From Caulobacter vibrioides OR37 (lineage in GTDB: Bacteria; Pseudomonadota; Alphaproteobacteria; Caulobacterales; Caulobacteraceae), in the NCBI RefSeq assembly GCF_000372645.1, contig NZ_APMP01000001.1, positions 434,001 through 498,000 on the forward strand: a DNA stretch of 64,000 bases, given 5' to 3'. The position numbers and the translations under genes are program-made. The notes beneath the pieces were generated by a model that saw nothing but the letters and a program-made list of their open reading frames with translations, did no database searches and was not told the origin of the DNA. Shown here one piece after another: positions 1 through 64,000 of this stretch (position 1 is the stretch's first letter; every line of letters starts with the position of its first letter).

Positions 1-993
1 GTTGCCCTTCGGATCCCGCGAGACCGCCGATTGCGGGACCAGGAAGGCGCTGTTGTCGACCGCCTGGGCGAACCTGGCGCGCACGAACATGCCAGGCAGA
101 AGCAGCCCCCGCGGATTGGGCATCCGGGCGCGAAGCGTCACCGTGCCGGTGCTCGGGTCAACGACGACTTCCGAAAATTCGACCACGCCCGTCTGGCCAT
201 AGTCACTGCCGTCTTCCAGGGTCAGGCTGACCTTGGCGCTGGCCGGGGTCGCGCCGCCGGCCGCCAAGGCCCGACGAAGGGCCAGCATGTCGGCGCTCGA
301 TTGCTGGATGTCGACATACATCGGATCCAGTTGCTGGATGGTCGCCAGCGGATTGGCCTGGTTGGCGCTGACCAGCGCGCCGACCGTATAGAGCGACCGG
401 CCGATGCGTCCGCTGATCGGCGCCGGCACGGTCGTGAAGCGCAAATTGATCTTGGCCGTTTCCAGCGCGGCCTGCTTCTGAGCCAGGGCCGCGCCGGCTT
501 GACGGGCCGAGGCCACGGCGTTGGTGTAATCCTGCTTGCTCACCGCCTCTATGGCGACCAGCGGCTTGTAGCGCTCGGCCAGGGCGTCGGCCGCCTCGCG
601 ATTGGCGCGCGCGTTATCGACGTCGGCCTGCGCCTGATTGACCGAGGCGCGATAAAGGCTGGGATCGATCTGGTATAGCGGCTGCCCCTGCTTGACGAAG
701 GCGCCTTCGGTGAACAGGCGCTTTTCGATCACGCCCGAGATCTGCGGACGCACCTCCGAGCTCTGGTAGGCCACGGCGCGGCCGGTCAGTTCGGTCGTCA
801 GCGGCACGCCCGTCGGTTGAACCACGATATAGCCCACCGTCGTCGGTCCCTTGCCGGGCCCGCCCTTCTTGGCGTCTCCCTTGGGCGCGCAGGCCGCGAG
901 AGCCGTCATGAGAAGGAGCGCCGTGCATATGGACGCGGCGCGGTATGACGCAACCCGACGGTGATGAAACAAGACGACCTCTTTGTTTTTCAT
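1..993 (-). CDS. RND efflux periplasmic adaptor (AcrA/MexA family), 3' end cut by window
   Basis: Membrane-fusion adaptor that would link an inner-membrane RND pump to an outer-membrane channel. The reading frame runs open from an ATG at 993 to the window edge, so about 331 residues are seen and the C-terminus is missing. The N-terminus carries a lipoprotein signal with lipobox LAAC (Cys35). After it come the usual adaptor elements: a biotinyl-lipoyl half with PQISGVIEKR, an alpha-helical hairpin rich in Ala/Gln, and the second half with APISGRIGRSLYTVGA, then a beta-barrel segment. The cognate RND pump presumably lies beyond the left edge. It is transcribed divergently from katG. The family is secure; the substrate cannot be told. 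Confidence 0.9.
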   Translation of the reverse strand, partial: MKNKEVVLFHHRRVASYRAASICTALLLMTALAACAPKGDAKKGGPGKGPTTVGYIVVQPTGVPLTTELTGRAVAYQSSEVRPQISGVIEKRLFTEGAFVKQGQPLYQIDPSLYRASVNQAQADVDNARANREAADALAERYKPLVAIEAVSKQDYTNAVASARQAGAALAQKQAALETAKINLRFTTVPAPISGRIGRSLYTVGALVSANQANPLATIQQLDPMYVDIQQSSADMLALRRALAAGGATPASAKVSLTLEDGSDYGQTGVVEFSEVVVDPSTGTVTLRARMPNPRGLLLPGMFVRARFAQAVDNSAFLVPQSAVSRDPKGN

Positions 994-3530
<2,537 letters not shown>

Positions 3531-3546
3531 CCGGCGACATCCGATC

Positions 3547-3579
3547 AAGGGCGCTCGTCAAGCGGCGAGCGCCCTTTTT
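3547..3579 (+). terminator. Rho-independent terminator of katG
   Basis: A perfect 11-bp inverted repeat (3547-3557 with 3566-3576) with an 8-nt loop begins 16 nt after the katG stop and runs into a short T tract. The last bases overlap the end of the convergent phnX gene, so it may also limit antisense reading into that operon. Confidence 0.85.
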
Positions 3580-4399
3580 AGCGCCGGTCGTCAGGACGCT
3601 CGCAACGCGCGATCCGATCCTCGATTTCGGCCAGCACGGGCGGCAGGTCGGCGACGGTCTCGACGACATAGTGCGCCCCGGCGGCGCGCAGGGCTTCGGC
3701 GGACGCCTCGATCCGCGCGGCGCGCTCGACCTTGGGCAGCAGGGCCAGGGCGCTCTCTTCCAGGCCGACCCCATTGCCCGAGGCCGACAGTCCGATGGTC
3801 CAGGCGCCGACCTCCAGCCCCTCCCCTATGCCGACCGTGGCGTCATCGACCTTGACGCAAGCCCGCGCGGGCCAGGCGCCGAGTTCGACCAAAGCCTTCC
3901 ACATCATCAGCGGCGACGGCCGGCCCGCCGCCGTCTCGCCGGCGCAAACCACGACGTCGGGCGCGTAACCCTGCTCCGCCGCCAGCGGCAAGATGTCGGC
4001 CATCATCGGGCGGGTGTAGCCGGTGGTCGAGCCGATCCCGACACCCCGCGCTCGCAGGTCGGCGACGACCCGGGCGGCGCCAGGAATCAGCTTGGCGCAG
4101 TCGCGGGCGGCGGCCCGCATCTTCGGCTCGACGGCGTCATGCAGACGGTCGACATCGGCCTCGGTCGCGGCGGCGCCATGGCGCTCGCGCCAAACGGCGG
4201 CGATGCGCGGCATGGCCAGTAGAGCCCGAACGTGGTCGCGCTTCGCCTTGCCCATGTCCATGCGAGCCTCGGCCTTCGAGATCTCGACCCCAGCCTCGGC
4301 GAACACCTCGCGGAGCGCCACGACGGGCGCTCGGCATCCGAAGTCGATCATGGTGCCGGCCCAGTCGAACACGACAGCCCGGATGGCGCTCTGGCTCAC
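3578..4399 (-). CDS. phnX: Phosphonoacetaldehyde hydrolase (phosphonatase)
   Basis: HAD-superfamily enzyme that cleaves the C-P bond of phosphonoacetaldehyde to acetaldehyde and phosphate. The 273-residue protein has the nucleophile Asp12 in VVFDWAGTMID and the Schiff-base lysine at Lys53 in MGKAKRDHVRAL, which distinguishes phosphonatases from other HAD phosphatases. The distal HAD motif VKVDDATVGIGEG is also present. The start codon overlaps the stop of the upstream FAD oxidase by four bases (ATGA), so the two are translationally coupled. No AEP:pyruvate transaminase (PhnW) lies next to it, so the neighbouring oxidase probably supplies the aldehyde. Cytoplasmic. Confidence 0.95.
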   Translation of the reverse strand: MSQSAIRAVVFDWAGTMIDFGCRAPVVALREVFAEAGVEISKAEARMDMGKAKRDHVRALLAMPRIAAVWRERHGAAATEADVDRLHDAVEPKMRAAARDCAKLIPGAARVVADLRARGVGIGSTTGYTRPMMADILPLAAEQGYAPDVVVCAGETAAGRPSPLMMWKALVELGAWPARACVKVDDATVGIGEGLEVGAWTIGLSASGNGVGLEESALALLPKVERAARIEASAEALRAAGAHYVVETVADLPPVLAEIEDRIARCERPDDRR

Positions 4400-5541
4400 G
4401 CGGCGGTTCCTTGTTTTGGCAGGTCATAGAGGCCGGCGATGACCTCCTCGGCCAGGCCGAACGCGGTCGAGGCGCCCGTGCCGCTGGTCACGGTGACCAA
4501 CCGCACGCGCGGCATCGGCGCTTCCACCAGGCTATGCCCCCGGGCCGAGGCGTAGGTGCCGGTCCAACGCTCCAGCACCGGCGGCGGCGCCTGGCCGAAC
4601 ACCTTGACGAACTCATCGAGGATCAGGGCGTCGACGTCGTCGCGGGCGAAGGGATCGGGCGTCGGCGCATAGTGGTGGCTGTCGCCGACCACCAGCGAAC
4701 CATCGGCGCTCTGCACGACGATCAGGTGGATTCCGTGCTCCAGATGAGCGGCCTGTTCGGCCTCCAGCCGGGCGCGCAACGGTTCGGCCTGTGGCAGATC
4801 GGCATAGCCGAGATAACGGATCAGGCCGAGGTCGGACATCACCGGCGCCGGCAGCCGCCAGCCCGGATCCGCCAGCCTCAGCATCTGCAGCTTGCAACGC
4901 GTCACCTCGGCGCGCGCGAAGTGCTCGGGAAACAGGGTGATCAGGTCGTCGCCTGGGCAAGCGATGATGTTCTCGGCGCGGACGGGCCCGTCCGAAGTCT
5001 CCAGACGCCCGGTCTCGACGCTCCGCACCGCGACGCCGCGCCGGAAGGTCACCCCATGCGCGGTCTCCAGCCAAGCGGCGAGACGCGGGATGGCGGTGCG
5101 CGACTCGACGCGCAGATCGACCGTGCTGGCCAGGGCTCCCAACACGCGCCCCCCGCCCGGCAGCCGCTCGCCGAGATCGCCGGCGTCAAGCCATTGGCAC
5201 CCTTGCGCCATCTCGGTCTCGAGAAAGGCCTTCAGAAGGGTCTTGGCCTCTGGCCGACGCGCGACCATCGTGAGGCCGCGTTGCAAGACCTCGATCCCGG
5301 CGGCGGGCGCGATCTCGCTCCACACCTGGGCCGACCGACGGGCGCGCCGCCAGACCTCGCCCCGAGCCTGGCCCGTCACCGTCACGAAACCAAAATTGCG
5401 CACCGAGGCGCCATTGGCCTGGGCGTCTCGGTCCAGGACGAGGACTCGTTTGCCAAGCCGCGCCGCCGCCAGAGCGTGAGCCAAGCCCACGATGCCCGCG
5501 CCGACCACGGCCAGATCGAACTTCTGTTCCAAATCCGTCAT
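4396..5541 (-). CDS. pbfD: FAD-dependent (N-methyl-)aminoethylphosphonate oxidoreductase, PbfD-like
   Basis: Flavoprotein of the DAO fold: dinucleotide-binding motif VVGAGIVGLAHALAAARLG near residues 11-29, and a C-terminal FAD loop VTVTSGTGASTAFGLAEE. Length (381 residues) and direct coupling to phnX match the phosphonatase-associated oxidoreductase family (TIGR03364). Members called PbfD have been reported to oxidise 2-aminoethylphosphonate or its N-methyl form to phosphonoacetaldehyde, which PhnX then splits. Together the two genes would form a complete cytoplasmic route from AEP to acetaldehyde, phosphate and an amine. No phosphonate ABC importer is adjacent. The family call is strong; the exact amine substrate is inferred. 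Confidence 0.85.
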   Translation of the reverse strand: MTDLEQKFDLAVVGAGIVGLAHALAAARLGKRVLVLDRDAQANGASVRNFGFVTVTGQARGEVWRRARRSAQVWSEIAPAAGIEVLQRGLTMVARRPEAKTLLKAFLETEMAQGCQWLDAGDLGERLPGGGRVLGALASTVDLRVESRTAIPRLAAWLETAHGVTFRRGVAVRSVETGRLETSDGPVRAENIIACPGDDLITLFPEHFARAEVTRCKLQMLRLADPGWRLPAPVMSDLGLIRYLGYADLPQAEPLRARLEAEQAAHLEHGIHLIVVQSADGSLVVGDSHHYAPTPDPFARDDVDALILDEFVKVFGQAPPPVLERWTGTYASARGHSLVEAPMPRVRLVTVTSGTGASTAFGLAEEVIAGLYDLPKQGTAA

Positions 5542-5792
5542 TCCTTACCGCCGCGACGGCCTAGATCCCTTGCTAAGACAACCCCGCGACGTCGAGAGGA
5601 TCCAATGACCCTGTACGGCGGAAGCGGCCTAGAAAATGGAATTCAGGGTCGCCCAAACGGAGCATGACGCGCCGCGCGTCCAGAGCTTTGTGAACTCGTC
5701 CGCCATGCGCCGCCATCCTTTACTATCGGGCGCCTTGGTGACACGCGATTGAAGGTCAGCGAAGTCTTCAGGTCCGTTGACGGCATAGGGCC
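5542..5792. other. Intergenic region upstream of the pbfD-phnX operon
   Basis: About 250 bases lie between the pbfD start and the terminator of the phosphatase gene. The promoter of the pbfD-phnX operon should be here, but I find no Pho-box repeat and no copy of the TGGTATAGACCA operator. A 20-codon frame (5605-5667, plus strand) with a GAGAGGA-like ribosome site is the only coding possibility, and I do not consider it supported. Confidence 0.4.
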
Positions 5793-5832
5793 AAAAAGTC
5801 GAGGCCGGAAGAGGATGAGCCTCTCCCGGCCT
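5793..5832 (-). terminator. Rho-independent terminator of the receptor-phosphatase operon
   Basis: A 13-bp stem with one mismatch (5820-5832 with 5802-5814) and a 5-nt loop lies 29 bases after the acid phosphatase stop. On the minus strand it is followed by CGAC and five T residues. Confidence 0.8.
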
Positions 5833-5860
5833 GACGAGAACGACCTTCGGATCGGAACGC

Positions 5861-6577
5861 TCAGGGGGCCAGCTTGGCCGCCGCCAGTTCGGCCGCCGCC
5901 GCGTCGCGATCGGCCTTGAAGGCCGGATTGCGCAGCAGCTCCAAGGCCACCGCCGTCCCCAGCACCTGGCCGCCGACGATGTCGGCGCGGAAGTGCATCC
6001 CGCAAACCAGGCGGCTTTCGGCGTAGGTCTTGGCCCGCGCCAGCAGCGCCGGCGCGTGGCTGGGGGCGATGTCGGCCAGCACGACAGCCATGGAATAGCC
6101 CATGGTGGCGTGGCCGCTCGGATAGGAGCTCAGCGGCTCGTCCTCGCGGCTGCAGCTGGCCAGGCTGTTGTCGATCAGCCAAGGCCGCTTGCGCTGGAAG
6201 CGGTTCTTGGCGGCGTCGGCGGCGGCCTTCTCCTCGGCCCGGACCTCGGCCATCAGCTTGGCCGTGGCCGGAAGGGCCTTAAGGTCGAATCCCGCGCCCA
6301 TGGCGTCGGAGAAGATCGAGGCGTTCTTGGTCTCGTCGTCGCTCTTGGCCTGGGCCAGGGTCGCCGGCGTGCGCGCGGCGACCACCGCGCGCAGCTCGGA
6401 GAGCTCCGAAGCGGCGGCGGCCGAGCCTTCCGCCGGCGGCGGCGGCAGGATGCGGCTGGCGTCCAGTTCGGCGGACGACAGCAGATGGGCCTTGAGCTTG
6501 GCGTCCTGAGCGTGCGCGCCGCCGACCGCGACGGTAGCCAGCAGGAGCGAGCAGAGAATGATGCGCGGCTTGGTCAT
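5861..6577 (-). CDS. Periplasmic class A acid phosphatase (PAP2 superfamily)
   Basis: Non-specific phosphomonoesterase that would release phosphate from organic phosphates in the periplasm. It has an N-terminal signal peptide ending near AHAQ (residue 24) and 238 residues in total. All three motifs of the class are present: KX6RP (Lys124 to Arg131-Pro132), PSGH (153-156, in SYPSGHATMG) and SRX5HX3D (Ser188-Arg189, His195, Asp199). It follows the TonB receptor by 12 bases, so they form one operon ended by the terminator at 5793-5832. The Pho-box-like sequence ahead of the receptor suggests phosphate-starvation control. Confidence 0.93.
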   Translation of the reverse strand: MTKPRIILCSLLLATVAVGGAHAQDAKLKAHLLSSAELDASRILPPPPAEGSAAAASELSELRAVVAARTPATLAQAKSDDETKNASIFSDAMGAGFDLKALPATAKLMAEVRAEEKAAADAAKNRFQRKRPWLIDNSLASCSREDEPLSSYPSGHATMGYSMAVVLADIAPSHAPALLARAKTYAESRLVCGMHFRADIVGGQVLGTAVALELLRNPAFKADRDAAAAELAAAKLAP

Positions 6578-6589
6578 GATCTCTCTCGC

Positions 6590-8905
6590 CTAGAAGTTGG
6601 CCTTGACGGAAATCTGGAAATTCCGCTCGGGCTGGAAGTAATATTGGTCGTAGTCGGTCGTCTTGCCCTGCTTGATGTTCGTGGCCTGCTGGCTGTCGAA
6701 CAGATTGTAGACCGCGCCCTCGAGACGGTAGCGCCCCACGGTGTAGACCACCTTCAGGTCAGCCGATTGATAGGGCTTGATCCGGTAGGCCGCCGGTTCG
6801 CCTTCCGCGGACCACTGCTCGCCGGTGTACTTGTCGGCCAGCGACACCGACCATCCGCCCTGGCGGTACAGCAGGCCGACCGCCGCCGTAGACTTCGGCG
6901 CGCCGGAGATCTGCTTGCCGCCGGTGATGGTGACCGGCGTCCCGGCGATCGTGGTCGAGGCGCCCTGAGCCTTGGCCGAGTTCAACGAACCGTTGGCGAA
7001 CACGAACAGGTGGTTCAGCGCCGCGTAGGTCACCGAACCCTCGAGGCCCTTGTAGGTGGCGCCGCCCAGGTTGAAGTTCACCGTCTCGGTGCCGACCGTC
7101 GTGGTCTGCAGCTTGTTGGTGAAATCGATGTAGTAGACGTCGGCGTCCACGGTGACGCGGCCGCCGTGATAGATAACGCCAGCCTGATAGTTGGTGGATT
7201 CCTGCGGCTTCAGCTGCGACAGGTTCGGGTTGACCACCTGGGTGACGCTGATGTCCGGCAGCAGGAAGCCCGTCGCATACTGGGCATAGGCCGCCAGGTT
7301 GTCGGCGATCTTGTAGTTCGCGGTCAGGAAATAGAGCGTCTTCTCGAAGCGCTTGGAGTCGTGGAACGGCAGACGCGACTTCTGATTGACGTCGGCGTCG
7401 ACGAAGATCTTCTCGTTCACGTACTTGACGCCCGGCGTGATGGTCAGCGCCGGCGTGACCTTCCAGACGACATCGACGAACGGCTCGTACTGATCCCAGC
7501 CCGAGAACTGGTTGTACTCCAGGTACTGGGGCACGCCCGCCAGCACCTTCTGACGATAGTCTGGCGTGCGGCCGCCGTTGGCGCCGATGCCCAGGGTGGC
7601 GTCATAGTCCGACCGGAAACGGGGGCCGGTGTCGGCGTGTTCGAGCCAGAGGCCCGCCTTGATCTCGCCGAACGGAACCTGCTGGTTCAGGTGCAGGACG
7701 TCACCGTAGATCTTGTAGACGTTCAGCTTGGTGTAGCCGGGAATGTGACCGTTGACCGTGGGTTTGCCGCCCGGCGTGTAGGTGATCTGCAGACCCTTGC
7801 TGGCGGCGATGTCCGCCGGCGACAGGGTGACGTCCAGCGCCGACTCCGTATCGTTCTTGTAGTAGTAGGAGTAGAGCGTGTTCTCGAGCTTCAGAGTGTC
7901 GGTGATGCTGCCCGCGAGACGCGCGTAGTTGAAATAGGTGTGCTTGTTGACGACGTTGTACCCGTAGTAGTTCGGCGTCGTGGGATCATTGTTCAGGGCG
8001 TAGTTCTTGCCGTACAGCGCCACCTGGGTCAGCGTCGCGCCCGCGTTGTCGCTCTGATAGATCTTGGTGTAGTTCCAGGTGCCCAGCAACGTCAGGGCCC
8101 AGTCGCCCTTCAGCGGGATCACGCCGCGGACCAACTGGTTGTAGGCTTTGGCCTTGTTGTAGCTCAGATAGCCGTCGGTGCTCAGTTCCTGGAAGTTGAA
8201 CAGGAACTTGGCGCCGTTCAGCTGATCGATCTTGCCGGTGCTCAGCTTGGTCACCGCCATCCAGGTGTTCCACGAACCGCCCGTGATCAGCTGCGAGCCG
8301 CCGCGATCGTCGCTCACTTCCGGCGAGAACAGGTTGACCGAGCCGCCGAACGACGCCACGCCCAGTTGGCTGGCTTCGCCCGGACCGCGATCGACCACGA
8401 CCGCGCCGACCGTCGACGACGGGAAGAACGAGGTCGAGTGGTGGGTCGGGCCGTTGGCGTCCCCCCAGGGGATGCCGTCATAGGTGATGTTGTATTCGCC
8501 GTCCTTGAAGCCGCGCAGCACGGTCTTGGCCTCGCCCAGACCCGGGCCGTTGAATGACGTGCCCGACATGCTGGGCGCGAGATTGATGATCTGGTTGTAG
8601 TCGGCCGTGGTCGGCACGAACTGGTCGATGGTCTTGCGGTCGATGATCGCCTGGGGCTGGGTCGCGTTCAGCGAGGTCTTGGTCGGCGCGGCGTCAACGG
8701 CCTTGCTGCCGGCCGTGATGACCAACTCATCGACCCGGGTGCCGAAGTCGGCGTTTTCGGGGTCGATCTTCACGGGGTGGGTGCTGTCGGCGGGGTCGCC
8801 GGACGCGGCGGCCAAGGCGCCGGTGGCGACGACGCTCGCCGCCAGGATGGAACCCGCCAGCCAGACGGCCCTACGAGCGCGAAAGCGCGACAAAGAAGCT
8901 TGCAT
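6590..8905 (-). CDS. TonB-dependent outer-membrane receptor paired with acid phosphatase
   Basis: A 771-residue receptor with a signal peptide (cleavage near TGALAAASG), an N-terminal plug domain (about residues 70-200, with VLRGFKDGEYNITYDGIPWGD) and a C-terminal beta-barrel ending in the expected aromatic residue (SVKANF). Such receptors import substrates across the outer membrane using TonB energy. The closest functional clue is the phosphatase that follows it in the same operon and the Pho-box-like repeats 103-131 bases upstream of its start, which point to a phosphorylated organic substrate taken up under phosphate limitation. No iron-uptake genes are nearby. Family certain, substrate inferred. 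Confidence 0.93.
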   Translation of the reverse strand: MQASLSRFRARRAVWLAGSILAASVVATGALAAASGDPADSTHPVKIDPENADFGTRVDELVITAGSKAVDAAPTKTSLNATQPQAIIDRKTIDQFVPTTADYNQIINLAPSMSGTSFNGPGLGEAKTVLRGFKDGEYNITYDGIPWGDANGPTHHSTSFFPSSTVGAVVVDRGPGEASQLGVASFGGSVNLFSPEVSDDRGGSQLITGGSWNTWMAVTKLSTGKIDQLNGAKFLFNFQELSTDGYLSYNKAKAYNQLVRGVIPLKGDWALTLLGTWNYTKIYQSDNAGATLTQVALYGKNYALNNDPTTPNYYGYNVVNKHTYFNYARLAGSITDTLKLENTLYSYYYKNDTESALDVTLSPADIAASKGLQITYTPGGKPTVNGHIPGYTKLNVYKIYGDVLHLNQQVPFGEIKAGLWLEHADTGPRFRSDYDATLGIGANGGRTPDYRQKVLAGVPQYLEYNQFSGWDQYEPFVDVVWKVTPALTITPGVKYVNEKIFVDADVNQKSRLPFHDSKRFEKTLYFLTANYKIADNLAAYAQYATGFLLPDISVTQVVNPNLSQLKPQESTNYQAGVIYHGGRVTVDADVYYIDFTNKLQTTTVGTETVNFNLGGATYKGLEGSVTYAALNHLFVFANGSLNSAKAQGASTTIAGTPVTITGGKQISGAPKSTAAVGLLYRQGGWSVSLADKYTGEQWSAEGEPAAYRIKPYQSADLKVVYTVGRYRLEGAVYNLFDSQQATNIKQGKTTDYDQYYFQPERNFQISVKANF

Positions 8906-9247
8906 GATTGATCCCCTAGACCTGATCGACCGGCCGTTGCTTGGTCCGTGTTCGACAGTTGGCGGGTGAGAAACCGCGCGGCGCGGCTAGGGGCAAACCA
9001 AGCTTTGGTGACAGTTAAGTGTCTGTTTTTTTACAGTATCCACATTGGGGGAAATCAATCTTTTCGCCACGATGGGGCAAATCGCGAGATGGTTTTATAG
9101 AAGTCTTGCGCCCTCCCCATCCAGGTGAGACTCGTTCTCGACAGCTTGGCGGATTGAGCGCGATCGCCTGCTTTTCGGCTCGATCCCAGGGCGGCGAACG
9201 CCTTAAAGAGCCCTGACAAGTCTGAAAAATCGGGACACCCTCGCCGC
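8906..9247. other. Divergent promoter region between the receptor operon and the response-regulator operon
   Basis: This 342-base gap holds the Pho-box-like element at 9008-9036. It also holds an A/T-richer stretch (about 9030-9075) with two similar words, TGGGGGAAATC and TGGGGCAAATC, roughly 26 bases apart. I see no gene here. Confidence 0.5.
9008..9036 (-). promoter_or_regulatory. Pho-box-like triple direct repeat (putative PhoB site)
   Basis: Read on the minus strand, the words CTGTAAA, CAGACAC and CTGTCAC follow each other with 4-base A/T spacers (AAAA, TTAA), giving an exact 11-bp period. The known Pho box is two CTGTCAT/C half sites separated by four A/T bases. The last unit is a perfect half site and the other two match 5 of 7. 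It lies 103 bases upstream of the TonB receptor start and faces it. Confidence 0.6.
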
Positions 9248-9925
9248 ATGAAGCTCTTGGTTGTCGAAGACGACAAGGAAGGCGGCGCCTATCTGCGTCG
9301 CGCCCTTTCGGAGGCCGGTCATACGGTTGATCTCGCCGCCGACGGTCGCGAAGGGCTGATGCTGGCGGCCGGCGAGCCCTATGACGTCATCCTGCTGGAT
9401 CGGATGTTGCCCCAGCTGGACGGTCTGGCGATTCTGCGGACGATCCGGGCGGCGGGCGTGAAGACGCCGGTTCTGCTCCTGACAGCCCTGGGCGGCATCG
9501 ACGATCGGGTCGAAGGCCTGGAGGCTGGCGGCGACGACTATCTGGTCAAGCCCTACGCCGTCGCGGAACTGCTGGCCCGGGTGAACGCCCTGGCTCGCCG
9601 GCCGCCGCCGCAGGAGACTCCGTCGGTGCTGCGGGTCTCGGACCTCACCCTGAACCTTCTCAAGCGCTCGGTCACGCGCGCGGGCCAGCGCATCGAGCTG
9701 CAGCCGCGAGAGTTCCAGCTGCTGGAATATCTGATGCGCCACGCCGGCCGGGTGGTGACCCGGACCATGCTGCTTGAAAGCGTTTGGGACTTCCACTTCG
9801 ACCCCAAGACCAACATCGTCGAGACCCATATGAGCCGCCTGCGCGGCAAGGTCGATCGCGGCCACAAGCACGAACTGATCCATACGGTGCGCGGCGCCGG
9901 ATACTGCCTGCGCGAGCCGGACTGA
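9248..9925 (+). CDS. OmpR/PhoB-family response regulator
   Basis: DNA-binding response regulator of 225 residues. The receiver domain (1-115) shows the acidic pair in VVEDD, phospho-acceptor Asp51 in LLDRMLPQLDGL, Thr79 and Lys101 in DYLVKPY. The winged-helix output domain (about 130-222) ends with the usual THMSRLRGKV and VRGAGYCL motifs. It is followed after one base by its histidine kinase and then by an RND efflux operon in the same direction, so it probably controls that efflux system, as CopR/CzcR-type regulators do. I found no strong ribosome site, so the ATG was chosen by homology to the conserved KLLVVEDD amino end. Confidence 0.95.
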   Translation: MKLLVVEDDKEGGAYLRRALSEAGHTVDLAADGREGLMLAAGEPYDVILLDRMLPQLDGLAILRTIRAAGVKTPVLLLTALGGIDDRVEGLEAGGDDYLVKPYAVAELLARVNALARRPPPQETPSVLRVSDLTLNLLKRSVTRAGQRIELQPREFQLLEYLMRHAGRVVTRTMLLESVWDFHFDPKTNIVETHMSRLRGKVDRGHKHELIHTVRGAGYCLREPD

Positions 9926-9926
9926 G

Positions 9927-11249
9927 GTGTTCCGCTCGACCAGCCTGCGCCTGGCCGCCCTCTACACCACGGTCTTCGCCGTCTCCGTGGCGGCGCTAGG
10001 GGCCTTGACGCTGTTCGCGACGCGGGCGGCGCTATCCGAGCAGTTCGAAGCGCGCATTGCGTCCGAGTCCGCGGCGTTGGCGCAGGAATATCTGACAGAG
10101 GGCTTCGCGGGCGTCCTTCAGGCGATCCAGGAACGCGACCGCACGCCGGGCGCCCTGGACTATGGCCTGCGGGGTCCGCGCGGCGAGCCGCTGGCCGGCA
10201 GCCTGGCCAAGTCAGACGCGCCCCCGGGCTGGTCGACCGTGGTCCTCCCCTCGACCGAGGGCCGGCGCGAACCGGTCCGCATTCTGACCACCCGGCTTCC
10301 GGATGGTCATTGGCTGCTAGTCGGCGACGACGAGCAGCGGATCGAGGCGGTCGACGGCGCGGTGCTGCGCGGCTTCGGCGGGGCCTTTGTCGGCTTGGTG
10401 GTGCTGGGCGTGCTGGGCGGATTCGCGCTGAGCCGAGACGTCCACCGGCGTCTGGCGGCGATCTCCGGCACGGCGGAAGCCATCATCGACGGCGATCTGG
10501 CCCGTCGCGTTCCGGTGCGCGGCTCGGACGACGACCTGGACCGCTTGGCCATCACCATCAACCGGATGCTCGACCGCATCGCCCAGTTGATGGAGAGCCT
10601 GCGCCAGGTTTCCAATGATGTCGCCCACGACCTGCGCACGCCCCTGACGCGCCTCCGCCAACGGCTGGAGATGAGCCTCGGCTCCGAGGCCGAGCGCGGC
10701 GCGGCCATCGAAGGCGCCCTGGCCGACCTGGACGCCATCCTCGACACCTTCGCCGCCCTGCTGCGCATCGCCCAGATCGAGGGCGGCGCGCGGCGCGCGG
10801 GCTTCCGGCCGACCGACCTCTCGGCGATCGCCGGCAATGTCGCCGACGCCTTCATGCCCTCCGCCGAGGACGTCCAGCGGATTATCGTCCTCGACGCTCC
10901 CTCCCCCTTGCTGATCGAGGGCGACCCCGAACTTCTGACTCAGATGGTGGTCAATCTGGTCGAGAACGCGCTACGCCACACCCCCGCCGGCGCGCGGATC
11001 GTGGTCCAGACCTCGCGGCGAAACGGCCAGCCGACCTTGGCGGTCATCGACGATGGTCCCGGCGTTCCAGAGGCCGAGCGCGAGCGGGTCTTCGACCGCT
11101 TCCACCGCCTGGAGGCCAGCCGTTCGACACCCGGCAGCGGCCTTGGCCTGGCGCTGGTGGCCGCCGTCGCGAGGCTGCATGGCGGCGAAGCAACCCTGCG
11201 CGACGCGGGGCCGGGCCTTGAGGCCCGGGTTTCATTCCCCGCTTTGTGA
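9927..11249 (+). CDS. Sensor histidine kinase with HAMP domain
   Basis: Membrane sensor kinase of 440 residues starting at a GTG one base after the response-regulator stop. Transmembrane segments (about 8-32 and 148-170) flank a short periplasmic sensor of roughly 115 residues. A HAMP domain (about 171-225) precedes the dimerisation domain with phospho-acceptor His234 in DVAHDLRTPLTRLRQRLE. The ATPase domain has the N box (NLVENALRH), G1 (DDGPGVPE) and G2 (GSGLGLALV) motifs. The periplasmic domain has no Cys or Met cluster that would name a metal. It pairs with the upstream regulator and likely senses the substrate of the downstream efflux pump. Confidence 0.95.
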   Translation: MFRSTSLRLAALYTTVFAVSVAALGALTLFATRAALSEQFEARIASESAALAQEYLTEGFAGVLQAIQERDRTPGALDYGLRGPRGEPLAGSLAKSDAPPGWSTVVLPSTEGRREPVRILTTRLPDGHWLLVGDDEQRIEAVDGAVLRGFGGAFVGLVVLGVLGGFALSRDVHRRLAAISGTAEAIIDGDLARRVPVRGSDDDLDRLAITINRMLDRIAQLMESLRQVSNDVAHDLRTPLTRLRQRLEMSLGSEAERGAAIEGALADLDAILDTFAALLRIAQIEGGARRAGFRPTDLSAIAGNVADAFMPSAEDVQRIIVLDAPSPLLIEGDPELLTQMVVNLVENALRHTPAGARIVVQTSRRNGQPTLAVIDDGPGVPEAERERVFDRFHRLEASRSTPGSGLGLALVAAVARLHGGEATLRDAGPGLEARVSFPAL

Positions 11250-11344
11250 CGGCTTCGCGACCGGAACATTGGCATTTCACAATCCCCCAGCCATGTGGCG
11301 GCCAGCCGAGCGCCCCTAGGGCAATCTCCTTCAAGGAGACGACC

Positions 11345-12319
11345 ATGCGCCTCGCCCCCCTCGCCTTCGCCGCCCTTCTGGCGTCCAGCGCCGTCCAGGC
11401 CGCCACGCCCGGCTTCCACGTCATCGACCGTATCGCCGGCCCTGACGGCGGCTGGGACTATGTCAGCGTTGAGGCTGGTCGGGCCCTGATCGCCCGCAAC
11501 GCGGCCGTCACGGCTATGGACCTCAAGTCCCGCGCCGTGACCCCCGCTTTCGCCCCCGCGACCAAAGGTCACGCGGCCTTGGTCGTGAACGACGGCAAGG
11601 AGGTCTTGATCACCAACGGAGGAACCGACACCGTCACCTTCGTCGACGCGATCTCGGGCGCGCCGATCGCCTCCGTGGCCACCGGCAAAAAGCCGGACGC
11701 GGCGACCTTCGATCCGCGTTCGGGCCTCGTCCTGGTCATGGACCATGCCGGCGGCGACGTGACCCTGATCGATCCCAAGGCCCACAAGGCCGTGGGCGCG
11801 ATCCCGATCGGCGGCGCCCTGGAGGCCGCGGCGGTCGATGGCGAGGGGCGCGCCTTCGTCAATGTCGAGAACAAGAACGAGATCGTCGCCTTGGATATCG
11901 CCGCACGCAAGACGATCGCCCACTACGCCCTGGCCGACTGCGACGGACCGACGGGCATCGTCCACGCCCAGGGGCGTCTGGTCGCGGCCTGCGATGGCTC
12001 CGTCGTCGTCGTCGACGCCAAGACCGGCCGTCAACTGCAAACCGTCAAGACGGGCGGCGGCGCGGACGGCCTCGCCTATGATCCGGCCGGCAAGCGCGTC
12101 TTCGTTCCGGCGGGCGAGACTGGCCAGCTGGCCGTGTTCGGCTTCGCCGGCGGCGTCCTGGCTCTAGAGGAGACCGTTCCGACCGAGGTCGGCGCCCGCA
12201 CGATCGCCTTCGATCCGGCCAGCGGCCACGTGCTGTTGCCCTCGGCCGAGGTGACGACGCGCGACGGAAAGCGCGCCGTCGCGCCGGGCACGTTCCATCT
12301 GCTCGTCGTCGGCCGATGA
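11345..12319 (+). CDS. Secreted YVTN-type beta-propeller protein
   Basis: A 324-residue exported protein with a signal peptide (about 1-19, ending AVQA) followed by repeated beta-propeller blades such as GTDTVTFVDAISG, GGDVTLIDPKAHK and GSVVVVDAKTGRQL. I chose the ATG at 11345 because an AAGGAG ribosome site lies 6-7 bases ahead; the frame is open further upstream without one. Its stop overlaps the next gene by four bases (ATGA), so it belongs to the efflux operon between the two-component pair and the CusC-like channel. Propellers of this type appear in several metal-related loci and may bind ligand in the periplasm. The role is not known. Confidence 0.85.
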   Translation: MRLAPLAFAALLASSAVQAATPGFHVIDRIAGPDGGWDYVSVEAGRALIARNAAVTAMDLKSRAVTPAFAPATKGHAALVVNDGKEVLITNGGTDTVTFVDAISGAPIASVATGKKPDAATFDPRSGLVLVMDHAGGDVTLIDPKAHKAVGAIPIGGALEAAAVDGEGRAFVNVENKNEIVALDIAARKTIAHYALADCDGPTGIVHAQGRLVAACDGSVVVVDAKTGRQLQTVKTGGGADGLAYDPAGKRVFVPAGETGQLAVFGFAGGVLALEETVPTEVGARTIAFDPASGHVLLPSAEVTTRDGKRAVAPGTFHLLVVGR

Positions 12320-13671
12320 AACGACCCACGGCCCAAGCCATCCTGCTGACCGCCGCGTGTCTGGTCGCGGGCTGCGCCCACTACGCGCCCGCGCCAATCC
12401 ACGCCGAGGCCCTGCCCGATCGCCTGGAGGCCGCGCGCCTGGACCAGAAGCCGCCGGGGGCGGCCTGGACGATGGCCGACCTATTGGCCGTCGCGCTCGC
12501 CCGCAATGCTAACGTCACCGAGGCCGCCGCCAAATATCGCACCGCGCTGGCGGCCGCGAAGGCCGCGCGCGTCGCGCCGGGCGCGTCCCTGACGCTGACA
12601 GCCGAATACGCCAACGATCCTAGCACATCCTCGCCGTGGCTGTTGGGCGGAGGATCCGACATCCCTCTGGACGTCGGCGCGCGGCGGTCCACGCGGACCG
12701 GCATGGCGGATCTCGCCGCCGTCCAGGCGCTGCACGACTACGCCGAAACGGTCTGGAACGTTCGAACCGCCCTGCAACGGGCCGTCGCGGAACGCGCGGC
12801 GGCCGACGCGGAGCGCGTGCTGGCGAGCGAATGGACCACGCTTCGACAACAGCGGCTTGACCGGCTGGAGCGCCGTGTCGCCGCCGGCGCCGACGACCGC
12901 GCTCTGGCGCTTGCCGCGCGGGCCGATCTCAACGCGGCGCATCGTCGAGAAACCGAGGCCTCCGGTCGACGCCAGGCCGCCGACGCGGCGCTGGCCCAGG
13001 CCTTGGGCGTCACGCCCGCCGCCGTAACGGGCCTGGTCATCGCGCCACGGTCGGCGGCGCCAGACCCGTCCGACCTCTCCGGCCGCCGTCGGTCCGCCGC
13101 CCTCTCCCGCCGCGACGTCCTCAAGGCGATCATCGACTACGACATCGCCGAAAACGCGCTGCGGCTGGAAGTCGCCAAACAGTATCCGGAGGTTCGCCTC
13201 GGGCCCGGCTACACCTGGGAACGCGGCCTCACCAAGCTGCCGTTCAACCTCAACCTCGCGCTGCCGCCCTGGGACATGAACCGCGCCGCGATCGCCCAGG
13301 CCGAGGCCAAGCGCGCCGAGGCGGCCCGAACGCTGGAAGCGGTGCAAGCCGCCGCGCTGAGCGCCGTGGATCAGGCCGCAGCGGCGCTGAAGGCCGCCCG
13401 AGCCTCGGAAGCGACGGTCCAGCGGGACTTGCCCAACGCTCTGCGCCAAGCCGCATCCGCCGACCGCGCGGCCAAGGCTGGCGAGACCGATCGGGTCGAG
13501 GCCTTGCAAGCCGAGGCCGCCGTCGTCGAGGCGCGCCTCGCGGACGGCAACGCCCGCAAGGCCTCGGCCCTCGCCGTCATCGACCTGGAAGACGCCCTGC
13601 GCGCGCCCTTCGATCCGGCCGAGACGCCCATCCTCGATCAATCGATCAAAGCCCTGGAAGTCCATCCATGA
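12316..13671 (+). CDS. Outer-membrane efflux channel lipoprotein (TolC/CusC family)
   Basis: Outer-membrane factor of a tripartite efflux pump, 451 residues. It begins with a lipoprotein signal whose lipobox LVAGC gives Cys20. The body consists of two long, Ala/Arg/Glu-rich coiled-coil repeats separated by short barrel strands (for example EYANDPSTSSPWLLGG and LGPGYTWERG), as expected for OEP repeats. It overlaps the propeller gene upstream and the adaptor gene downstream by four bases each. By order (channel, adaptor, pump) the cluster resembles cusCBA/czcCBA. Substrate is probably a metal cation, inferred only from the pump family. Confidence 0.88.
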   Translation: MKRPTAQAILLTAACLVAGCAHYAPAPIHAEALPDRLEAARLDQKPPGAAWTMADLLAVALARNANVTEAAAKYRTALAAAKAARVAPGASLTLTAEYANDPSTSSPWLLGGGSDIPLDVGARRSTRTGMADLAAVQALHDYAETVWNVRTALQRAVAERAAADAERVLASEWTTLRQQRLDRLERRVAAGADDRALALAARADLNAAHRRETEASGRRQAADAALAQALGVTPAAVTGLVIAPRSAAPDPSDLSGRRRSAALSRRDVLKAIIDYDIAENALRLEVAKQYPEVRLGPGYTWERGLTKLPFNLNLALPPWDMNRAAIAQAEAKRAEAARTLEAVQAAALSAVDQAAAALKAARASEATVQRDLPNALRQAASADRAAKAGETDRVEALQAEAAVVEARLADGNARKASALAVIDLEDALRAPFDPAETPILDQSIKALEVHP

Positions 13672-14576
13672 AGCCCGCCCTTTTGGCGCTCGCCCTGCTG
13701 GTCGCGCCCCTGGCCGCTCAAGCGGAGCCGGCGATCAAGCTGGACCCAGCCGCCCAGAAGCGCATCGGCGTCGTCGTGGCCCCCCTCGCCGCCGCGCATC
13801 GCTCCGGCGCCGCGACCGGCTTCGCCCGCGTTCTGGACGTCAGCCCCCTGGCGACGCTAGACGCCGATCTGGCCACGGCCGCCGCCGCCGCCGCCGCCTC
13901 GTCGGCCGAAGCCGCTCGGACCCAGGCCCTGGCCGCCGAAGACGCCACCGTGTCTCGCAAGGCGGCCGAGGCCGCTCGGGCGCAAGCGCGGGCCGACGCT
14001 ATCAAGCTGGCCCTGTTGCGCCGTCGGGTGGCCCTGGAGTGGGGCCCCGCTTTCGCCGCCGATGCTCGCCGCGCGCGCGTGATCGCGGACGTCGCGTCCG
14101 GGCGGGCGGCGCTGGTGCGCGTCGACGCCGCCGCCAGCCTGGAAGGCGTTCGTACCATGCGCCTGGACCTCGGCCCGCAAGGCAGCGCGGGGGCCACGGT
14201 CCTCGGCGTCGCCCGCGTCGCCGACCCACGCCTCCAATCCGCCGGACTGATCGGCCTGGTCTCCGGTCCCAAGGCCGCTTTGCTCTCGGTCGGCATGACC
14301 GCCACCGCCATCCTGGATCGCGCCGATGGCGCGGCGGGGGCTGTTCTGCCGCGCGCGGGCCTTGTGCGCGTCGGCGGACTCACCTTCGCCTATGTCCGCA
14401 AGGGCGCCGACCAGTTCGAGCGCCGGCCAGTGGTCGGCGGCGCGCCCCAGATGGACGGCCTGTTCGCGCCGACCGGCTTCAGGCCTGGCGAGCTCGTCGT
14501 CGTCGAAGGCGCGGCGGCGCTTCTGGCGGCCGAAACCGCGCCGCCCAAGTCGGACGCCAAGAAGGACGAGGACTAG
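13668..14576 (+). CDS. RND periplasmic adaptor, unusually short
   Basis: Periplasmic adaptor of the CusB/CzcB type by position and by the C-terminal half: a beta-barrel region (RTMRLDLGPQGS, ARVADPRLQSAG) and a membrane-proximal region ending GFRPGELVVVEGAAALLAAE. A signal peptide (1-19, ending AAQA) precedes it. At 302 residues it is shorter than the usual 380-500, and the helical hairpin is an Ala-rich stretch of only about 60 residues. No CusB-like N-terminal Met-rich metal site and no C-terminal metal-binding domain is visible. It overlaps the channel gene by four bases and is followed after three bases by the pump. Confidence 0.85.
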   Translation: MKPALLALALLVAPLAAQAEPAIKLDPAAQKRIGVVVAPLAAAHRSGAATGFARVLDVSPLATLDADLATAAAAAAASSAEAARTQALAAEDATVSRKAAEAARAQARADAIKLALLRRRVALEWGPAFAADARRARVIADVASGRAALVRVDAAASLEGVRTMRLDLGPQGSAGATVLGVARVADPRLQSAGLIGLVSGPKAALLSVGMTATAILDRADGAAGAVLPRAGLVRVGGLTFAYVRKGADQFERRPVVGGAPQMDGLFAPTGFRPGELVVVEGAAALLAAETAPPKSDAKKDED

Positions 14577-14579
14577 ACC

Positions 14580-17500
14580 GTGCTCTCCGCCATCGTCCGC
14601 TGGTCGCTGGATCGGCCTCGCCTGGTCGCCGTCACGGCGCTGGTGCTGCTGGTGTACGGCGGCCTGACCCTGTCGCGCGCCAAGTTCGACGTCTTCCCCG
14701 ATTTCGTACCCGCCCAGGCCGAGGTCCAGACAGAGGCCCCGGGCCTCACCGCCGAACAGGTCGAGCAGCTGGTCACGCGACCGGTCGAGCAAGCGGTCAA
14801 CGGCGCCGCCGGCGTCGCGGCCGTGCGCTCGGAGTCCATCCAGGGCCTGTCGGTGGTCAATGTGGTGTTCGCGGAAGGCTCAGATCCGTATCGCGCCCGC
14901 CAGGTCGTGGCCGAGGCGCTGGGCGAGATCAACGGAACCCTGCCGGCGGGCGTCGACGCCCCCAAGGTCGCCCCGCTGACCTCATCGACCATGGACCTGC
15001 TGAAGATCGGCTTCACCTCCGATAAGCTGAGCCCGATGGCGCTGCGCGATCTGGTGCAATGGACGGTGCGGCCGCGCCTGCTGGCGACGCCCGGCGTGGC
15101 CCGCGCCACGGTCTATGGCGGCGAGGTGCGCCGTTTCGAGGTTCGCGCCCGTCCCGCCGATCTGGCGGCCCGCGACCTTTCCCTCGGTGATCTCGTCGCC
15201 GCCGTGAAGACCGCCACCGGCGTCAGCGGCGGCGGCTTCATCGACACCCCCGAACAGCGCATCCTGATCGAGGCGCGCGGCCAGGCGCGCTCGCCTTCCG
15301 ACATCGCCGCCGCGCCGATCAATGTCGGGGGCCAATCGGGCGCGCCCGTCCGGATCGGCGACGTCGCCGATGTGGTCTCCGCGCCGGCGCCCGATGTCGG
15401 CGAAGCCCTGATCATGGGCAAGCCCGGCGTGCTGGTCAGCCTCTCCAGCCAATATGGAGCCAACACCCTGAACGCCACGCGCGCGGTCGAGGCCTCGCTC
15501 GCCGAGCTGAGGCCCGCGCTGGACGCCCAGGGCGTCAGAATGGAGGCAGGGCTGCACCGTCCGGCCAACTTCATTGGGACCGCCCTTTCCGGCATCACCG
15601 AGGACCTGGTGATCGGGGCGGTGCTGATCGCGTTGGTCCTGCTCGTCTTCATGCGAGGTCTCCGCGCGGTGGCGGTGTCCTTCGTCTCGATCCCGCTGTC
15701 GCTGCTGACCGCCGTGATCGTGCTGGACCGCCTGGGCTGGACCATCAACACCATGACCCTCGGCGGCCTGGCCGTCGCCCTGGGCGTGGTGGTCGACGAC
15801 GCCGTGATCGATGTCGAGAACATCGTGCGCCGCTTGCGGCTGCGGGGCGAGGAAGCCGCCGCCGACATCGTTTTGGCCGCCTCGCTGGAGGTGCGCGCGC
15901 CGGTGATCTACGCGACGCTCGTCGTGGCCCTGGTGCTGGTCCCGGTGCTGCTGCTGCATGGCCTGCAAGGCGCGTTCTTCGCGCCGCTGGCCGCCGCCTT
16001 CATCGTGGCGACGGCGGCGTCTTTGGCCGTCGCCATCGTGGTCACGCCGCCGCTGGCCCTGCTGATGCTGGACAGGGCGCGCTTGCCCGAGGAACCCGCC
16101 TTCCTGACCCGCGCCAAGGCCTGGCACGAAGGGGTGCTGACCCGCGTCTGCGATCGCTCCACCTGGGCTCTTATCGCCGCCGTGGTCGCGACCCTGCTCA
16201 CCGCCGGCGGTCTGTTACTGTTCAATTCGGAGCTTCTGCCCAGCTTTCGCGAGGGACATTTCGTCCTGGTCGTCTCCACGCCGCCAGGAACCTCGCTGAA
16301 TGTCATGCGGCGATACGGCGAGGGGGTCACCCGCGATCTGCTGGCCATTCCTGGCGTCGCCACCGTCGAACAACAGATTGGCCGGTCGCCGGGCGGTGAA
16401 GACACCTTCGGCCCCGAGCGCAGCGAGTTCCACGTCGAACTGAAGCCGCACCTGTCGGGCAAGGACCAGGACCGCATTCAGAAGGCCATCCACGAAACGC
16501 TCGACGCCTATCCAGGCTTGCGCAGCGAGGTGATGACCTTCCTGGGCGACCGCATCGGCGAGTCTCTGACCGGTGAAACGGCCGCGCTCAGCGTGGGCGT
16601 CTACGGCGCCGACCTCGACATCCTGGACAGGACGGCCGCCCAGATCGCGGCGGTGATGGAAAAGGTCCCGGGCGCGGTCGACGTCAAGGTCCAGACCCCG
16701 CCCGGCACGCCCGTGGTGCGCGTCGATCTCGACCTGCCCGCCCTGGCGCGCTACGGCCTGACGCCCGCAGAAGCCTTGCAAGCCGTGCAGACCGCCTATC
16801 AGGGCGCGACCGCCGCTCAGATCTACGAAGAGACCCGGGCGATCGACATCGCCGTGACCACCCGGCCCGAGCTGCGCCAAGATCCCGAAAGCGTCGGCGA
16901 TCTGCTGCTGCGGTCCAGTTCGGGCATGGTCGTTCCGCTGAAATCGGTCGCCCGTGTCGCCCTCGCCGAGGGTCGAACCAGCGTCTCGCACGAAGGCGGA
17001 CGCCAGCGTCAGGTCGTCACCGCCAATCCGGCGCCCAAGGACGCCCAGAAGGTCACCGACGCGGTCCAGAAGGCGATCGCCAAGCAGGTCGTCCTGCCCC
17101 CCGGCGTCTATCTTGACTATGGCGGCGCGGCCGCGGGCGCGCGGGCGGCGCAACGGGAACTGGCCTTCAATATCGCCATCGCCCTGGGCGCCATCGTCGC
17201 GGTGCTGCTGATCGCGTTCGGCGACGGCCGGGCCGTGGCGCTGATCGTCGCCGCCGCGCCCTTCGCCCTCGTGGGCGGGGTAGTAGCCGTGGCCCTGACC
17301 GGCGCCAGTCTCTCGCTGGGCTCGCTGGTTGGCTTCGTCACCTTGTTCGGGGTGGCGGCCCGCAACGCGATCCTGCTGGTCTCGCACCTGGATCACCTGA
17401 TCACCGCCGAGGGACAGACCTGGTCGCTGGCGACCCTGATCCGCGCGACCCGCGAGCGCGTCACGCCGATCCTGATGACCGCCCTGGTCACCGCCCTGGG

Positions 17501-17657
17501 CGTGCTGCCGCTGGCGGTCCAGACGGGCCAGGCCGGGCGCGAGATCCAAGGACCGATGGCCATCGTCATCCTGGGCGGCCTGGTCAGCTCGACCCTGGCC
17601 AGCCTGGTTCTGCTGCCGGCCTTGATCTGGCGCTTTGGTCGCGCCCAACGCGCCTAG
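14580..17657 (+). CDS. RND inner-membrane efflux pump (CusA/CzcA-like)
   Basis: Proton-driven RND transporter of 1025 residues starting at GTG, with the typical duplication: transmembrane helix 1, large periplasmic loop, six helices, then the same again. The proton-relay region in helix 4 is present as GVVVDDAVIDVENIVRRLR, with Asp406-Asp407, corresponding to the conserved acidic position of heavy-metal RND pumps. The N-terminal motif DVFPDFVPAQAEVQTEAPGL and the second-half motif VTLFGVAARNAILLVSH also fit this branch. It ends 25 bases from the convergent araC-type gene. The sequence alone does not fix the exported metal. Confidence 0.93.
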   Translation: MLSAIVRWSLDRPRLVAVTALVLLVYGGLTLSRAKFDVFPDFVPAQAEVQTEAPGLTAEQVEQLVTRPVEQAVNGAAGVAAVRSESIQGLSVVNVVFAEGSDPYRARQVVAEALGEINGTLPAGVDAPKVAPLTSSTMDLLKIGFTSDKLSPMALRDLVQWTVRPRLLATPGVARATVYGGEVRRFEVRARPADLAARDLSLGDLVAAVKTATGVSGGGFIDTPEQRILIEARGQARSPSDIAAAPINVGGQSGAPVRIGDVADVVSAPAPDVGEALIMGKPGVLVSLSSQYGANTLNATRAVEASLAELRPALDAQGVRMEAGLHRPANFIGTALSGITEDLVIGAVLIALVLLVFMRGLRAVAVSFVSIPLSLLTAVIVLDRLGWTINTMTLGGLAVALGVVVDDAVIDVENIVRRLRLRGEEAAADIVLAASLEVRAPVIYATLVVALVLVPVLLLHGLQGAFFAPLAAAFIVATAASLAVAIVVTPPLALLMLDRARLPEEPAFLTRAKAWHEGVLTRVCDRSTWALIAAVVATLLTAGGLLLFNSELLPSFREGHFVLVVSTPPGTSLNVMRRYGEGVTRDLLAIPGVATVEQQIGRSPGGEDTFGPERSEFHVELKPHLSGKDQDRIQKAIHETLDAYPGLRSEVMTFLGDRIGESLTGETAALSVGVYGADLDILDRTAAQIAAVMEKVPGAVDVKVQTPPGTPVVRVDLDLPALARYGLTPAEALQAVQTAYQGATAAQIYEETRAIDIAVTTRPELRQDPESVGDLLLRSSSGMVVPLKSVARVALAEGRTSVSHEGGRQRQVVTANPAPKDAQKVTDAVQKAIAKQVVLPPGVYLDYGGAAAGARAAQRELAFNIAIALGAIVAVLLIAFGDGRAVALIVAAAPFALVGGVVAVALTGASLSLGSLVGFVTLFGVAARNAILLVSHLDHLITAEGQTWSLATLIRATRERVTPILMTALVTALGVLPLAVQTGQAGREIQGPMAIVILGGLVSSTLASLVLLPALIWRFGRAQRA

Positions 17658-17682
17658 AGAACACAGGTTCGAGGCGTCTCGG

Positions 17683-18687
17683 TCAGGCCGGACTCGAATA
17701 GATTTCAGGCGGAAGCCGAGGCGCGCCGTCGCTGGCGCGGGGGATTTCTCGGCCCTGCCGAAACTCCCTCGGCGACTGGCCGTACTGCTCGCGGAAGGCC
17801 CGGCTGAAATGGGCCGAGCCGTTGAAGCCCCAGCGGAAGCAGATCTCCGAGATCGACAGCCGCGCGTGTTGCGGACTGGCCAGGTCGATGCGGCAGCGAT
17901 CCAGCCGACGCGACCGCAGATAATGGCTGAACGTCTCGTTGGCCGAGGCGAACAGCTTCTGCACGTAACGCGGCGAGACGCCCTCCTCGTCCGCGACGCG
18001 GCGCAGGGAGAGGTCCGGGTCGGGCAACAGGGTCTCGATGGTCTGGCACAGCCGCTGCAGGTGCGCCGTCGGCGTCGAGGCGTCGGCGGCGTCCGCGCTG
18101 GCCGCGCCGCGCTCCAGCAGGCACTGCGCCAGGAACTCGGTCAGGGCCAGGTCGACCGGCCGCAGCTGATCGACCGAAAGGTTCTCCAGCTCCTCCGCCG
18201 TCGCCCGCAACAGGTCGGACAGAATGCGCGGCACGCCTTGGGAGCCCTCAAGCCAACCCACACGCAAATTGAACGGCTTGATCAAGCGGTGATCCAGCGC
18301 AACGCGCGGCGCGCGCACGAACAGCAGGCGCGAGCGCGTCTCAAGGCGGAGGGCCGCGGCGTGTCCGGTCGGGCCAAAGGCGATGTCGCCCGGCGATATG
18401 CTGGCGGCCAGGTCCTCGGTGACCAGGGTCGCCTCGCCGTGAAGCAGCACCGCCAGCCAGACCGCCGCCGGCTGCCCCGAGAGGCGCCCCGAGATCGTCT
18501 GGGCGCCAGCCTCGACCAAGGCGAATTCGATCCCCAGCGGCGAGGTCAGGCAAACCACCGAGGCCGCCGCCGGCTCGCCGTCCGAAAGGCCTTCGATCGG
18601 AAGGCCCAGCCGCCCCATGGCCTCGCGCCAGGCTTCCGCCCGCTCGGCACGGGGGTGGCTTTCGGTGCTGAACGACCAGGCCTTCAT
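17683..18687 (-). CDS. AraC-family transcriptional regulator
   Basis: Regulator of 334 residues: an N-terminal AraC-binding-like cupin domain (about 20-200) and a C-terminal double helix-turn-helix (about 225-320) with the signature SISEICFRWGFNGSAHFSRAFREQYGQSPREFR. It is the last gene of a minus-strand operon with a Rieske oxygenase, an extradiol dioxygenase and a formamidase-like hydrolase, four bases after the latter. Regulators of this class often activate aromatic-catabolic operons, so it probably controls this operon and perhaps the divergent TauD-SDR-VOC genes; the effector is unknown. Confidence 0.93.
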   Translation of the reverse strand: MKAWSFSTESHPRAERAEAWREAMGRLGLPIEGLSDGEPAAASVVCLTSPLGIEFALVEAGAQTISGRLSGQPAAVWLAVLLHGEATLVTEDLAASISPGDIAFGPTGHAAALRLETRSRLLFVRAPRVALDHRLIKPFNLRVGWLEGSQGVPRILSDLLRATAEELENLSVDQLRPVDLALTEFLAQCLLERGAASADAADASTPTAHLQRLCQTIETLLPDPDLSLRRVADEEGVSPRYVQKLFASANETFSHYLRSRRLDRCRIDLASPQHARLSISEICFRWGFNGSAHFSRAFREQYGQSPREFRQGREIPRASDGAPRLPPEIYSSPA

Positions 18688-18691
18688 GCGC

Positions 18692-19768
18692 CTAGTCCCG
18701 CATCTTGGGGAAGATGTCGCGCGGCACCCGCACGTGGCAGCCTTGAGTGCCGTCGACCACCTGGGTGACGCCGAAGTCGGCCGCCACGCTCATCAGCGAA
18801 TAGGCGTCGTTCCGCGACAGCCCGACCTGGTCGCTGAGCAGGCTCAGCATCTTGGTCGAGGCGTCGCGCATAGCCAGGTCAAGATCCTCGTTGAAGCCGT
18901 GGACGATCCACCATTTGGGCGTCTCCAGCAGCGGGCCCGGCGTCTGGATATCCTTGCGTAGAACGATCTGCATCAGGACGTTCAGCGAGCTTTCGATGGC
19001 GGTGCCCGAGATCTCGCCATCGCCCTGGCTGACATGGGGGTCGCCAATCGAGAACAGGCCGCCCTCGACCTGAACGGTGTAGTACATCGTCGCCCCGGCC
19101 CCGATGCGCCAGTTGTCGATATTGCCGCCATGCTCGCCGGGCGGGATGGTGCTGACGCGACCGTCGACCGCGGGCGCGACGCCGGCGGTGCCCAGGTGCG
19201 GACGAGCGGGCACGCGAACGCCCTTCAGGGCCGGCTGGCGATCGCACGCGGGGCAGTGGGTGATCGTGCCCGGGATCAGGTACTTGCCTTCGAAATCGTA
19301 GGCATAAAGGGCGCTGGCGGTGTTGGTGTTCGGGTCCAGCTCGTAGATCGTCACCCGCTCCTTCTCGTCGAAATCCTTGTAGAGGTGGCCCCAGTTGGCC
19401 GCGAGGTTGGAGCCGTAATTGTTGCGCGGGACCATGCGCAGATAGCGCACTTCCAGCACGTCGCCCGGCTTGGCGTCCTCGACATAGATCGGTCCGGTCA
19501 TGATGTGGACGCCGGGGTTGCGATCGTCCTCGGGGATCTCCTTGAAGATTCGGGTGACGCCTTCGTCCATCATCAGTTCCGGCGCGTCGCCGGCATGGTG
19601 GGTAATGGCCTCGGCCTGGACGAGGTCGCCGCTCTTGATGCGCAGCGAAGGCGGGGTCGCCGGGTCGAAATAGCCCCAGTGCACGGTCTGAGGCGTGGCT
19701 TTCAGATGGTGCAGCGCGCCAGGAACGACGTCGGGGCGGGTCTGGCCGGGTTCGCAGATAAAGGACAT
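18692..19768 (-). CDS. Acetamidase/formamidase family hydrolase
   Basis: Protein of 358 residues in the FmdA/AmdA family, which hydrolyses short amides such as formamide to ammonia and the acid. Recognisable family segments are LRIKSGDLVQAEAITHHAGD, HIMTGPIYVEDAKPGDVLEV, the GEHGGNIDNWRIGAGATMYY block and FSIGDPHVSQGDGEISGTA. It sits between a ring-cleaving dioxygenase and an AraC regulator, 12 bases after the dioxygenase stop, so its likely substrate is an amide or formamide released from a nitrogen-containing ring product. That pathway role is an inference. Confidence 0.92.
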   Translation of the reverse strand: MSFICEPGQTRPDVVPGALHHLKATPQTVHWGYFDPATPPSLRIKSGDLVQAEAITHHAGDAPELMMDEGVTRIFKEIPEDDRNPGVHIMTGPIYVEDAKPGDVLEVRYLRMVPRNNYGSNLAANWGHLYKDFDEKERVTIYELDPNTNTASALYAYDFEGKYLIPGTITHCPACDRQPALKGVRVPARPHLGTAGVAPAVDGRVSTIPPGEHGGNIDNWRIGAGATMYYTVQVEGGLFSIGDPHVSQGDGEISGTAIESSLNVLMQIVLRKDIQTPGPLLETPKWWIVHGFNEDLDLAMRDASTKMLSLLSDQVGLSRNDAYSLMSVAADFGVTQVVDGTQGCHVRVPRDIFPKMRD

Positions 19769-19780
19769 CGAAGTCTCCGA

Positions 19781-20575
19781 TCAGGCGGCTTGAGGCGTGA
19801 GCGTGACCGTGGTCATGCTCAAGGAGCCGTGCTCGATGTGATCTGGGGCGAAGGCGACGCGGTCGCCGGGCTGGCGCGCGCCCAGCACGTAAAGCAGCGG
19901 CCAGTAATGGTCTGGCGTCGGAACCGAGCGCTGGGCGTCCTGGCCCTGGCTCTCGAAATCCACCGCCCGCTCGGGCGCGTCCTCGACGATGGCGGTCTTG
20001 ATGTAGTCGTTGAACCGCTGGGACCAGTCGTAGGGCCGGCAGTGGCGGTCGCCCCAGTCCATGGCCGGTAGGTTATGGACGATATTGCCGGTGCCGACGA
20101 TCAGCACGCCTTCGTCTCTGAGCGGCGCCAGGCGCTGGCCGATCTCGAAGTGCCAGGCCGGCGGCTTCGTCGCGTCCATGCCCAGCTGCACCACCGGCAC
20201 GTCGGCGGCGGGAAAGGCCTTGCCCAGCACCGACCATGTCCCGTGGTCCAAGCCCCAGCCGCTCTCGTCCAGCGCCACCGGCGTCGGCGCGAGGATCTCG
20301 CGAACCCGCGCGGCCAGCTCGGGTGAACCCGGCGCGGGATATTGCTGGTCGAACAGGGCCTTGGGAAAGGATGCTCCGAAATCATGGATGGTGCGCGGCT
20401 TGGTCATGGCCGTCACCGCTATGCCGCGCGTCAGCCAGTGCGCCGAAACGCAGAGGATCGCCTTGGGGCGGCCAACGGCGTCGCCGATGGCCTTCCAGGT
20501 CCTTGTGGTGTCGTTGGTCTCCAGCGCGATCATCGGGCTGCCGTGACCGAAGAAGATGACCGGCAGGCGGCTCAC
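19781..20575 (-). CDS. Class III extradiol dioxygenase, DODA/YgiD type
   Basis: Metal-dependent ring-opening dioxygenase of the LigB superfamily, 264 residues. The metal-binding histidines are in FFGHGSP (His11), SAHW (His46), GTGNIVHNLP and the C-terminal PTPDHYWPLLY. The pattern matches the 4,5-DOPA-extradiol-dioxygenase branch (YgiD), which opens catechol-like rings. It overlaps the Rieske oxygenase gene by four bases, so a dihydroxylated product of that enzyme is the natural candidate substrate. Cytoplasmic, no signal sequence. Confidence 0.92.
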   Translation of the reverse strand: MSRLPVIFFGHGSPMIALETNDTTRTWKAIGDAVGRPKAILCVSAHWLTRGIAVTAMTKPRTIHDFGASFPKALFDQQYPAPGSPELAARVREILAPTPVALDESGWGLDHGTWSVLGKAFPAADVPVVQLGMDATKPPAWHFEIGQRLAPLRDEGVLIVGTGNIVHNLPAMDWGDRHCRPYDWSQRFNDYIKTAIVEDAPERAVDFESQGQDAQRSVPTPDHYWPLLYVLGARQPGDRVAFAPDHIEHGSLSMTTVTLTPQAA

Positions 20576-21795
20576 GCGGCGGCCTCCTCATTGGCGGGCG
20601 CCGGCGCGCCGGCAGCCTTCAGGGCCGTCCAGGCCCGTTGGTAGCGCGGCGTCAGCCAGCGGTTGAACTGCACCTGCGCCCCCTCCTGCCAGGAATAGCG
20701 ACCCCGAATGGCGAACCGCGAGCGCAGGCCCTGCTGAACCAGTTCGTCGACATGCATGTCCTGGGCGATGATCTTGCCCGCCGAGGTCATGATCATCTCG
20801 AGGCGCTCCTCGAAGCCGGGCGTCTCGGTCGCGCCTGGCGCCACCAGAAGGCCGGTGTCCTGTTCCATGGTCTCGGGACCCGTCGGTCGCAGGATCAGAT
20901 AGATGACCATGTCGCTGGTCATCACCAGCGACAGCGTCGGCGGGATATTGGCGAAGGTCGCGCGGTTGCGATCGGTCTCGCTCAGCTTTGGAAAGACCGG
21001 CAGCACGGCCTTCTGGGTTGGGTTGAAGCTGACATCGGCGTGCAGCGTGCCATTGAAGCGCAGGAAACCCGCGTCGCCCGCTCCGGCCTCGGGGAAGCTG
21101 CACAGCTCGCTGGGAATGAAGTCGTGCAGCGGCCCCCGGTGCAGCTTGCTGGCGTGATAGCCGTCGTTGTTGTTCTCGAACATCACCTTCCAGTTCCAGG
21201 CGAACTGACCGGTCATCGGCGGCGAAAGGCCCTCGGCGTTCGCCAGGTCGTAATTGGCGATGGCGGCCTCCACCGCCTCCAGACGCGGGGCCAGCGGCGG
21301 AGCCTCGGCGTCGAAATTGATGAAGACGAAGCCCAGCCAGATCTCGACCTTGAAGGTCGGCAGCTTCACCGCCTTCTTGTCGAAGTCGCAGGTCCGCTCC
21401 ATCGCCGGCGCGTTCACCAGATCGCCGTTCAGCGAGTAGACCCAGTGATGATAGGGACAGACGAAGCCCCGCGTGTTGCCCCGTCCCTCGGCCACCAGCA
21501 TGGCGCGATGCTGACATACGGCCGACATCGCCTTGATCTCGTTGTCGCGATTGCGCGTGATGACGATTGGCTCGCCGATGATGCGCGTCGTGAAGAAGTC
21601 GCCTGGCTCCTTGACCCAGTCCACGCGCCCGACGCACAGCCATTCATGATTGAACAGCGCCTCCTTCTCGAACTCGTAGAAGTCGGCGTCGGTGTAGCAG
21701 GCCGGCGGCAGGGTCTCGGCGGCCTCGACGCCCAGCATCGACCGTGAAAGGCCGTCGAAAAAGGCGTCGCTGAGAAAGCTCGGGCGCGGGTTCAT
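20572..21795 (-). CDS. Rieske aromatic-ring-hydroxylating oxygenase, alpha subunit
   Basis: Oxygenase of 407 residues with a Rieske [2Fe-2S] centre (Cys94-X-His96 in VCQHRAML and Cys113-X2-His116 in CPYHHW) and a catalytic iron site with His214 and His219 in NNNDGYHASKLH. No beta subunit, ferredoxin or reductase gene is adjacent, so this is probably an alpha3-type oxygenase served by redox partners encoded elsewhere. It is the first gene of the operon with the DODA-type dioxygenase, formamidase-like enzyme and AraC regulator. The ring substrate is not known. Confidence 0.94.
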   Translation of the reverse strand: MNPRPSFLSDAFFDGLSRSMLGVEAAETLPPACYTDADFYEFEKEALFNHEWLCVGRVDWVKEPGDFFTTRIIGEPIVITRNRDNEIKAMSAVCQHRAMLVAEGRGNTRGFVCPYHHWVYSLNGDLVNAPAMERTCDFDKKAVKLPTFKVEIWLGFVFINFDAEAPPLAPRLEAVEAAIANYDLANAEGLSPPMTGQFAWNWKVMFENNNDGYHASKLHRGPLHDFIPSELCSFPEAGAGDAGFLRFNGTLHADVSFNPTQKAVLPVFPKLSETDRNRATFANIPPTLSLVMTSDMVIYLILRPTGPETMEQDTGLLVAPGATETPGFEERLEMIMTSAGKIIAQDMHVDELVQQGLRSRFAIRGRYSWQEGAQVQFNRWLTPRYQRAWTALKAAGAPAPANEEAAA

Positions 21796-22063
21796 CGTGA
21801 GGCGCTCTGAAAGTCGAAGTCGACCCTGACGCTAGGACCGGACCATGAGCGGGTCTTGCCTCAACGCGCACGAAGAGTTGGTCGTCAAACGCCCCCGCGC
21901 GCCGATCGCCGCATCCGTGAGCGCTGGGCGCCGCAAGTCCGCCTTCGGCGCCCAAGGCCCAATCATCCGCCAGGGCGACGAGAAAGCTTTCGTGCGCGTT
22001 TGGGCAAGACCGATCCGGTTGGCGAGCCTAGGTTTCGTGAATGATCGCATCTTCGAGGACGCC

Positions 22064-22921
22064 ATGACGCCGACCGCCGACATCGCCATCAAGGATCTGA
22101 AGGCCGGCTTCGGCGCCGAGATCACGGGGCTTGATTTGGCGACCGCCTCCGACGCGGCGCTAGACCAGGTGGTCGACACCTTTCATCGCCACGGCGCGAT
22201 CGCCCTGCGCGACCAGAAGATGACGCCTGACGACCTGATGCGCTTCATCGGCCGTTTCGGGGAGGCCGAAGATCACACACAAACCCGTTTTACGCTCGAG
22301 GGATACCCGAAGATCTTCATCCTCTCGAACCGTGTGGTCGACGGCAAGCCGATCGGCGCGCACAACGATGGCGTCGGCTGGCACACCGACTACAGCTACA
22401 AACCCGAACCGGTGATGCTGACCATGCTCTACGCGGTCGAAGTGCCGGAGGAAGGCTCTGACACGCTGCTGGCCGATGGTTGCGCCGCCTGGAACGCTCT
22501 GCCCGCCGACCGGCAGGCCCTCTTGGAGGGGCTGAAGCTGCATCACAGCTACAAGCATTTCATGGCCACACGGACGTTCGGCGAACAGCAGACCCTGTCG
22601 CCGGAGATGGAGGCGGCCAATCCCGACGTCGAACACCCGCTGATCCGCACGCATCCGGCCGACGGCCGCAAGGCGCTATGGCCCTCGACCGGCACCGTCA
22701 CCGAGGTGATCGGCATGCCCGGCCCGGCGGGTCTGGCGCTGCTGGACGAGTTGGTCGAGTTCATGACCCAGGACCAGTTCGTCTATCGCCACAAGTGGCG
22801 GGTCGGCGACCTCTTGATGTGGGACAACCGCTGCACCCTGCATACCGGCACGCTTTACGACGACACCAAGTACTTCCGGACCATGCATCGGCTGTGGGTC
22901 AAGGGCGACAAGCCGTACTGA
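22064..22921 (+). CDS. TauD/TfdA-family 2-oxoglutarate dioxygenase
   Basis: Non-haem iron, 2-oxoglutarate-dependent oxygenase of 285 residues. The facial triad is His107-X-Asp109 in GWHTDYSY and His260 in WDNRCTLHTG, with an Arg (FRTMHRLW) placed to bind 2-oxoglutarate. I chose the ATG at 22064 because a GAGGA ribosome site is five bases ahead; the frame stays open for another 70 codons upstream but with composition unlike this family. It heads a plus-strand operon with an SDR and a VOC protein, divergent from the Rieske operon. Family members hydroxylate sulfonates, aryloxy acids or similar; the substrate is not evident. Confidence 0.92.
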   Translation: MTPTADIAIKDLKAGFGAEITGLDLATASDAALDQVVDTFHRHGAIALRDQKMTPDDLMRFIGRFGEAEDHTQTRFTLEGYPKIFILSNRVVDGKPIGAHNDGVGWHTDYSYKPEPVMLTMLYAVEVPEEGSDTLLADGCAAWNALPADRQALLEGLKLHHSYKHFMATRTFGEQQTLSPEMEAANPDVEHPLIRTHPADGRKALWPSTGTVTEVIGMPGPAGLALLDELVEFMTQDQFVYRHKWRVGDLLMWDNRCTLHTGTLYDDTKYFRTMHRLWVKGDKPY

Positions 22922-23745
22922 TGGCCAAGACCTGGTTCATCACCGGCGTTTCGGGCGGCCTTGGGCGAGAAATCGCCCTGGCGGCCCTCGACCGGGGCGA
23001 CATCGTCGTGGGAACGGTTCGCAAGCCCGACGCGGCGGCCGCGTTCGAGGCCCGCGGCGGGCGCGCCCTGATCCTCGACATCACCGACCAAGCCGCCGTG
23101 AAGACCGCCGTGGCCAAGGCCGAAACGGTGACCGGACGGATCGACGTCCTGGTCAACAACGCCGGCTATGGCCTTGTCGGCGCGGTCGAGGAGACCTCGC
23201 TTGAGGAGGTCCGGGCCCAGTTCGAGACCAATGTCATCGGCCCTCTGGCGGTGCTGAAGGCGGCCTTGCCGGCCATGCGCGCGCGTCGCGCCGGCCGGAT
23301 CATCAATATCACCTCGGTCTCGGGCCTGGCGGTCTGGGCCGGCACGGGCGTCTACTGCGCCAGCAAGTGGGCCTTGGAGGGCCTGACCCAAACGCTCGCC
23401 CAGGAAGTGGCCGAGCTCGGCGTCAAGGTCGTCAATGTCGCGCCGGGCGGCCTGCGCACCGACTTCGCCTCGAGTTCCAAGACCCTCGTGGCCCAAAAGC
23501 TCGCCGACTATGACGGCCTGGCGCGAGACGCTGAGCGGATCATGGCCGAGCACGCCGGCCAGGAGCCTGGCGATCCCGCCAAGGCCGCCCAGGCCATCCT
23601 GGCCATCGCCGATGTCGAGGATCCGCCGATGCACCTGCTGCTGGGCGAGGACGCTCTGAAGTACGCCCGCCACGCCGCCGAAACCCTGGCCGCCGACATC
23701 GAGGCCTGGAAGGCCCTGAGTCTCTCGATCAGCTTCAAGACTTGA
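22921..23745 (+). CDS. Short-chain dehydrogenase/reductase
   Basis: Classical SDR of 274 residues. The cofactor motif TGVSGGLG (residues 8-15), the NNAG motif (79-82) and the catalytic Ser134, Tyr145 and Lys149 (YCASK) are present. The stop of the TauD-like gene and this ATG share one base (TGATG), so translation is coupled. It may oxidise the alcohol made by the neighbouring oxygenase, which is only inferred from position. Confidence 0.93.
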   Translation: MAKTWFITGVSGGLGREIALAALDRGDIVVGTVRKPDAAAAFEARGGRALILDITDQAAVKTAVAKAETVTGRIDVLVNNAGYGLVGAVEETSLEEVRAQFETNVIGPLAVLKAALPAMRARRAGRIINITSVSGLAVWAGTGVYCASKWALEGLTQTLAQEVAELGVKVVNVAPGGLRTDFASSSKTLVAQKLADYDGLARDAERIMAEHAGQEPGDPAKAAQAILAIADVEDPPMHLLLGEDALKYARHAAETLAADIEAWKALSLSISFKT

Positions 23746-23766
23746 CCTGAAACGCGAGCTTTTCCC

Positions 23767-24258
23767 GTGACAAAGCCCAATACCCTGATCTTCGTGGACC
23801 TGGCTTCAGATGATCCTTCCGCCGCCGGCGCGTTCTACGCCCAGGTGTTCGGCTGGGAGAACGACGCTCGCCCCGAGGGCGTCTACCACCGCATGGTGCC
23901 CGGCGGCTTCTTCAAGAAGCCCGACGGGACCGACAGCGAGATCGGCAACCTGCACCTCGGCATCTTCAAGGCCGCCAACGCCCGCCCGCACCCCGAACCG
24001 GAAGGCGTCGAGCCTCGCGGGCTGAGCACCGAGGGGCGCAAGCCGCGCATCTGGGTTCTGATCAGCGACGACGACAGCGCCGACCGCATCCTCGGAACCG
24101 CGGAGGCGCTAGGCGCGACCCTGCTGTGGAAGAACCACTACTGGAAGGAATTCAACGGCTACAACCACGCCTTCCGCGACCCGTGGGGCAACGAAATCGT
24201 GCTGTGGGGCAAGGCCGGCCCGGATCCCCAGATCCCGACGGACTATACCCGCGAATAG
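23767..24258 (+). CDS. VOC-superfamily (glyoxalase-like) protein
   Basis: Small protein of 163 residues starting at GTG, with two beta-alpha-beta-beta-beta modules of the vicinal-oxygen-chelate fold: FVDLASDDPSAAGAFYAQVFGW at the start and a second module ending AFRDPWGNEIVLWGK. VOC proteins include extradiol dioxygenases, isomerases and lyases that use a divalent metal. It is the third gene of the TauD-SDR-VOC operon, 21 bases after the SDR. No specific reaction can be assigned. Confidence 0.88.
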   Translation: MTKPNTLIFVDLASDDPSAAGAFYAQVFGWENDARPEGVYHRMVPGGFFKKPDGTDSEIGNLHLGIFKAANARPHPEPEGVEPRGLSTEGRKPRIWVLISDDDSADRILGTAEALGATLLWKNHYWKEFNGYNHAFRDPWGNEIVLWGKAGPDPQIPTDYTRE

Positions 24259-24265
24259 CCGGCCG

Positions 24266-24295
24266 CCGCGCGCCAGGGTCGCCCCCGGCGCGCGG
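24266..24295. terminator. GC hairpin between convergent operons
   Basis: A perfect 9-bp inverted repeat (24266-24274 with 24287-24295) with a 12-base loop lies between the convergent VOC gene (ends 24258) and TauD-like gene (ends 24307). There is no T tract on either side, so it is at best a weak bidirectional terminator or an mRNA 3'-end stabiliser. Confidence 0.4.
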
Positions 24296-24306
24296 GGAGC
24301 CCATGA

Positions 24307-25119
24307 CTAGAAGGGCTTGTCGCCCGCGATGGTCACCCGATAGCCGGTGCGCGTGTCGGGGAAATAGTCCCAGATCGCCTGATGCCAGGTGCAGCGATTA
24401 TCCCAGAAGGCCACCGAATTTTCCTTCCAGCGGAAACGCACCTGGAAATCCGGATTGCTGGCGTGCTGGTAGAGATAGTTCAAGATCGCGTTGCTCTCGG
24501 CCTTGGACACGCCTTCGATGTGGGTCGTGTAGGACGGATTGACGAACAGGCTCTTGCGACCGCTGACCGGGTGGGTGCGGACGATCGGGTGGGACGAGCA
24601 ATTGTACTTCCGGTCGATGTCCGGGAAGATCGCCTTGTAGACCGGGTTGGCGTCGTGGACGGCGTTCAGCCCCTCCAGATAGGCCTTCATCCGGTCCGAC
24701 AGGGTGTCGTAGGCCCAGTACATGCTGGCGAAGCAGGTGTCGCCGCCGTCTTCCGGCAGGACCTTCATGTAAAGGATGCTGCCCAGCGGCGGCTCGGGAT
24801 CGCAGGTCAGGTCCGAATGCCAGTTCTCGCCCGCCACGAACTTGGAATTGGCGTCGGCGTGGATGGCCACGATCTCCGGATGATCCGGCAGTCCGGGCAC
24901 GCCAGAATGTATGGCCAAGTTCCCGAACTTGCGGCCTAAATCCTTGTGCGCCTCATGCGACATGTGCTGGTCGCGAAAGAAGATCACCTGGTGCTGGGTC
25001 AGGGCCTGATGGATTTCCTCGAACTGGCGGTTCGAGAGCGGCTTGCCCAGGTCGACGCCGAAGATCTCCGCGCCGATCCGGCGGGTCATGGGCTTCACGT
25101 CGAGCACGTCATAGGCCAT
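24307..25119 (-). CDS. TauD/TfdA-family 2-oxoglutarate dioxygenase (second copy)
   Basis: Oxygenase of 270 residues, distinct from the TauD-like protein encoded 1.4 kb away. The facial triad is His101-X-Asp103 (NWHSDLTC) and His246 (WDNRCTWHQA), and Arg257 or Arg261 can bind 2-oxoglutarate. The sequence RTHPVSGRKSLFVNPSYTTHIEG is typical of taurine/aryloxyalkanoate dioxygenases. It is the last gene of the seven-gene minus-strand operon that begins with a TonB receptor, 14 bases after the flavin reductase. Substrate not known. Confidence 0.93.
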   Translation of the reverse strand: MAYDVLDVKPMTRRIGAEIFGVDLGKPLSNRQFEEIHQALTQHQVIFFRDQHMSHEAHKDLGRKFGNLAIHSGVPGLPDHPEIVAIHADANSKFVAGENWHSDLTCDPEPPLGSILYMKVLPEDGGDTCFASMYWAYDTLSDRMKAYLEGLNAVHDANPVYKAIFPDIDRKYNCSSHPIVRTHPVSGRKSLFVNPSYTTHIEGVSKAESNAILNYLYQHASNPDFQVRFRWKENSVAFWDNRCTWHQAIWDYFPDTRTGYRVTIAGDKPF

Positions 25120-25133
25120 GCGCGGCCACCTCC

Positions 25134-25628
25134 CTAAGCGTTCAAGAAGGCGCCGCGCACATAGACCAGCGGCGTCTTGGTTTCATCGGTCACGACGCGC
25201 AGGACGCGCCCGACCAGAATTTCGTGATCACCGCCGTCGTGGGCGGCGTGCAGGTCGCACTCGATCGCCGCCACGCAGCCAGCCAGCAACGGCGCGCCGC
25301 TGGCGCTCGCCTCGACGGCGGTCAGAGCGAAACGGTCGTCGGCGCCGCTCTTGGCGAAGCGGTAGGCCAAGTCGCCCTGCTCCTGGGCCAGGATGTTGAC
25401 GCAGAACGCCTTGGTTTGGCTAAGCGCCGCCAGGGTGCGGCTGTCGCGCTTGAGGCAGACCATGACCAGCGGCGGGTCCATCGACACCGAGCTGAAGGCG
25501 CTGACCGTGGTTCCGACCAGGCGCCCCTCGTGACAGCCGGTCACCACCGTCACGCCGGCGGCGAAACTGCCCATCGCCTTGCGGAAGTCCGCCGGCTCGG
25601 GGCTTTGGACTCGAGACACGGCGCTCAT
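25134..25628 (-). CDS. Flavin reductase (RutF/HpaC family)
   Basis: NAD(P)H:flavin oxidoreductase of 164 residues that would supply reduced FMN to a two-component monooxygenase. Family signatures are FRKAMGSFAAGVTVVT, TVSAFSSVSMDPPLVMVCL and FCVNILAQEQGDLAYRFA. It overlaps the M20 hydrolase gene by four bases and shares an operon with the RutA-like monooxygenase two genes upstream, its obvious partner. Confidence 0.93.
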   Translation of the reverse strand: MSAVSRVQSPEPADFRKAMGSFAAGVTVVTGCHEGRLVGTTVSAFSSVSMDPPLVMVCLKRDSRTLAALSQTKAFCVNILAQEQGDLAYRFAKSGADDRFALTAVEASASGAPLLAGCVAAIECDLHAAHDGGDHEILVGRVLRVVTDETKTPLVYVRGAFLNA

Positions 25629-27013
25629 TCGGCGTTTCCGAACGGATTGTCGGGATAGACCGCCGAGGCCGGACGGCGGCCGGCTTCACCCTCTTCGGCG
25701 CGACCGCAGATCGCCAGGGCCGTCAGGGCGTAGATCAGGGCGCTGTCGACCAGGTCGTTAGGCGTCGGCCGCCAGCGGCGAAAGCCGGTGGTGATGGCCG
25801 GAATCCGATGCATGTTGAAGACGTTGTGGTCTCGCCACATGCTGGAATAGACCGGATTGGCCAGAGCGACCGGATGGCCGAGCCCCAGCTGGGTGGCGGC
25901 ATCGACGGCGCCGACCAGCGGGGCCACCTCGGCCGCGTCGGCCTCGAAGCCGTGGCGTACAACGACCGGCTCGATGTCGATCCGACCAAGGCCGGCCTCG
26001 CGCACCATGGCCTCCAGGGAATGCTGAACCTCGGCGACCCGCTGCTTGGGCGTCAGGCCCACCTCCAGATAGAGGTTGACCAGCTCGGTCCCGGCTCCAA
26101 AGGCGAACGGAATGCCGCCGCGCACCGAGGCGATCTGCGACTTGGGCTGGGCGACGCCGCCGGGGCTGTCGTAACGGCTCTTCTTCTCGTACTCGCCGCT
26201 CCAGGCGTGGATGGCCTCGGTCAGCTTACCGAGCTTGTAGATCGGATTGGGATGCTGAGCGGCGGTCGCCGGATGCTCCAGCAGCGGGGTGAAGACCCCC
26301 TCGCCCCACACCTGGAACCGGAACACGGCGTAGCCGCACCCCACCCAGGTCAGGCCGAAGTCGCAGCCCTCGGCGGCGATGGCGTAGTCGGGCGCGACGC
26401 CGCCGTGATGGAACAGGTAGTGGGCCCCGATGTCCTTGCCCATATAGGCCACGCCCCGGTGCTCCTCGATTGGCTCGGGGCCGATCTCGCCGGGACAGGC
26501 GGTCAGGTACATCTTGCCGGCCAGGTCATAGCCAGCCTTTTTCAGCGCCTTGGCGGCGATCAGGAAGCAGCTCATCGGGCCGCGATCATTGGCGATCGGG
26601 TAGCCATAGAGCTTGCCGTCCTCCAGCCAGCACTTTTCCCACTCCGGATTGGCCAGGGTCTCGGGCGCGTACTTGTAGGCGTCGAGATCAGGGTTCCAGG
26701 TGGGGGCCTCGGTGTCGAGGTGCGCCGTGAACAGCAAGTTCTTGCCGACGCCCTTGCCGCCATACGTCCCGATGATGTTGGGCCGCTCGGGCGTGGCCCC
26801 GACCTTGCGCGGCGAGAAGCCCTCCCGCGCCATCCAGTCGTGGACATAGGTCGCCACTTCCAGCTCCTTGCCAGAGGGCGCGGGAATGTTGCCCAGCGTC
26901 AGGGCCAGCTCGACGATCTCGGTCTCGTCGATGGCGGCGGCGATGGCCGCGCGGTCGGCGTCGGTGACCTTGTAAGGCGCGCTGGCGCCCAGGGTCGGAA
27001 AGCCATCGGCCAT
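25625..27013 (-). CDS. M20-family metallohydrolase
   Basis: Dinuclear zinc hydrolase of 462 residues. Metal ligands typical of M20 are seen: His98 and Asp100 in TAHLDTEAP, Asp143 in ANDRGPMS and Glu176 in CPGEIG. The usual acidic pair is altered to GEIGPEPIEE, and this unusual branch carries an extra block (EWEKCWLEDGKLYGYP). M20 enzymes cleave peptide, N-acyl or carbamoyl bonds. Here it lies between an isochorismatase-fold amidase and a flavin reductase, so it may hydrolyse an amide produced by the RutA-like monooxygenase. It starts three bases after the upstream gene. Confidence 0.88.
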   Translation of the reverse strand: MADGFPTLGASAPYKVTDADRAAIAAAIDETEIVELALTLGNIPAPSGKELEVATYVHDWMAREGFSPRKVGATPERPNIIGTYGGKGVGKNLLFTAHLDTEAPTWNPDLDAYKYAPETLANPEWEKCWLEDGKLYGYPIANDRGPMSCFLIAAKALKKAGYDLAGKMYLTACPGEIGPEPIEEHRGVAYMGKDIGAHYLFHHGGVAPDYAIAAEGCDFGLTWVGCGYAVFRFQVWGEGVFTPLLEHPATAAQHPNPIYKLGKLTEAIHAWSGEYEKKSRYDSPGGVAQPKSQIASVRGGIPFAFGAGTELVNLYLEVGLTPKQRVAEVQHSLEAMVREAGLGRIDIEPVVVRHGFEADAAEVAPLVGAVDAATQLGLGHPVALANPVYSSMWRDHNVFNMHRIPAITTGFRRWRPTPNDLVDSALIYALTALAICGRAEEGEAGRRPASAVYPDNPFGNAE

Positions 27014-27016
27014 GGG

Positions 27017-27670
27017 TCAGACGCTCCAGGCGGCGGCGACCCGAGCGGTGTCGGTCAGGATCGCGCTGTTCAGGTCCATCACCTTCAGCGACGCCGCGTG
27101 GATGTCGGCCTCGTAAGCGGCGCAGGCGTCGGCGGCGACGAACACGTGGTAGTCGAGGTTGAAGGCGTCGCGCACGGTGCTGTCGACGCAGCACTCGGTG
27201 GTCAGGCCGGCCACCACCAGGGTGTCCACGCCCAGGGCCTTGAGCCGCGCGTCGAGGTCGGTGCCCAGGAAGCCGCTGTAGCGGGTCTTTTTCACCACGG
27301 CCTCGCCCGGCAAGGGCTTGGGGCCGTAAAAGTCCGAGCCGACCTCGCCCTCGCGGCAAAGAGCGCTCTCGTCTTCGGCATTGCCGCCTCGGCGACGCAG
27401 GCGTTCCTTCCAGCTCGGCGAGTCCGCTTCCGGCGTTGTGAAGAGGCCGACAAAGACCACCGGAACGCCGGCCCCCCGCGCGGTCTCGACCAGCCGCTCG
27501 GCGGCGGCCACGGCGGGCCGCACCGCTGTCATGTCCACATAGGCGCCCAGCGCGCCGTCCGGCGAGGCGAAGTCGACCTGGATGTCGATCACCAGCACGG
27601 CCGTTCGCGACGGGGCGATCCAGGTCGCCAAGCCGTCGGCAAGGTTCGCGCTGGTCGTCACGGCGTTCAC
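27017..27670 (-). CDS. Isochorismatase-fold amidohydrolase (RutB-like)
   Basis: Cysteine hydrolase of 217 residues with the catalytic triad Asp in VLVIDIQVDF, Lys in VVKKTRYSGF and Cys in GLTTECCVDST. I place the start at GTG 27670, which overlaps the stop of the monooxygenase gene (GTGA); the frame remains open upstream but only as a shadow. In the uracil pathway the equivalent protein RutB hydrolyses the carbamate product made by RutA, and maleamate amidase (NicF) belongs to the same fold. Its position after a RutA-like gene suggests the second step of an analogous ring or amide cleavage. Confidence 0.9.
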   Translation of the reverse strand: MNAVTTSANLADGLATWIAPSRTAVLVIDIQVDFASPDGALGAYVDMTAVRPAVAAAERLVETARGAGVPVVFVGLFTTPEADSPSWKERLRRRGGNAEDESALCREGEVGSDFYGPKPLPGEAVVKKTRYSGFLGTDLDARLKALGVDTLVVAGLTTECCVDSTVRDAFNLDYHVFVAADACAAYEADIHAASLKVMDLNSAILTDTARVAAAWSV

Positions 27671-28731
27671 GAGAACACCGCCCGCAGGCCCGGCAGGATC
27701 TCGGACCCGAACATGGTCAGCCCTTCCACATAGTCGGGGAAGATCATCATCAGGCCGTCCAGCTCGCAGTAGCGCAGAAATTCCTCGATCTGCGCCGCGC
27801 AGGTCTTCGGCGCGCCCACCACGGTCTGGGTCATGAACGCGCCTTGAGCCGCCGCCACGCTCGACAGCTTCTCGGCCGGCACGCCCCAGCTTTCGAGCAT
27901 GGCCAGGATGGCGCCCATGTCGGCGCCGCTCTTGTAGTGCTCGACCTTGGCCTCGGCGTCCGCATCGGTGTCGCCATGAACAACCGTGCACATGGCGAAA
28001 GTCTTGATCGTCTTGCCCATCGTCTCGGCGGTCTTCTTGGCCCGCAGCGAGGCGTCGCGACGCTCGTCGGGCGTGCGGCCGCCGATGAAGCAGACGTCGG
28101 CCTCGCGCACCGAGAACTGGAAGCCCCGGTCGCTCATGCCGGCGCAGACCAGGTCCGGGCGGGGCTTGGACAGCGGCTTGGGCTTGGACTGGCAGTCTTT
28201 CATCGTGAAGTACTTGCCGGCGAAGTCGACGCTGTCCTCGGACCACAGGCGCTTGACGATCGTGGTCCATTCCTCGGTCAGGGCGTAGCGGTCGTCATGG
28301 GACAGGCTGTCGTCCCACGCGCCCATCTGATCGAACTCGCCCTTATAGGCGCCGGCCACGATGTTGAGCCCGGCGCGACCGCCGCTGATGTGATCCAGGG
28401 TGGCGATCATCTTGGCCGCCACGGCCGGGTTCTGCAGCAACGGATGGATGGTCGCCCAGATCTTCACGTTCTTGGTGGCCTCGGCGATGCCGGCCATCAT
28501 GGTGACGGACTCGAGCGCCGTGCCCCAGTGATCGGTCTCGCCGCCGAAGCCGCGGAACTTGCCCATCGACATCACGAAATCCATGCCGACCTCGTCGGCC
28601 TTCACGGCCGCCGCGCGATTTTGCGCATAGAGGCCATCGAGCGTCGGCGTGGTCTTCGAGATGATCCAACCGCCATTGGCGACCGGCAGGAAGACCCCGA
28701 AATCCTTGTGCTGGGAAGGACGGTGGAACAT
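27667..28731 (-). CDS. RutA-like FMN-dependent monooxygenase (luciferase family)
   Basis: Group C flavin monooxygenase of 354 residues with the TIM-barrel luciferase fold. Several stretches are close to E. coli RutA: VFLPVANGGWIIS, MGKFRGFGG, DHISGGRAGLNIVAG, FTMKDC and LVCAGMSDRG. RutA opens the uracil ring by flavin-peroxide attack on an amide carbonyl. The operon also encodes a flavin reductase and RutB-like hydrolase, but none of RutC, RutD, RutE or RutG, and two extra enzymes are present (M20, TauD-like), so the substrate is probably not uracil. Candidates are other N-heterocycles, imides or amides. Confidence 0.9.
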   Translation of the reverse strand: MFHRPSQHKDFGVFLPVANGGWIISKTTPTLDGLYAQNRAAAVKADEVGMDFVMSMGKFRGFGGETDHWGTALESVTMMAGIAEATKNVKIWATIHPLLQNPAVAAKMIATLDHISGGRAGLNIVAGAYKGEFDQMGAWDDSLSHDDRYALTEEWTTIVKRLWSEDSVDFAGKYFTMKDCQSKPKPLSKPRPDLVCAGMSDRGFQFSVREADVCFIGGRTPDERRDASLRAKKTAETMGKTIKTFAMCTVVHGDTDADAEAKVEHYKSGADMGAILAMLESWGVPAEKLSSVAAAQGAFMTQTVVGAPKTCAAQIEEFLRYCELDGLMMIFPDYVEGLTMFGSEILPGLRAVFS

Positions 28732-28755
28732 GGCTTCTCTCTGTGTCCTTTTGAA

Positions 28756-30060
28756 TCAGGCCGCGTCGCGCAACAGGATGGGCGACGGCGCGGGCGCCGG
28801 GGCGATGACGTCTTCCTCTATGCTCTTGCGCGGCGGACGCATGAACAGCGCGGCCACGAAGATAACGCCGATGACGGCCGCGAAGACCTGGAAGGTCGGC
28901 GCGAAGCCGCCCAGACGATCGCGCATGAAGCCGCCGATCACGGGTCCCAGGGCTGAAACGGCGCCCACCATGCAAACCATCGAGAACAGTTCGAGGTTAT
29001 TCTTCCGACCATAGTAGTTAAGCAGCAAGATGCTGACGGCCAGCACGGTCATGCCGAAGCCCACTCCGACGCCGAGGGCGAAGACCATCATTAGCGGCCA
29101 GGTCGTCGCGCCGGCCAAGGCCACCAATCCGACGGCCATCATTCCTTGGGCGCCGGCCAGAAGCCAGCGCGGATCGATCCGATCCGCCAGCAGGCCGCCG
29201 CTCATCCGGGCCGCCACCTGCATCAGAGATTCCAGACTCAGCGCGGCCACGGCCACCGTCGAGGCGACGCCCAGTTCGCTGAAATGGCTGGGCGCCAGGC
29301 TGACGGCCGTGACCCCGCCCAGCAGATGGGCGAAATAGGCCGAGAGGATCACATAGAACTGCGGCGTCCGCAGCGCCTCCGCGACGGTCCAGTCGACCGT
29401 GGTGCGATAGACGCGGGCGTTGGCCGGTTGGGTCGCGGCCTCCTCGGCCACCGCCTTGTCGGTCTCGACGGCGGCCCTCTTCAGCCAAGCCTCGCCGCCG
29501 ACCAAGGCGGCCGAGAGGACGCCGACCACCGCCGAGGCGACGGCTTGCCAAGCCCAATAGGGCCGCCAGCCCCCATGGGCCAGGTCGAGCCCGACCAGGG
29601 CCATCCACGGTCCGACGACCCCGCCCAGCGAGCCGGTGGTGAAATAGATCCCGAACGGCAGGGCCCGCTTCTTGAACAGCATCGACAGCAGGTGTGTGGC
29701 CGGGATCAGAGCCATCATCTGGTAGCCGACCCCCAGCAACGCCGTGCCCGCCAGATAAACCGGCAAGCCGTGGGCGAGGGTCAGACAGCCGAAACCGGCG
29801 ACCATCACCGCCGATCCGATCAGGATGGTGGCGCGCACGCCGATCCGCCGGATCAGCATGGCCGGCAGCCACGACGAGCCCCCGCAAAACGCGCCCAGCA
29901 AGGTGAACCCGAGGAAGGCCGAGGCGAAATTCCACTTCAGCTCCTTGATCATGGCCGGCAGCACCACGCCCAGGGACGAGAAGGTCGAGGCCGTGATCAA
30001 GAACAGAAGAAGCGAAAGCGCCCCCAGGATGATCCAGGATCGCCATTGAGCGTTCGGCAT
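28756..30060 (-). CDS. MFS transporter in the RutA-like operon
   Basis: Major-facilitator permease of 434 residues with about 12 transmembrane helices and a central cytoplasmic loop (about 190-215). The first half has the MFS layout around FLGFTLLGAFCGGSSW and RRIGVRATILIGS. It lies 24 bases ahead of the RutA-like gene and 60 bases after a TonB receptor gene, giving an outer- and inner-membrane import pair for the pathway substrate. Substrate unknown. Confidence 0.92.
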   Translation of the reverse strand: MPNAQWRSWIILGALSLLLFLITASTFSSLGVVLPAMIKELKWNFASAFLGFTLLGAFCGGSSWLPAMLIRRIGVRATILIGSAVMVAGFGCLTLAHGLPVYLAGTALLGVGYQMMALIPATHLLSMLFKKRALPFGIYFTTGSLGGVVGPWMALVGLDLAHGGWRPYWAWQAVASAVVGVLSAALVGGEAWLKRAAVETDKAVAEEAATQPANARVYRTTVDWTVAEALRTPQFYVILSAYFAHLLGGVTAVSLAPSHFSELGVASTVAVAALSLESLMQVAARMSGGLLADRIDPRWLLAGAQGMMAVGLVALAGATTWPLMMVFALGVGVGFGMTVLAVSILLLNYYGRKNNLELFSMVCMVGAVSALGPVIGGFMRDRLGGFAPTFQVFAAVIGVIFVAALFMRPPRKSIEEDVIAPAPAPSPILLRDAA

Positions 30061-30084
30061 CGCATCGAGCCTTCCATGTAAGCT

Positions 30085-30114
30085 CGCGGCGCGCCCCTCG
30101 CGGGACGCGCCGCG
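30085..30114 (-). terminator. Hairpin between TonB receptor and MFS genes
   Basis: A 9-bp perfect GC stem (30085-30093 with 30106-30114) with a 12-base loop lies six bases after the receptor stop and before the MFS start. It has no T tract, so it may slow transcription or protect the receptor message rather than end it. Confidence 0.35.
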
Positions 30115-30120
30115 CGGGAA

Positions 30121-32517
30121 CTAGAACTTCCGGGCCAGGGTCAGGCGCCACTCGCGCCCCTTGCTGGGCAGCGCGCCGAGATTGGCGTAGCTGTCGGCGT
30201 CGGGCGTGAAATAGAGCTTGTTGAACAGGTTATCGACGTTGAACGTGGCCGTGTACGGGCCATGCTCGTAGTAGAGGCTGCCGTTGACGACCGCATAGGC
30301 CGGATAGGTAACCGCGTTCTGGACGGTGCCAGAGGTCTTGGTCACATGGGTGACGCCCAGCGTGCCGCCGACCTTGCCCCAGTCGTAGTCGCTGCTGGTG
30401 TAGGCCCCATAGAGACTGACGACAGATTTCGGGATCAAGGTGTAGTCGTAGTCGCCCGCGCGGCCCGGCAGGCTGTTGAAATTCCAGACCACATAGGTTC
30501 CCCCGTAGGCCTGCGGCCCCGCGACGCCGGCGGTATAGGCCGGGATGTACTGGAACGAGGTGTCCGGCCCCTTGACCGTGGTGTGCTGGGTATTGCCCGA
30601 GAAGGTGAAGCTGACATGCTCGCTGGCCAGCCAGCGCACTTCCAGCTCCACGCCCTTGGCCCGCGTGCCCTGCACCGAGATCGGCGGACCGTTGACCAAC
30701 TGGGTGCGGTTCTGGCGGTAGCCGGCCAGCGACCCGACCAACGTGCCCTTCAGAAGCTGGAACTTCACCCCGGCCTCGGCCAGGTTGCTATTCGACAGCC
30801 AAGCGTCGGTGGCCACCAGGCCCGGCGCGATATCGCCCGCCTGGCTCATTTCCAGCGCCGAGGCCTTGGCGTAACTGATGTAGGGCATGATCCCGGCCGG
30901 CGTCTTGTAGGTCAGGCTCGCCGTGTAGGTCCCCTTTCCCTTGCTGGCCTTCTGCTGTCCGGCGATCGTATAGGTCAGGAAGCCGGTGTCGTTGGACTTG
31001 ACGTCATAGTCGTCGTAGCGGCCGCCCAGCATCAGGTTCAGGCGCTGGCCCAGCATGATGTCGGTGGTGAAGAAAACGCCTTCCTGCCGCCACTTGGAGC
31101 GGTTGTCGTTCTCCCACTTCACGCCGTCGCCGGGGTTGAACGGGCTGCCGATGATGTCGGTGGGGGTGGCCCCATAGGCGATGTCGCGGCGGTCCAGCGC
31201 GATCAGGCCGCTGTTGTAGCTTTCGCGGCGACGCCCGCTGAAGTCGCGATAGGACACGCCGACGAACGACTTCGACGTGACCGCGCCGACGTCATAGGCG
31301 AAGTTGTAGGTCAGGCGCGCTTCCCAGACCGAGCTGTCGAACCAGGCTGGATAGCCGTAGGACACGAAGCGCTTGTTCTCCTGGTCGTCATAGAAGAGCT
31401 GCAGCTTCAAGGTGCTGCCCGGCGTCAGTTCCTTGGCCAGGTCGTAGTAGAGCGTATTGGTGCGGGTCTTCGAGAAGTCCGCGCCGCTGATATAGACCGT
31501 GCGCGGGCTGAGCTTGGTCGTGCCGACGCCGGTGTCCAGCGTGTGAAGCGCGTCCGTGGTCGGATAGCCGTAATAGGCCAGATACATCGCGCTGGCGTAG
31601 GGATAATAGCCGATCTCGTTCGGCGTCAGACGCCCGTTGCCGTCGGCGTCCTTCAGCGAGGTGTCGCGGCCGGTGATATAGGTCTGGTGGTTGATCAGGT
31701 CCTGGGTCAGACGGTTCCAGCCGGGCGTCTGAACGTCGCCGTTCGAATGGTAGATCATCCCGCCGAAGGCGGTGCTCCAACCCTTGCCCAGATCGAAGTC
31801 GGCCGAGACCTCTCCGGTCTGACGACGCGGATAGATGCCCTTGTAGTAGCTGTGGCTGTCCTCGACCTCGCCATAGGCGTGGATGCCCCCGACCACCGAG
31901 CCAAAGTTGGCCGGCAGGCCGATTTGGGCCGTCGCGTTCTTCTTGTTGTACGCGCCGTAGGTCAGGGTGACCTCGCCGGTCGGTTCGGTCAGGTAGCCGC
32001 CCTCGTTCTTGCCCGATTTCGGGATGAAGTTGAGCATCCCGCCCACCTTGCCCGAGCCATAGATCGGCGTGGGCGGACCGCGCACGACCTGGATCTGATC
32101 GGCCGCGCCGATCGGGGTCGAATAGGTGCCGCGGTTCTCGATGCGCTTGAAGCCGCGGAAGTAGTTCTCGGCCAGGGTGCCGCGAATGTTCAGCGCGCCG
32201 GGCACGCCGTAGAAGCTGGCGGTGTAGGTCCCGGGCGACACGGCGGTCAGGCCGTCGATGGTCTCGATGCCATAGCGTTGCAGCGTCACGTCGCTGACGA
32301 AACTGGCCGAGCGCGGCGTCTCCAGCAGCGGCTTGTCGATACCAAAAACGGTGTTGCTGGGCTGCTTCTCCAGCAGGCCAGCCTTGTCGCGCGCCTTGAC
32401 CACCACCTCATCGACGGTGTCGGTCGGCGTGGGAGTTTCGTCCGCCAGCGCCGCGTGCGTGTGCGCCAGAAGGACAAGAGCGGAACAGCCCGCCAGCAGT
32501 AGCCGGTAATTCGACAT
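30121..32517 (-). CDS. TonB-dependent receptor heading the RutA-like operon
   Basis: Outer-membrane receptor of 798 residues. I start it at ATG 32517, where a GAGGA ribosome site precedes a proper signal peptide (NYRLLLAGCSALVLLAHTHA, cleavage near ALADE); a longer frame to 32547 lacks this. A TonB-box-like DTVDEVVVKA segment, a plug domain with LNIRGTLAENYFRGFKRIEN and VVRGPPTPIYGSGKVGG, and a barrel ending LTLARKF follow. Its plug resembles ferric-siderophore-type receptors, but the operon contains only catabolic genes, so import of the catabolic substrate is more likely than iron uptake. Confidence 0.92.
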   Translation of the reverse strand: MSNYRLLLAGCSALVLLAHTHAALADETPTPTDTVDEVVVKARDKAGLLEKQPSNTVFGIDKPLLETPRSASFVSDVTLQRYGIETIDGLTAVSPGTYTASFYGVPGALNIRGTLAENYFRGFKRIENRGTYSTPIGAADQIQVVRGPPTPIYGSGKVGGMLNFIPKSGKNEGGYLTEPTGEVTLTYGAYNKKNATAQIGLPANFGSVVGGIHAYGEVEDSHSYYKGIYPRRQTGEVSADFDLGKGWSTAFGGMIYHSNGDVQTPGWNRLTQDLINHQTYITGRDTSLKDADGNGRLTPNEIGYYPYASAMYLAYYGYPTTDALHTLDTGVGTTKLSPRTVYISGADFSKTRTNTLYYDLAKELTPGSTLKLQLFYDDQENKRFVSYGYPAWFDSSVWEARLTYNFAYDVGAVTSKSFVGVSYRDFSGRRRESYNSGLIALDRRDIAYGATPTDIIGSPFNPGDGVKWENDNRSKWRQEGVFFTTDIMLGQRLNLMLGGRYDDYDVKSNDTGFLTYTIAGQQKASKGKGTYTASLTYKTPAGIMPYISYAKASALEMSQAGDIAPGLVATDAWLSNSNLAEAGVKFQLLKGTLVGSLAGYRQNRTQLVNGPPISVQGTRAKGVELEVRWLASEHVSFTFSGNTQHTTVKGPDTSFQYIPAYTAGVAGPQAYGGTYVVWNFNSLPGRAGDYDYTLIPKSVVSLYGAYTSSDYDWGKVGGTLGVTHVTKTSGTVQNAVTYPAYAVVNGSLYYEHGPYTATFNVDNLFNKLYFTPDADSYANLGALPSKGREWRLTLARKF

Positions 32518-32801
32518 GCGGTCCTCGTTCGAGGCCGTCGCGCCCACCGCCTGCGGCGGTTATCCCCAGGTCGACGCCTCGAAGTCATCATCCGCCGATG
32601 ACGGCCGGCGACGAGGCGCGGCCTCTGACATTTCACTGAAAATGTCGCGCCAGCCCGGATGTTGGGCCGCCGATGGCCGTAAATGCGGCCGCGTGGTCAC
32701 AAAACTTGCCCCTGCGCGTACCAGACAGGGTCTAAAGGCGACCTCGCGACATCATGGCGAGATCGCCGGTAGCTCCCACTACGAAAGCGAGCTTGACGCC
32801 C
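32518..32801. other. Upstream region of the TonB-receptor/RutA-like operon
   Basis: This 284-base region contains no supported gene. An inverted repeat GACATTT/AAATGTC (32627-32633 with 32640-32646), 110 bases upstream of the receptor start, is the clearest structure and includes the 10-base word TGACATTTCA. That word also occurs upstream of the receptor at 41986-44817. A promoter is expected here, but I cannot place it. Confidence 0.35.
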
Positions 32802-34124
32802 TTACAACCCGGAGGCGCTAGCGACGGGTTCGGACGAGCGCGAAGTCGTCGGCGTCGGACTACGCTTGAGGAAATAGGCGCCGGCCAGAACGGTGCAGGC
32901 GGCGCCCAGAATGCTGGTCGCATAGGCGCTGAGGACGAAGAAATTCAGCCAGTCCATCGCCACCATGGCGAAGTTGCGCCAGACCAGCAGGGCCACGCTG
33001 CCCAGATAGCCGGACGCGTCGGCGACATAGATCAGGAACCCCGCCGTGCCGACCCGGCCGCTGAACGCGATCATCCGGTCGAAAAGCATGGCGTTGAACG
33101 GCGTATAGGCCATGTAGAGCCCCGCGCCGGTCAGGATCATCCACGGCAGCGGCGCCAGGAGGTGGGCCTGGAACGCCAGGGTGGACAGCCCCAGTGTCAG
33201 AAAGCCCGCCAGGATCACCCCGTGCATCACCAGCAGCGCACGAAGATTGTCGCGCACCACCATGACCGCGGCCATCACGCCTAGCGACAGAACCGCCACG
33301 GGCAGCTCGCTGGCGGTGAAGACCGCCGACTCCTTGCCAAAGCCCAAGCCGGTCCACAGCTCGGCGGCGAAGTTGTCCCGGAAATCGCGCAGCGCCGTCA
33401 GTAGAACATAGGACAGCACCAACAGCGCGATCCCGGGGCCATAGGCGGCCACGAAGGCCTTTCGCTGCCCGCTGTCCATGGGTTCGCGTCGAACACGCGC
33501 CGCCTCGTCGGCGGCGTTCGGCGGCGGAAGCTGCATCAAGGCCCAGACCGAGACCGCCAGCAGCGGCATGAAGATCGCGCCGGTGGCGGCGGGCATCCAG
33601 AACGGAGAGATGTGGACGTCGACCATCAGCCACTTGCCCACCGACTTCACCACGCCGGATGACAGAATGAAGCTCGCGCAAAGGATCGCGCCCAGCACCT
33701 CGGACGTGCGCCGTCCCTCCATGAAGCCGAACACCAGCCCCCAGATCATCCCCAGCGGCAGGCCGTTCAGGAACAAGGCCGCGACGTTCCAAGGCGCGGG
33801 GATCATCGCGAACCCGATCAGGGCCAACCACGACAGGCCGATCAAGACGAGGATCGCCGCGCCGCGATGCGCCGGCTTGACCTCCGAGATCACGCGGACG
33901 CCGATCAGCTTGGAGGCGGCGTAGCCGGCGACCTGGGCCAGAACGAGGGCGATCTTGTAGTCGATGGCGAAATGCCAGCCCTCGACCACGCCGAAGGTCG
34001 CGGCGGCGAAGGGCTTTCGGAAGGCGTACATCGAGAAATAGGCGCAGAAGCCGGCCAGCCCCGCGAACAGGGTGAAGGCCAGCGGCGTGGCGCGTTCGAG
34101 CCAGCGCCGAGTACCAGATGTCAT
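32802..34124 (-). CDS. MFS transporter, organophosphate-antiporter-like (DUF5690-type)
   Basis: Polytopic inner-membrane protein of 440 residues with 11-12 predicted helices. The first helix region reads FSMYAFRKPFAAATFG, which recalls the Arg-Lys motif near the start of organophosphate:phosphate antiporters such as GlpT and UhpT. A perfect copy of the operator TGGTCTATACCA lies 24 bases upstream of its start and just after the GntR regulator gene. It therefore probably imports a phosphonate or phosphate ester released by the phospholipase C encoded on the other side of the regulator. The DUF5690 label is from memory and should be confirmed. Confidence 0.82.
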   Translation of the reverse strand: MTSGTRRWLERATPLAFTLFAGLAGFCAYFSMYAFRKPFAAATFGVVEGWHFAIDYKIALVLAQVAGYAASKLIGVRVISEVKPAHRGAAILVLIGLSWLALIGFAMIPAPWNVAALFLNGLPLGMIWGLVFGFMEGRRTSEVLGAILCASFILSSGVVKSVGKWLMVDVHISPFWMPAATGAIFMPLLAVSVWALMQLPPPNAADEAARVRREPMDSGQRKAFVAAYGPGIALLVLSYVLLTALRDFRDNFAAELWTGLGFGKESAVFTASELPVAVLSLGVMAAVMVVRDNLRALLVMHGVILAGFLTLGLSTLAFQAHLLAPLPWMILTGAGLYMAYTPFNAMLFDRMIAFSGRVGTAGFLIYVADASGYLGSVALLVWRNFAMVAMDWLNFFVLSAYATSILGAACTVLAGAYFLKRSPTPTTSRSSEPVASASGL

Positions 34125-34147
34125 GACAACGCCCCTATGGAGCGGCC

Positions 34148-34159
34148 TGGTCTATACCA
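34148..34159 (-). promoter_or_regulatory. PhnF/PhnR-type operator upstream of the MFS gene
   Basis: On the minus strand this reads TGGTATAGACCA, an inverted repeat TGGT-N4-ACCA. It is, to my knowledge, identical to the PhnF binding word described in Mycobacterium smegmatis. It lies 24-35 bases upstream of the MFS start codon. The same word recurs at 35061-35072 and with one change at 44838-44849. Confidence 0.75.
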
Positions 34160-34193
34160 AGTACATGTCGCCTCGATGACGCCGCCGGGCGTC

Positions 34194-34913
34194 CTAGCGG
34201 ACGCGGATGTCGACGCTGACCGTCAAGGCGTCGTGACGCCAGTATTCGCGATCGAATTCCACCACGTGGCCTTGGGCGTCGTAGCAGGTTCGCACCAGGC
34301 TAAGGCCCGGCAGACCCGACTTCACGCGCAGAGCCTCGGCCTCGTCGCGGGTCAGGGCGCACGGCCGCATGTCGACCTTGTTGCGCGCCACGCCGACGCC
34401 ATAGACGGTCTTCAGCACGCTCGTCAGGGAGCCGTTGAGATCGTGCTCGATCAGGCCCGGCGCGCGAGCGGCGTCGACGATGATGCTCTCGATCAGAACC
34501 GCCCGACCATCGATCAGACGGCGGCGGCGAATCCAGTACATCGGCGCGCCGACGGGGCGGGAGAAGATCTGGGCCAACATGCCGTCGCAGACGATCTCGA
34601 CCTTGCTCAGCGTCTCGGTTTCCGGCCGTCGCCCCTGCGCCTCGACATAGGACATGAAGCCTTCCCAGCGGGTCGGATCATAGACGACGGGCGGCGGCGA
34701 CACGTACCAGCCGCTGCGGTCCTTCCGGTAGATGACCCCTTCCGCCTCAAGCTGGAACAGGGCCTCGCGCACCGTGCCACGCGCCACCCCGCCGCCGGCC
34801 TGCAGCTGACGCTCGGAAGGCAGGCGCTCGCCCGGCTTGAACTCACCGGCGGCGATACGCGCCGCGATGTCGTCACGCACGCCCAGATACTGGTGACTGT
34901 CGAGCTGCTGCAT
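34194..34913 (-). CDS. GntR-family regulator with UTRA domain (PhnF/PhnR-like)
   Basis: Repressor-type regulator of 239 residues: an N-terminal winged helix (ERLPSERQLQAGGGVARGTVREALFQLEAEG) and a C-terminal UTRA ligand domain (about 85-235). The linker RKDRSGWYVSPPPVVYDPTRW closely recalls the phosphonate-utilisation regulator PhnR. I prefer ATG 34913 because the protein then has the family length; the frame also allows ATG 34979, 22 codons longer. It lies between and controls, I infer, the MFS gene and the phospholipase C-HD oxygenase operon, both preceded by TGGTATAGACCA-type operators. The effector is probably a phosphonate or headgroup compound. Confidence 0.9.
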   Translation of the reverse strand: MQQLDSHQYLGVRDDIAARIAAGEFKPGERLPSERQLQAGGGVARGTVREALFQLEAEGVIYRKDRSGWYVSPPPVVYDPTRWEGFMSYVEAQGRRPETETLSKVEIVCDGMLAQIFSRPVGAPMYWIRRRRLIDGRAVLIESIIVDAARAPGLIEHDLNGSLTSVLKTVYGVGVARNKVDMRPCALTRDEAEALRVKSGLPGLSLVRTCYDAQGHVVEFDREYWRHDALTVSVDIRVR

Positions 34914-34984
34914 CGGACGACCTGACCAGCGGTCGATTCCCGCCAGCACGAAGATGGAAGGCGGCTCCCCCTGGGTCAAGGAAG

Positions 34985-34996
34985 TGGATCAGACCA
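34985..34996. promoter_or_regulatory. Degenerate operator-like palindrome near the GntR promoter
   Basis: TGGATCAGACCA matches the operator word in 9 of 12 positions and keeps both outer arms (TGG and CCA). It lies just upstream of the longer possible GntR start and 72 bases upstream of the preferred one, so it could serve autoregulation. The match is too loose to be sure. Confidence 0.3.
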
Positions 34997-35060
34997 CCGT
35001 GAGGGGAGTCCAACCCGGATCAAGACTTCACGAAAGTTTCGCGGACGCCGCGTCGCCTAC

Positions 35061-35072
35061 TGGTCTATACCA
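35061..35072 (+). promoter_or_regulatory. PhnF/PhnR-type operator upstream of the phospholipase C gene
   Basis: TGGTCTATACCA, the exact reverse complement of TGGTATAGACCA, lies 27-38 bases upstream of the phospholipase start. A short palindrome CGAAAGTTTCG (35031-35041) lies 20 bases further upstream. The spacing to the start codon is nearly the same as at the MFS gene and at the receptor gene, which argues for real operator sites. Confidence 0.75.
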
Positions 35073-35098
35073 AATGTGGAATTTTGGAGGTCCAGGTC

Positions 35099-37213
35099 AT
35101 GACTCCCGACCGTCGCTCGCTCTTACGCGCCGCCGTCACGGGCGCGGCCGCCGGACTTCTGCCCGCGACGATCGCCAAGGCCATGGCCATTCCCGCGCGT
35201 CACCGCACCGGCACGATCATGGACGTCGAGCACGTCGTGATCTTCATGCAGGAGAACCGCGCGTTCGATCACTATTTCGGGACGCTGAACGGCGTGAGAG
35301 GCCTGGGCGACCCGCGCCCTCAGCGCCTGCCGGGCGGCGCCTCGGTCTGGCGCCAGCCCAGCCAGGAGCATCCCGACGGCTATGTCCTGCCCTTTCATGG
35401 CGACGCCTCGGCGACCAACGCCTACACGGTCGACGGCTCGGACCAAGGTCACCAGGCGGCGACCACCATCGTCAACGGCGGCCGCTACGACCAGTGGGGC
35501 CATTCGGGCGAGCTTCACAAGCGCATGGTCTACTACAAGGCCTCGGACTTGGCGTTCTACCACGCCTTAGCCAGCGCCTTCACGATCTGCGACGCGTACC
35601 ACTGCTCCACCCTGACCCAGACCTATCCCAACCGCCTGCATCTCTGGACGGGTTGCAACGGCGGCGGCAAGGTCGGCGGCGATCCGGAAATGAGCAACTA
35701 CGGCGAGGACGAAACGCCCAGCGCCGACATGGCCGAAGACAAGGTCATGGCCAAGGGGCCCTACACCTGGACCACCTATGCCGAGCGCCTGCAGGCGGCC
35801 GGCGTCAGCTGGAAGGTCTACCAAGAGTACGATAATTTCGGCGACAACATCCTGTCGGTGTTCAAGCCGTTCCGCCCGTGCGCCAAGGATTCCGAGCTCT
35901 ATGCGCGCGGCCGCTCGTGGGTCAGCGAAGGCAAGACCGGCCCCGACCGCACGCGCTCGGACGGCCAGCAGTTGGTCGAGGCCTTCCGCGCCGATATCGC
36001 CGCCGACCGTTTGCCTCAGGTGTCATGGATCGTCACCGCCGCCGACCTGTCCGAACACCCGCAGGCGGAACCCTCCAAGGGGGAACATGTTTGCGCCGAG
36101 CTGATCAAGGCCCTCGTCGATCACCCCGAGGTGTTCGCCAAGACGGTCTTCATCGTCAACTATGACGAGGCCGGCGGCTTCTACGATCACATGCAGCCGC
36201 CGATGCCGCCGCTGACGCCCGAACAAGGATGGAGCTCGGTCTCGGTCGCCGGCGAGGCCAAGGACTATGGCCAGGCCAAGGTCGACAACCCCGGCGCCCA
36301 TCCGCTGGGCCTGGGCATCCGGGTGCCGGCGATCATCGTCTCGCCCTGGAGCCGCGGCGGCTTCGTGTGCTCGGAGGTGTTCGATCACACCTCGACCTTG
36401 CGCTTCCTGGAAAAGCGCTTCGGCGTGCGCGAGGAGAATATCAGCGACTGGCGCCGGACGGTTTGCGGCGACCTGACCTCGGCCTTCGACTTCGCCAATC
36501 CAAACCAGGACTGGTCGACCCTGTCGCTGCCGGCGACGGCCGACTACATGCAGCGCGTGGCGCGCTCCAAGGCCGCGCCGAGCCTGCGTATTCCGGCCAA
36601 ACAGACCCTCTCGGTTCAAGAAGGTCCCCAGCGGGCCGCGCGCGCCCTGCCCTACGTAATCTCCGCCGACGCGCGGGTGCGCGACGGCGCGGTGTGGATC
36701 GATCTCGTCAACGCTGGCCGGGCCGGCGCGGTGTTCCAGGTCTTCGACAACACCGACCGCGACGGTCCGTGGCGCTTCACCCTGGCGGCGGGCCAGAAAT
36801 ACGCCGCTGGCCACTGGAACAAGCCCGGACGCCCGCCAGGTCCCTACGATCTCACCGTTCACGGCCCGCATGGCTTCTATCGTCGCTTCGCGGGAGACAC
36901 GTCCAAGGCTCAGCCTCTAGTGACCGCGTCCGCCGACGTCCGCGCCCGGCTCGTCATCATCCTGTCCGGCATGGGGTCCGCGACGCTTCAGATGGCCGAG
37001 GACTATCCGCTGGCCGAAGGCGAGGCCCGCCAGACCATCGCGCTGCGGCCCAGCGGCGTCCGTTCGGTCCTCGACCTGCGGGGCAGCGACCACTGGTACG
37101 ATCTGACCCTGACCCTGGCCGATGATCCTTCGTTTGTTCAACGTCTGGCCGGACACCTCGAGACCGGCCGCGCCAGCCGCACCGATCCCGGCATAGGCCG
37201 GATGCGCCTCTAA
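35099..37213 (+). CDS. Phosphocholine-type phospholipase C, Tat-exported
   Basis: Secreted or periplasmic phosphodiesterase of 704 residues in the PlcH/PlcN/AcpA family. The start is ATG 35099 with GGAGG eight bases ahead; a TTG at 35084 is possible but lies at the ribosome site. The N-terminus has a twin-arginine signal (DRRSLLRAAVTGAAAG, then a hydrophobic stretch). The catalytic core contains IFMQENRAFDHYFGTLNGVRG, CSTLTQTYPNRL and VNYDEAGGFYDH. Two C-terminal immunoglobulin-like repeats follow, as in phosphocholine-specific enzymes. It leads an operon with a PhnZ-like HD oxygenase 19 bases downstream and has a PhnF-type operator, so the headgroup released may be a phosphonate rather than phosphocholine. 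Confidence 0.92.
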   Translation: MTPDRRSLLRAAVTGAAAGLLPATIAKAMAIPARHRTGTIMDVEHVVIFMQENRAFDHYFGTLNGVRGLGDPRPQRLPGGASVWRQPSQEHPDGYVLPFHGDASATNAYTVDGSDQGHQAATTIVNGGRYDQWGHSGELHKRMVYYKASDLAFYHALASAFTICDAYHCSTLTQTYPNRLHLWTGCNGGGKVGGDPEMSNYGEDETPSADMAEDKVMAKGPYTWTTYAERLQAAGVSWKVYQEYDNFGDNILSVFKPFRPCAKDSELYARGRSWVSEGKTGPDRTRSDGQQLVEAFRADIAADRLPQVSWIVTAADLSEHPQAEPSKGEHVCAELIKALVDHPEVFAKTVFIVNYDEAGGFYDHMQPPMPPLTPEQGWSSVSVAGEAKDYGQAKVDNPGAHPLGLGIRVPAIIVSPWSRGGFVCSEVFDHTSTLRFLEKRFGVREENISDWRRTVCGDLTSAFDFANPNQDWSTLSLPATADYMQRVARSKAAPSLRIPAKQTLSVQEGPQRAARALPYVISADARVRDGAVWIDLVNAGRAGAVFQVFDNTDRDGPWRFTLAAGQKYAAGHWNKPGRPPGPYDLTVHGPHGFYRRFAGDTSKAQPLVTASADVRARLVIILSGMGSATLQMAEDYPLAEGEARQTIALRPSGVRSVLDLRGSDHWYDLTLTLADDPSFVQRLAGHLETGRASRTDPGIGRMRL

Positions 37214-37232
37214 GCTCTCCCACGGATCTTCA

Positions 37233-37808
37233 ATGACCGCTCGCCCGACGGCCGACGCCTTCGTCGCCGAACTGACCACCCTGTTCAACCGCCTGGGCGA
37301 TTTGCGCTATGGCGAGGACGTCAGCCAGCTGGACCACGCCGTACAGACCGCCCACCACGCCAAGCTGGATGGCGCGCCGCCCGCCTTGATCGCCGCAGCC
37401 CTGCTGCACGATGTCGGGCACATGATGCAAAAGGCCGGCGAGGACGCCGCGGATCACGGCGTAGACACGCGCCACGAACAGATCAGCGCCGGCTATCTGG
37501 CCCGCGCCTTTGGCCCCGAGGTCACCGAGCCCATCCGCCTGCACGTCGCGGCCAAGCGCTACCGGGTCGCGGTGGATCCGGCCTATCTGGAACACCTCAG
37601 CAAGGCCTCCCTGCAAAGCCTGGCTCTGCAGGGAGGACCGATGAATTCGGCGGAGATCGCCGCGTTTCTGGCCGAGCCGGCCGCCCAGGACGCCCTACGG
37701 CTGCGCGGCTATGACGAGGCCGGCAAGGCGCCGGAGGCCGAGGTCTCCAGCTTCGAATCTTATCAGGACCTCCTGCGCGATCTGATCGCGCGCGCGGCCG
37801 AGGCCTGA
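37233..37808 (+). CDS. PhnZ/TmpB-like HD-domain mixed-valent diiron oxygenase
   Basis: HD-domain protein of 191 residues matching the phosphonate-degradation oxygenase family (TIGR03276). Known members cleave the C-P bond of alpha-hydroxylated aminoethylphosphonates. Ligands expected from PhnZ are all present: His35, His59, Asp60 (LLHDVGH), His81, His104 and Asp161, with Lys108 and the LQGGPM loop as substrate contacts. The lid residues differ: PhnZ has Tyr-X-X-Glu, while here Arg25-Tyr26-Gly27-Glu28 occurs, so the iron-capping tyrosine appears replaced or shifted by one. No PhnY- or TmpA-type hydroxylase is adjacent. Its stop codon abuts the stop of the convergent AspH gene with no base between. 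Confidence 0.87.
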   Translation: MTARPTADAFVAELTTLFNRLGDLRYGEDVSQLDHAVQTAHHAKLDGAPPALIAAALLHDVGHMMQKAGEDAADHGVDTRHEQISAGYLARAFGPEVTEPIRLHVAAKRYRVAVDPAYLEHLSKASLQSLALQGGPMNSAEIAAFLAEPAAQDALRLRGYDEAGKAPEAEVSSFESYQDLLRDLIARAAEA

Positions 37809-38762
37809 TCAGGGCGAAAGCGCCTCGTCCGCGACCAGGTGCTGCAAGACGCGCTTTTCCAGCACCAGAAGCGCGCTGGCGCTGTTGGCGCGCATGACGA
37901 GGCCTTCGCCCAGCGGCCCGGCGGCTTCGCGCACGGCGTGGATCAGGCGCTGAAACTCGGGTCGCCCCCGACCGCCGGTTCCATGCAGGGCGCAGAGTTG
38001 GCGCCAATCCTGGATGAAGCTTTCCAGCAGCAGGTTCAGCCGCGCGGCGCGCATCCGGGTTTCAGGCGTGTCAACGGCCAGCGAAAGCTCCTCGCGCAGA
38101 TCCTCGACCAGCCATTGCGCCTCGGCGGCCGGCATGATCGGCATGCGCTGGTCGTTCTCGGTCAGCAGCTCGGGATCAGCGCTCGGATCCCAAGCCAGAG
38201 TGGGCCACCGATCGCGGGGCGGCGATTGACCATAGGCGAAGCGCCAGAACGAAGCCGTGCCGGTGGTGTCGGCGACCAGATGGATACGATCCTGGTCCGC
38301 CCCGTTCTCGACGTGATGGCGACGCCAGTTGTCGAAGATCCAGGCCTCGCCGGCCGCCATGTGCACGGACTGCCCGTCACAGTGAAAACGCACGGCGGGC
38401 TGCGTGAAGACCGGAATGTGCAGTCGCACGCGGGTATGCCAGTGGTAGTTGATGTCCGCGTGCTCGGGAACGCCGACACCCGGCGCCAGCCTCATCAGCC
38501 GCGAGCGGCTCCAGACCACGCCGAACCCCGCTAGGACCTGACGCAGATAGGGCATCGCCATCAGCCAGGGCGTCGGCAGCATCTGGCCGTGGACCGCGTC
38601 GGTCTCCGCCCCGTCCACGCTGATCAGGCGCGCGGCGCTATTGCCGCGCAGCCGATCCGGATGCGCCACCCAGGCCTCGGCCGGCAAGGCCGCGACCTCG
38701 GCCTGAAGTCGTTCCACGTCGAACAGCACCGGAAGCTGGTAGAAGGGTCGCGGCAGCCGCAT
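37809..38762 (-). CDS. Aspartyl/asparaginyl beta-hydroxylase-domain oxygenase (AspH 1)
   Basis: 2-oxoglutarate-dependent oxygenase of 317 residues. The AspH jelly-roll is at about 45-170: His101-X-Asp103 (PEHADINYHWH), a distal His149 or His150 (RRHHVENG) and Arg159 (DRIHLV) for 2-oxoglutarate. The C-terminal 140 residues are helical, of unknown function. It is the last gene of the TonB receptor, sulfotransferase, AspH, TPR-sulfotransferase operon, three bases after the previous gene. The substrate could be a protein side chain or a small molecule; neither is shown by the sequence. Confidence 0.88.
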   Translation of the reverse strand: MRLPRPFYQLPVLFDVERLQAEVAALPAEAWVAHPDRLRGNSAARLISVDGAETDAVHGQMLPTPWLMAMPYLRQVLAGFGVVWSRSRLMRLAPGVGVPEHADINYHWHTRVRLHIPVFTQPAVRFHCDGQSVHMAAGEAWIFDNWRRHHVENGADQDRIHLVADTTGTASFWRFAYGQSPPRDRWPTLAWDPSADPELLTENDQRMPIMPAAEAQWLVEDLREELSLAVDTPETRMRAARLNLLLESFIQDWRQLCALHGTGGRGRPEFQRLIHAVREAAGPLGEGLVMRANSASALLVLEKRVLQHLVADEALSP

Positions 38763-38765
38763 CGC

Positions 38766-40670
38766 TCAGGTCCTGTACTCGGTCAGCGCATCGCCCAGCG
38801 CCTCGCGCAGCGGCGCCAGCCAGGGCGCGTAGCGACGCCATTGATCCAGCCCCTCGCGGCCGATCGGCTGGCGCACCTGCTCCGAACTGGGAGTGCGCAC
38901 GCTGCGTTGGGTCGCGTAAAAGGTCAGGCAGGCCGGCTGGAAGGGCAGACGGCAATGGTCCAGCATCCGCCGCACGCCGCCCTCGAGATCCTCGACGAGG
39001 TCTTCATAGGACACCCGCAGCACCCGGCCGGGCAGCACCTGATCCCAGTGCCGCATCATGTCGAGATAGACCCGATAATAGCGGGCGATGTCCTCGACGC
39101 CGTAAGTGAATTCCTGATTGGTCGTGCCGAACAGCTGCTTCAGGTTGCTGAAGCAGCAGGCCATCGGCTCGCGGCGGACATCGATGATAGTCGCTCGCGG
39201 CAGGATCAGGTGGATCAGGCCGATGTGCCAGAAATTGTTGGGCATCTTGTCGATGAAGAACGGCCGCCCCAGCCGCCGGTAGGCGCGCGTTTCGGCCAGG
39301 AAGCGCTCGCCCAGCCCCCTCGCCTCCTCGGCGGTCAGACGCAGCAGGGCTTCGGGGTCCAAGGGCAGGCCGCAGTCGGGATCGCGCCCCCCGAGCTCGG
39401 CGGCGTAACGGCCGATCTCCGTCAGCTCCTGCGTCCCCTCGACCGCCGAATGCGAGGCCAGAATCTGCTCGATCAGGGTCGACCCCGAGCGCGGCAGACC
39501 CACGACGAAAATCGGCGCGGGATCGTCCGCGCCCCAACCCGCGCGGGCCGCGAAGACCTCGGCTGACAAGCTCTGCTTCGAACTCCGTGCGCAGGCCTCG
39601 GCGACCTCCGACCTATACCGGCTGTCCAAGCGCCTCAATGCGTTGCCGCGCCCATAGCTTCGCCACGACGCCGCGTAGTCGCCTCGATCTTCCAGAGCCT
39701 TGCCCAGCGCGAAGTTCAGATAGACGCGATCCATCCGTTGCAGGTCGGGGCGGGCCTCGGCCGCTCGCAAACGCCCCAATTCGTCATCGCTGAAGCGATA
39801 GGTCTTCAGGTTGGCGAGGCTAAACCAAGCCACGCCGTTATCTGGCCGCGCATGGAGCGAAGCGCGGTAATCGGCGACCGCCTCGGCTTGGCGGCCCGTG
39901 ACCTTCAAGGCATTGCCCCGCCAGAGCCGCAGATCGGCGACCTCGGGCCCGGACGGCGGCTGGCCGTCCAGCAATCGGCCGTAGAGGTCGATCACCGGTT
40001 CGTGGTCGCCCAGGGCGACGCAGGCGGCGGCGTATTGCTTGATATAGTCGCGGTTGTCCGGGTCGTGCTCCAGCAGCCGCTCCGCCTCCTCCCGGGCGCG
40101 CCCGGGCTTTTGCCCTTGGAGCAGCGTCATCGCGTAGTCCAGTCGGGCGGCGTGGTAGTCCGGCGCTTGGGCCAGCGCCGTTTCGAGCAAGGCCTCGGCC
40201 TCGTCGAACGCGCCGCTCTCCGCGCGGATCCTGGCTAGCAGACGGCGCGCGCCGACATTGCTGTCGTTATCGCGCAGATACTCGCGGAGGATCGCCTCGG
40301 CCGCCTCGAGATCGCCGTCGGCGAACAGGCTGTTGGCGACCACCACCTGGACCGGCAACTGCTTCAGCGCCTTCAGATGACGCGCCGCCGCCTCGGCGCG
40401 AGGCGCGTCGCCCAGCATCCGATAGAGCTGTTCCAACATGTCCCAGCTGGTCGGCAGGGTGGGATTGAGGCCGACCGCCGTGCTCAGCGCCTCGATCGCG
40501 CGGGGCGCGTCGCCAAGCAGAATGTAGCAATGCCCGCGCTCCTGATGGAGACGGCTGAACCGAGGCAGCAACGCTTCCAACCGCGCCAGGACGGCGAGGG
40601 CCTCGGGCGCGCGCTGGCGCGTCCGCAGCGCCCGCGCCTCCTCCAGCAAGGCGTCGCGTTGCCGGCTCAC
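38766..40670 (-). CDS. TPR-repeat sulfotransferase
   Basis: Fusion protein of 634 residues. The N-terminal part (about 1-350) is a tandem of TPR helices, and the C-terminal part (about 375-630) is a PAPS-dependent sulfotransferase domain with the 5'-phosphosulfate loop FVVGLPRSGSTLIEQIL and the 3'-phosphate motif RREPMACCFSNLKQLF. I start it at GTG 40670, whose TGA overlaps the stop of the AspH 2 gene (GTGA). An upstream extension to 40904 would run antiparallel in frame through AspH 2 and has shadow composition. TPRs probably recognise a protein or peptide partner, so sulfation of a macromolecule is plausible. Confidence 0.9.
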   Translation of the reverse strand: MSRQRDALLEEARALRTRQRAPEALAVLARLEALLPRFSRLHQERGHCYILLGDAPRAIEALSTAVGLNPTLPTSWDMLEQLYRMLGDAPRAEAAARHLKALKQLPVQVVVANSLFADGDLEAAEAILREYLRDNDSNVGARRLLARIRAESGAFDEAEALLETALAQAPDYHAARLDYAMTLLQGQKPGRAREEAERLLEHDPDNRDYIKQYAAACVALGDHEPVIDLYGRLLDGQPPSGPEVADLRLWRGNALKVTGRQAEAVADYRASLHARPDNGVAWFSLANLKTYRFSDDELGRLRAAEARPDLQRMDRVYLNFALGKALEDRGDYAASWRSYGRGNALRRLDSRYRSEVAEACARSSKQSLSAEVFAARAGWGADDPAPIFVVGLPRSGSTLIEQILASHSAVEGTQELTEIGRYAAELGGRDPDCGLPLDPEALLRLTAEEARGLGERFLAETRAYRRLGRPFFIDKMPNNFWHIGLIHLILPRATIIDVRREPMACCFSNLKQLFGTTNQEFTYGVEDIARYYRVYLDMMRHWDQVLPGRVLRVSYEDLVEDLEGGVRRMLDHCRLPFQPACLTFYATQRSVRTPSSEQVRQPIGREGLDQWRRYAPWLAPLREALGDALTEYRT

Positions 40671-41287
40671 CGCGCGACGCTCGCCTGGAGAAGCGGCGCG
40701 AGCCACGCCGGCGCCGGCTGGTCGGGATCGTAATATTCGAAGATCAGATGGATGCGATCGCTGTCGCCGTCGTTGCGCACCCAATGCGGCGCGAGGTTGT
40801 TGACCTCGACCGCCTGACCAACCGGAAGGTGGCGCTCGGCCCCGCCGAAGAACGACACCACGCCGGGATTGGTCGTGATCGGCACGTGGATCTTGTGGGG
40901 CCACTTCGCGGCGGGATTGGCGTCGATGTGCGGATGTATGAACCCGCCCGGAGCCATGCGGGCCAGCATCACCCGAGGAAACACGCCCCGCGCGTAGCCA
41001 TAATCACGAACCGCGTCCGCCAGCACGGGCTCCAGCAAGTTCCGCCACGGCGCCCAGGCCGGACGATCATGGGAACCCCGCCAGTCGAGCGGACCATCCA
41101 CGAAACGAAAGACGATGTGCCGCGTGCCGTCCAGCACCTCGAACTTGTTGGGTTTGCTGGCGTTTTCGGCGACCCAGACCGCCTCTGGGATCGCCATGAC
41201 ATTGGCCCGAAGGGCGCCGATGTCGACCGCCCCCAGGTCTCTCACCGTCTCCGTCTTGCGAGGATTGGCGGACGGCCCGCTCATCAC
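40667..41287 (-). CDS. Aspartyl/asparaginyl beta-hydroxylase-domain oxygenase (AspH 2)
   Basis: Compact AspH-type oxygenase of 206 residues, mostly the catalytic domain: His120-X-Asp122 in HPHIDAN, His168 in APHWVRN and Arg178 in DRIHLIFEYYD. It is encoded between two sulfotransferases and overlaps both (ATGA with the upstream gene, GTGA with the downstream one), so the three are made in a fixed ratio. It differs clearly from AspH 1, suggesting two separate hydroxylation targets or steps. Confidence 0.9.
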   Translation of the reverse strand: MMSGPSANPRKTETVRDLGAVDIGALRANVMAIPEAVWVAENASKPNKFEVLDGTRHIVFRFVDGPLDWRGSHDRPAWAPWRNLLEPVLADAVRDYGYARGVFPRVMLARMAPGGFIHPHIDANPAAKWPHKIHVPITTNPGVVSFFGGAERHLPVGQAVEVNNLAPHWVRNDGDSDRIHLIFEYYDPDQPAPAWLAPLLQASVAR

Positions 41288-41916
41288 GCCCCCTCGAACG
41301 TGTAGCCGAAGAGATCGAGGTCCTGCTCGTAGCGCGCGGCGACCGCCTCGATCAGAAGCGGGTCATAGTACTGGCGGTAGTCGCCATGCTGGCTGCCGTT
41401 CACGCGGTCGAGCCGGCGGGATGGAATACCGATCCGCGCGCAGATCGCGTCGTAGGAGCCCTGCATGTCCTCCACCCGACCGATCCCATCGGTCAGGAGG
41501 CCGCCTTCCTCGTCCACCAGCAGCGACGACTGCGGCTGGAACAGGATGTGTTGTTCCGGCGGTTCCTCGAAAAGGAAATAGCGCATGACATCGCGCGGCC
41601 GTCGCTGGAAGTCGTCGCCCCCGCGCAACATGAACGCGCAGTACGAGACGAAGCGGTCGAACGGATTCCGCACGAAGGCGAACTTGAAATAGTCGGCGAA
41701 GGCCTGTTCGCCGAGATACGGACGCACCTGCCGCAGGGACAGGTGGCCATGCCTGATCGCGGCCAGGTCCGCCCAGGGAAAGCGCTTGTCGACGAACAGC
41801 CCTACCTGCTCGACGTCGTCCTCGCTCAGATGCTCGCGCAGGGCCTGACGCACCGAATGGGTGCCGGTCTTGGGCACCGCGGCGAAGATGAAGCGGTGGC
41901 TATGTGAAACGATCAT
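41284..41916 (-). CDS. Sulfotransferase (family 2-like)
   Basis: PAPS-dependent sulfotransferase of 210 residues with the 5'-phosphosulfate loop FAAVPKTGTHSVRQALREH at residues 11-29 and the 3'-phosphate motif FAFVRNPFDRFVSYC. This fold is shared with carbohydrate sulfotransferases of the HNK-1/chondroitin type. It is the first accessory gene after the TonB receptor, separated from it by a hairpin (41935-41966), and is coupled by overlap to AspH 2. The acceptor is not known. Confidence 0.9.
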   Translation of the reverse strand: MIVSHSHRFIFAAVPKTGTHSVRQALREHLSEDDVEQVGLFVDKRFPWADLAAIRHGHLSLRQVRPYLGEQAFADYFKFAFVRNPFDRFVSYCAFMLRGGDDFQRRPRDVMRYFLFEEPPEQHILFQPQSSLLVDEEGGLLTDGIGRVEDMQGSYDAICARIGIPSRRLDRVNGSQHGDYRQYYDPLLIEAVAARYEQDLDLFGYTFEGA

Positions 41917-41934
41917 GGCCTGATCAAAAGAGCG

Positions 41935-41966
41935 GAGCGTCCGTCTCCTCCAGGAGACGGACGCTC
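41935..41966 (-). terminator. Intra-operon terminator-like hairpin after the TonB receptor
   Basis: A perfect 15-bp inverted repeat (41935-41949 with 41952-41966) forms a stem that, on the minus strand, is followed by CGCTCTTTT. It lies 19 bases after the receptor stop and 18 bases before the sulfotransferase start. It probably gives partial termination, lowering expression of the accessory enzymes relative to the abundant receptor. Confidence 0.75.
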
Positions 41967-41985
41967 AACCTAGCGCCTATGCGTG

Positions 41986-44817
41986 TCAGAACTTGTAGCT
42001 GAGACCCATCATGTAAGTCGTGCCGCTCTGGTTCTGGTTATAGAGGTAGCGGTTCTGACCCCAGAACTGGGTATCCTTCTGGTTGGTCAGGTTGATGGCG
42101 TTCAGCGAGAACTGAAGCGTCTCGGTGAAGTTATAGAAGGCCGAGGCGTCCACATAGGTCGAGCCCTCGAAGCCGCGCGTGTCGGCGCTCATGGGGTTGG
42201 CGCTACGACCCGTGTACCAACGCGCGCGGTGGCTCAGCGAACCGCGCAGGCCCCAACGATCGGTCTCGTAGTAGAGCGTCGCGTTGTAGCTCGTCTTCGA
42301 GATGCCGGTGATCTCGTCGGGCACATCGACATAGGTGTAGTTCGCCGTCATGCCGAGGTTGTTGAACGGCGCGGGCAGGAACGTGAACTGGCTCTGCGCG
42401 ACCAGCTCGACCCCGGTGATCTTCTTGGTGCCGGCCACGTTGGTCGGCATGGAGAATTCCTTGACGATCGTGTTCGCGGTCGCCCCGGGGATCGTGGTGT
42501 ACGGCACGCCGGTTTGGCTGAACGGGATATTCGTCAGCGTCGTCGAGCCGATGAAGTTGGTGACGCGCTTCTGGAACACGCCCGCCGACAGCAGCCCCAC
42601 CTTGCCGAAGTAGTACTCGACCGACAGGTCCAGGGTCTTGTCCTTGAACGGCTTCAGGTTCGGATTGCCGCGCGAGGCGGTGATGTCGCAGTTCTGGTGG
42701 GCCGCGTCGGCGTTCAGGTTGCAGGTCTCATTACCTTGGAAGGCGCTGCCGCGAGCGGCCATCGATCCCAGGCTCGGACGGTTCAGGTTCTCGGTGGCGG
42801 CGAAGCGCACCAGCAGTTCCGGCGTCAGTTCCAGCACGGTGTTCAGCGCTGGCAGGACGCCCGAATAGCTGCCCTTGACGTCGGTCGTACCGAGGTAGGC
42901 GTAGCTGTCGCCCTGGATCCAGCCCGAGCTGCGCGTGTCGGTCTGGTAGCCGCGCAGGCCGATATTGCCGCGGAAGCGCTTGCCCAGCAGCTGGGTGTCC
43001 CAATCGGCCTGGATGTACTCCGAAACGGTCGCCTCTTGGGTATTGTAGACGTTCTCGATGTCCTGGATGACGCCGCCCGTGCCGTCCGTGTTCTTCTCGA
43101 GGCGGTGGTACTCCTTGTACTTGGCGAAGGCCTTGGCGTAGTCGCCGATCAGCCACGAGCCGGCGCTGTTGCTAAACACCGTCGTGATGTCGGCGACCGA
43201 CGTGCCGCGCGTCTTGCCGGTCGTGCCGTTGGCGCCGCCGTCATAGAACAGGTCGATGCCGTCCTGCTTGAACTTGTGATAGGCGGCGCCCGCCCGCAGG
43301 GTCCAGACCGGGTTCAGCGTGTAATGGGCGTTGACCACGCCTTCCATCAGCTCCGACTGGTTGCGGAAGGAGCGATAGTAGAAGTTGTCCATCGCGTAGT
43401 TGGCCGGGTTGGTCGGATCCCAGTTCGGATACTGGAAAGTCGCCGAGCGCCCATCGACGCCGTAGTCGGCGATCAGATTGCCCTTGGCCCGCATGTAGAG
43501 CTTGTCGTCATACGGCGTCCTGTAGGTCGACTTCTCGTAGCCCACGTGGCCGTCGATCACCAGGCGATCCGTGGCGTCCCACTTCCCGGTCAGGGCCACC
43601 TGGTTGAAGCGGTTCTTGTTCAGCTCACGACGATGCTCGCTGCCGAAGGTCACGTTGCTGGCGTTGGTCATCGTGACATAGCCGTTCGGGTCGACGCGGA
43701 AGTCGTTCAGCACCGTGCCGTTTTGGAATTGAGCGGGCCAGGGCGAGCCCTTGGCGCCGTCCAGCGTGGTCGAGCCTAGGCCGTTCAGAGGGCGGGTGGC
43801 CAAGTGCAGTTCGTCGCGGTGCGTGGTGAATTCACCGTGCAGCACGTCGAGCGTCAGCAACAGATTGTCGACGGGCTTCCACTGCACGGCGCCCGTGAGA
43901 CCCAGGCGCTCCTGCTTCGCGTTCCAGGACGACAGACGGTTGCCGTCGGCGAAATAGAGGTCGCCCGCCATGAACCGGGCCTGCTGCGCGGCGGTCAGGT
44001 GGGAGATGTCGACGCCCTTGTTGAGAAGACCCTGAACGTCGCTCTTGGACAGGTGGCTGTAGTTGTACGTGTTGTGCCCCTGCTCGGTGGTCTCGCGCTT
44101 GCCGTAGGCGACCGAGAACGCGACGCCGAACTTGTTGTCCCAGTTCTGGCTGAACAGAGCGGCGATCCGCGGCTGGGCGTCCTTGGTGTATTGGTTGGTG
44201 CCCAACTTCAGCGAGACGGCGCCCTTGGAGCCGGTCTTGTAATCAAACGGCTTGCCGGTGAAGAGACCCACCGTGCCGGCCATGCCGCCTTCGTTCTGCG
44301 CGGCCTCGAAGGTCTTTTCGACCTCGACCTTCGAGAACAGTTCGGAGGCGAAGATGTTGAAGTCGAAGGCCCGGTCGCGCGAGCGCTGGCCGCGGCTGTC
44401 CTGAGCCGAGTCGACATTGCCCAGCACTTCCATGCCGTTCAGCTGCACGCGCGCGAAATCCGGACCCAGGCCGCGCAGCGAGATCCGCCGCCCCTCGCCC
44501 GCTTCTCGGGTGATCTGCACGCCAGGCAGGCGCTGCAGCGACTCGGCCAGGTTCAATTCCGGAAACTTCGCCATGTCCTCGGCGACGATCGCGTCCTTCA
44601 GGATGATGGAGTCGCGCTTGATGGCCCGAGCGTCGCTGAGCGACTTGCGAAAGCCGGTGACGACGACTTCATCGACCTGATCGCCCGCCGCCGAGCTCGC
44701 GGCCTGACGCGCGAAAGCGGTCGACCCGCTGGCGCCCACCACCAGCGCCGAGACGGTCGCCAGCAAAAGATTCTTGCGGTTCGAGCGCGCGGCTCGAGCG
44801 GAATAGCGCTTCGACAT
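41986..44817 (-). CDS. TonB-dependent receptor, Xanthomonas/Caulobacter type
   Basis: Large receptor of 943 residues in the TIGR01782 style: signal peptide (cleavage near STAFARQ), TonB-box-like DQVDEVVVTGFRKSL, plug with LNLAESLQRLPGVQITREAGEGR and ISLRGLGPDFARVQLNGMEV, and a barrel ending in GLSYKF. The start is ATG 44817, preceded by a GGGGA ribosome site; a 20-codon longer frame would run over the operator. The operator TGGTATGGACCA (44838-44849) lies 21 bases upstream, almost the same distance as at the two other PhnF-type sites, so this receptor should import the same class of substrate. It heads the sulfotransferase/AspH operon. Confidence 0.94.
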   Translation of the reverse strand: MSKRYSARAARSNRKNLLLATVSALVVGASGSTAFARQAASSAAGDQVDEVVVTGFRKSLSDARAIKRDSIILKDAIVAEDMAKFPELNLAESLQRLPGVQITREAGEGRRISLRGLGPDFARVQLNGMEVLGNVDSAQDSRGQRSRDRAFDFNIFASELFSKVEVEKTFEAAQNEGGMAGTVGLFTGKPFDYKTGSKGAVSLKLGTNQYTKDAQPRIAALFSQNWDNKFGVAFSVAYGKRETTEQGHNTYNYSHLSKSDVQGLLNKGVDISHLTAAQQARFMAGDLYFADGNRLSSWNAKQERLGLTGAVQWKPVDNLLLTLDVLHGEFTTHRDELHLATRPLNGLGSTTLDGAKGSPWPAQFQNGTVLNDFRVDPNGYVTMTNASNVTFGSEHRRELNKNRFNQVALTGKWDATDRLVIDGHVGYEKSTYRTPYDDKLYMRAKGNLIADYGVDGRSATFQYPNWDPTNPANYAMDNFYYRSFRNQSELMEGVVNAHYTLNPVWTLRAGAAYHKFKQDGIDLFYDGGANGTTGKTRGTSVADITTVFSNSAGSWLIGDYAKAFAKYKEYHRLEKNTDGTGGVIQDIENVYNTQEATVSEYIQADWDTQLLGKRFRGNIGLRGYQTDTRSSGWIQGDSYAYLGTTDVKGSYSGVLPALNTVLELTPELLVRFAATENLNRPSLGSMAARGSAFQGNETCNLNADAAHQNCDITASRGNPNLKPFKDKTLDLSVEYYFGKVGLLSAGVFQKRVTNFIGSTTLTNIPFSQTGVPYTTIPGATANTIVKEFSMPTNVAGTKKITGVELVAQSQFTFLPAPFNNLGMTANYTYVDVPDEITGISKTSYNATLYYETDRWGLRGSLSHRARWYTGRSANPMSADTRGFEGSTYVDASAFYNFTETLQFSLNAINLTNQKDTQFWGQNRYLYNQNQSGTTYMMGLSYKF

Positions 44818-44837
44818 GATGGTTCCCCTGCCCCAAC

Positions 44838-44849
44838 TGGTATGGACCA
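44838..44849 (-). promoter_or_regulatory. PhnF/PhnR-type operator upstream of the TonB receptor
   Basis: TGGTATGGACCA differs from TGGTATAGACCA at one position and extends to a 14-bp palindrome CTGGT-N4-ACCAG. It lies 21-32 bases upstream of the receptor start codon, comparable with 24 and 27 bases at the MFS and phospholipase genes, although the regulator gene is about 10 kb away. Confidence 0.65.
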
Positions 44850-44946
44850 GAGCGCTTAAAGCAGCCGGCGGCGACACCCATGTGACATTTCAATGTGCGC
44901 GGCTGGTAATTTTTGAATGGGATCCCAGCGGAGAGGCCGTCCCGTT

Positions 44947-44958
44947 TGGACTAGACCA
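44947..44958 (-). promoter_or_regulatory. Second, upstream operator-like palindrome
   Basis: TGGACTAGACCA matches the operator word in 10 of 12 positions and sits in a longer imperfect palindrome (TTTGG-N6-CCAAA) 98 bases before the proximal operator. Paired sites are known for GntR repressors, but this one may also be chance. Confidence 0.4.
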
Positions 44959-44998
44959 AATTACCGGTGCGATGTTGTCTTGAAAGCACACAGCGCCG

Positions 44999-45020
44999 CG
45001 GGAGCGCCTTGACGCTCCCG
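44999..45020 (-). terminator. Weak hairpin after the LptF/LptG-like gene
   Basis: An 8-bp perfect stem (44999-45006 with 45013-45020) with a 6-base loop lies 12 bases after the permease stop. No T tract follows, so termination is uncertain. Confidence 0.35.
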
Positions 45021-45032
45021 TCTCCCGCCCAG

Positions 45033-46253
45033 TCAAACTTTCGCTTGAGCGTCTTGAGAGGGCTTGGCGCGGCGCGGCTTGAGGGCCTTGGCGATCGCGC
45101 GGAACACCTCGGCGATGTGCTCGGTCAGCCAGCTCACCGGGTTCTCGCCCGGACGCTTGCGGCTGACCAGGAACGTGACGACGCAAGCCGCCATGAAGCC
45201 CGCGGCCGGCAAGGCGATCGTGAACAGCGCCGGAAGACGCGCGCCCGAGGACAGGCCTTGGCCCAGGACCATCTGGGTTTCGAAACTGAACAGCAAAAGC
45301 CCGCCGGTGGTCATCGCCGACCCGGCCCCCGCGCGCTTGGCGCTGAGGCCAAACGGCACCGCGAGAAGCGGTAGGAAGGGCAGCAGCAGCGCGCGCGCCG
45401 ATCGAGAATAGAGTTCGGCCAGCAAGGTCTGGCGGGGCAAAGCCGGCTCCGCCCGCCCGAAACCCTGCTGCGCCAGCTCCACGAGGGTGAGTTCGCTCAC
45501 CTCGCCGCCGCGCTCCTTGAGCGGCTTGGACGGCGGCGCCAGCGGCAGGTCGACGACCGTGCGGGTGAAGTTCAGCACATAGACCTCGGCGCGCTTGGTC
45601 GTGCTGACCTGGCGACCGTCGATCAGCTCAAGCCGAACGCTCTTGTTGTCGGCGTTCTTGCGCAGCTCTCCCGCGGCGGCCGAGAGCAGGTCCTCGCGCC
45701 CCTCGGGACCGATCTTGCGGATGAAGACGTGCTGAAGGTGGCTGCCGCTGGGATCGGCTCGGTCGGCGGTCAGAAAGATCTCGGGGCCGGCGGACAGCAG
45801 AGCCCTTGGTCGCACGTCGCCATTCCATCCCGCGTTCTGAACCGCGTGGAGCACGGCGTGATAGGCATAACGGCTATAGGGCTGAATAAACCCGAACAGC
45901 AGCACGCTGAGGAACATCAGCAGCACGCCCAGGCCGACGAATGGCGCGGCGAACCGCCCCAACGACACGCCGCTGGCGAGGATCGCGTCGATTTCGGAGC
46001 TGCGGTTCAGTCCGTTGACGACGACAAAGAGGCCGATGAAGAAGCCGCCGGGCAGGGTCAGGCCCACATAATGCGGAACGAGGTTGACCAGGAGCTCGGA
46101 CAGAAACCGCAAGCCTTCCGACGTCTGGGACAGCAGGTCGAACGACCGCATCAGGCGCTCCATCAGGAACGCCACCATCGTGCTGATGAGAACGGCCGCC
46201 ATCGGCGTCAGGGCGCGCCTGAGCAGGTAACGGTCGAGCGTGGTCGGGATCAT
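45033..46253 (-). CDS. LptF/LptG-family permease
   Basis: Inner-membrane protein of 406 residues with the LptF/LptG layout: three N-terminal helices (about 15-125), a periplasmic beta-jelly-roll (about 130-265) and three C-terminal helices (about 295-370). Signature stretches are IPTTLDRYLLRRAL, EIDAILASGVSLGRF and SARALLLPFLPLLAVPFGLSAKR. LptF and LptG extract lipopolysaccharide for export, usually as a pair; here only one gene is present and no lptG follows. It ends transcription units next to a glycosyltransferase gene, so it may be a paralogue serving a different glycolipid. Whether it is the main LptF/G cannot be decided from this window. Confidence 0.85.
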   Translation of the reverse strand: MIPTTLDRYLLRRALTPMAAVLISTMVAFLMERLMRSFDLLSQTSEGLRFLSELLVNLVPHYVGLTLPGGFFIGLFVVVNGLNRSSEIDAILASGVSLGRFAAPFVGLGVLLMFLSVLLFGFIQPYSRYAYHAVLHAVQNAGWNGDVRPRALLSAGPEIFLTADRADPSGSHLQHVFIRKIGPEGREDLLSAAAGELRKNADNKSVRLELIDGRQVSTTKRAEVYVLNFTRTVVDLPLAPPSKPLKERGGEVSELTLVELAQQGFGRAEPALPRQTLLAELYSRSARALLLPFLPLLAVPFGLSAKRAGAGSAMTTGGLLLFSFETQMVLGQGLSSGARLPALFTIALPAAGFMAACVVTFLVSRKRPGENPVSWLTEHIAEVFRAIAKALKPRRAKPSQDAQAKV

Positions 46254-46292
46254 GAATGGCTATCGCGCGAGCGCGCTCTCCAGAGTCGGGCG

Positions 46293-46312
46293 TCTAGAGC
46301 ATTTTCTCTAGA
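46293..46312 (-). repeat. Small palindromic hairpin overlapping the glycosyltransferase stop
   Basis: TCTAGAG at 46293-46299 and CTCTAGA at 46306-46312 form a perfect 7-bp stem with a 6-base A/T loop. It spans the TAG stop of the glycosyltransferase gene. It resembles the small hairpin at 54778-54798 and may be a family of 3'-end elements. Confidence 0.4.
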
Positions 46313-47573
46313 GAACGGGCAAGCTCGCCGGCTGAGGCTCGGCCGCTCCCCCTTGCCGCCGAACCAAGGGGCGAGCTTCCGGGGCGAACGGCTCGGAAAC
46401 CTTCGACGGACGCCCCAGGGCCTCGGCATAGACCTCGACGACCTCGTCCAGGATCTCCGTCCAGCGATAGGCGGCGCTGCGCTCCAGGGCCTCCAGCGCC
46501 AAGCGCCGACGCTCTTCGCCATCCAGAAGGAGCTGGGACAGCGCCTCGGCGTAGGCCTCGGGCTGGTCGGCGCACAGAAGGGCGTTTCGGCCATGGCGCA
46601 GCAGGGCTCGGGTGTTGGGCGCCTCGGCGCAGACCATCGCCAACCCGGACGCCATCGCCTCCAGGTTCACGTTGCCGAAGGTCTCGGTCGTACTCGGATT
46701 GAGGAAGATATCCCCGCTGGCAAGCGCCTTCGCCAGGGTCTCGCCGGATAGGAAGCCCGCGAAGACCGCCCTAGGCAGCCTTTCCTCGAACCAGGCGCGG
46801 GCCGGACCATCGCCGATCACCAGAACCTGAGGCGCCCGCCCGGCGTCTTCCAATCGCTGGATCGTCTCGGCGAAGGCCCCAAGGCCCTTTTCCATGACGA
46901 GCCGCCCCAGGAAGACGATCACCGGGCGGTTGGGGTCGAAGCCCTGGGCCAGCCGCCAGGCGTCATCGCGACGCGCCGGGTTGAAGAGTTCCGGGTCGAC
47001 GCCCCGCGCCCAGATTCGGACCTGGGCCGGCAGGTTCTGGGCCTTCAGCTCCTCGGCGATCGCGGTCGTCGGCGCCAGGACGTAGTCGCAGCCGCCGTAG
47101 AACTTCCAGAGATTGCGACGCACCAGCGGCCGCAGCCGGCCCAGGCCGTAGTAGTCCAGATAGGTGTCGAACAGCGTGTGGAGGCTGGCGACCACCGGAA
47201 TCTTCAGGTCCCGTCCCAGGCGCTGCGCCGCTCCGCCCAGGAAGTCCGGCGCGGATAGATGGATCAGGTCGGGCGCGAACGCTTCGACGTCGCGCCGCAC
47301 CGAGCGCGGCAAACCCAGCGCCAGGCGATAATCGGCCCGGAAGGGGATCTTCACGGACGGGACCGAGACGAGATCGCCCTCGGGCGCGAAGGCGGGACGC
47401 GGCGACGTCGGAGAATAGACCCGCACCTCGGCGCCCAGCGTCCTCAGAAGGTGGCCGACCAGCCGGTTCAGCGATTTGTTGGCGCCGTCGATCGTGTAGT
47501 TGTAGTTCCCCGAGAACAGGGCGATCCGCAGCGGGCGCTCGCGATCCGTATACATCAGCGCCTTCATGTCCAT
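46308..47573 (-). CDS. GT4-family glycosyltransferase
   Basis: Retaining GT-B glycosyltransferase of 421 residues. I start at ATG 47573, which has GGAAGGA five bases ahead and begins the conserved LRIALFSGNYNYTIDGANKSLNRL; the frame continues upstream without family-like sequence. The donor-binding C-terminal half shows VIVFLGRLVMEKGLGAFAE, LVIGDGPARAWFE and the E-X7-E motif in FLNPSTTETFGNVNLEAMASG. It resembles enzymes that glycosylate diacylglycerol or build mannosides. It diverges from a second GT4 gene 200 bases away, and both lie beside the NRPS-like gene. Confidence 0.9.
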   Translation of the reverse strand: MDMKALMYTDRERPLRIALFSGNYNYTIDGANKSLNRLVGHLLRTLGAEVRVYSPTSPRPAFAPEGDLVSVPSVKIPFRADYRLALGLPRSVRRDVEAFAPDLIHLSAPDFLGGAAQRLGRDLKIPVVASLHTLFDTYLDYYGLGRLRPLVRRNLWKFYGGCDYVLAPTTAIAEELKAQNLPAQVRIWARGVDPELFNPARRDDAWRLAQGFDPNRPVIVFLGRLVMEKGLGAFAETIQRLEDAGRAPQVLVIGDGPARAWFEERLPRAVFAGFLSGETLAKALASGDIFLNPSTTETFGNVNLEAMASGLAMVCAEAPNTRALLRHGRNALLCADQPEAYAEALSQLLLDGEERRRLALEALERSAAYRWTEILDEVVEVYAEALGRPSKVSEPFAPEARPLVRRQGGAAEPQPASLPVL

Positions 47574-47773
47574 GATCGTCCTTCCACGTGCGCGTCCAGT
47601 CCTCGCTGACAACGACGACGCGCCTGCCCCGCCGCCGCACGTATTTCGAAACCACCGCGATTTACAGCAGGTCAGGCCATATTTTTTATGAAGGCGCTCG
47701 GCCGCATCACCGTCACGGTACTGATTTAGTGGAAACGACGGCGTTTTTTGGTGAAAGCATACCGGACAATGCA

Positions 47774-48958
47774 ATGCGGGTAGTCGATGTCGCCGAGTTC
47801 TATTCGCCCACTGGCGGCGGCGTGCGGACCTATATCGACCGTAAGATCGAAGCCGCCGCGGGGCTGGGCCACGAACTGTTCGTGATCGCGCCCGGACCGG
47901 AAGACCGATTCGATGCGCGGCCCGGCGGTGGCGTGATCCAGATCCGCGCCCCTCGCCTGCCGTTCGACGCGAACTATCACATGTTTTGGGACGCGGCGCC
48001 GGTGCATGACCGGCTTGCGTCCCTGGCGCCCGATCTTGTCGAGGCCTCCTCGCCCTGGCGTGGAGCCTGGATCGTCGCCAACTGGCCCGCGCCCACGCCC
48101 CGCGCGATGTTCATGCACGCCGATCCGGTCGCGTCCTATCCCCAGCGCTGGCTGGCGCCGGTGGCCAGTCCCGAGCAGATCGACCGGCTGTTCGGATGGT
48201 TCTGGCGCTACATGCGCAAGACGACCGACCGCTTCGACTCGATCGTGACCGGCGGCCCCTGGCTGGCCGATCGTCTCGAGGATCAGGGCGTCCGTGGCGT
48301 GACCAGCATTCCCCTGGGCATCAATCGCGACGCCTTCTCACCGCGAAAGCGGGACGAGGGCCTGCGTTCGGCGCTTTTGAAGGCTTGCGGCCTCCCCGAC
48401 GACGCCAAGCTGGTCTTGGGCGTCGGGCGCTTCCACCCGGAAAAGCGCTGGCCCATGGTGATCGAGGCGGTGAGCCGCGCCGGCGCGGATATTCCAATCG
48501 GCTTCGTGCTGATAGGGGACGGCATCGACCGCTCCCGGGTCCGTCACGCCGCCGCTGGAAAGCCTTACGTGCATTTGCTCGCGCCCATTCTCGACAGAGG
48601 CCTGCTGGCCGCCCATCTCGCGAGCGCCGACGCCTTGGTTCACGGCTGCGAGTCCGAGACCTTCGGCCTGATCCCCGCGGAAGCCATGGCCAGCGGGTTG
48701 CCTGTCGTGGGCCCCGACCGTGGCGGTTTCGCCCACCTGGCCCTGCCCCAAACTTCCGAAATCTATCATTGGGGCGACGCCGAAGCGGCCGCCGCCGCGA
48801 TCCGGCGCCTGTTCTCGCGGGACCAGAGATCTTTGAAGGCCGCCGCGAACGAGGCCGCCAGCCATGTTAGGCGCGACATCGACCATTTCGCCGACCTCTT
48901 CGCGCACTATAAGACCGTCGCGGACCAAGCCACGCGCGGAACGGCGACAAGGCGATGA
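47774..48958 (+). CDS. GT4-family glycosyltransferase (second)
   Basis: Glycosyltransferase of 394 residues. The start is ATG 47774, ahead of MRVVDVAEFYSPTGGGVRTYIDRK, although its ribosome site is weak. The C-terminal donor domain has LVLGVGRFHPEKRWPMVIEA, FVLIGDGIDRSR and the E-X7-E region HGCESETFGLIPAEAMASGLP. Its stop overlaps the start of a polytopic membrane protein gene (ATGA), and the NRPS-like gene follows. The pair of glycosyltransferases suggests a glycolipid or surface glycan made together with the NRPS product. Confidence 0.9.
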   Translation: MRVVDVAEFYSPTGGGVRTYIDRKIEAAAGLGHELFVIAPGPEDRFDARPGGGVIQIRAPRLPFDANYHMFWDAAPVHDRLASLAPDLVEASSPWRGAWIVANWPAPTPRAMFMHADPVASYPQRWLAPVASPEQIDRLFGWFWRYMRKTTDRFDSIVTGGPWLADRLEDQGVRGVTSIPLGINRDAFSPRKRDEGLRSALLKACGLPDDAKLVLGVGRFHPEKRWPMVIEAVSRAGADIPIGFVLIGDGIDRSRVRHAAAGKPYVHLLAPILDRGLLAAHLASADALVHGCESETFGLIPAEAMASGLPVVGPDRGGFAHLALPQTSEIYHWGDAEAAAAAIRRLFSRDQRSLKAAANEAASHVRRDIDHFADLFAHYKTVADQATRGTATRR

Positions 48959-49938
48959 ACACCCCGCCGAAGGACGCGCCCTTGTCCCCCGACATCGCGG
49001 CGGAGGCCGATTCGCCGGAAGAGACGACAAACCGCAACGCGCGCGTGTGGAACGTACTGGGCGCCGTTGTGTCGGTGGGGCTGGTGGCCGCCATTCTGCT
49101 GCAGTTGGGCGGGGCGACCACGAACGCGCTCAGGATGATCCTCAGGCTACCGCTGGCGGTCTGGCCGGTGCTGCTGCTGCTGTACCTGGTCCAGCCCCTG
49201 GGCGACCTGGTGATCTATCGCAGACTCTGGAACCTCCCGGTCGCCGGCTTCGAGGCGCTGCTGCGCAAGACGGCGATCAACGAGGTGGTCGTGGGCTATA
49301 GCGGCGAGGCCTACCTTTATGTCTGGGCCCGCCGGATGGCTGGCTCGGTCGCCACGCCATTCCGCGCCATCAAGGACGTGAACATCCTGTCGGCGCTGCT
49401 CGGCAACCTCTTCACCGTGGGCCTGGCGGCGATCAGCGCGACGCAGCTCAAGACCCTCGATCTGGCCCAGCGTCTGGGGCCCGCGCTCTGGTCTGGCCTG
49501 GTTCCCGTCGCCGCTTCGGTCGGCCTCCTGGCGTTCGGAAGCCGAGTCTTCTCGCTGCGCCCCAAGCAGTTGGCCTTTACCGCCGCCATCCACACGGTGC
49601 GACTGATCGCCGCGCTTTCTCTCACCGTCCTGGTCTGGCGGATGTCGTTGCCGCAGGTCGCTCCTGGCGTCTGGCTTGTGCTGCTGGCCGTGCGCTATCT
49701 GGTCTCACGCATCCCTTTCTTGTCGAACAAGGACCTGGTGTTCGGGAACCTGATGCTGCTGGTGCTCGGCGCGCATTCTTCCGTGGCCGAATTGCTGGCC
49801 GCCCTGGCCCTCGTGACCCTATTCATGCACCTGACCGTCATCGTGGGCCTGGGAATATTCGACCTTGTCCGAGGCCTGCGGACTCCCGCCGACCGCGACG
49901 CCGCGCGGCCGGGCTCTACCGGAACTAGCGCCCCGTGA
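48955..49938 (+). CDS. Polytopic membrane protein of unknown function
   Basis: Protein of 327 residues with about eight hydrophobic segments (about 32-52, 65-85, 140-160, 178-195, 215-235, 240-258, 265-285, 288-310) and soluble tails at both ends. The organisation is somewhat like lysylphosphatidylglycerol-synthase transmembrane or flippase domains, but I cannot name the family. It is coupled to the upstream glycosyltransferase and precedes the NRPS-like gene by 144 bases, so transport or flipping of their lipid-linked product is a reasonable guess. Confidence 0.75.
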   Translation: MNTPPKDAPLSPDIAAEADSPEETTNRNARVWNVLGAVVSVGLVAAILLQLGGATTNALRMILRLPLAVWPVLLLLYLVQPLGDLVIYRRLWNLPVAGFEALLRKTAINEVVVGYSGEAYLYVWARRMAGSVATPFRAIKDVNILSALLGNLFTVGLAAISATQLKTLDLAQRLGPALWSGLVPVAASVGLLAFGSRVFSLRPKQLAFTAAIHTVRLIAALSLTVLVWRMSLPQVAPGVWLVLLAVRYLVSRIPFLSNKDLVFGNLMLLVLGAHSSVAELLAALALVTLFMHLTVIVGLGIFDLVRGLRTPADRDAARPGSTGTSAP

Positions 49939-50082
49939 CACCGATGCGCGGCGCGCGCCTTCACAGCGTTCAGGACGACCTTCTCGCGTGGTGGACGCCT
50001 CTCCCCGGGGACGCCAAACTCGGGAGGAAACAGACGAACCGAATCCGGCGTCGCCGGACACGGTGGGAACGACGAGGTATGG

Positions 50083-53000
50083 ATGGCCGATGATCTTTCG
50101 CCGGCGGACGCTCGGGTCGATGGCGGCGTGTTCGCGCCGATAGCGCCGACCGCTCCGGTGCGTGAAGGCGAGCCCTATGCGCGCGACGAACTGCTGCACG
50201 AGATCTTCGAGGCCGCCTACCGCCGCACGCCCACGCGCACCGCGCTGCGGATCCTGGACCCCGAACCCGATCGCGCGCGCCGCACCGAGATCAGCTATGA
50301 CGAGCTGCACAGCCGCGCGCTGCAGTTCGCCCATCATCTGACGGCGCTAGGCGTGGCCCGAGGCGATCGCGTGGTCATCTGCCTGCCGCGCGGCCTGGAC
50401 CAGTACATGGCCATCCTGGGCATCCTCTGGGTCGGCGGCTGCTACGTGCCCGTTGACTGGTCGTATCCGCAGGACCGGATCGACTACATCATCGAAGATA
50501 GCGGGGCGCGACTGGTGGTGACCGAGCGCGAGCGCGCCAGCGCCATGCCGATCGCCACCCTGGTGGTCGATGAGGAACTGGGCGAACTCGCCGCTCAGGT
50601 CCCCTCCCTGATCACCCGCGAACACACCGGCGCGCAGCCCGACGACCTCGCGTATATCATCTATACCTCCGGCACGACCGGGCGCCCCAAGGGCGTGATG
50701 ATCACCCACGCCAACGCCTGCCATCTGGTGCGTTCGGAATGCGCCATCCTGGCGATGGAGCCGGAGGACCGGGTGTTCGGCGGCTTCAGCCTGGCCTTCG
50801 ACATGTCGGTCGAGACCATGTGGAGCGCCTTCTTTGTCGGGGCGACCCTGCTGGTGGCCTCCGAAACCCTGGCCAAGGCGGGGCCGGACATGGCCGGACC
50901 GCTGGCCGAGGCGGGCGTCACGGTCTGGCACGTGGTGCCGTCGCTGCTGTCGCTGGTCGAGCACGAGATGCCCGGCCTGCGCTTGCTCAATCTGGGCGGC
51001 GAGGCCTGTCCGCCGGACCTGGTCGCCCGATGGGCCAAGCCGGGCCTGCGCCTGCTCAATACCTATGGCCCGACCGAAACCACCGTCACGGCAACCTGGA
51101 CCGAACTGCAACCGGGTCAACGCGTCACGATCGGCCGGCCGCTGCCGGGCTATTCCGCGTGGATCGTCGATGAATCCCTTTGGCCGGTCCCGGCTGGCGC
51201 CGAGGGCGAGCTGGTCATCGGCGGTCCCGGCGTTGGGAGGGGTTATGTCGGCCGCCCCGACCTGACCGAAGCCAAGTTCGTCACCACGCCGTTCAACACG
51301 CCCGATGGCGCCCCCGCCCGGATCTATCGCTCCGGCGACCTGGTCCGGCTGGACGCGGTCGGCGACATCGAGTTCCTGGGTCGTATCGACACACAGGTGA
51401 AGATCCGCGGCTTCCGCGTCGAACTGGGCGAGATCGAGTCGGTCATCGCCGAGGATCCGGCCGTGGCCCAGGCCGTGGCACACCTCTTCCAGGACGAGGA
51501 CGGCAGCGAGGTGCTGGCCGCCTTCGTGGTCGGACGCGGCGGCGCGGCGATCGATTTGGAACCCATCCGCGCTCGCGTTCGCGAACGCCTGCCCAACTAC
51601 ATGCGCCCGGCGGTCTATCAACAGCTGGACGCCCTGCCCACCCTGCCCGCCTCGGGCAAGGTGGACCGCAAGGCGCTGGTCCGACCGCAAGGCGAGGTTC
51701 AGGCCGAGGGCGAGATCGAGCCGCCCGCCACGCCTATGGAAGAAACCCTGCACGCGGTGTGGGCCGAGGCCTTCGCCCCGCGCAAGGTCTCGGTGCTGGA
51801 GGATTTCTTCGAGGACCTGGGCGGTCACTCGCTGAAGGCCGCGCGCCTGGTCTCGGCCATCCGCAAGCTGCCGGGCCTGGAGGGCGTTTCGATCCAGGAC
51901 CTGTACGCCGCGCCCACCATCAGAGGCTTGGCCGCTCGCTTGGGCGACCGTCCCGTCGGCAAGCGTCACGAGGCCCAGGACTTCCATCGCATCGCCGATT
52001 GGAAGCGCTGGACCTGCTACGTCGCCCAGACCCTGGCCCTGATCCCGATCTATGCGGTGGCCGGGCTGCAGTGGTTCTTCCCCTATCTGACCTACACGCA
52101 CTTGTCGGGCGACATGTCGAAGGTCAGCGCCCTGTTGCTGAGCGGTCTCAGCTTCATCTTCATCCCGCCCCTCGCCGTGGCGGCCTCCATCGCCGTCAAG
52201 TGGCTGGTCATCGGCCGCTATCGGGCGGGCAGCTATCCTCTATGGGGCGCGTACTATTTCCGCTGGTGGTTCGTGCGGCGGTTCTCGGAGGTCATCGCCA
52301 CGCCGTACATGGCCGGAACGCCAATGATCCGCGTCTATTACCGCCTTCTCGGCGCCAAGATCGGCAAGGGCGCGTTCATCGGCCAAGGCAACATCGACGC
52401 GGCGGACCTGGTCACCTTGGGCGAGGGCTCGATCCTTAGCGACGACGCTCTGCTGGCGACCAGCGCGGTCGAGCGCGGCCTGCTGCACCTGGGTCCTGTG
52501 ACCATCGCGCCTCGGGCCTTCGTCGGCTCGATGGCCGTGGTCGGTCGCGGCGCCTCGCTGGGCGAAGGCGCGGTGCTGGAAGACCTTTCGGCGCTCGGCG
52601 CCGGTCAGCACGCGCCGGCCGGCGAGGTCTGGGACGGCTCACCCGCCCAACCCACCGGTCGCAAGGCGGAGCTGCGCGCGGCGCCGCCCGAGACGCCTCT
52701 ACGCGGGGTCCTGACCAGTCTGGCCTTGCTGGTCGGCGCCGCGTTGCTGCCGCTGATGGCCATCCTGCCGATCGCGCCGGGCCTCGTCTTGATGATCGAG
52801 ATGGAATGGCAGACGGACGGCTACGGCTATCTGCTCATCACGCCGCTGTTGGCCATCACCTATGTGGTGATGATGTGCTTGCTGACGGTGTTCGCCAAGC
52901 ACGTGCTGATGGGCAAGGTAAAGCCCGGACGCTACAGCCTGAACTCGTTCTTCTATGTGCGGTTCTGGTTCGTGCAGCAGATCAACGACCTCGCGCTGCG

Positions 53001-54102
53001 ACTGCTGCACCCGATCTACGCCACGCTGTACGTCCTGCCCTGGTACCGGGCGCTTGGCGTGAAGGTCGGCCGGCGCGCCGAGATCTCGACCGCCGCCAAG
53101 ATCGTGCCGGACCTCGTCGAGATCGGTCCCGAGAGCTTCATCGCCGACGCCGTGCAGTTCGGCGCCGCGCGCGTCGAGCCCGGCGCCGTCCGGCTGGAGC
53201 ACACTCGGATTGGCCGACGCAGCTTCATCGGCAATTCCGCCCTGCTGCCCACCGGCGCGACGATCGGCGACGAGGTGCTGATCGGGGTGCTGTCAAAGCC
53301 GCCCGAACACGGCGAGGCCAGCCAGCCCGGCGGCACCTGGTTCGGCTCGCCACCGCTGTCCCTGCCCAGCCGGCAAGTGGTGGGATTGTTCGACGAGGGC
53401 GCGCGTTTCAACCCCTCCAAGCGTCTGGTCGCCACGCGGCTCTCGATCGAGTTCGTCCGCGTGATCCTGTCGCTGACGGTGTTCCTGGCGTTGTTCGCCA
53501 TGCTGCTCTCGACCGTCAGCACGATCGATGATCTGCCTTATGGCGGCTGGCTGATGGCGCTCAGCTTCCCATTCCTCTACATGGGCTTCGCCTTGGGCGC
53601 GGGCCTGTTCGTGGCCGTGCTGAAATGGCTGGTCATGGGCCGGTACAAGTCGACCATACAGCCGCTTTGGAGCACCTTCGTGTGGCGGACGGAACTGGTC
53701 ACCGCCACCTACGAAAACCTCGCCGTGCCCAATCTGCTCGAGCCTCTGCGCGGCACGCCCTGGCTAGCCGTCTACCTAAGACTGCTGGGCTGTAAGATCG
53801 GCAAGCGCTGCTATCTCGATACGACCGACATCACCGAACACGACCTGGTCGAAATCGGCGACGACGTGGCGATCAATGATCTCGGCGGCCTGCAGACCCA
53901 CCTCTTCGAGGACCGGGTCATGAAGGTCAGCGGCGTCACGATCCGTGACCGGGCCACGATCGGATCCTACGCCATCGTGCTCTACGACGCCGAACTGGCC
54001 GAAGACGCGGTGCTAGGCGACCTGTCGGTGGTGATGAAAGGCGAGACCCTGCCCGCCGGCACGTCGTGGGAAGGCTCGCCCGCCCGTATCGCCGCGCGGT
54101 GA
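50083..54102 (+). CDS. Pls/PosA-type NRPS-like protein: adenylation, carrier, membrane and hexapeptide domains
   Basis: Giant protein of 1339 residues with ATG preceded by GACGAGG. Residues about 30-540 form an amino-acid adenylation domain: AYIIYTSGTTGRPKGVM, YGPTETTV, the Asp of FDMSVE that binds the amino group, and the PASGKVDRKAL lysine loop. A carrier domain follows (DFFEDLGGHSLKAA, Ser583). There is no condensation or thioesterase domain. The C-terminal 700 residues hold about six transmembrane helices and three left-handed beta-helix units (for example GAKIGKGAFIGQGNIDAADLVTLGEGS), the plan of epsilon-poly-lysine synthetase. It likely makes and exports an amino-acid polymer or aminoacylates an envelope molecule. 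The PPTase gene overlaps it. Confidence 0.92.
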   Translation: MADDLSPADARVDGGVFAPIAPTAPVREGEPYARDELLHEIFEAAYRRTPTRTALRILDPEPDRARRTEISYDELHSRALQFAHHLTALGVARGDRVVICLPRGLDQYMAILGILWVGGCYVPVDWSYPQDRIDYIIEDSGARLVVTERERASAMPIATLVVDEELGELAAQVPSLITREHTGAQPDDLAYIIYTSGTTGRPKGVMITHANACHLVRSECAILAMEPEDRVFGGFSLAFDMSVETMWSAFFVGATLLVASETLAKAGPDMAGPLAEAGVTVWHVVPSLLSLVEHEMPGLRLLNLGGEACPPDLVARWAKPGLRLLNTYGPTETTVTATWTELQPGQRVTIGRPLPGYSAWIVDESLWPVPAGAEGELVIGGPGVGRGYVGRPDLTEAKFVTTPFNTPDGAPARIYRSGDLVRLDAVGDIEFLGRIDTQVKIRGFRVELGEIESVIAEDPAVAQAVAHLFQDEDGSEVLAAFVVGRGGAAIDLEPIRARVRERLPNYMRPAVYQQLDALPTLPASGKVDRKALVRPQGEVQAEGEIEPPATPMEETLHAVWAEAFAPRKVSVLEDFFEDLGGHSLKAARLVSAIRKLPGLEGVSIQDLYAAPTIRGLAARLGDRPVGKRHEAQDFHRIADWKRWTCYVAQTLALIPIYAVAGLQWFFPYLTYTHLSGDMSKVSALLLSGLSFIFIPPLAVAASIAVKWLVIGRYRAGSYPLWGAYYFRWWFVRRFSEVIATPYMAGTPMIRVYYRLLGAKIGKGAFIGQGNIDAADLVTLGEGSILSDDALLATSAVERGLLHLGPVTIAPRAFVGSMAVVGRGASLGEGAVLEDLSALGAGQHAPAGEVWDGSPAQPTGRKAELRAAPPETPLRGVLTSLALLVGAALLPLMAILPIAPGLVLMIEMEWQTDGYGYLLITPLLAITYVVMMCLLTVFAKHVLMGKVKPGRYSLNSFFYVRFWFVQQINDLALRLLHPIYATLYVLPWYRALGVKVGRRAEISTAAKIVPDLVEIGPESFIADAVQFGAARVEPGAVRLEHTRIGRRSFIGNSALLPTGATIGDEVLIGVLSKPPEHGEASQPGGTWFGSPPLSLPSRQVVGLFDEGARFNPSKRLVATRLSIEFVRVILSLTVFLALFAMLLSTVSTIDDLPYGGWLMALSFPFLYMGFALGAGLFVAVLKWLVMGRYKSTIQPLWSTFVWRTELVTATYENLAVPNLLEPLRGTPWLAVYLRLLGCKIGKRCYLDTTDITEHDLVEIGDDVAINDLGGLQTHLFEDRVMKVSGVTIRDRATIGSYAIVLYDAELAEDAVLGDLSVVMKGETLPAGTSWEGSPARIAAR

Positions 54103-54731
54103 GCTGGATCGTCGGCCCGCTCGACCTCTCGCGGGCTCCGGAGCTTCCCCTGGCGTGGCTGACGTCGCTGGGAAGTCCCGAAGCCGAGGCCGTGATGGGG
54201 CGGACCACTCTGACCTCGGCCGACTATGCCGACTTCGCCGGACGGGCCGACGGCGCGTCGCGGCTGGCGCGGCGGCGGCTCGTGAAGGGTTTGGTCGCCG
54301 CCTTGGCCGGACGTCACCCGGACGAGGTCGAGATCGGCCGCTCGCCGCTCGGCGCGCCGGTGATCGTCGGGCCCGAGGGCTGGCACGTCAGTCTGGGCGG
54401 CCGCTGGCCCTTCCTCGCCATCGCCGTGGCGCGCCAGCCCGTCGGCGTCGATGTCGAGCGCCTGGATCAGGATCCGCCCCCCGATGACGCCTTCACGCCC
54501 GAGGAGCGCCGGCGGATCGCTGGCCGGCCATCCCTGGCTCTTGAACTTTGGACGGCCAAGGAGGCGCACGCCAAGCGCACCGGCCGGGCCAATCTCTACG
54601 AGGCCGGCCAGATCGCCACCTTCCCGGAAGGCGACGCGCTGATCACGCGCTGCGCGGAGCACGCCGCCCGCTGCCTGACGGTGCGCGCGGCGAACGCGGT
54701 GGCGGCTCTGGCGATGTCCGACGAGAGATAG
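54099..54731 (+). CDS. 4'-phosphopantetheinyl transferase (Sfp type)
   Basis: Enzyme of 210 residues that would attach phosphopantetheine to Ser583 of the upstream carrier domain. Magnesium-binding motifs are VGVDVERL and the ELWTAKEAHAK segment, typical of the Sfp/Gsp family. Start at GTG 54099 overlaps the stop of the NRPS-like gene (GTGA), which argues for a dedicated partnership. Confidence 0.93.
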   Translation: MSWIVGPLDLSRAPELPLAWLTSLGSPEAEAVMGRTTLTSADYADFAGRADGASRLARRRLVKGLVAALAGRHPDEVEIGRSPLGAPVIVGPEGWHVSLGGRWPFLAIAVARQPVGVDVERLDQDPPPDDAFTPEERRRIAGRPSLALELWTAKEAHAKRTGRANLYEAGQIATFPEGDALITRCAEHAARCLTVRAANAVAALAMSDER

Positions 54732-54742
54732 CACGACCGCCC

Positions 54743-54798
54743 AGAGCGTGAGGCTGCCGGTTTCTGCTTATCTCACGCTCTAAACATTTGATTTAGAG
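54743..54798. terminator. Double hairpin between convergent genes (terminator/repeat element)
   Basis: Two overlapping inverted repeats: AGAGCGTGAG/CTCACGCTCT (54743-54752 with 54772-54781, 10 bp) and CTCTAAA/TTTAGAG (54778-54784 with 54792-54798, 7 bp, loop CATTTGA). They lie between the PPTase gene (ends 54731) and the TauE-like gene (ends 54802). The sequence looks like a dispersed 3'-end element that can end transcription from both sides. Confidence 0.6.
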
Positions 54799-54801
54799 CC
54801 C

Positions 54802-55188
54802 TTACGACAGGCCGGAGACCGCGCGCCAAAAGATGTAGCCCGCCGTCGCGACGATCATGGCGTCGAATATTCGACGCGTCAGCACGCCCCGCGACGCCAG
54901 GCGGGGCGCGAGGCGCGCGCCGACGAGCGAACCGACCAGACCCGGCGCGCCAAAGGTCAGGGCGCAGGGCCATTTCACCCGCCCCGCTCGGGCCTGGGCG
55001 GCCAGACCCACGGCGGCGTTCGCCGCCACGGCCGCCGCCGAGGTTCCGATCGCCACATGCGCGTCTTTCACCCCGACGGCGTAAAGCAATAAAGGCGTGG
55101 CGAGCACGGACCCGCCGCCGCCAAACAGTGTCAGCAGCAAGGCGACCAAGGCTCCGCTGAAGGCGGCCACGATGAGGCTGGGATCCAT
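54802..55188 (-). CDS. Half-size TauE/SafE-family membrane protein
   Basis: Protein of 128 residues with four predicted helices and the family motif LTLFGGGGSVLATPLLLYAVGV. Normal TauE/SafE sulfite or organosulfonate exporters have about 250 residues with two such halves, so this is a single repeat that must dimerise or be a remnant. I start at ATG 55188 (MDPSLIVAAF); a longer frame has no ribosome site. It follows the rhodanese gene by four bases in a sulfur-handling operon and would export a sulfur anion such as sulfite. Confidence 0.85.
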   Translation of the reverse strand: MDPSLIVAAFSGALVALLLTLFGGGGSVLATPLLLYAVGVKDAHVAIGTSAAAVAANAAVGLAAQARAGRVKWPCALTFGAPGLVGSLVGARLAPRLASRGVLTRRIFDAMIVATAGYIFWRAVSGLS

Positions 55189-55192
55189 GATC

Positions 55193-55726
55193 TCACGCCG
55201 ACGCCGGACGATTCCAGGGCGCCAGAGCCAACAGCCGCGCCATGCCGCAAAATCCCGTGGCGCCGGCAAAGGTCAAACCCGCCCCGACAAAGCCGGCCAC
55301 GCCGAGGAACCACGGCGAAACCATCAGACCTAGGATGACGCCGACCAGGACTAGCGATCCGGCGACGATCTGCACCTGACGCATCAGCTCCAGCGGCGCT
55401 TTGACATTGACCATGACCGGCAGCCCGGCTTGATCCCAGGCATCGAGCCCGCCTTCCAGCACGTGGGCGGGCCGCCCGCAGGCGACCGACAGACGCTGAC
55501 CGTTCGCGCCGGTGCGCATTCCCGAGCGGCAGGTGAAGATCACCTCGCGCGCGTCGGATAGGCCAAGACCCTTGCCGTCCAGGGTCGACAGGGGCCGAGA
55601 CAGCGCCCCGCCAATCCGCCGCCGCGCGAACTCGTCGGCCTCGCGGATGTCGATCAGCACGGCGCGCCCGTCGGCCAGACGCCGAGCGACCTCTTCAGGC
55701 TTCAGGGGATTCAGCGGCGTGGTCAT
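55193..55726 (-). CDS. Rhodanese-DUF2892 membrane sulfurtransferase
   Basis: Protein of 177 residues: an N-terminal rhodanese domain (1-105) with active-site Cys in FTCRSGMRTGAN, and a C-terminal membrane portion (about 115-165) with two helices of the DUF2892 type. Such fusions carry persulfide sulfur at the membrane. Its start lies inside the end of the ArsR-type gene (32-base overlap), so expression is coupled. Part of the same operon as the half-size TauE protein. Confidence 0.92.
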   Translation of the reverse strand: MTTPLNPLKPEEVARRLADGRAVLIDIREADEFARRRIGGALSRPLSTLDGKGLGLSDAREVIFTCRSGMRTGANGQRLSVACGRPAHVLEGGLDAWDQAGLPVMVNVKAPLELMRQVQIVAGSLVLVGVILGLMVSPWFLGVAGFVGAGLTFAGATGFCGMARLLALAPWNRPASA

Positions 55727-56054
55727 GAGCGGCGCTCTCCGTCGGAGGACAAAAGATCTCCGCGAGCGTGCCGACCACCTTCAGGGCGGCGGGATCGGCG
55801 ATCCGGTACCAGAGGCTGGTGGCTTCGCGGCGCGAGGCCACGATCCCCTCCTCTCGCAGCACCGCCAAGTGCTGCGACAGAGCCGACTGCGAGAGGCCGA
55901 CGAGGGGCTGGATCTGCCCCACGGACCGTTCGCCGTCGGCGAGTTGGCACAGGATCATCAGCCGACGCTCGTTGGCCAGAGCGCGCAGGAGCTTGGCGGC
56001 CCGCGCGGCGCTGATCTCGAACTGGCTGACGTCGAAACGCGATAGATCGAACAT
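55695..56054 (-). CDS. ArsR-family regulator of BigR/SqrR type
   Basis: Winged-helix repressor of 119 residues with recognition helix SVGQIQPLVGLSQSALSQHLAVLREEG. It lacks the metal-binding ELCVCDL motif of arsenic or cadmium sensors. Instead it has two lone cysteines, Cys36 (RLMILCQL) and Cys102 (EIFCPP), at the positions that form the polysulfide link in SqrR and BigR. The operon (rhodanese, TauE-like) fits a reactive-sulfur response. Two A/T-rich palindromes at 56066-56099 lie just upstream and are its likely operators. Confidence 0.92.
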   Translation of the reverse strand: MFDLSRFDVSQFEISAARAAKLLRALANERRLMILCQLADGERSVGQIQPLVGLSQSALSQHLAVLREEGIVASRREATSLWYRIADPAALKVVGTLAEIFCPPTESAAHDHAAESPEA

Positions 56055-56065
56055 GACCTCAATAT

Positions 56066-56099
56066 ATTAGATTAATCTAATTTAGCAATATCTAATATT
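56066..56099 (-). promoter_or_regulatory. Paired palindromic operators of the ArsR/BigR-type regulator
   Basis: A perfect 16-bp palindrome ATTAGATTAATCTAAT (56066-56081) is followed by AATATCTAATATT (56087-56099, arms AATAT/ATATT). They lie 12-45 bases upstream of the regulator start in the most A/T-rich stretch of the neighbourhood. BigR/SqrR-type sites are similar A/T-rich palindromes, so autoregulation is likely. Confidence 0.75.
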
Positions 56100-56261
56100 A
56101 TGACCTCGCCCTCTCTGCGCTCGGCCCGCGACGCGAGCCTGGCGCCGCCGACGCTGATCCTGCCTTCGCTACAAGTGAACATCCGGGCCGGAGCGCTGCC
56201 GCCGCCGACACCGGCGGGTCACGTGTTCCTGAAACTGCCCGTCACGCCCTTAGACGCCTGA
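56100..56261 (+). CDS. Possible small protein, 53 residues
   Basis: A 53-codon frame starts at an ATG whose first base directly follows the second operator palindrome, divergent from the ArsR-type gene. It has strong G/C bias at third positions like real genes here, and no close antisense gene explains it. The protein is Pro/Leu-rich (SLAPPTLILPS, ending LKLPVTPLDA) with no cysteine or clear helix. There is no ribosome site, because the operator occupies that space, so it would be leaderless or start later. No homology recognised. Confidence 0.3.
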   Translation: MTSPSLRSARDASLAPPTLILPSLQVNIRAGALPPPTPAGHVFLKLPVTPLDA

Positions 56262-56323
56262 GCGCGCGCGTTTCACGGCAAGGCCCGGGCCGCTCAAAGA
56301 GGCGACCTGGGCCTTCCAAGGGC

Positions 56324-57124
56324 TTACCGGCTCAAGATCAGCGGAATCCTGGCCGCCTCGATCATGCGCCGCGTCACGCCGCCGAACACGGTCTCGTACA
56401 GACGACCCCGTCCATAGGCCCCCATCACGCAGTAGGCGGCGCGATCGATCTCGGCCTGGCGCAGCAGCAGAACGTCGGGCGTTTGCGCCACCGAGTCCAG
56501 CAAGTGGACCTTGGCGTGAATATCATGGCGCGAGAGATAGACGGCCGCGGCCCGCGCCGAGGGACCGTCGACGATTTGGCCCACCGAGACCAGATGAACC
56601 GAGCGCGCCAGTTTCAGCAGCGGGATCGCCGCCCGCAGGGCCGCCGCGGCGGGTTCGGATCCGTCCCAGGCGATCATGGCTGCCCCCGAGACATTCAGAC
56701 CCACGGCCGCGTCCGGAACAGCGACGATCGGACAGCGCGCCGACATCACCAGATCGCTGGCTAGGCCGCGACGATCCTGCTCGAAGAAGGCGTCCTTCTT
56801 GCAATTGACGATGATCAGATCCGTCAATCGCGACTGGTTGGCGAGACACAGGGCCATGTCGCCCAGGTCATCCGTCCAATCGAAGCTGACGTCTTCATGC
56901 GCCAGTCGGACATCGAGCCGACGGCGAAGAGACGCCTCGGTCTTGATGTCCTCGGCGACGACCATGCCCGCCATCGATCCGTCGAAGTCGCCCGGATAGA
57001 CGGGCAATGGCGTGACCTCGGCGCAGCGAATATGGCCGTTCAGCGCCCTGGCCAGATCGAGCGCGGTCTGAAGTCGCGCTTCCTGGCCCTTGTCCTCGTG
57101 GACCAGCAGGAGAATGTTCTTCAT
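56324..57124 (-). CDS. Universal stress protein (UspA family, two domains)
   Basis: Protein of 266 residues made of two Usp folds. The first runs from MKNILLLVHEDKG to about 140, and the second ends with CVMGAYGRGRLYETVFGGVTRRM, carrying the ATP-binding GXXGRG-type loop. ATG 57124 has a GGAGC ribosome site; the frame continues upstream only as shadow of the dehydrogenase gene region. It follows the alcohol dehydrogenase by 79 bases and may share its promoter. Usp proteins of this type are often induced by stress or low oxygen. Confidence 0.9.
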   Translation of the reverse strand: MKNILLLVHEDKGQEARLQTALDLARALNGHIRCAEVTPLPVYPGDFDGSMAGMVVAEDIKTEASLRRRLDVRLAHEDVSFDWTDDLGDMALCLANQSRLTDLIIVNCKKDAFFEQDRRGLASDLVMSARCPIVAVPDAAVGLNVSGAAMIAWDGSEPAAAALRAAIPLLKLARSVHLVSVGQIVDGPSARAAAVYLSRHDIHAKVHLLDSVAQTPDVLLLRQAEIDRAAYCVMGAYGRGRLYETVFGGVTRRMIEAARIPLILSR

Positions 57125-57203
57125 CGTCTTGCTCCGTCTCAAAGAAGGGCGGCGGGTCCGGCTTTCGGGTCCGCGCCCGGCTCGCGTGAACGACGGGACG
57201 CCC

Positions 57204-58241
57204 CTACTCCGCCGCCTCCAGGTCCAGCACGGCCCGGCCTTCGATCCGCCCGTCCAGCATCCGCGCGAAGATGGCGTTGATGTCTTGCAGGCCGGCATAG
57301 CGTTCGATCCGCGCCCGCACCTTGCCGTCCGCCGCGAAGGCCAGCGCCTCCTGAAGATCCAGGCGCGTGCCGACGATCGAGCCCCGGACGGTTATTCCGC
57401 GTAGAACGGTGTCGAAGATCGACAGCGGGAAATCGCCGGGCGGCAGCCCGTTGAGCGACACTGTCCCGCCGCGTCGGACCATCCCCAGGGCTTGGGCGAA
57501 GGCGCGCGTCGAAACCGCCGTGACCAGCACGCCATGCGCGCCGCCAATTTCCCGGGTGAGCGTCTCGACCGGATCGGCCTTGGCGGCGTTGACGACCACG
57601 CGCGCGCCCAGGGATTTGGCCAACTCAAGCTTGTCTTCGGCCACGTCCACGGCCGCGACCTTGAAGCCCATCGCCAGGGCGTATTGCACCGCCAAGTGTC
57701 CAAGACCGCCCACGCCCGAGATCGCCACCCAGTCGCCGGGCTGGGCGTTCAAGACCTTCAAGCCCTTGTAGACGGTGACGCCGGCGCACAGGATCGGCGC
57801 GGCCTCCAGAAACGACAGATTGTCGGGGATATGTCCGACATAATTGGCGTCGGCCAGGGCGTATTCCGCGAAGCCGCCATCGACCGAATAGCCGGTGTTC
57901 TTCTGCTCCTGGCACAAGGTTTCCCAGCCGGACAGGCAGTGCTCGCAACGGCCACAGGCCGTATGCAGCCAAGGCACGCCGACGCGATCCCCTTGCTTGA
58001 GATGCTCGACGCCCGCGCCGATCTCGACGACGACGCCGACGCCTTCGTGGCCCGGCACGAAGGGCGGCGCCGGCTTGATCGGCCAATCGCCGTGCGCGGC
58101 GTGCAGATCGGTGTGGCAGACCCCGCAGGCGGCGATCCGCACCAAGACCTGAACAGGACCGGGCGCCGGTCGTGGCCGGCTCTCCAGAACGAGAGGTTGG
58201 CCAAAGGCGCGAACAACGGCGGCTTGCATCGAGACTGGCAT
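57204..58241 (-). CDS. adhP: Zinc-dependent alcohol dehydrogenase (AdhP-like)
   Basis: Medium-chain alcohol dehydrogenase of 345 residues. Catalytic zinc ligands are Cys42 (GVCHTDLH) and His65 (PGHEGVG); the structural zinc site is Cys96, Cys99, Cys102 and Cys110 ([16 protein letters not shown]). The NAD-binding motif is [15 protein letters not shown] chose ATG 58241, which has GGGAGG six bases ahead. It interconverts ethanol or other alcohols with aldehydes. It stands upstream of the universal stress protein gene, suggesting a joint fermentative or stress role. Confidence 0.94.
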
Positions 58242-58550
58242 CACGGCCTCCCAGTAACCCGTCTCATGGTACGCGCGTCGCCTGGTCGGCATATTCGGGA
58301 TATCTACTTCGGGACATCTACTTAAGGCGGTAGACTGGTCAGCGCGCACCCAAGCTTGGCCTCTCTACATCGGCAGGGTTTGACTGCCTTTCCCCGTCAA
58401 GCCTCCACCGTGGAGGGCGCGGACCTAGGTATTGTCCCGCATTCCAGTTCACCGCCCTTCGGTCTAACCAAGAGGACGTCTTTCACGAGCAGCGTCTTGT
58501 TCGTCGCCCAGCGAACCTTCTGACCTGCCATCCCGGGAGGAGGCGTAAGC
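58242..58550. other. Divergent promoter region with a 14-bp tandem repeat
   Basis: This 309-base gap separates the alcohol dehydrogenase gene from the quinone oxidoreductase gene. It holds the tandem repeat at 58294-58321 near the dehydrogenase side and no supported gene. TTGAC and GTCAA words at 58380-58400 are 11 bases apart, too far for an FNR/FixK site. Confidence 0.45.
58294..58321. repeat. Tandem 14-bp direct repeat (possible operator)
   Basis: TTCGGGATATCTAC (58294-58307) is followed immediately by TTCGGGACATCTAC (58308-58321), with a single difference. It lies 53-80 bases upstream of the alcohol dehydrogenase start, a usual position for an activator or repressor site. The cognate protein is not known. 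Confidence 0.5.
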
Positions 58551-59159
58551 ATGAAACACGCGGTGATCCTGGCCCACCCCAAACCCACCAGCTTCGGCGC
58601 GGCGATGGCCCGCGCGTGCGTGGACCACCTGAGCGCGCATGGCCACGAAGTGGTGCTGCGCGATCTCTACGCGATGGATTTCGATCCGCGCCTGAAGGCC
58701 GAGGAGATGCCGACTGGCCAGGGCGCGACCCCGGCCGCCGACGTCCTCGCCGAACGGGCGTTGCTGAAGGACGTCAAGAGCCTGATCTTCGTCTATCCCT
58801 TCTGGTTCAACGCGCCGCCGGCGATATTGAAGGGCTATGTCGATCGGGTGTTCGGCATGGGCTTCGGCTACGCTTCGATCAATGGCCGCATGGAGGCGCT
58901 GCTGGACGGCGTCACCTTGACCAGCTTTTCGACCTCCGGCGCGCCCGGACGCTGGGTCAACAGCACCGGCGCCCTGAAAGCCCTGATGGCGGTGTTCGAC
59001 CTGCATCTGTGCGGGGTCTGTGGCCTTCGCCTGCTCGACCACGCGCATTTTGGCGACGTGGTCTCGAACATGACGGAGGAATGGGGCGAGGACATTCTCG
59101 GACAGGTCCGCGACAAGTTGAACGACCTCTTCGAACTGACCTCGGGTTCGGAAACCTAA
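58551..59159 (+). CDS. NAD(P)H quinone oxidoreductase (flavodoxin fold)
   Basis: FMN or FAD enzyme of 202 residues in the NQO1/KefF/MdaB group. Family segments: VILAHPKPTSFGAAMARA at the start, SLIFVYPFWFNAPPAILKGYVDRVFGMGFGY in the middle and SFSTSGAPGRWVNSTGALKAL before the C-terminal helices. A GGAGGAGG-like ribosome site precedes the ATG. It would reduce quinones by two electrons and so limit redox cycling. The ArsB-like transporter gene follows in the same direction after 133 bases. Confidence 0.92.
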   Translation: MKHAVILAHPKPTSFGAAMARACVDHLSAHGHEVVLRDLYAMDFDPRLKAEEMPTGQGATPAADVLAERALLKDVKSLIFVYPFWFNAPPAILKGYVDRVFGMGFGYASINGRMEALLDGVTLTSFSTSGAPGRWVNSTGALKALMAVFDLHLCGVCGLRLLDHAHFGDVVSNMTEEWGEDILGQVRDKLNDLFELTSGSET

Positions 59160-59292
59160 GGCCGCGGCCGATGGCGCCACGCGAAGAGATGGACACCACG
59201 CCCCCTAAGCCTTGGGGCGTGGCCCTCGGCGTTCCGATGTGCTTTACCGGTGCAGGGCCGATGCGCGCCTAACCCCTCTATTGAAGTTGATC

Positions 59293-60561
59293 ATGGCGCC
59301 ATCGACCGCCAACCTGGCGATCTGGACGATATCGGCGATCGCGACCGCGGCCGTCATCGCCCGCCCCTTCAGACTCCCCGAAGCGATCTGGGCCGCCGGC
59401 GGCGCGATCCTGCTGGTCGCGACCGGGCTGCTTCCCCTGACGGCGGGGCTGGCGGCGGTCGGCAAGGGGCTGGACGTCTACCTCTTTCTGATCGGCATGA
59501 TGCTTCTGTCGGAGGTCGCGCGCCGCGAAGGCCTGTTCGACTGGGTGGCGGCCTATGCGGTCAATCACGCCAAGGGCTCCCCACGACGCCTGTTCCTGCT
59601 GATCTACGCCGTGGGCGTGGTGGTGACGGTCTTCTTGTCCAACGACGCGACGGCGGTCGTTCTGACGCCCGCGGTGTTCGCGGCCGCGCGCAAGGCCAAG
59701 GTGGACCCGCTGCCCTACCTGTTCGTCTGCGCCTTCGTGGCCAACGCCGCCAGTTTCGTCCTGCCGATCTCCAACCCCGCCAACATCGTGCTCTATGGCG
59801 ACCATACGCCGCCCCTGGGACGGTGGCTCGCGAGCTTCACTCTGCCGTCCCTGCTGGCCATCCTGGCGACCTATCTGGTCTTGAGGTGGGTCGAGGCCCG
59901 CCGCCTGGACGCGGTTTGCGAGCGCGATATAGACCAGCCGCCGCTGTCGGGCGGCGGTAAGCTGGCTCTCGCCGGAATCGCCGTCACGGCGCTTGCCCTG
60001 GTGATCGTTTCGGCGCTCGACAAGCCCTTGGGCGCGCCCACGGCCCTGCTCGGCGCGGCGACGACCGTCGCCATCCTGGTCGCCCGCAAGGCCGCGCCCT
60101 GGCCGGTCCTGAAGAGCGTTTCCTGGAGCGTCCTACCGCTGGTGGCCGGGCTTTTCGTCTTGGTCGAAGCCCTGGAGCACACCGGACTGATCGGTGCCCT
60201 GGCCCAAGCGCTCAAGAGCGCGTCCGAAAGCTCCGCGCCTATCACCGCGGCCGTCTGGGGCGGCCTGCTCGCCTTCGCGTCCAACCTGATGAACAACCTG
60301 CCGGCGGGCCTTATCGCCAGCACCGCGATCAGCCAGGCTCAACCGCCTCGCATGGTGATCGACGCATTGCTGATCGGGGTGGATCTGGGCCCGAACCTGT
60401 CGATCACCGGCTCGCTCGCGACCATTCTGTGGCTGACAGCCATACGCCGTGAAGGCGAGGACGTGACGTTCTGGCGCTTCCTCAAGGTCGGCGCGCTGGT
60501 CATGCCGCCGGCCTTGGCGTTGGCCGTCGGCGCGCGCCTCCTGCTGGGAGTGGCGGGCTAA
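59293..60561 (+). CDS. ArsB/NhaD-superfamily ion transporter
   Basis: Inner-membrane transporter of 422 residues with 11-12 helices. Motifs resemble ArsB: FLSNDATAVVLTPAVFAAAR, SNPANIVLYG, SNLMNNLPAGLIAS and GVDLGPNLSITGSLATILWL. ArsB exports arsenite or antimonite; members of the wider family carry other anions. No arsR, arsC or arsH is adjacent, so arsenite export is only the best guess. I chose ATG 59293 (MAPSTANLAIW); the longer frame lies over sequence without family similarity. Confidence 0.85.
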   Translation: MAPSTANLAIWTISAIATAAVIARPFRLPEAIWAAGGAILLVATGLLPLTAGLAAVGKGLDVYLFLIGMMLLSEVARREGLFDWVAAYAVNHAKGSPRRLFLLIYAVGVVVTVFLSNDATAVVLTPAVFAAARKAKVDPLPYLFVCAFVANAASFVLPISNPANIVLYGDHTPPLGRWLASFTLPSLLAILATYLVLRWVEARRLDAVCERDIDQPPLSGGGKLALAGIAVTALALVIVSALDKPLGAPTALLGAATTVAILVARKAAPWPVLKSVSWSVLPLVAGLFVLVEALEHTGLIGALAQALKSASESSAPITAAVWGGLLAFASNLMNNLPAGLIASTAISQAQPPRMVIDALLIGVDLGPNLSITGSLATILWLTAIRREGEDVTFWRFLKVGALVMPPALALAVGARLLLGVAG

Positions 60562-60643
60562 AAGCAGCCGGCGCGGCCTTGTGCCCAAACGCCCGCCCAG
60601 CCGGACAGAACGCGCTCCAATGAAGCGCCCTCTCCGCCCAGCA

Positions 60644-61762
60644 TCATCCGGTCATCTTGAGGCGTCGCGGCAATCTTGCGCCGACGAGCCGCCACCCGCC
60701 CCAGACCAGCGCGCACCCCAGCGTGGCGAGGACGCTCCCGATCATGTTGTCCTCGGCCCGCGAGGCGGCCGCCTGGTGGGCCAGGCTCGGAACCATGGTC
60801 GCCCCAATGACGATGAACAGGGGTGTCAGGAAGCTGACGAACAGGGTGTAGTTGACCTTACGCAGGGTGATCGCCGCCGCCGCCAGCAGGAAGATCGGCG
60901 GAACCAGCGCCCAAGGCTCCTTGACGGCCAGGATCAGGGGCGCGGCCGCGGCGGCGCCGATGAGACTGCCGGCCACGCGCTCGATCGTCCGACGGCGCGA
61001 GGCGTGCACGTCGGGCCGAACGACCACGACGGCCGCGACGGTCGCCCACTGCGGATAGGCCAGCGACAGCGCGTGGACCGCCGTATAGGTCGCCATCACG
61101 GCGATGGCGGCCAGCAAGGCATGGCTTAGAGTTCGCGGATCCGCCGGCGGCGCTCGATCCTCGCGCGGCGAACGCCGCGTCGGCGGGACGCAAGCCACGG
61201 TCGCCAAGCACAAGATCATGGTCAGCGCGCCGCCCAGGAAAAAGACCAGCGCGACCATCACCGCGTCCGCCGCCCCGACCGGCTGCTCCGCCGCGACCAC
61301 GGCGACGACGCCCACCAGGACCCCGACGCCGCCCATGCCCGACGACGAGAGCCCGACATAGATCAGTAAGCCGACCAGCGCGGAAAGAAGCGCTCCGTTC
61401 GCCAAGCCAGCCGGGGCGGCGAAAGCCGACACCAGACCCGCGACGAGCCCGCCGCAGACGATGAAGGCCGTCATCGCCCGCAGTCGCCGCGTCATCCCCC
61501 CGCCCGGGTCCGCCAGGCAAGTCCAGAAGGCCGCGTAGGGCGCCCACGCGAAATCCGGGCGACGCAAGACAAGCGCGACGGCGACCAGCAGCGCCACCGC
61601 GGCCCCGCCTATCAGCCCCTCTGGCCCCGCCAGCGCGCCGGGCTCGAAGCTGTAGCCCTTTTTGCCTGCCCGTCGCGCCACGTAGCGCGAGAGGGCGCGG
61701 CGACGTCGCGCGGCGTTCGCGCTGGGCCTGTCCGTTCGGCTTGTTGGGCGGAGGTCGAGCAT
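60644..61762 (-). CDS. FUSC-family exporter-like membrane protein
   Basis: Membrane protein of 372 residues of the fusaric-acid-resistance/aromatic acid exporter type. It has two sets of about five helices separated by a Pro/Arg-rich loop (PTRRSPREDRAPPADPR). The typical FUSC core reads YPQWATVAAVVVVRPDVHASRRRTIERVAGSLIGA. It starts 77 bases from the divergent LysR gene. Such proteins are often controlled by the neighbouring LysR regulator and expel aromatic acids, but this one could instead be a standalone gene. Ends without a clear terminator. Confidence 0.87.
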   Translation of the reverse strand: MLDLRPTSRTDRPSANAARRRRALSRYVARRAGKKGYSFEPGALAGPEGLIGGAAVALLVAVALVLRRPDFAWAPYAAFWTCLADPGGGMTRRLRAMTAFIVCGGLVAGLVSAFAAPAGLANGALLSALVGLLIYVGLSSSGMGGVGVLVGVVAVVAAEQPVGAADAVMVALVFFLGGALTMILCLATVACVPPTRRSPREDRAPPADPRTLSHALLAAIAVMATYTAVHALSLAYPQWATVAAVVVVRPDVHASRRRTIERVAGSLIGAAAAAPLILAVKEPWALVPPIFLLAAAAITLRKVNYTLFVSFLTPLFIVIGATMVPSLAHQAAASRAEDNMIGSVLATLGCALVWGGWRLVGARLPRRLKMTG

Positions 61763-61805
61763 CCGATGGCTCTATTCGCGTGCGCGTCGAGAAGAAAACG
61801 ATTTA

Positions 61806-61835
61806 TATTCCTATCATTCATTCGAAATAGGAATA
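61806..61835. promoter_or_regulatory. Inverted repeat in the LysR/FUSC divergent promoter
   Basis: TATTCCTAT (61806-61814) and ATAGGAATA (61827-61835) form a perfect 9-bp inverted repeat with a 12-base spacer in an A/T-rich stretch. It ends four bases before the LysR-type start codon, covering its ribosome site. It is a likely autoregulatory operator or an RNA hairpin that limits translation. Confidence 0.6.
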
Positions 61836-61839
61836 GAAC

Positions 61840-62736
61840 ATGGAGTTCCGCACGCTCCGCGCCTTTGTCGAGGTCGTTCGCCAGCAAGGCTTTTCCCAGG
61901 CGGCCAAGGTGGTCTTCGCGACGCAGTCCACGGTCAGCAAGGCGGTGAAGCAGCTGGAGGACGAGATCGGCGCGCCGCTCCTGGACCGCATCGGTCACAG
62001 AACGCGACTGACGCCGCTTGGCGAGGTCGTCTACCCCCGGGCGGTGAAGCTTCTGGCGGATCGCGCCGACCTGCTGGCCGAAATCGACGAGGTGCGCGGG
62101 CTGAAGCGCGGGACCCTGCGCCTCGGCCTGCCGCCCGTCGCCAGCAGCAGCATCTTTGGTCCGCTCGTCGCGCGTTTTCGCGCGCTATATCCTGGCCTGG
62201 AAATCAAGCTGACCGAGCATGGCGGCGACGAGCTGACCAACCTGGTCCGTTCCGGCGAGCTGGAATTGGCCGCCAGCCTGATGCCCGGATTTGACGACCT
62301 CGAATGGCAGGATGTCCGGCGTGAGCCGCTGGTCGCGGTTCTGCGCGCCGACCACCCGCTGGCGCGCGCCGGCGCGGTGGATGTCAACGCCTTGCGCGAC
62401 ATTCCATTTCTACTGTTCAGTGAAGGCTTCGGCATCAATCGGCTGATCCTGGCCGCCTGCGGCCGACATGGGTTCGAGCCGGAAGTCGCGGCTCGCAGCA
62501 GTCAGGTCGACTTCCTGCTTGAACTGGCGAACGAGGGCCTGGGCGTCGCCTTCGTGCCGCGCATGCTGGCGGAGCCCGCTCGGCGCGCCGGCCTGGGCAC
62601 GCCCATCCTGGCCGAAGCCGAGACCGAATGGCGCCTGACCATGATCTGGCGTCGCGGCGCCTATCTGTCCCATGCCGCGAGGGCGTGGCTGGACCTCGTC
62701 GACGCCTCCGCGAGGTCAAATTCCAGTTTCGACTAA
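61840..62736 (+). CDS. LysR-family transcriptional regulator
   Basis: Regulator of 298 residues: an N-terminal helix-turn-helix ([41 protein letters not shown]) and a type 2 periplasmic-binding effector domain (about 92-295, with [18 protein letters not shown]). The CynR/CitR-like branch is the nearest by feel. It lies between a divergent FUSC gene and a downstream lldD gene 91 bases away, so either may be its target. The gap before lldD contains an ATTCT-N6-AGAAT type inverted element (about 62748-62766). Confidence 0.93.
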
Positions 62737-62827
62737 TGTGTATTCAAAATTCTCATTTCTAGAATTGATACGCCCCGCCTATCGAGACGAGATCTCGATA
62801 TCGGCGCCTGAGCCAGGGAGACCGCCA

Positions 62828-63985
62828 ATGATCATCTCCGCGCCCACCGACTATCGGGAAGCCGCTCGGCGTCGCCTCCCCCGGTTCCTGTTCGATTACA
62901 TCGACGGCGGCGCGGTGACCGAAAGCACGATGAACGCGAATGTGACAGCGTTGCGGGAGGTCGCCTTGCGTCAGCGCGTGCTCGGCGGCGTCGGCGAGCC
63001 CAGCCTCGGCGCGGAGATCCTCGGCGAGCGCTGGACGCTGCCCATCGCGTTCGGCCCCGTCGGGGCCACGGGCATGTACGCTCGCCGGGGCGAGACCCAG
63101 GTCGCGCGGGCGGCGGCGATCAGGGGCGTTCCCTATGTGCTGTCGACCGTTTCCGTCTGCTCGATCGAGGAGGTCGCGCGCGCCGGCGGAGATCAGCTCT
63201 GGTTCCAGCTCTATGTGCTGAAGGATCGCGGCTTCATGACCAACGCCTTGGAACGCGCCTGGGCCGCGGGCATGAAGACTCTGGTCTTCACGGTCGATAT
63301 GCCCGCCCCGGGCTCTCGCTATCGCGACCGGCGCTCGGGCATGGCGGGGCCCGCCGCCACGCTACGCCAATATCTGCAGGCCTTCACCCATCCGGAATGG
63401 GCGGTCGATGTCGGCCTGCTGGGTCGTCCCCTGTCGTTCGGCAACATCGAGGCCTATGTCGGGCGCAGGATGGGGATGAAGGACTATACGGGGTTTCTGG
63501 CCCGGAACTTCGATCCGTCGATCACTTGGGCCGACCTCGAGTGGATCCGCGACAGCTGGAAGGGCAAACTGATCCTCAAGGGCATTCTCGATCCGGAGGA
63601 TGCGCGCGACGCCGTGCGAATGGGCGCCGACGGGATCGTTGTCTCCAACCATGGCGGACGCCAGCTCGACGGCGCGATCCCCACCGCGCGGGCGCTTCCA
63701 AGGGTGGCCGACGCCGTGGGCGGCGACCTTACGATCCTCGCGGACTCGGGCGTTCGATCGGGCCTGGATGTCGCGCGGATGCTGGCCCTCGGGGCCCAGG
63801 GCGTCCTGCTGGGCCGCGCCTATGCCTATGCGCTGGCGGCGGATGGTCAGCGCGGGGTGGAGCACCTGCTCGACCTCCTGGCGGCCGACCTGCGCGTCAC
63901 GATGATCCTGACCGGCGCGCGAACGGTCGCCGACATCTCCCGCGAGTCGCTCGTGGCGGCGGAGAAGGAGATGGCGGCCCGCTAG
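62828..63985 (+). CDS. lldD: FMN-dependent L-lactate dehydrogenase / alpha-hydroxy-acid oxidase
   Basis: Membrane-associated flavoenzyme of 385 residues that oxidises L-lactate to pyruvate, passing electrons to quinones. Motifs: [17 protein letters not shown] at the start, the FMN barrel with [31 protein letters not shown] (Lys251) and the active-site [11 protein letters not shown] (His275, Arg278). The loop TMAGP-like region ([10 protein letters not shown]) is also present. I chose ATG 62828 ([18 protein letters not shown]), matching the LldD amino end; a longer frame overlaps the LysR gene. Regulated probably by that LysR protein. Confidence 0.94.
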
Positions 63986-64000
63986 GGTTCGGCGTCCAAG

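Follow-up and report, generated by a model that had tools for sequence, protein, structure and literature searches.

A putative HutC-type operator links a predicted phosphonate-scavenging regulon and a receptor-sulfotransferase operon in Caulobacter vibrioides OR37

Regulators of the HutC subfamily are described as recognizing an operator of the form GTMTAKAC with flanking bases (PMC4494728), and in one of them, NagR, Arg38 and Arg48 read two guanines (PMC4918961). Genes for AEP have been placed under the control of a LysR-type protein, AepR (PMC9311074), while a pathway consisting of PbfD and PhnX has been outlined for AEP and N-methyl-AEP (Zangelmi et al. 2023, PMC10590968). Here we analysed a 64-kb stretch of the C. 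vibrioides OR37 genome (the window), in which a GntR/HutC regulator lies close to genes for a transporter, a phospholipase C (PLC), an HD-domain oxygenase and a receptor-sulfotransferase operon (Table 1). We consider it likely that the protein encoded at 34194–34979 is a substrate-responsive regulator, most probably a repressor, of a dispersed organophosphonate-scavenging regulon. A sequence-only reading of this DNA had already proposed that one GntR/UTRA regulator and one dispersed operator join the importer, PLC, HD oxygenase and receptor-sulfotransferase genes. Sequence comparison supports this outline through site conservation at orthologues and at three distant receptor operons; it likewise supports the assigned enzyme families and the linkage to PbfD and PhnX.

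Table 1 Features of the window, with model scores and predicted operators
Feature	Position	Strand	Evidence or remark
PhnX phosphonoacetaldehyde hydrolase	3578..4399	-	TIGR01422 335.2 bits, cut-off 220; directly 3′ of PbfD
PbfD-type FAD-dependent oxidoreductase	4396..5541	-	TIGR03364 404.4 bits, cut-off 285.1
DUF5690 membrane transporter	32802..34124	-	PF18943 E 2e-158; proposed phosphonate importer
Operator 1 (predicted)	34148..34159	-	TGGTATAGACCA; 23 nt 5′ of DUF5690 transporter ATG at 34124
GntR/HutC (UTRA) regulator	34194..34979	-	Pfam GntR + UTRA; NCBIfam PhnR below cut-off
Operator 2 (predicted)	35061..35072	-	TGGTATAGACCA; divergent GntR/PLC intergenic region; 26 nt 5′ of PLC ATG at 35099
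Phospholipase C, phosphocholine-specific type	35099..37213	+	TIGR03396 746.5 bits, cut-off 580.25
HD-domain oxygenase, PhnZ/TmpB type	37233..37808	+	TIGR03276 207.7 bits, just under cut-off 214.6
AspH1, AspH-type 2-oxoglutarate oxygenase 1	37809..38762	-	PF05118
TPR-sulfotransferase	38766..40904	-	PF13469 + TPR repeats
AspH2, AspH-type 2-oxoglutarate oxygenase 2	40667..41287	-	PF05118
ST2 sulfotransferase (Sulfotransfer_2)	41284..41916	-	PF03567
TonB-dependent receptor, operon's first gene	41986..44817	-	TIGR01782 616 bits, cut-off 310
Operator 3 (predicted)	44838..44849	+	TGGTATGGACCA; one mismatch, receptor-type centre; 20 nt 5′ of TonB-receptor ATG at 44817
Operator 4 (predicted)	44947..44958	-	TGGTCTAGTCCA; one-mismatch form; 129 nt 5′ of TonB-receptor ATG

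Phosphonate use is the likely role because of the PbfD and PhnX genes (3578–5541), which were overlooked in the sequence-only reading and constitute the strongest evidence for phosphonates. The TIGR03364 family appears to correspond to PbfD, and no PhnW scored above its cut-off in the genome. No operator was seen 5′ of the pair in the window's own genome; in several relatives PbfD follows the transporter or AspH1 within an operator-headed unit, and some PbfD genes, like HD genes, carry a site of their own. In six genomes (L118, L120, L122 = L045, L039, L040 and L042) the pair lies 3′ of AspH1 in the same orientation, the gaps being 11–35 nt. Across a comparison set of 78 loci, the window plus 77 named loci that contain the GntR regulator, PbfD and PhnX each occur in 51 and the HD gene in 66, many loci being cut by contig ends, and PbfD is directly followed by PhnX in 49. 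These counts weigh against the alternative that survives best, general scavenging of phospholipids or organophosphates, in which phosphocholine or phosphate would be released by PLC and other phosphoesterases, a phosphate ester would serve as inducer, and the enzymes for phosphonates would be passengers. The PLC exceeds the cut-off of a phosphocholine-specific model, so that plain phospholipid use is possible, and in relatives the exact site is also found before genes for PA14-bearing NPP-type phosphodiesterases at 15 loci, for PI-PLC types at 8, for metallophosphatases at 3, for YVTN-phosphoesterases at 2 and for a PAP2 phosphatase at 1. However, HD and some PbfD genes bear the site themselves and PhnR is the best model for the regulator, and we regard general scavenging as unlikely.

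The HD oxygenase is related to PhnZ and TmpB over its whole domain (PDB 6npa, TmpB, E 1.4e-32, residues 14–184; 4mlm, PhnZ, E 2.9e-29, residues 11–184), with matching His/Asp positions that we take to be the metal ligands of those enzymes. It reaches 160.9 of 300 bits against the TmpB model NF049941 and, as the cut-offs of both this model and TIGR03276 are missed, we assign it no specific substrate. HD oxygenases presumably require alpha-hydroxylated substrates, and it counts against the proposed role that the gene has no linked partner of the PhnY*/TmpA type; the one PhyH gene in the genome is located on a different contig with no operator site nearby. The DUF5690 protein, whose gene adjoins PbfD, PhnX and HD genes in relatives, is modelled with an MFS fold (pLDDT 89.1), and its six best Foldseek matches are all human G6PT, a sugar-phosphate/phosphate antiporter, with other MFS carriers nearly as close in the structure comparison; kinship with the organophosphate:phosphate antiporters (GlpT, UhpT, G6PT) is thus possible. 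From its gene neighbourhood and fold it is plausibly a phosphonate importer. Pfam identifies LysR-type genes at L111 and L112, two paralogous DUF5690/HD loci in this genome.

The regulator combines an N-terminal GntR HTH (PF00392, 67.8 bits, cut-off 27) with a C-terminal UTRA domain (PF07702, 111.6 bits, cut-off 23.8), the architecture of the HutC subfamily. Its true start is probably further in than 34979, since orthologue alignments begin at residues 2–30. The best NCBIfam model over its full length is PhnR (TIGR03337), at 242.9 bits and below the cut-off of 296.75; PhnF (TIGR02325) gives 76.8 bits and does not reach its cut-off of 156.8. Both arginines aligning with NagR Arg38 and Arg48 are invariant, and the position of NagR Gly69, presumably a DNA contact, is occupied by an arginine. 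The conserved TGGTMTAKACCA-type sites match the HutC operator form, and the regulator itself probably binds them. The operator had been labelled PhnF-type and its regulator of PhnF or PhnR type; both curated cut-offs are missed. The word, likened in the sequence-only reading to the PhnF site of Mycobacterium smegmatis, equals the general HutC-subfamily consensus, so that the label is not diagnostic.

Conservation of the operator was assessed by ranking 256 palindromic half-sites by their frequency in windows 5′ of each gene class. TGGTN4ACCA was the commonest 5′ of receptor, MFS, PLC, HD, PbfD, PLC2 and GntR genes. The exact form was present in 24 of 27 TonB receptor windows, 44 of 60 DUF5690 (MFS) windows, 20 of 51 PLC windows and 16 of 65 HD windows; all 31 remaining PLC windows had a one-mismatch form, and eight of the 60 MFS windows had neither. 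None of the windows 5′ of the receptor operon's inner genes had the exact site (0/114; ST2 29, AspH2 27, TPR-sulfotransferase 26, AspH1 32), with a one-mismatch background of 5/114. Conservation at orthologues had been named beforehand as a test of the operator, and the site is indeed retained in Caulobacterales and Sphingomonadales where the genes have been rearranged, including operator 1 at DUF5690 orthologues. It was also present at all three receptor operons far from GntR, as predicted before those sequences were fetched. MFS windows had the site in 14 of 23 cases from GntR-positive genomes versus 0 of 19 from GntR-negative ones. The corresponding receptor contrast (12/18 versus 0/7, one faulty row dropped) is confounded with genus, as the seven GntR-less genomes with a receptor operon all belong to g15 (Asticcacaulis) and g15 genomes with GntR also have no site. 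Absence of the receptor site in all five of these g15 genomes despite the regulator counts against receptor membership; the receptor windows of L131 and L133 had no site either.

Receptor operators carry a CA instead of a TA centre and a conserved GTT flank, features which, together with the siteless g15 genomes, would fit a second HutC-type regulator that reads a similar word at the receptor-sulfotransferase operon and leaves only the MFS, PLC and HD genes to this GntR. Yet MFS genes, too, have sites with a CCAT (6) or CCAG (3) centre among their 44 exact ones, the three distant receptor operons have the site, and ST2, representing the receptor block, co-occurs with GntR in Caulobacteraceae (18/24 GntR-positive versus 7/175 GntR-negative genomes) and sphingomonads (4/8 versus 1/241), which renders a second regulator quite improbable. 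In six of seven GntR-negative genomes the receptor-sulfotransferase block lies beside PbfD/PhnX, HD or DUF5690 genes.

Within the 4.43-Mb genome TGGTATAGACCA occurs only at 34148 and 35061, and these two copies in the window compare with a mean of 0.00 in 100 dinucleotide shuffles. Exact TGGTMTAKACCA is found at three places, two of them in the window; the third, on contig C16, is flanked by ordinary genes and two tRNA genes. Allowing up to one mismatch gives 34 places (10 for the reversed control). For the looser TGGTNNNNACCA the count rises to 126 (control 21), so a loose scan of the kind proposed in the sequence-only reading would by itself be unspecific. The two exact words and the one-mismatch word noted earlier are all present; their distances from three start codons, previously given as 21–27 bases, read 23, 26 and 20 nt, and a fourth site, operator 4, had been overlooked. 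The form TGGTMTAGTCCA recurs 5′ of PLC and HD genes, and 5′ of receptor genes in L088 and L093. No sigma-70-like promoter was recognized near the sites. That the word is a chance repeat or a leftover of local duplication, as the commonness of TGGTNNNNACCA might suggest, is scarcely credible given its cross-order conservation close to start codons in otherwise rearranged loci and its presence at distant receptor operons, in line with the earlier argument from spacing.

Among the receptor-operon proteins, ST2 fits PAPS-dependent sulfotransferases in fold and PAPS-binding motifs; its motifs PKTGTH and RNPFDRFVS are invariant in 21 sequences, and its model is closest to glycan (heparan sulfate) sulfotransferases by fold comparison. 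The TPR-sulfotransferase matches protein-tyrosine sulfotransferase 8w5z (E 7.8e-7) and probably starts near 40670, as the listed reading frame overlaps AspH2 by 238 nt. In AspH1, residues H101, D103, H149 and R159 are invariant in 25 sequences. One might guess that both sulfotransferases and both AspH proteins act in pairs, hydroxylating and then sulfating a glycan, the receptor or another envelope component.

In the regulon that we favour, the GntR/HutC protein would bind TGGTN4ACCA palindromes, most of which lie ≤65 nt 5′ of a start codon. A dimer sitting there could keep the genes from being transcribed, repression appearing more plausible than activation, until an inducer bound by its UTRA domain, possibly a phosphonate, makes it leave the DNA. 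The TonB receptor would carry material across the outer membrane, and a presumably secreted PLC, joined in relatives by other phosphodiesterases and phosphatases, would free a phosphonate or phosphate head group for import by DUF5690. The C-P bond would then be broken by PbfD and PhnX, and by the PhnZ/TmpB-like HD oxygenase. Phosphonate esters or phosphonolipids are the probable substrates. A bolder version, possible though doubtful, is that one regulator with two operator grades (TA centre for catabolic genes, CA centre for the receptor operon) runs a full envelope-to-cytosol pathway for phosphonolipids or phosphonoglycans, in which AspH2 with ST2 and AspH1 with the TPR-sulfotransferase mature the receptor or tag its ligand, and PLC releases the head group of the phosphonate for DUF5690 to import; the AspH and TPR-sulfotransferase genes that bacteria carry next to TonB receptors would thereby gain a first function. 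The predicted regulon offers a testable home for DUF5690, for a TonB receptor with sulfotransferases and AspH, and for an HD oxygenase that lacks a hydroxylase partner of its own; in alphaproteobacteria of freshwater and soil, it would tie phosphoesterases to the cleavage of C-P bonds. We found no description of such a regulon in the open-access literature, as judged by titles and abstract openings.

Among known systems, PhnR regulators (TIGR03337) resemble this one in UTRA domain, PhnX linkage and best model; here, however, the score is below cut-off, PhnW is missing above cut-off, and the predicted regulon is larger and takes in outer-membrane and hydrolase genes. PhnF of M. smegmatis and C-P lyase operons is also of the HutC subfamily, but the regulator here scores below the curated PhnF cut-off and no C-P lyase is among the genes annotated here. 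NagR (YvoA) and DasR, with structures 2wv0, 4u0v/4wwc and 4zs8, are likewise HutC proteins but control N-acetylglucosamine use. The AepR system shares substrate-inducible phosphonate regulation and differs in regulator family. The PbfD/PhnX pathway (PMC10590968) has, as here, an FAD oxidoreductase and a phosphonatase with PhnW absent; whereas the main text of that article does not contain the words regulator, phospholipase or sulfotransferase, the pair belongs here to an operator-defined predicted regulon with a receptor and hydrolases.

Judged from sequence comparison, the regulon of the GntR/UTRA regulator is real and conserved, with phosphonate scavenging as its likely role. The two exact operator words and the one-mismatch word reported by the sequence-only reading were all recovered at their positions, together with a fourth site that this reading had not listed (see the table). 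Across the 4.43 Mb of the genome the exact word TGGTMTAKACCA has three copies, of which two are inside the window; with up to one mismatch there are 34 places, comprising the four window sites and 30 elsewhere. Of the 12 places inspected among these 30, 10 fall wholly or partly within ORFs of 150 aa or more. Another of the 12, on contig C16, is near two tRNA genes, with no related gene seen there. The motif scan that had been proposed with the loose word TGGTNNNNACCA returned 126 genome places, which is unspecific by itself, and this word was dropped as a genome-wide detector. The label 'PhnF-type' for the operator was also given up, because the word is non-diagnostic as far as the accessible text of PMC4494728 and the curated PhnF model indicate. 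Location of the sites just before start codons would suit repression by blocking, but a scan near the sites recognised no promoter, and activation may operate instead.

Coordinates of operator sites, genes and side observations (window positions unless a contig, C, or fetched locus, L, is named)
Feature	Position	Strand	Remark
Operator, exact word	34148-34159	-	23 nt from DUF5690 transporter start codon
Operator, exact word	35061-35072	-	26 nt from phospholipase C start codon
Operator, one mismatch	44838-44849	+	20 nt from TonB receptor start codon
Operator, TGGTCTAGTCCA	44947-44958	-	fourth site
PhnX phosphonatase	3578-4399		score over curated cut-off
PbfD-type FAD oxidoreductase	4396-5541		score over curated cut-off
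Acid phosphatase and TonB receptor genes	5861-8905		same strand as PbfD-PhnX
Genes downstream of DUF5690	27667-32547		
TPR-sulfotransferase/AspH2 overlap	40667-40904		238 nt
TGGTCTAGTCCA copy before second phospholipase C gene	C24:56962-56973 (= L212:6963-6974)		61 nt upstream
Copy of the operator word near tRNA genes	C16:63097		
Further DUF5690 and HD sets	C13 (L112:6441-11675, L111:9917-16645)		
PhyH-family dioxygenase gene	L097:2655-3470		PF05721, 92.4 bits

Pfam and NCBIfam identify in the system a GntR/UTRA regulator, a DUF5690 transporter, a phosphocholine-type phospholipase C (PLC), an HD oxygenase of the PhnZ/TmpB group, two AspH-type oxygenases (AspH1 and AspH2), a TPR-sulfotransferase, a Sulfotransfer_2 protein (ST2) and a TonB receptor. 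Relatives add two genes, an FAD oxidoreductase of PbfD type (TIGR03364) and the phosphonatase PhnX, which in the window lie ~27 kb from the transporter gene. PhnW was not found over its cut-off in the genome, and a PhnW-free route via PbfD2 and PhnX is described in the accessible part of a 2023 paper on oxidoreductases of this kind (PMC10590968). Upstream of PbfD-PhnX are genes for a PAP2/PhoC-like acid phosphatase and a TonB receptor, a stretch with no exact site, whereas the PAP2 gene of locus L130 does have one. Downstream of the DUF5690 gene, a stretch devoid of exact TGGTN4ACCA holds a TonB receptor gene (Pfam) together with genes that, by eye, resemble those of a luciferase-type monooxygenase and an MFS transporter. 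The N-terminal part of the TPR-sulfotransferase ORF as listed, which overlaps AspH2, looks like an out-of-frame reading of the latter, so that the listed start is probably wrong. ST2 and AspH1 are probably active, since apparent PAPS motifs are retained in ST2, and the histidines in AspH1. PDB profile searches by sequence gave no match at E 1 for DUF5690 and ST2, and for AspH1 the sole match was L-proline cis-4-hydroxylase (E 0.01); in a fold comparison of the DUF5690 model, G6PT tied with a galactonate symporter, favouring no single transporter family. Two more DUF5690 and HD sets, one also with a PLC, are present on contig C13, with genes for LysR-type regulators, not GntR, near both and no exact operator in the two 20-kb stretches; they are apparently parallel systems under other control.

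Orthologues of the GntR regulator with at least 58% identity were found in 24 of 199 Caulobacteraceae genomes (two weak matches among the 26 obtained are not counted), and the sites accompany their genes through rearrangements, in line with the conservation upstream of orthologues that the sequence-only reading had set as a check. Within 200 nt upstream, exact sites precede DUF5690 in 14/23 windows where the genome has GntR (the 23 include two paralogues on C13) vs. 0/19 where it does not, and PLC in 17/18 vs. 0/2. At the receptor the counts are 12/18 vs. 0/7 (not 13/19, as the row of locus L043, with a window past the locus edge, was left out), a contrast that is confounded with genus because g15, the Asticcacaulis group, supplies each of the seven negatives as well as five of the six positives that lack the site. 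In this group (loci L052-L054, L056, L058, L083-L086), GntR and PLC/HD sites are present, but the receptor-sulfotransferase operon has no exact site, and loss or other control may apply there. Class-wide sampling of 337 genomes each was too spread for co-occurrence (AspH1 2/337, GntR 1/337).

A scan with the GntR alignment provided 80 named loci, the best 80 of 122, of which 77 are close (L116-L192); the weak matches L193-L195 were excluded. The 77 loci span Caulobacter, Brevundimonas, Phenylobacterium and Asticcacaulis as well as Sphingomonas, Novosphingobium, Sphingobium, Erythrobacter and others. Some of them come from genomes that the genome surveys also include, which makes the named loci and the surveyed genomes overlapping, non-independent sets. 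In a word-free count, windows (-150 to +30) containing X-N4-revcomp(X) were scored for all 256 half-sites X, skipping those whose match started beyond query residue 60 or that ran off the locus (five and three, respectively, for the receptor). Among the 77 loci from these best 80 of 122, TGGT ranked first at the receptor (24 of 27 windows, against a mean of 0.09 for other half-sites), and also at DUF5690 (44/60), PLC (20/51), HD (16/65), PbfD (12/49), a second PLC class, PLC2 (5/15), and GntR (34/77); it ranked third at PhnX (5/50) and did not occur before the inner receptor-operon genes (ST2 0/29, AspH2 0/27, TPR-sulfotransferase 0/26, AspH1 0/32). Where the exact site is missing in this best 80 of 122, a one-mismatch form is present in all 31 PLC windows, mostly as TGGACTATACCA, and in 37/49 HD, 8/16 DUF5690 and 1/3 receptor windows. 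The distance between site and start codon is 14-38 nt for the receptor and 15-64 nt for PLC, and it does not exceed 65 nt in 51/52 DUF5690 windows. Exact receptor sites, again among the best 80 of 122, were found in 13/13 sphingomonad and 11/14 Caulobacterales windows, counts in which related genomes are not independent and the two orders agree. The TGGTCTAGTCCA copy on contig C24 of our genome is a weak candidate for a further regulon member, given that none of four PLC2 windows from other GntR-positive genomes has an exact site, yet five of the named PLC2 windows do.

Among 249 sphingomonad genomes, ST2 occurs in five, GntR in eight and both in four. In three of them the receptor operon is remote from GntR, at 36 kb, at 1.65 Mb or on another contig; the GntR loci of these genomes are among the 77 (L174, L179, L187), and the receptor windows were previously unused. 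A site predicted beforehand was present at all three, with 17-28 nt between it and the receptor start downstream, and only one of the other 255 half-sites appeared, in a single window. In the fifth ST2 genome, where GntR is missing, the block is more distant (63%) and no receptor was found beside it, so this genome is no test of the prediction.

Exact sites in relatives (best 80 of 122) also precede NPP-type phosphodiesterases with PA14 (15 loci), PI-PLC types, some PAP2-fused (8), metallophosphatases (3), YVTN-phosphoesterases (2), a PAP2 phosphatase (1) and a second receptor class (13 loci, >50% identity). For every class, between one and three members were scanned with Pfam and the others assigned by BLASTP; a divergently oriented GntR or HD gene shares some of these sites. 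The operator centre is mostly TA at catabolic genes and CA with a conserved GTT flank at the receptor, a difference that could represent graded affinity; it could also mark a second regulator at the receptor, but CA-type centres at some DUF5690 genes favour one regulator.

The association of the receptor operon with phosphonate genes is independent of the operator, since the receptor-sulfotransferase block is near PbfD/PhnX, HD or DUF5690 genes (fetched stretches of 12-20 kb) in six of the seven genomes that lack GntR. In six genomes, PbfD and PhnX directly follow AspH1, the last receptor-operon gene, on the same strand with gaps of 11-35 nt. From the enzymes we infer a phosphonate-type substrate. 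No alpha-hydroxylase is linked to the HD oxygenase, the single PhyH gene in the genome lying elsewhere; already hydroxylated substrates, for example 1-hydroxy-AEP lipids, would suit an enzyme of this kind. In another genus, a PhyH-family gene adjoins DUF5690 (locus L097) and is a possible alpha-hydroxylase partner.

Among the open-access papers listed as matches, titles and abstract starts revealed no description of this regulon, and DUF5690 was not mentioned in the open-access papers searched. The substrate-inducible phosphonate regulators treated in the accessible part of PMC9311074 are of LysR type. HutC regulators, according to the available text of the DasR paper (PMC4918961), place two DNA-binding domains on the operator and respond to a small effector; the two arginines aligned with NagR Arg38 and Arg48 are present and invariant in the alignment of the GntR regulator.
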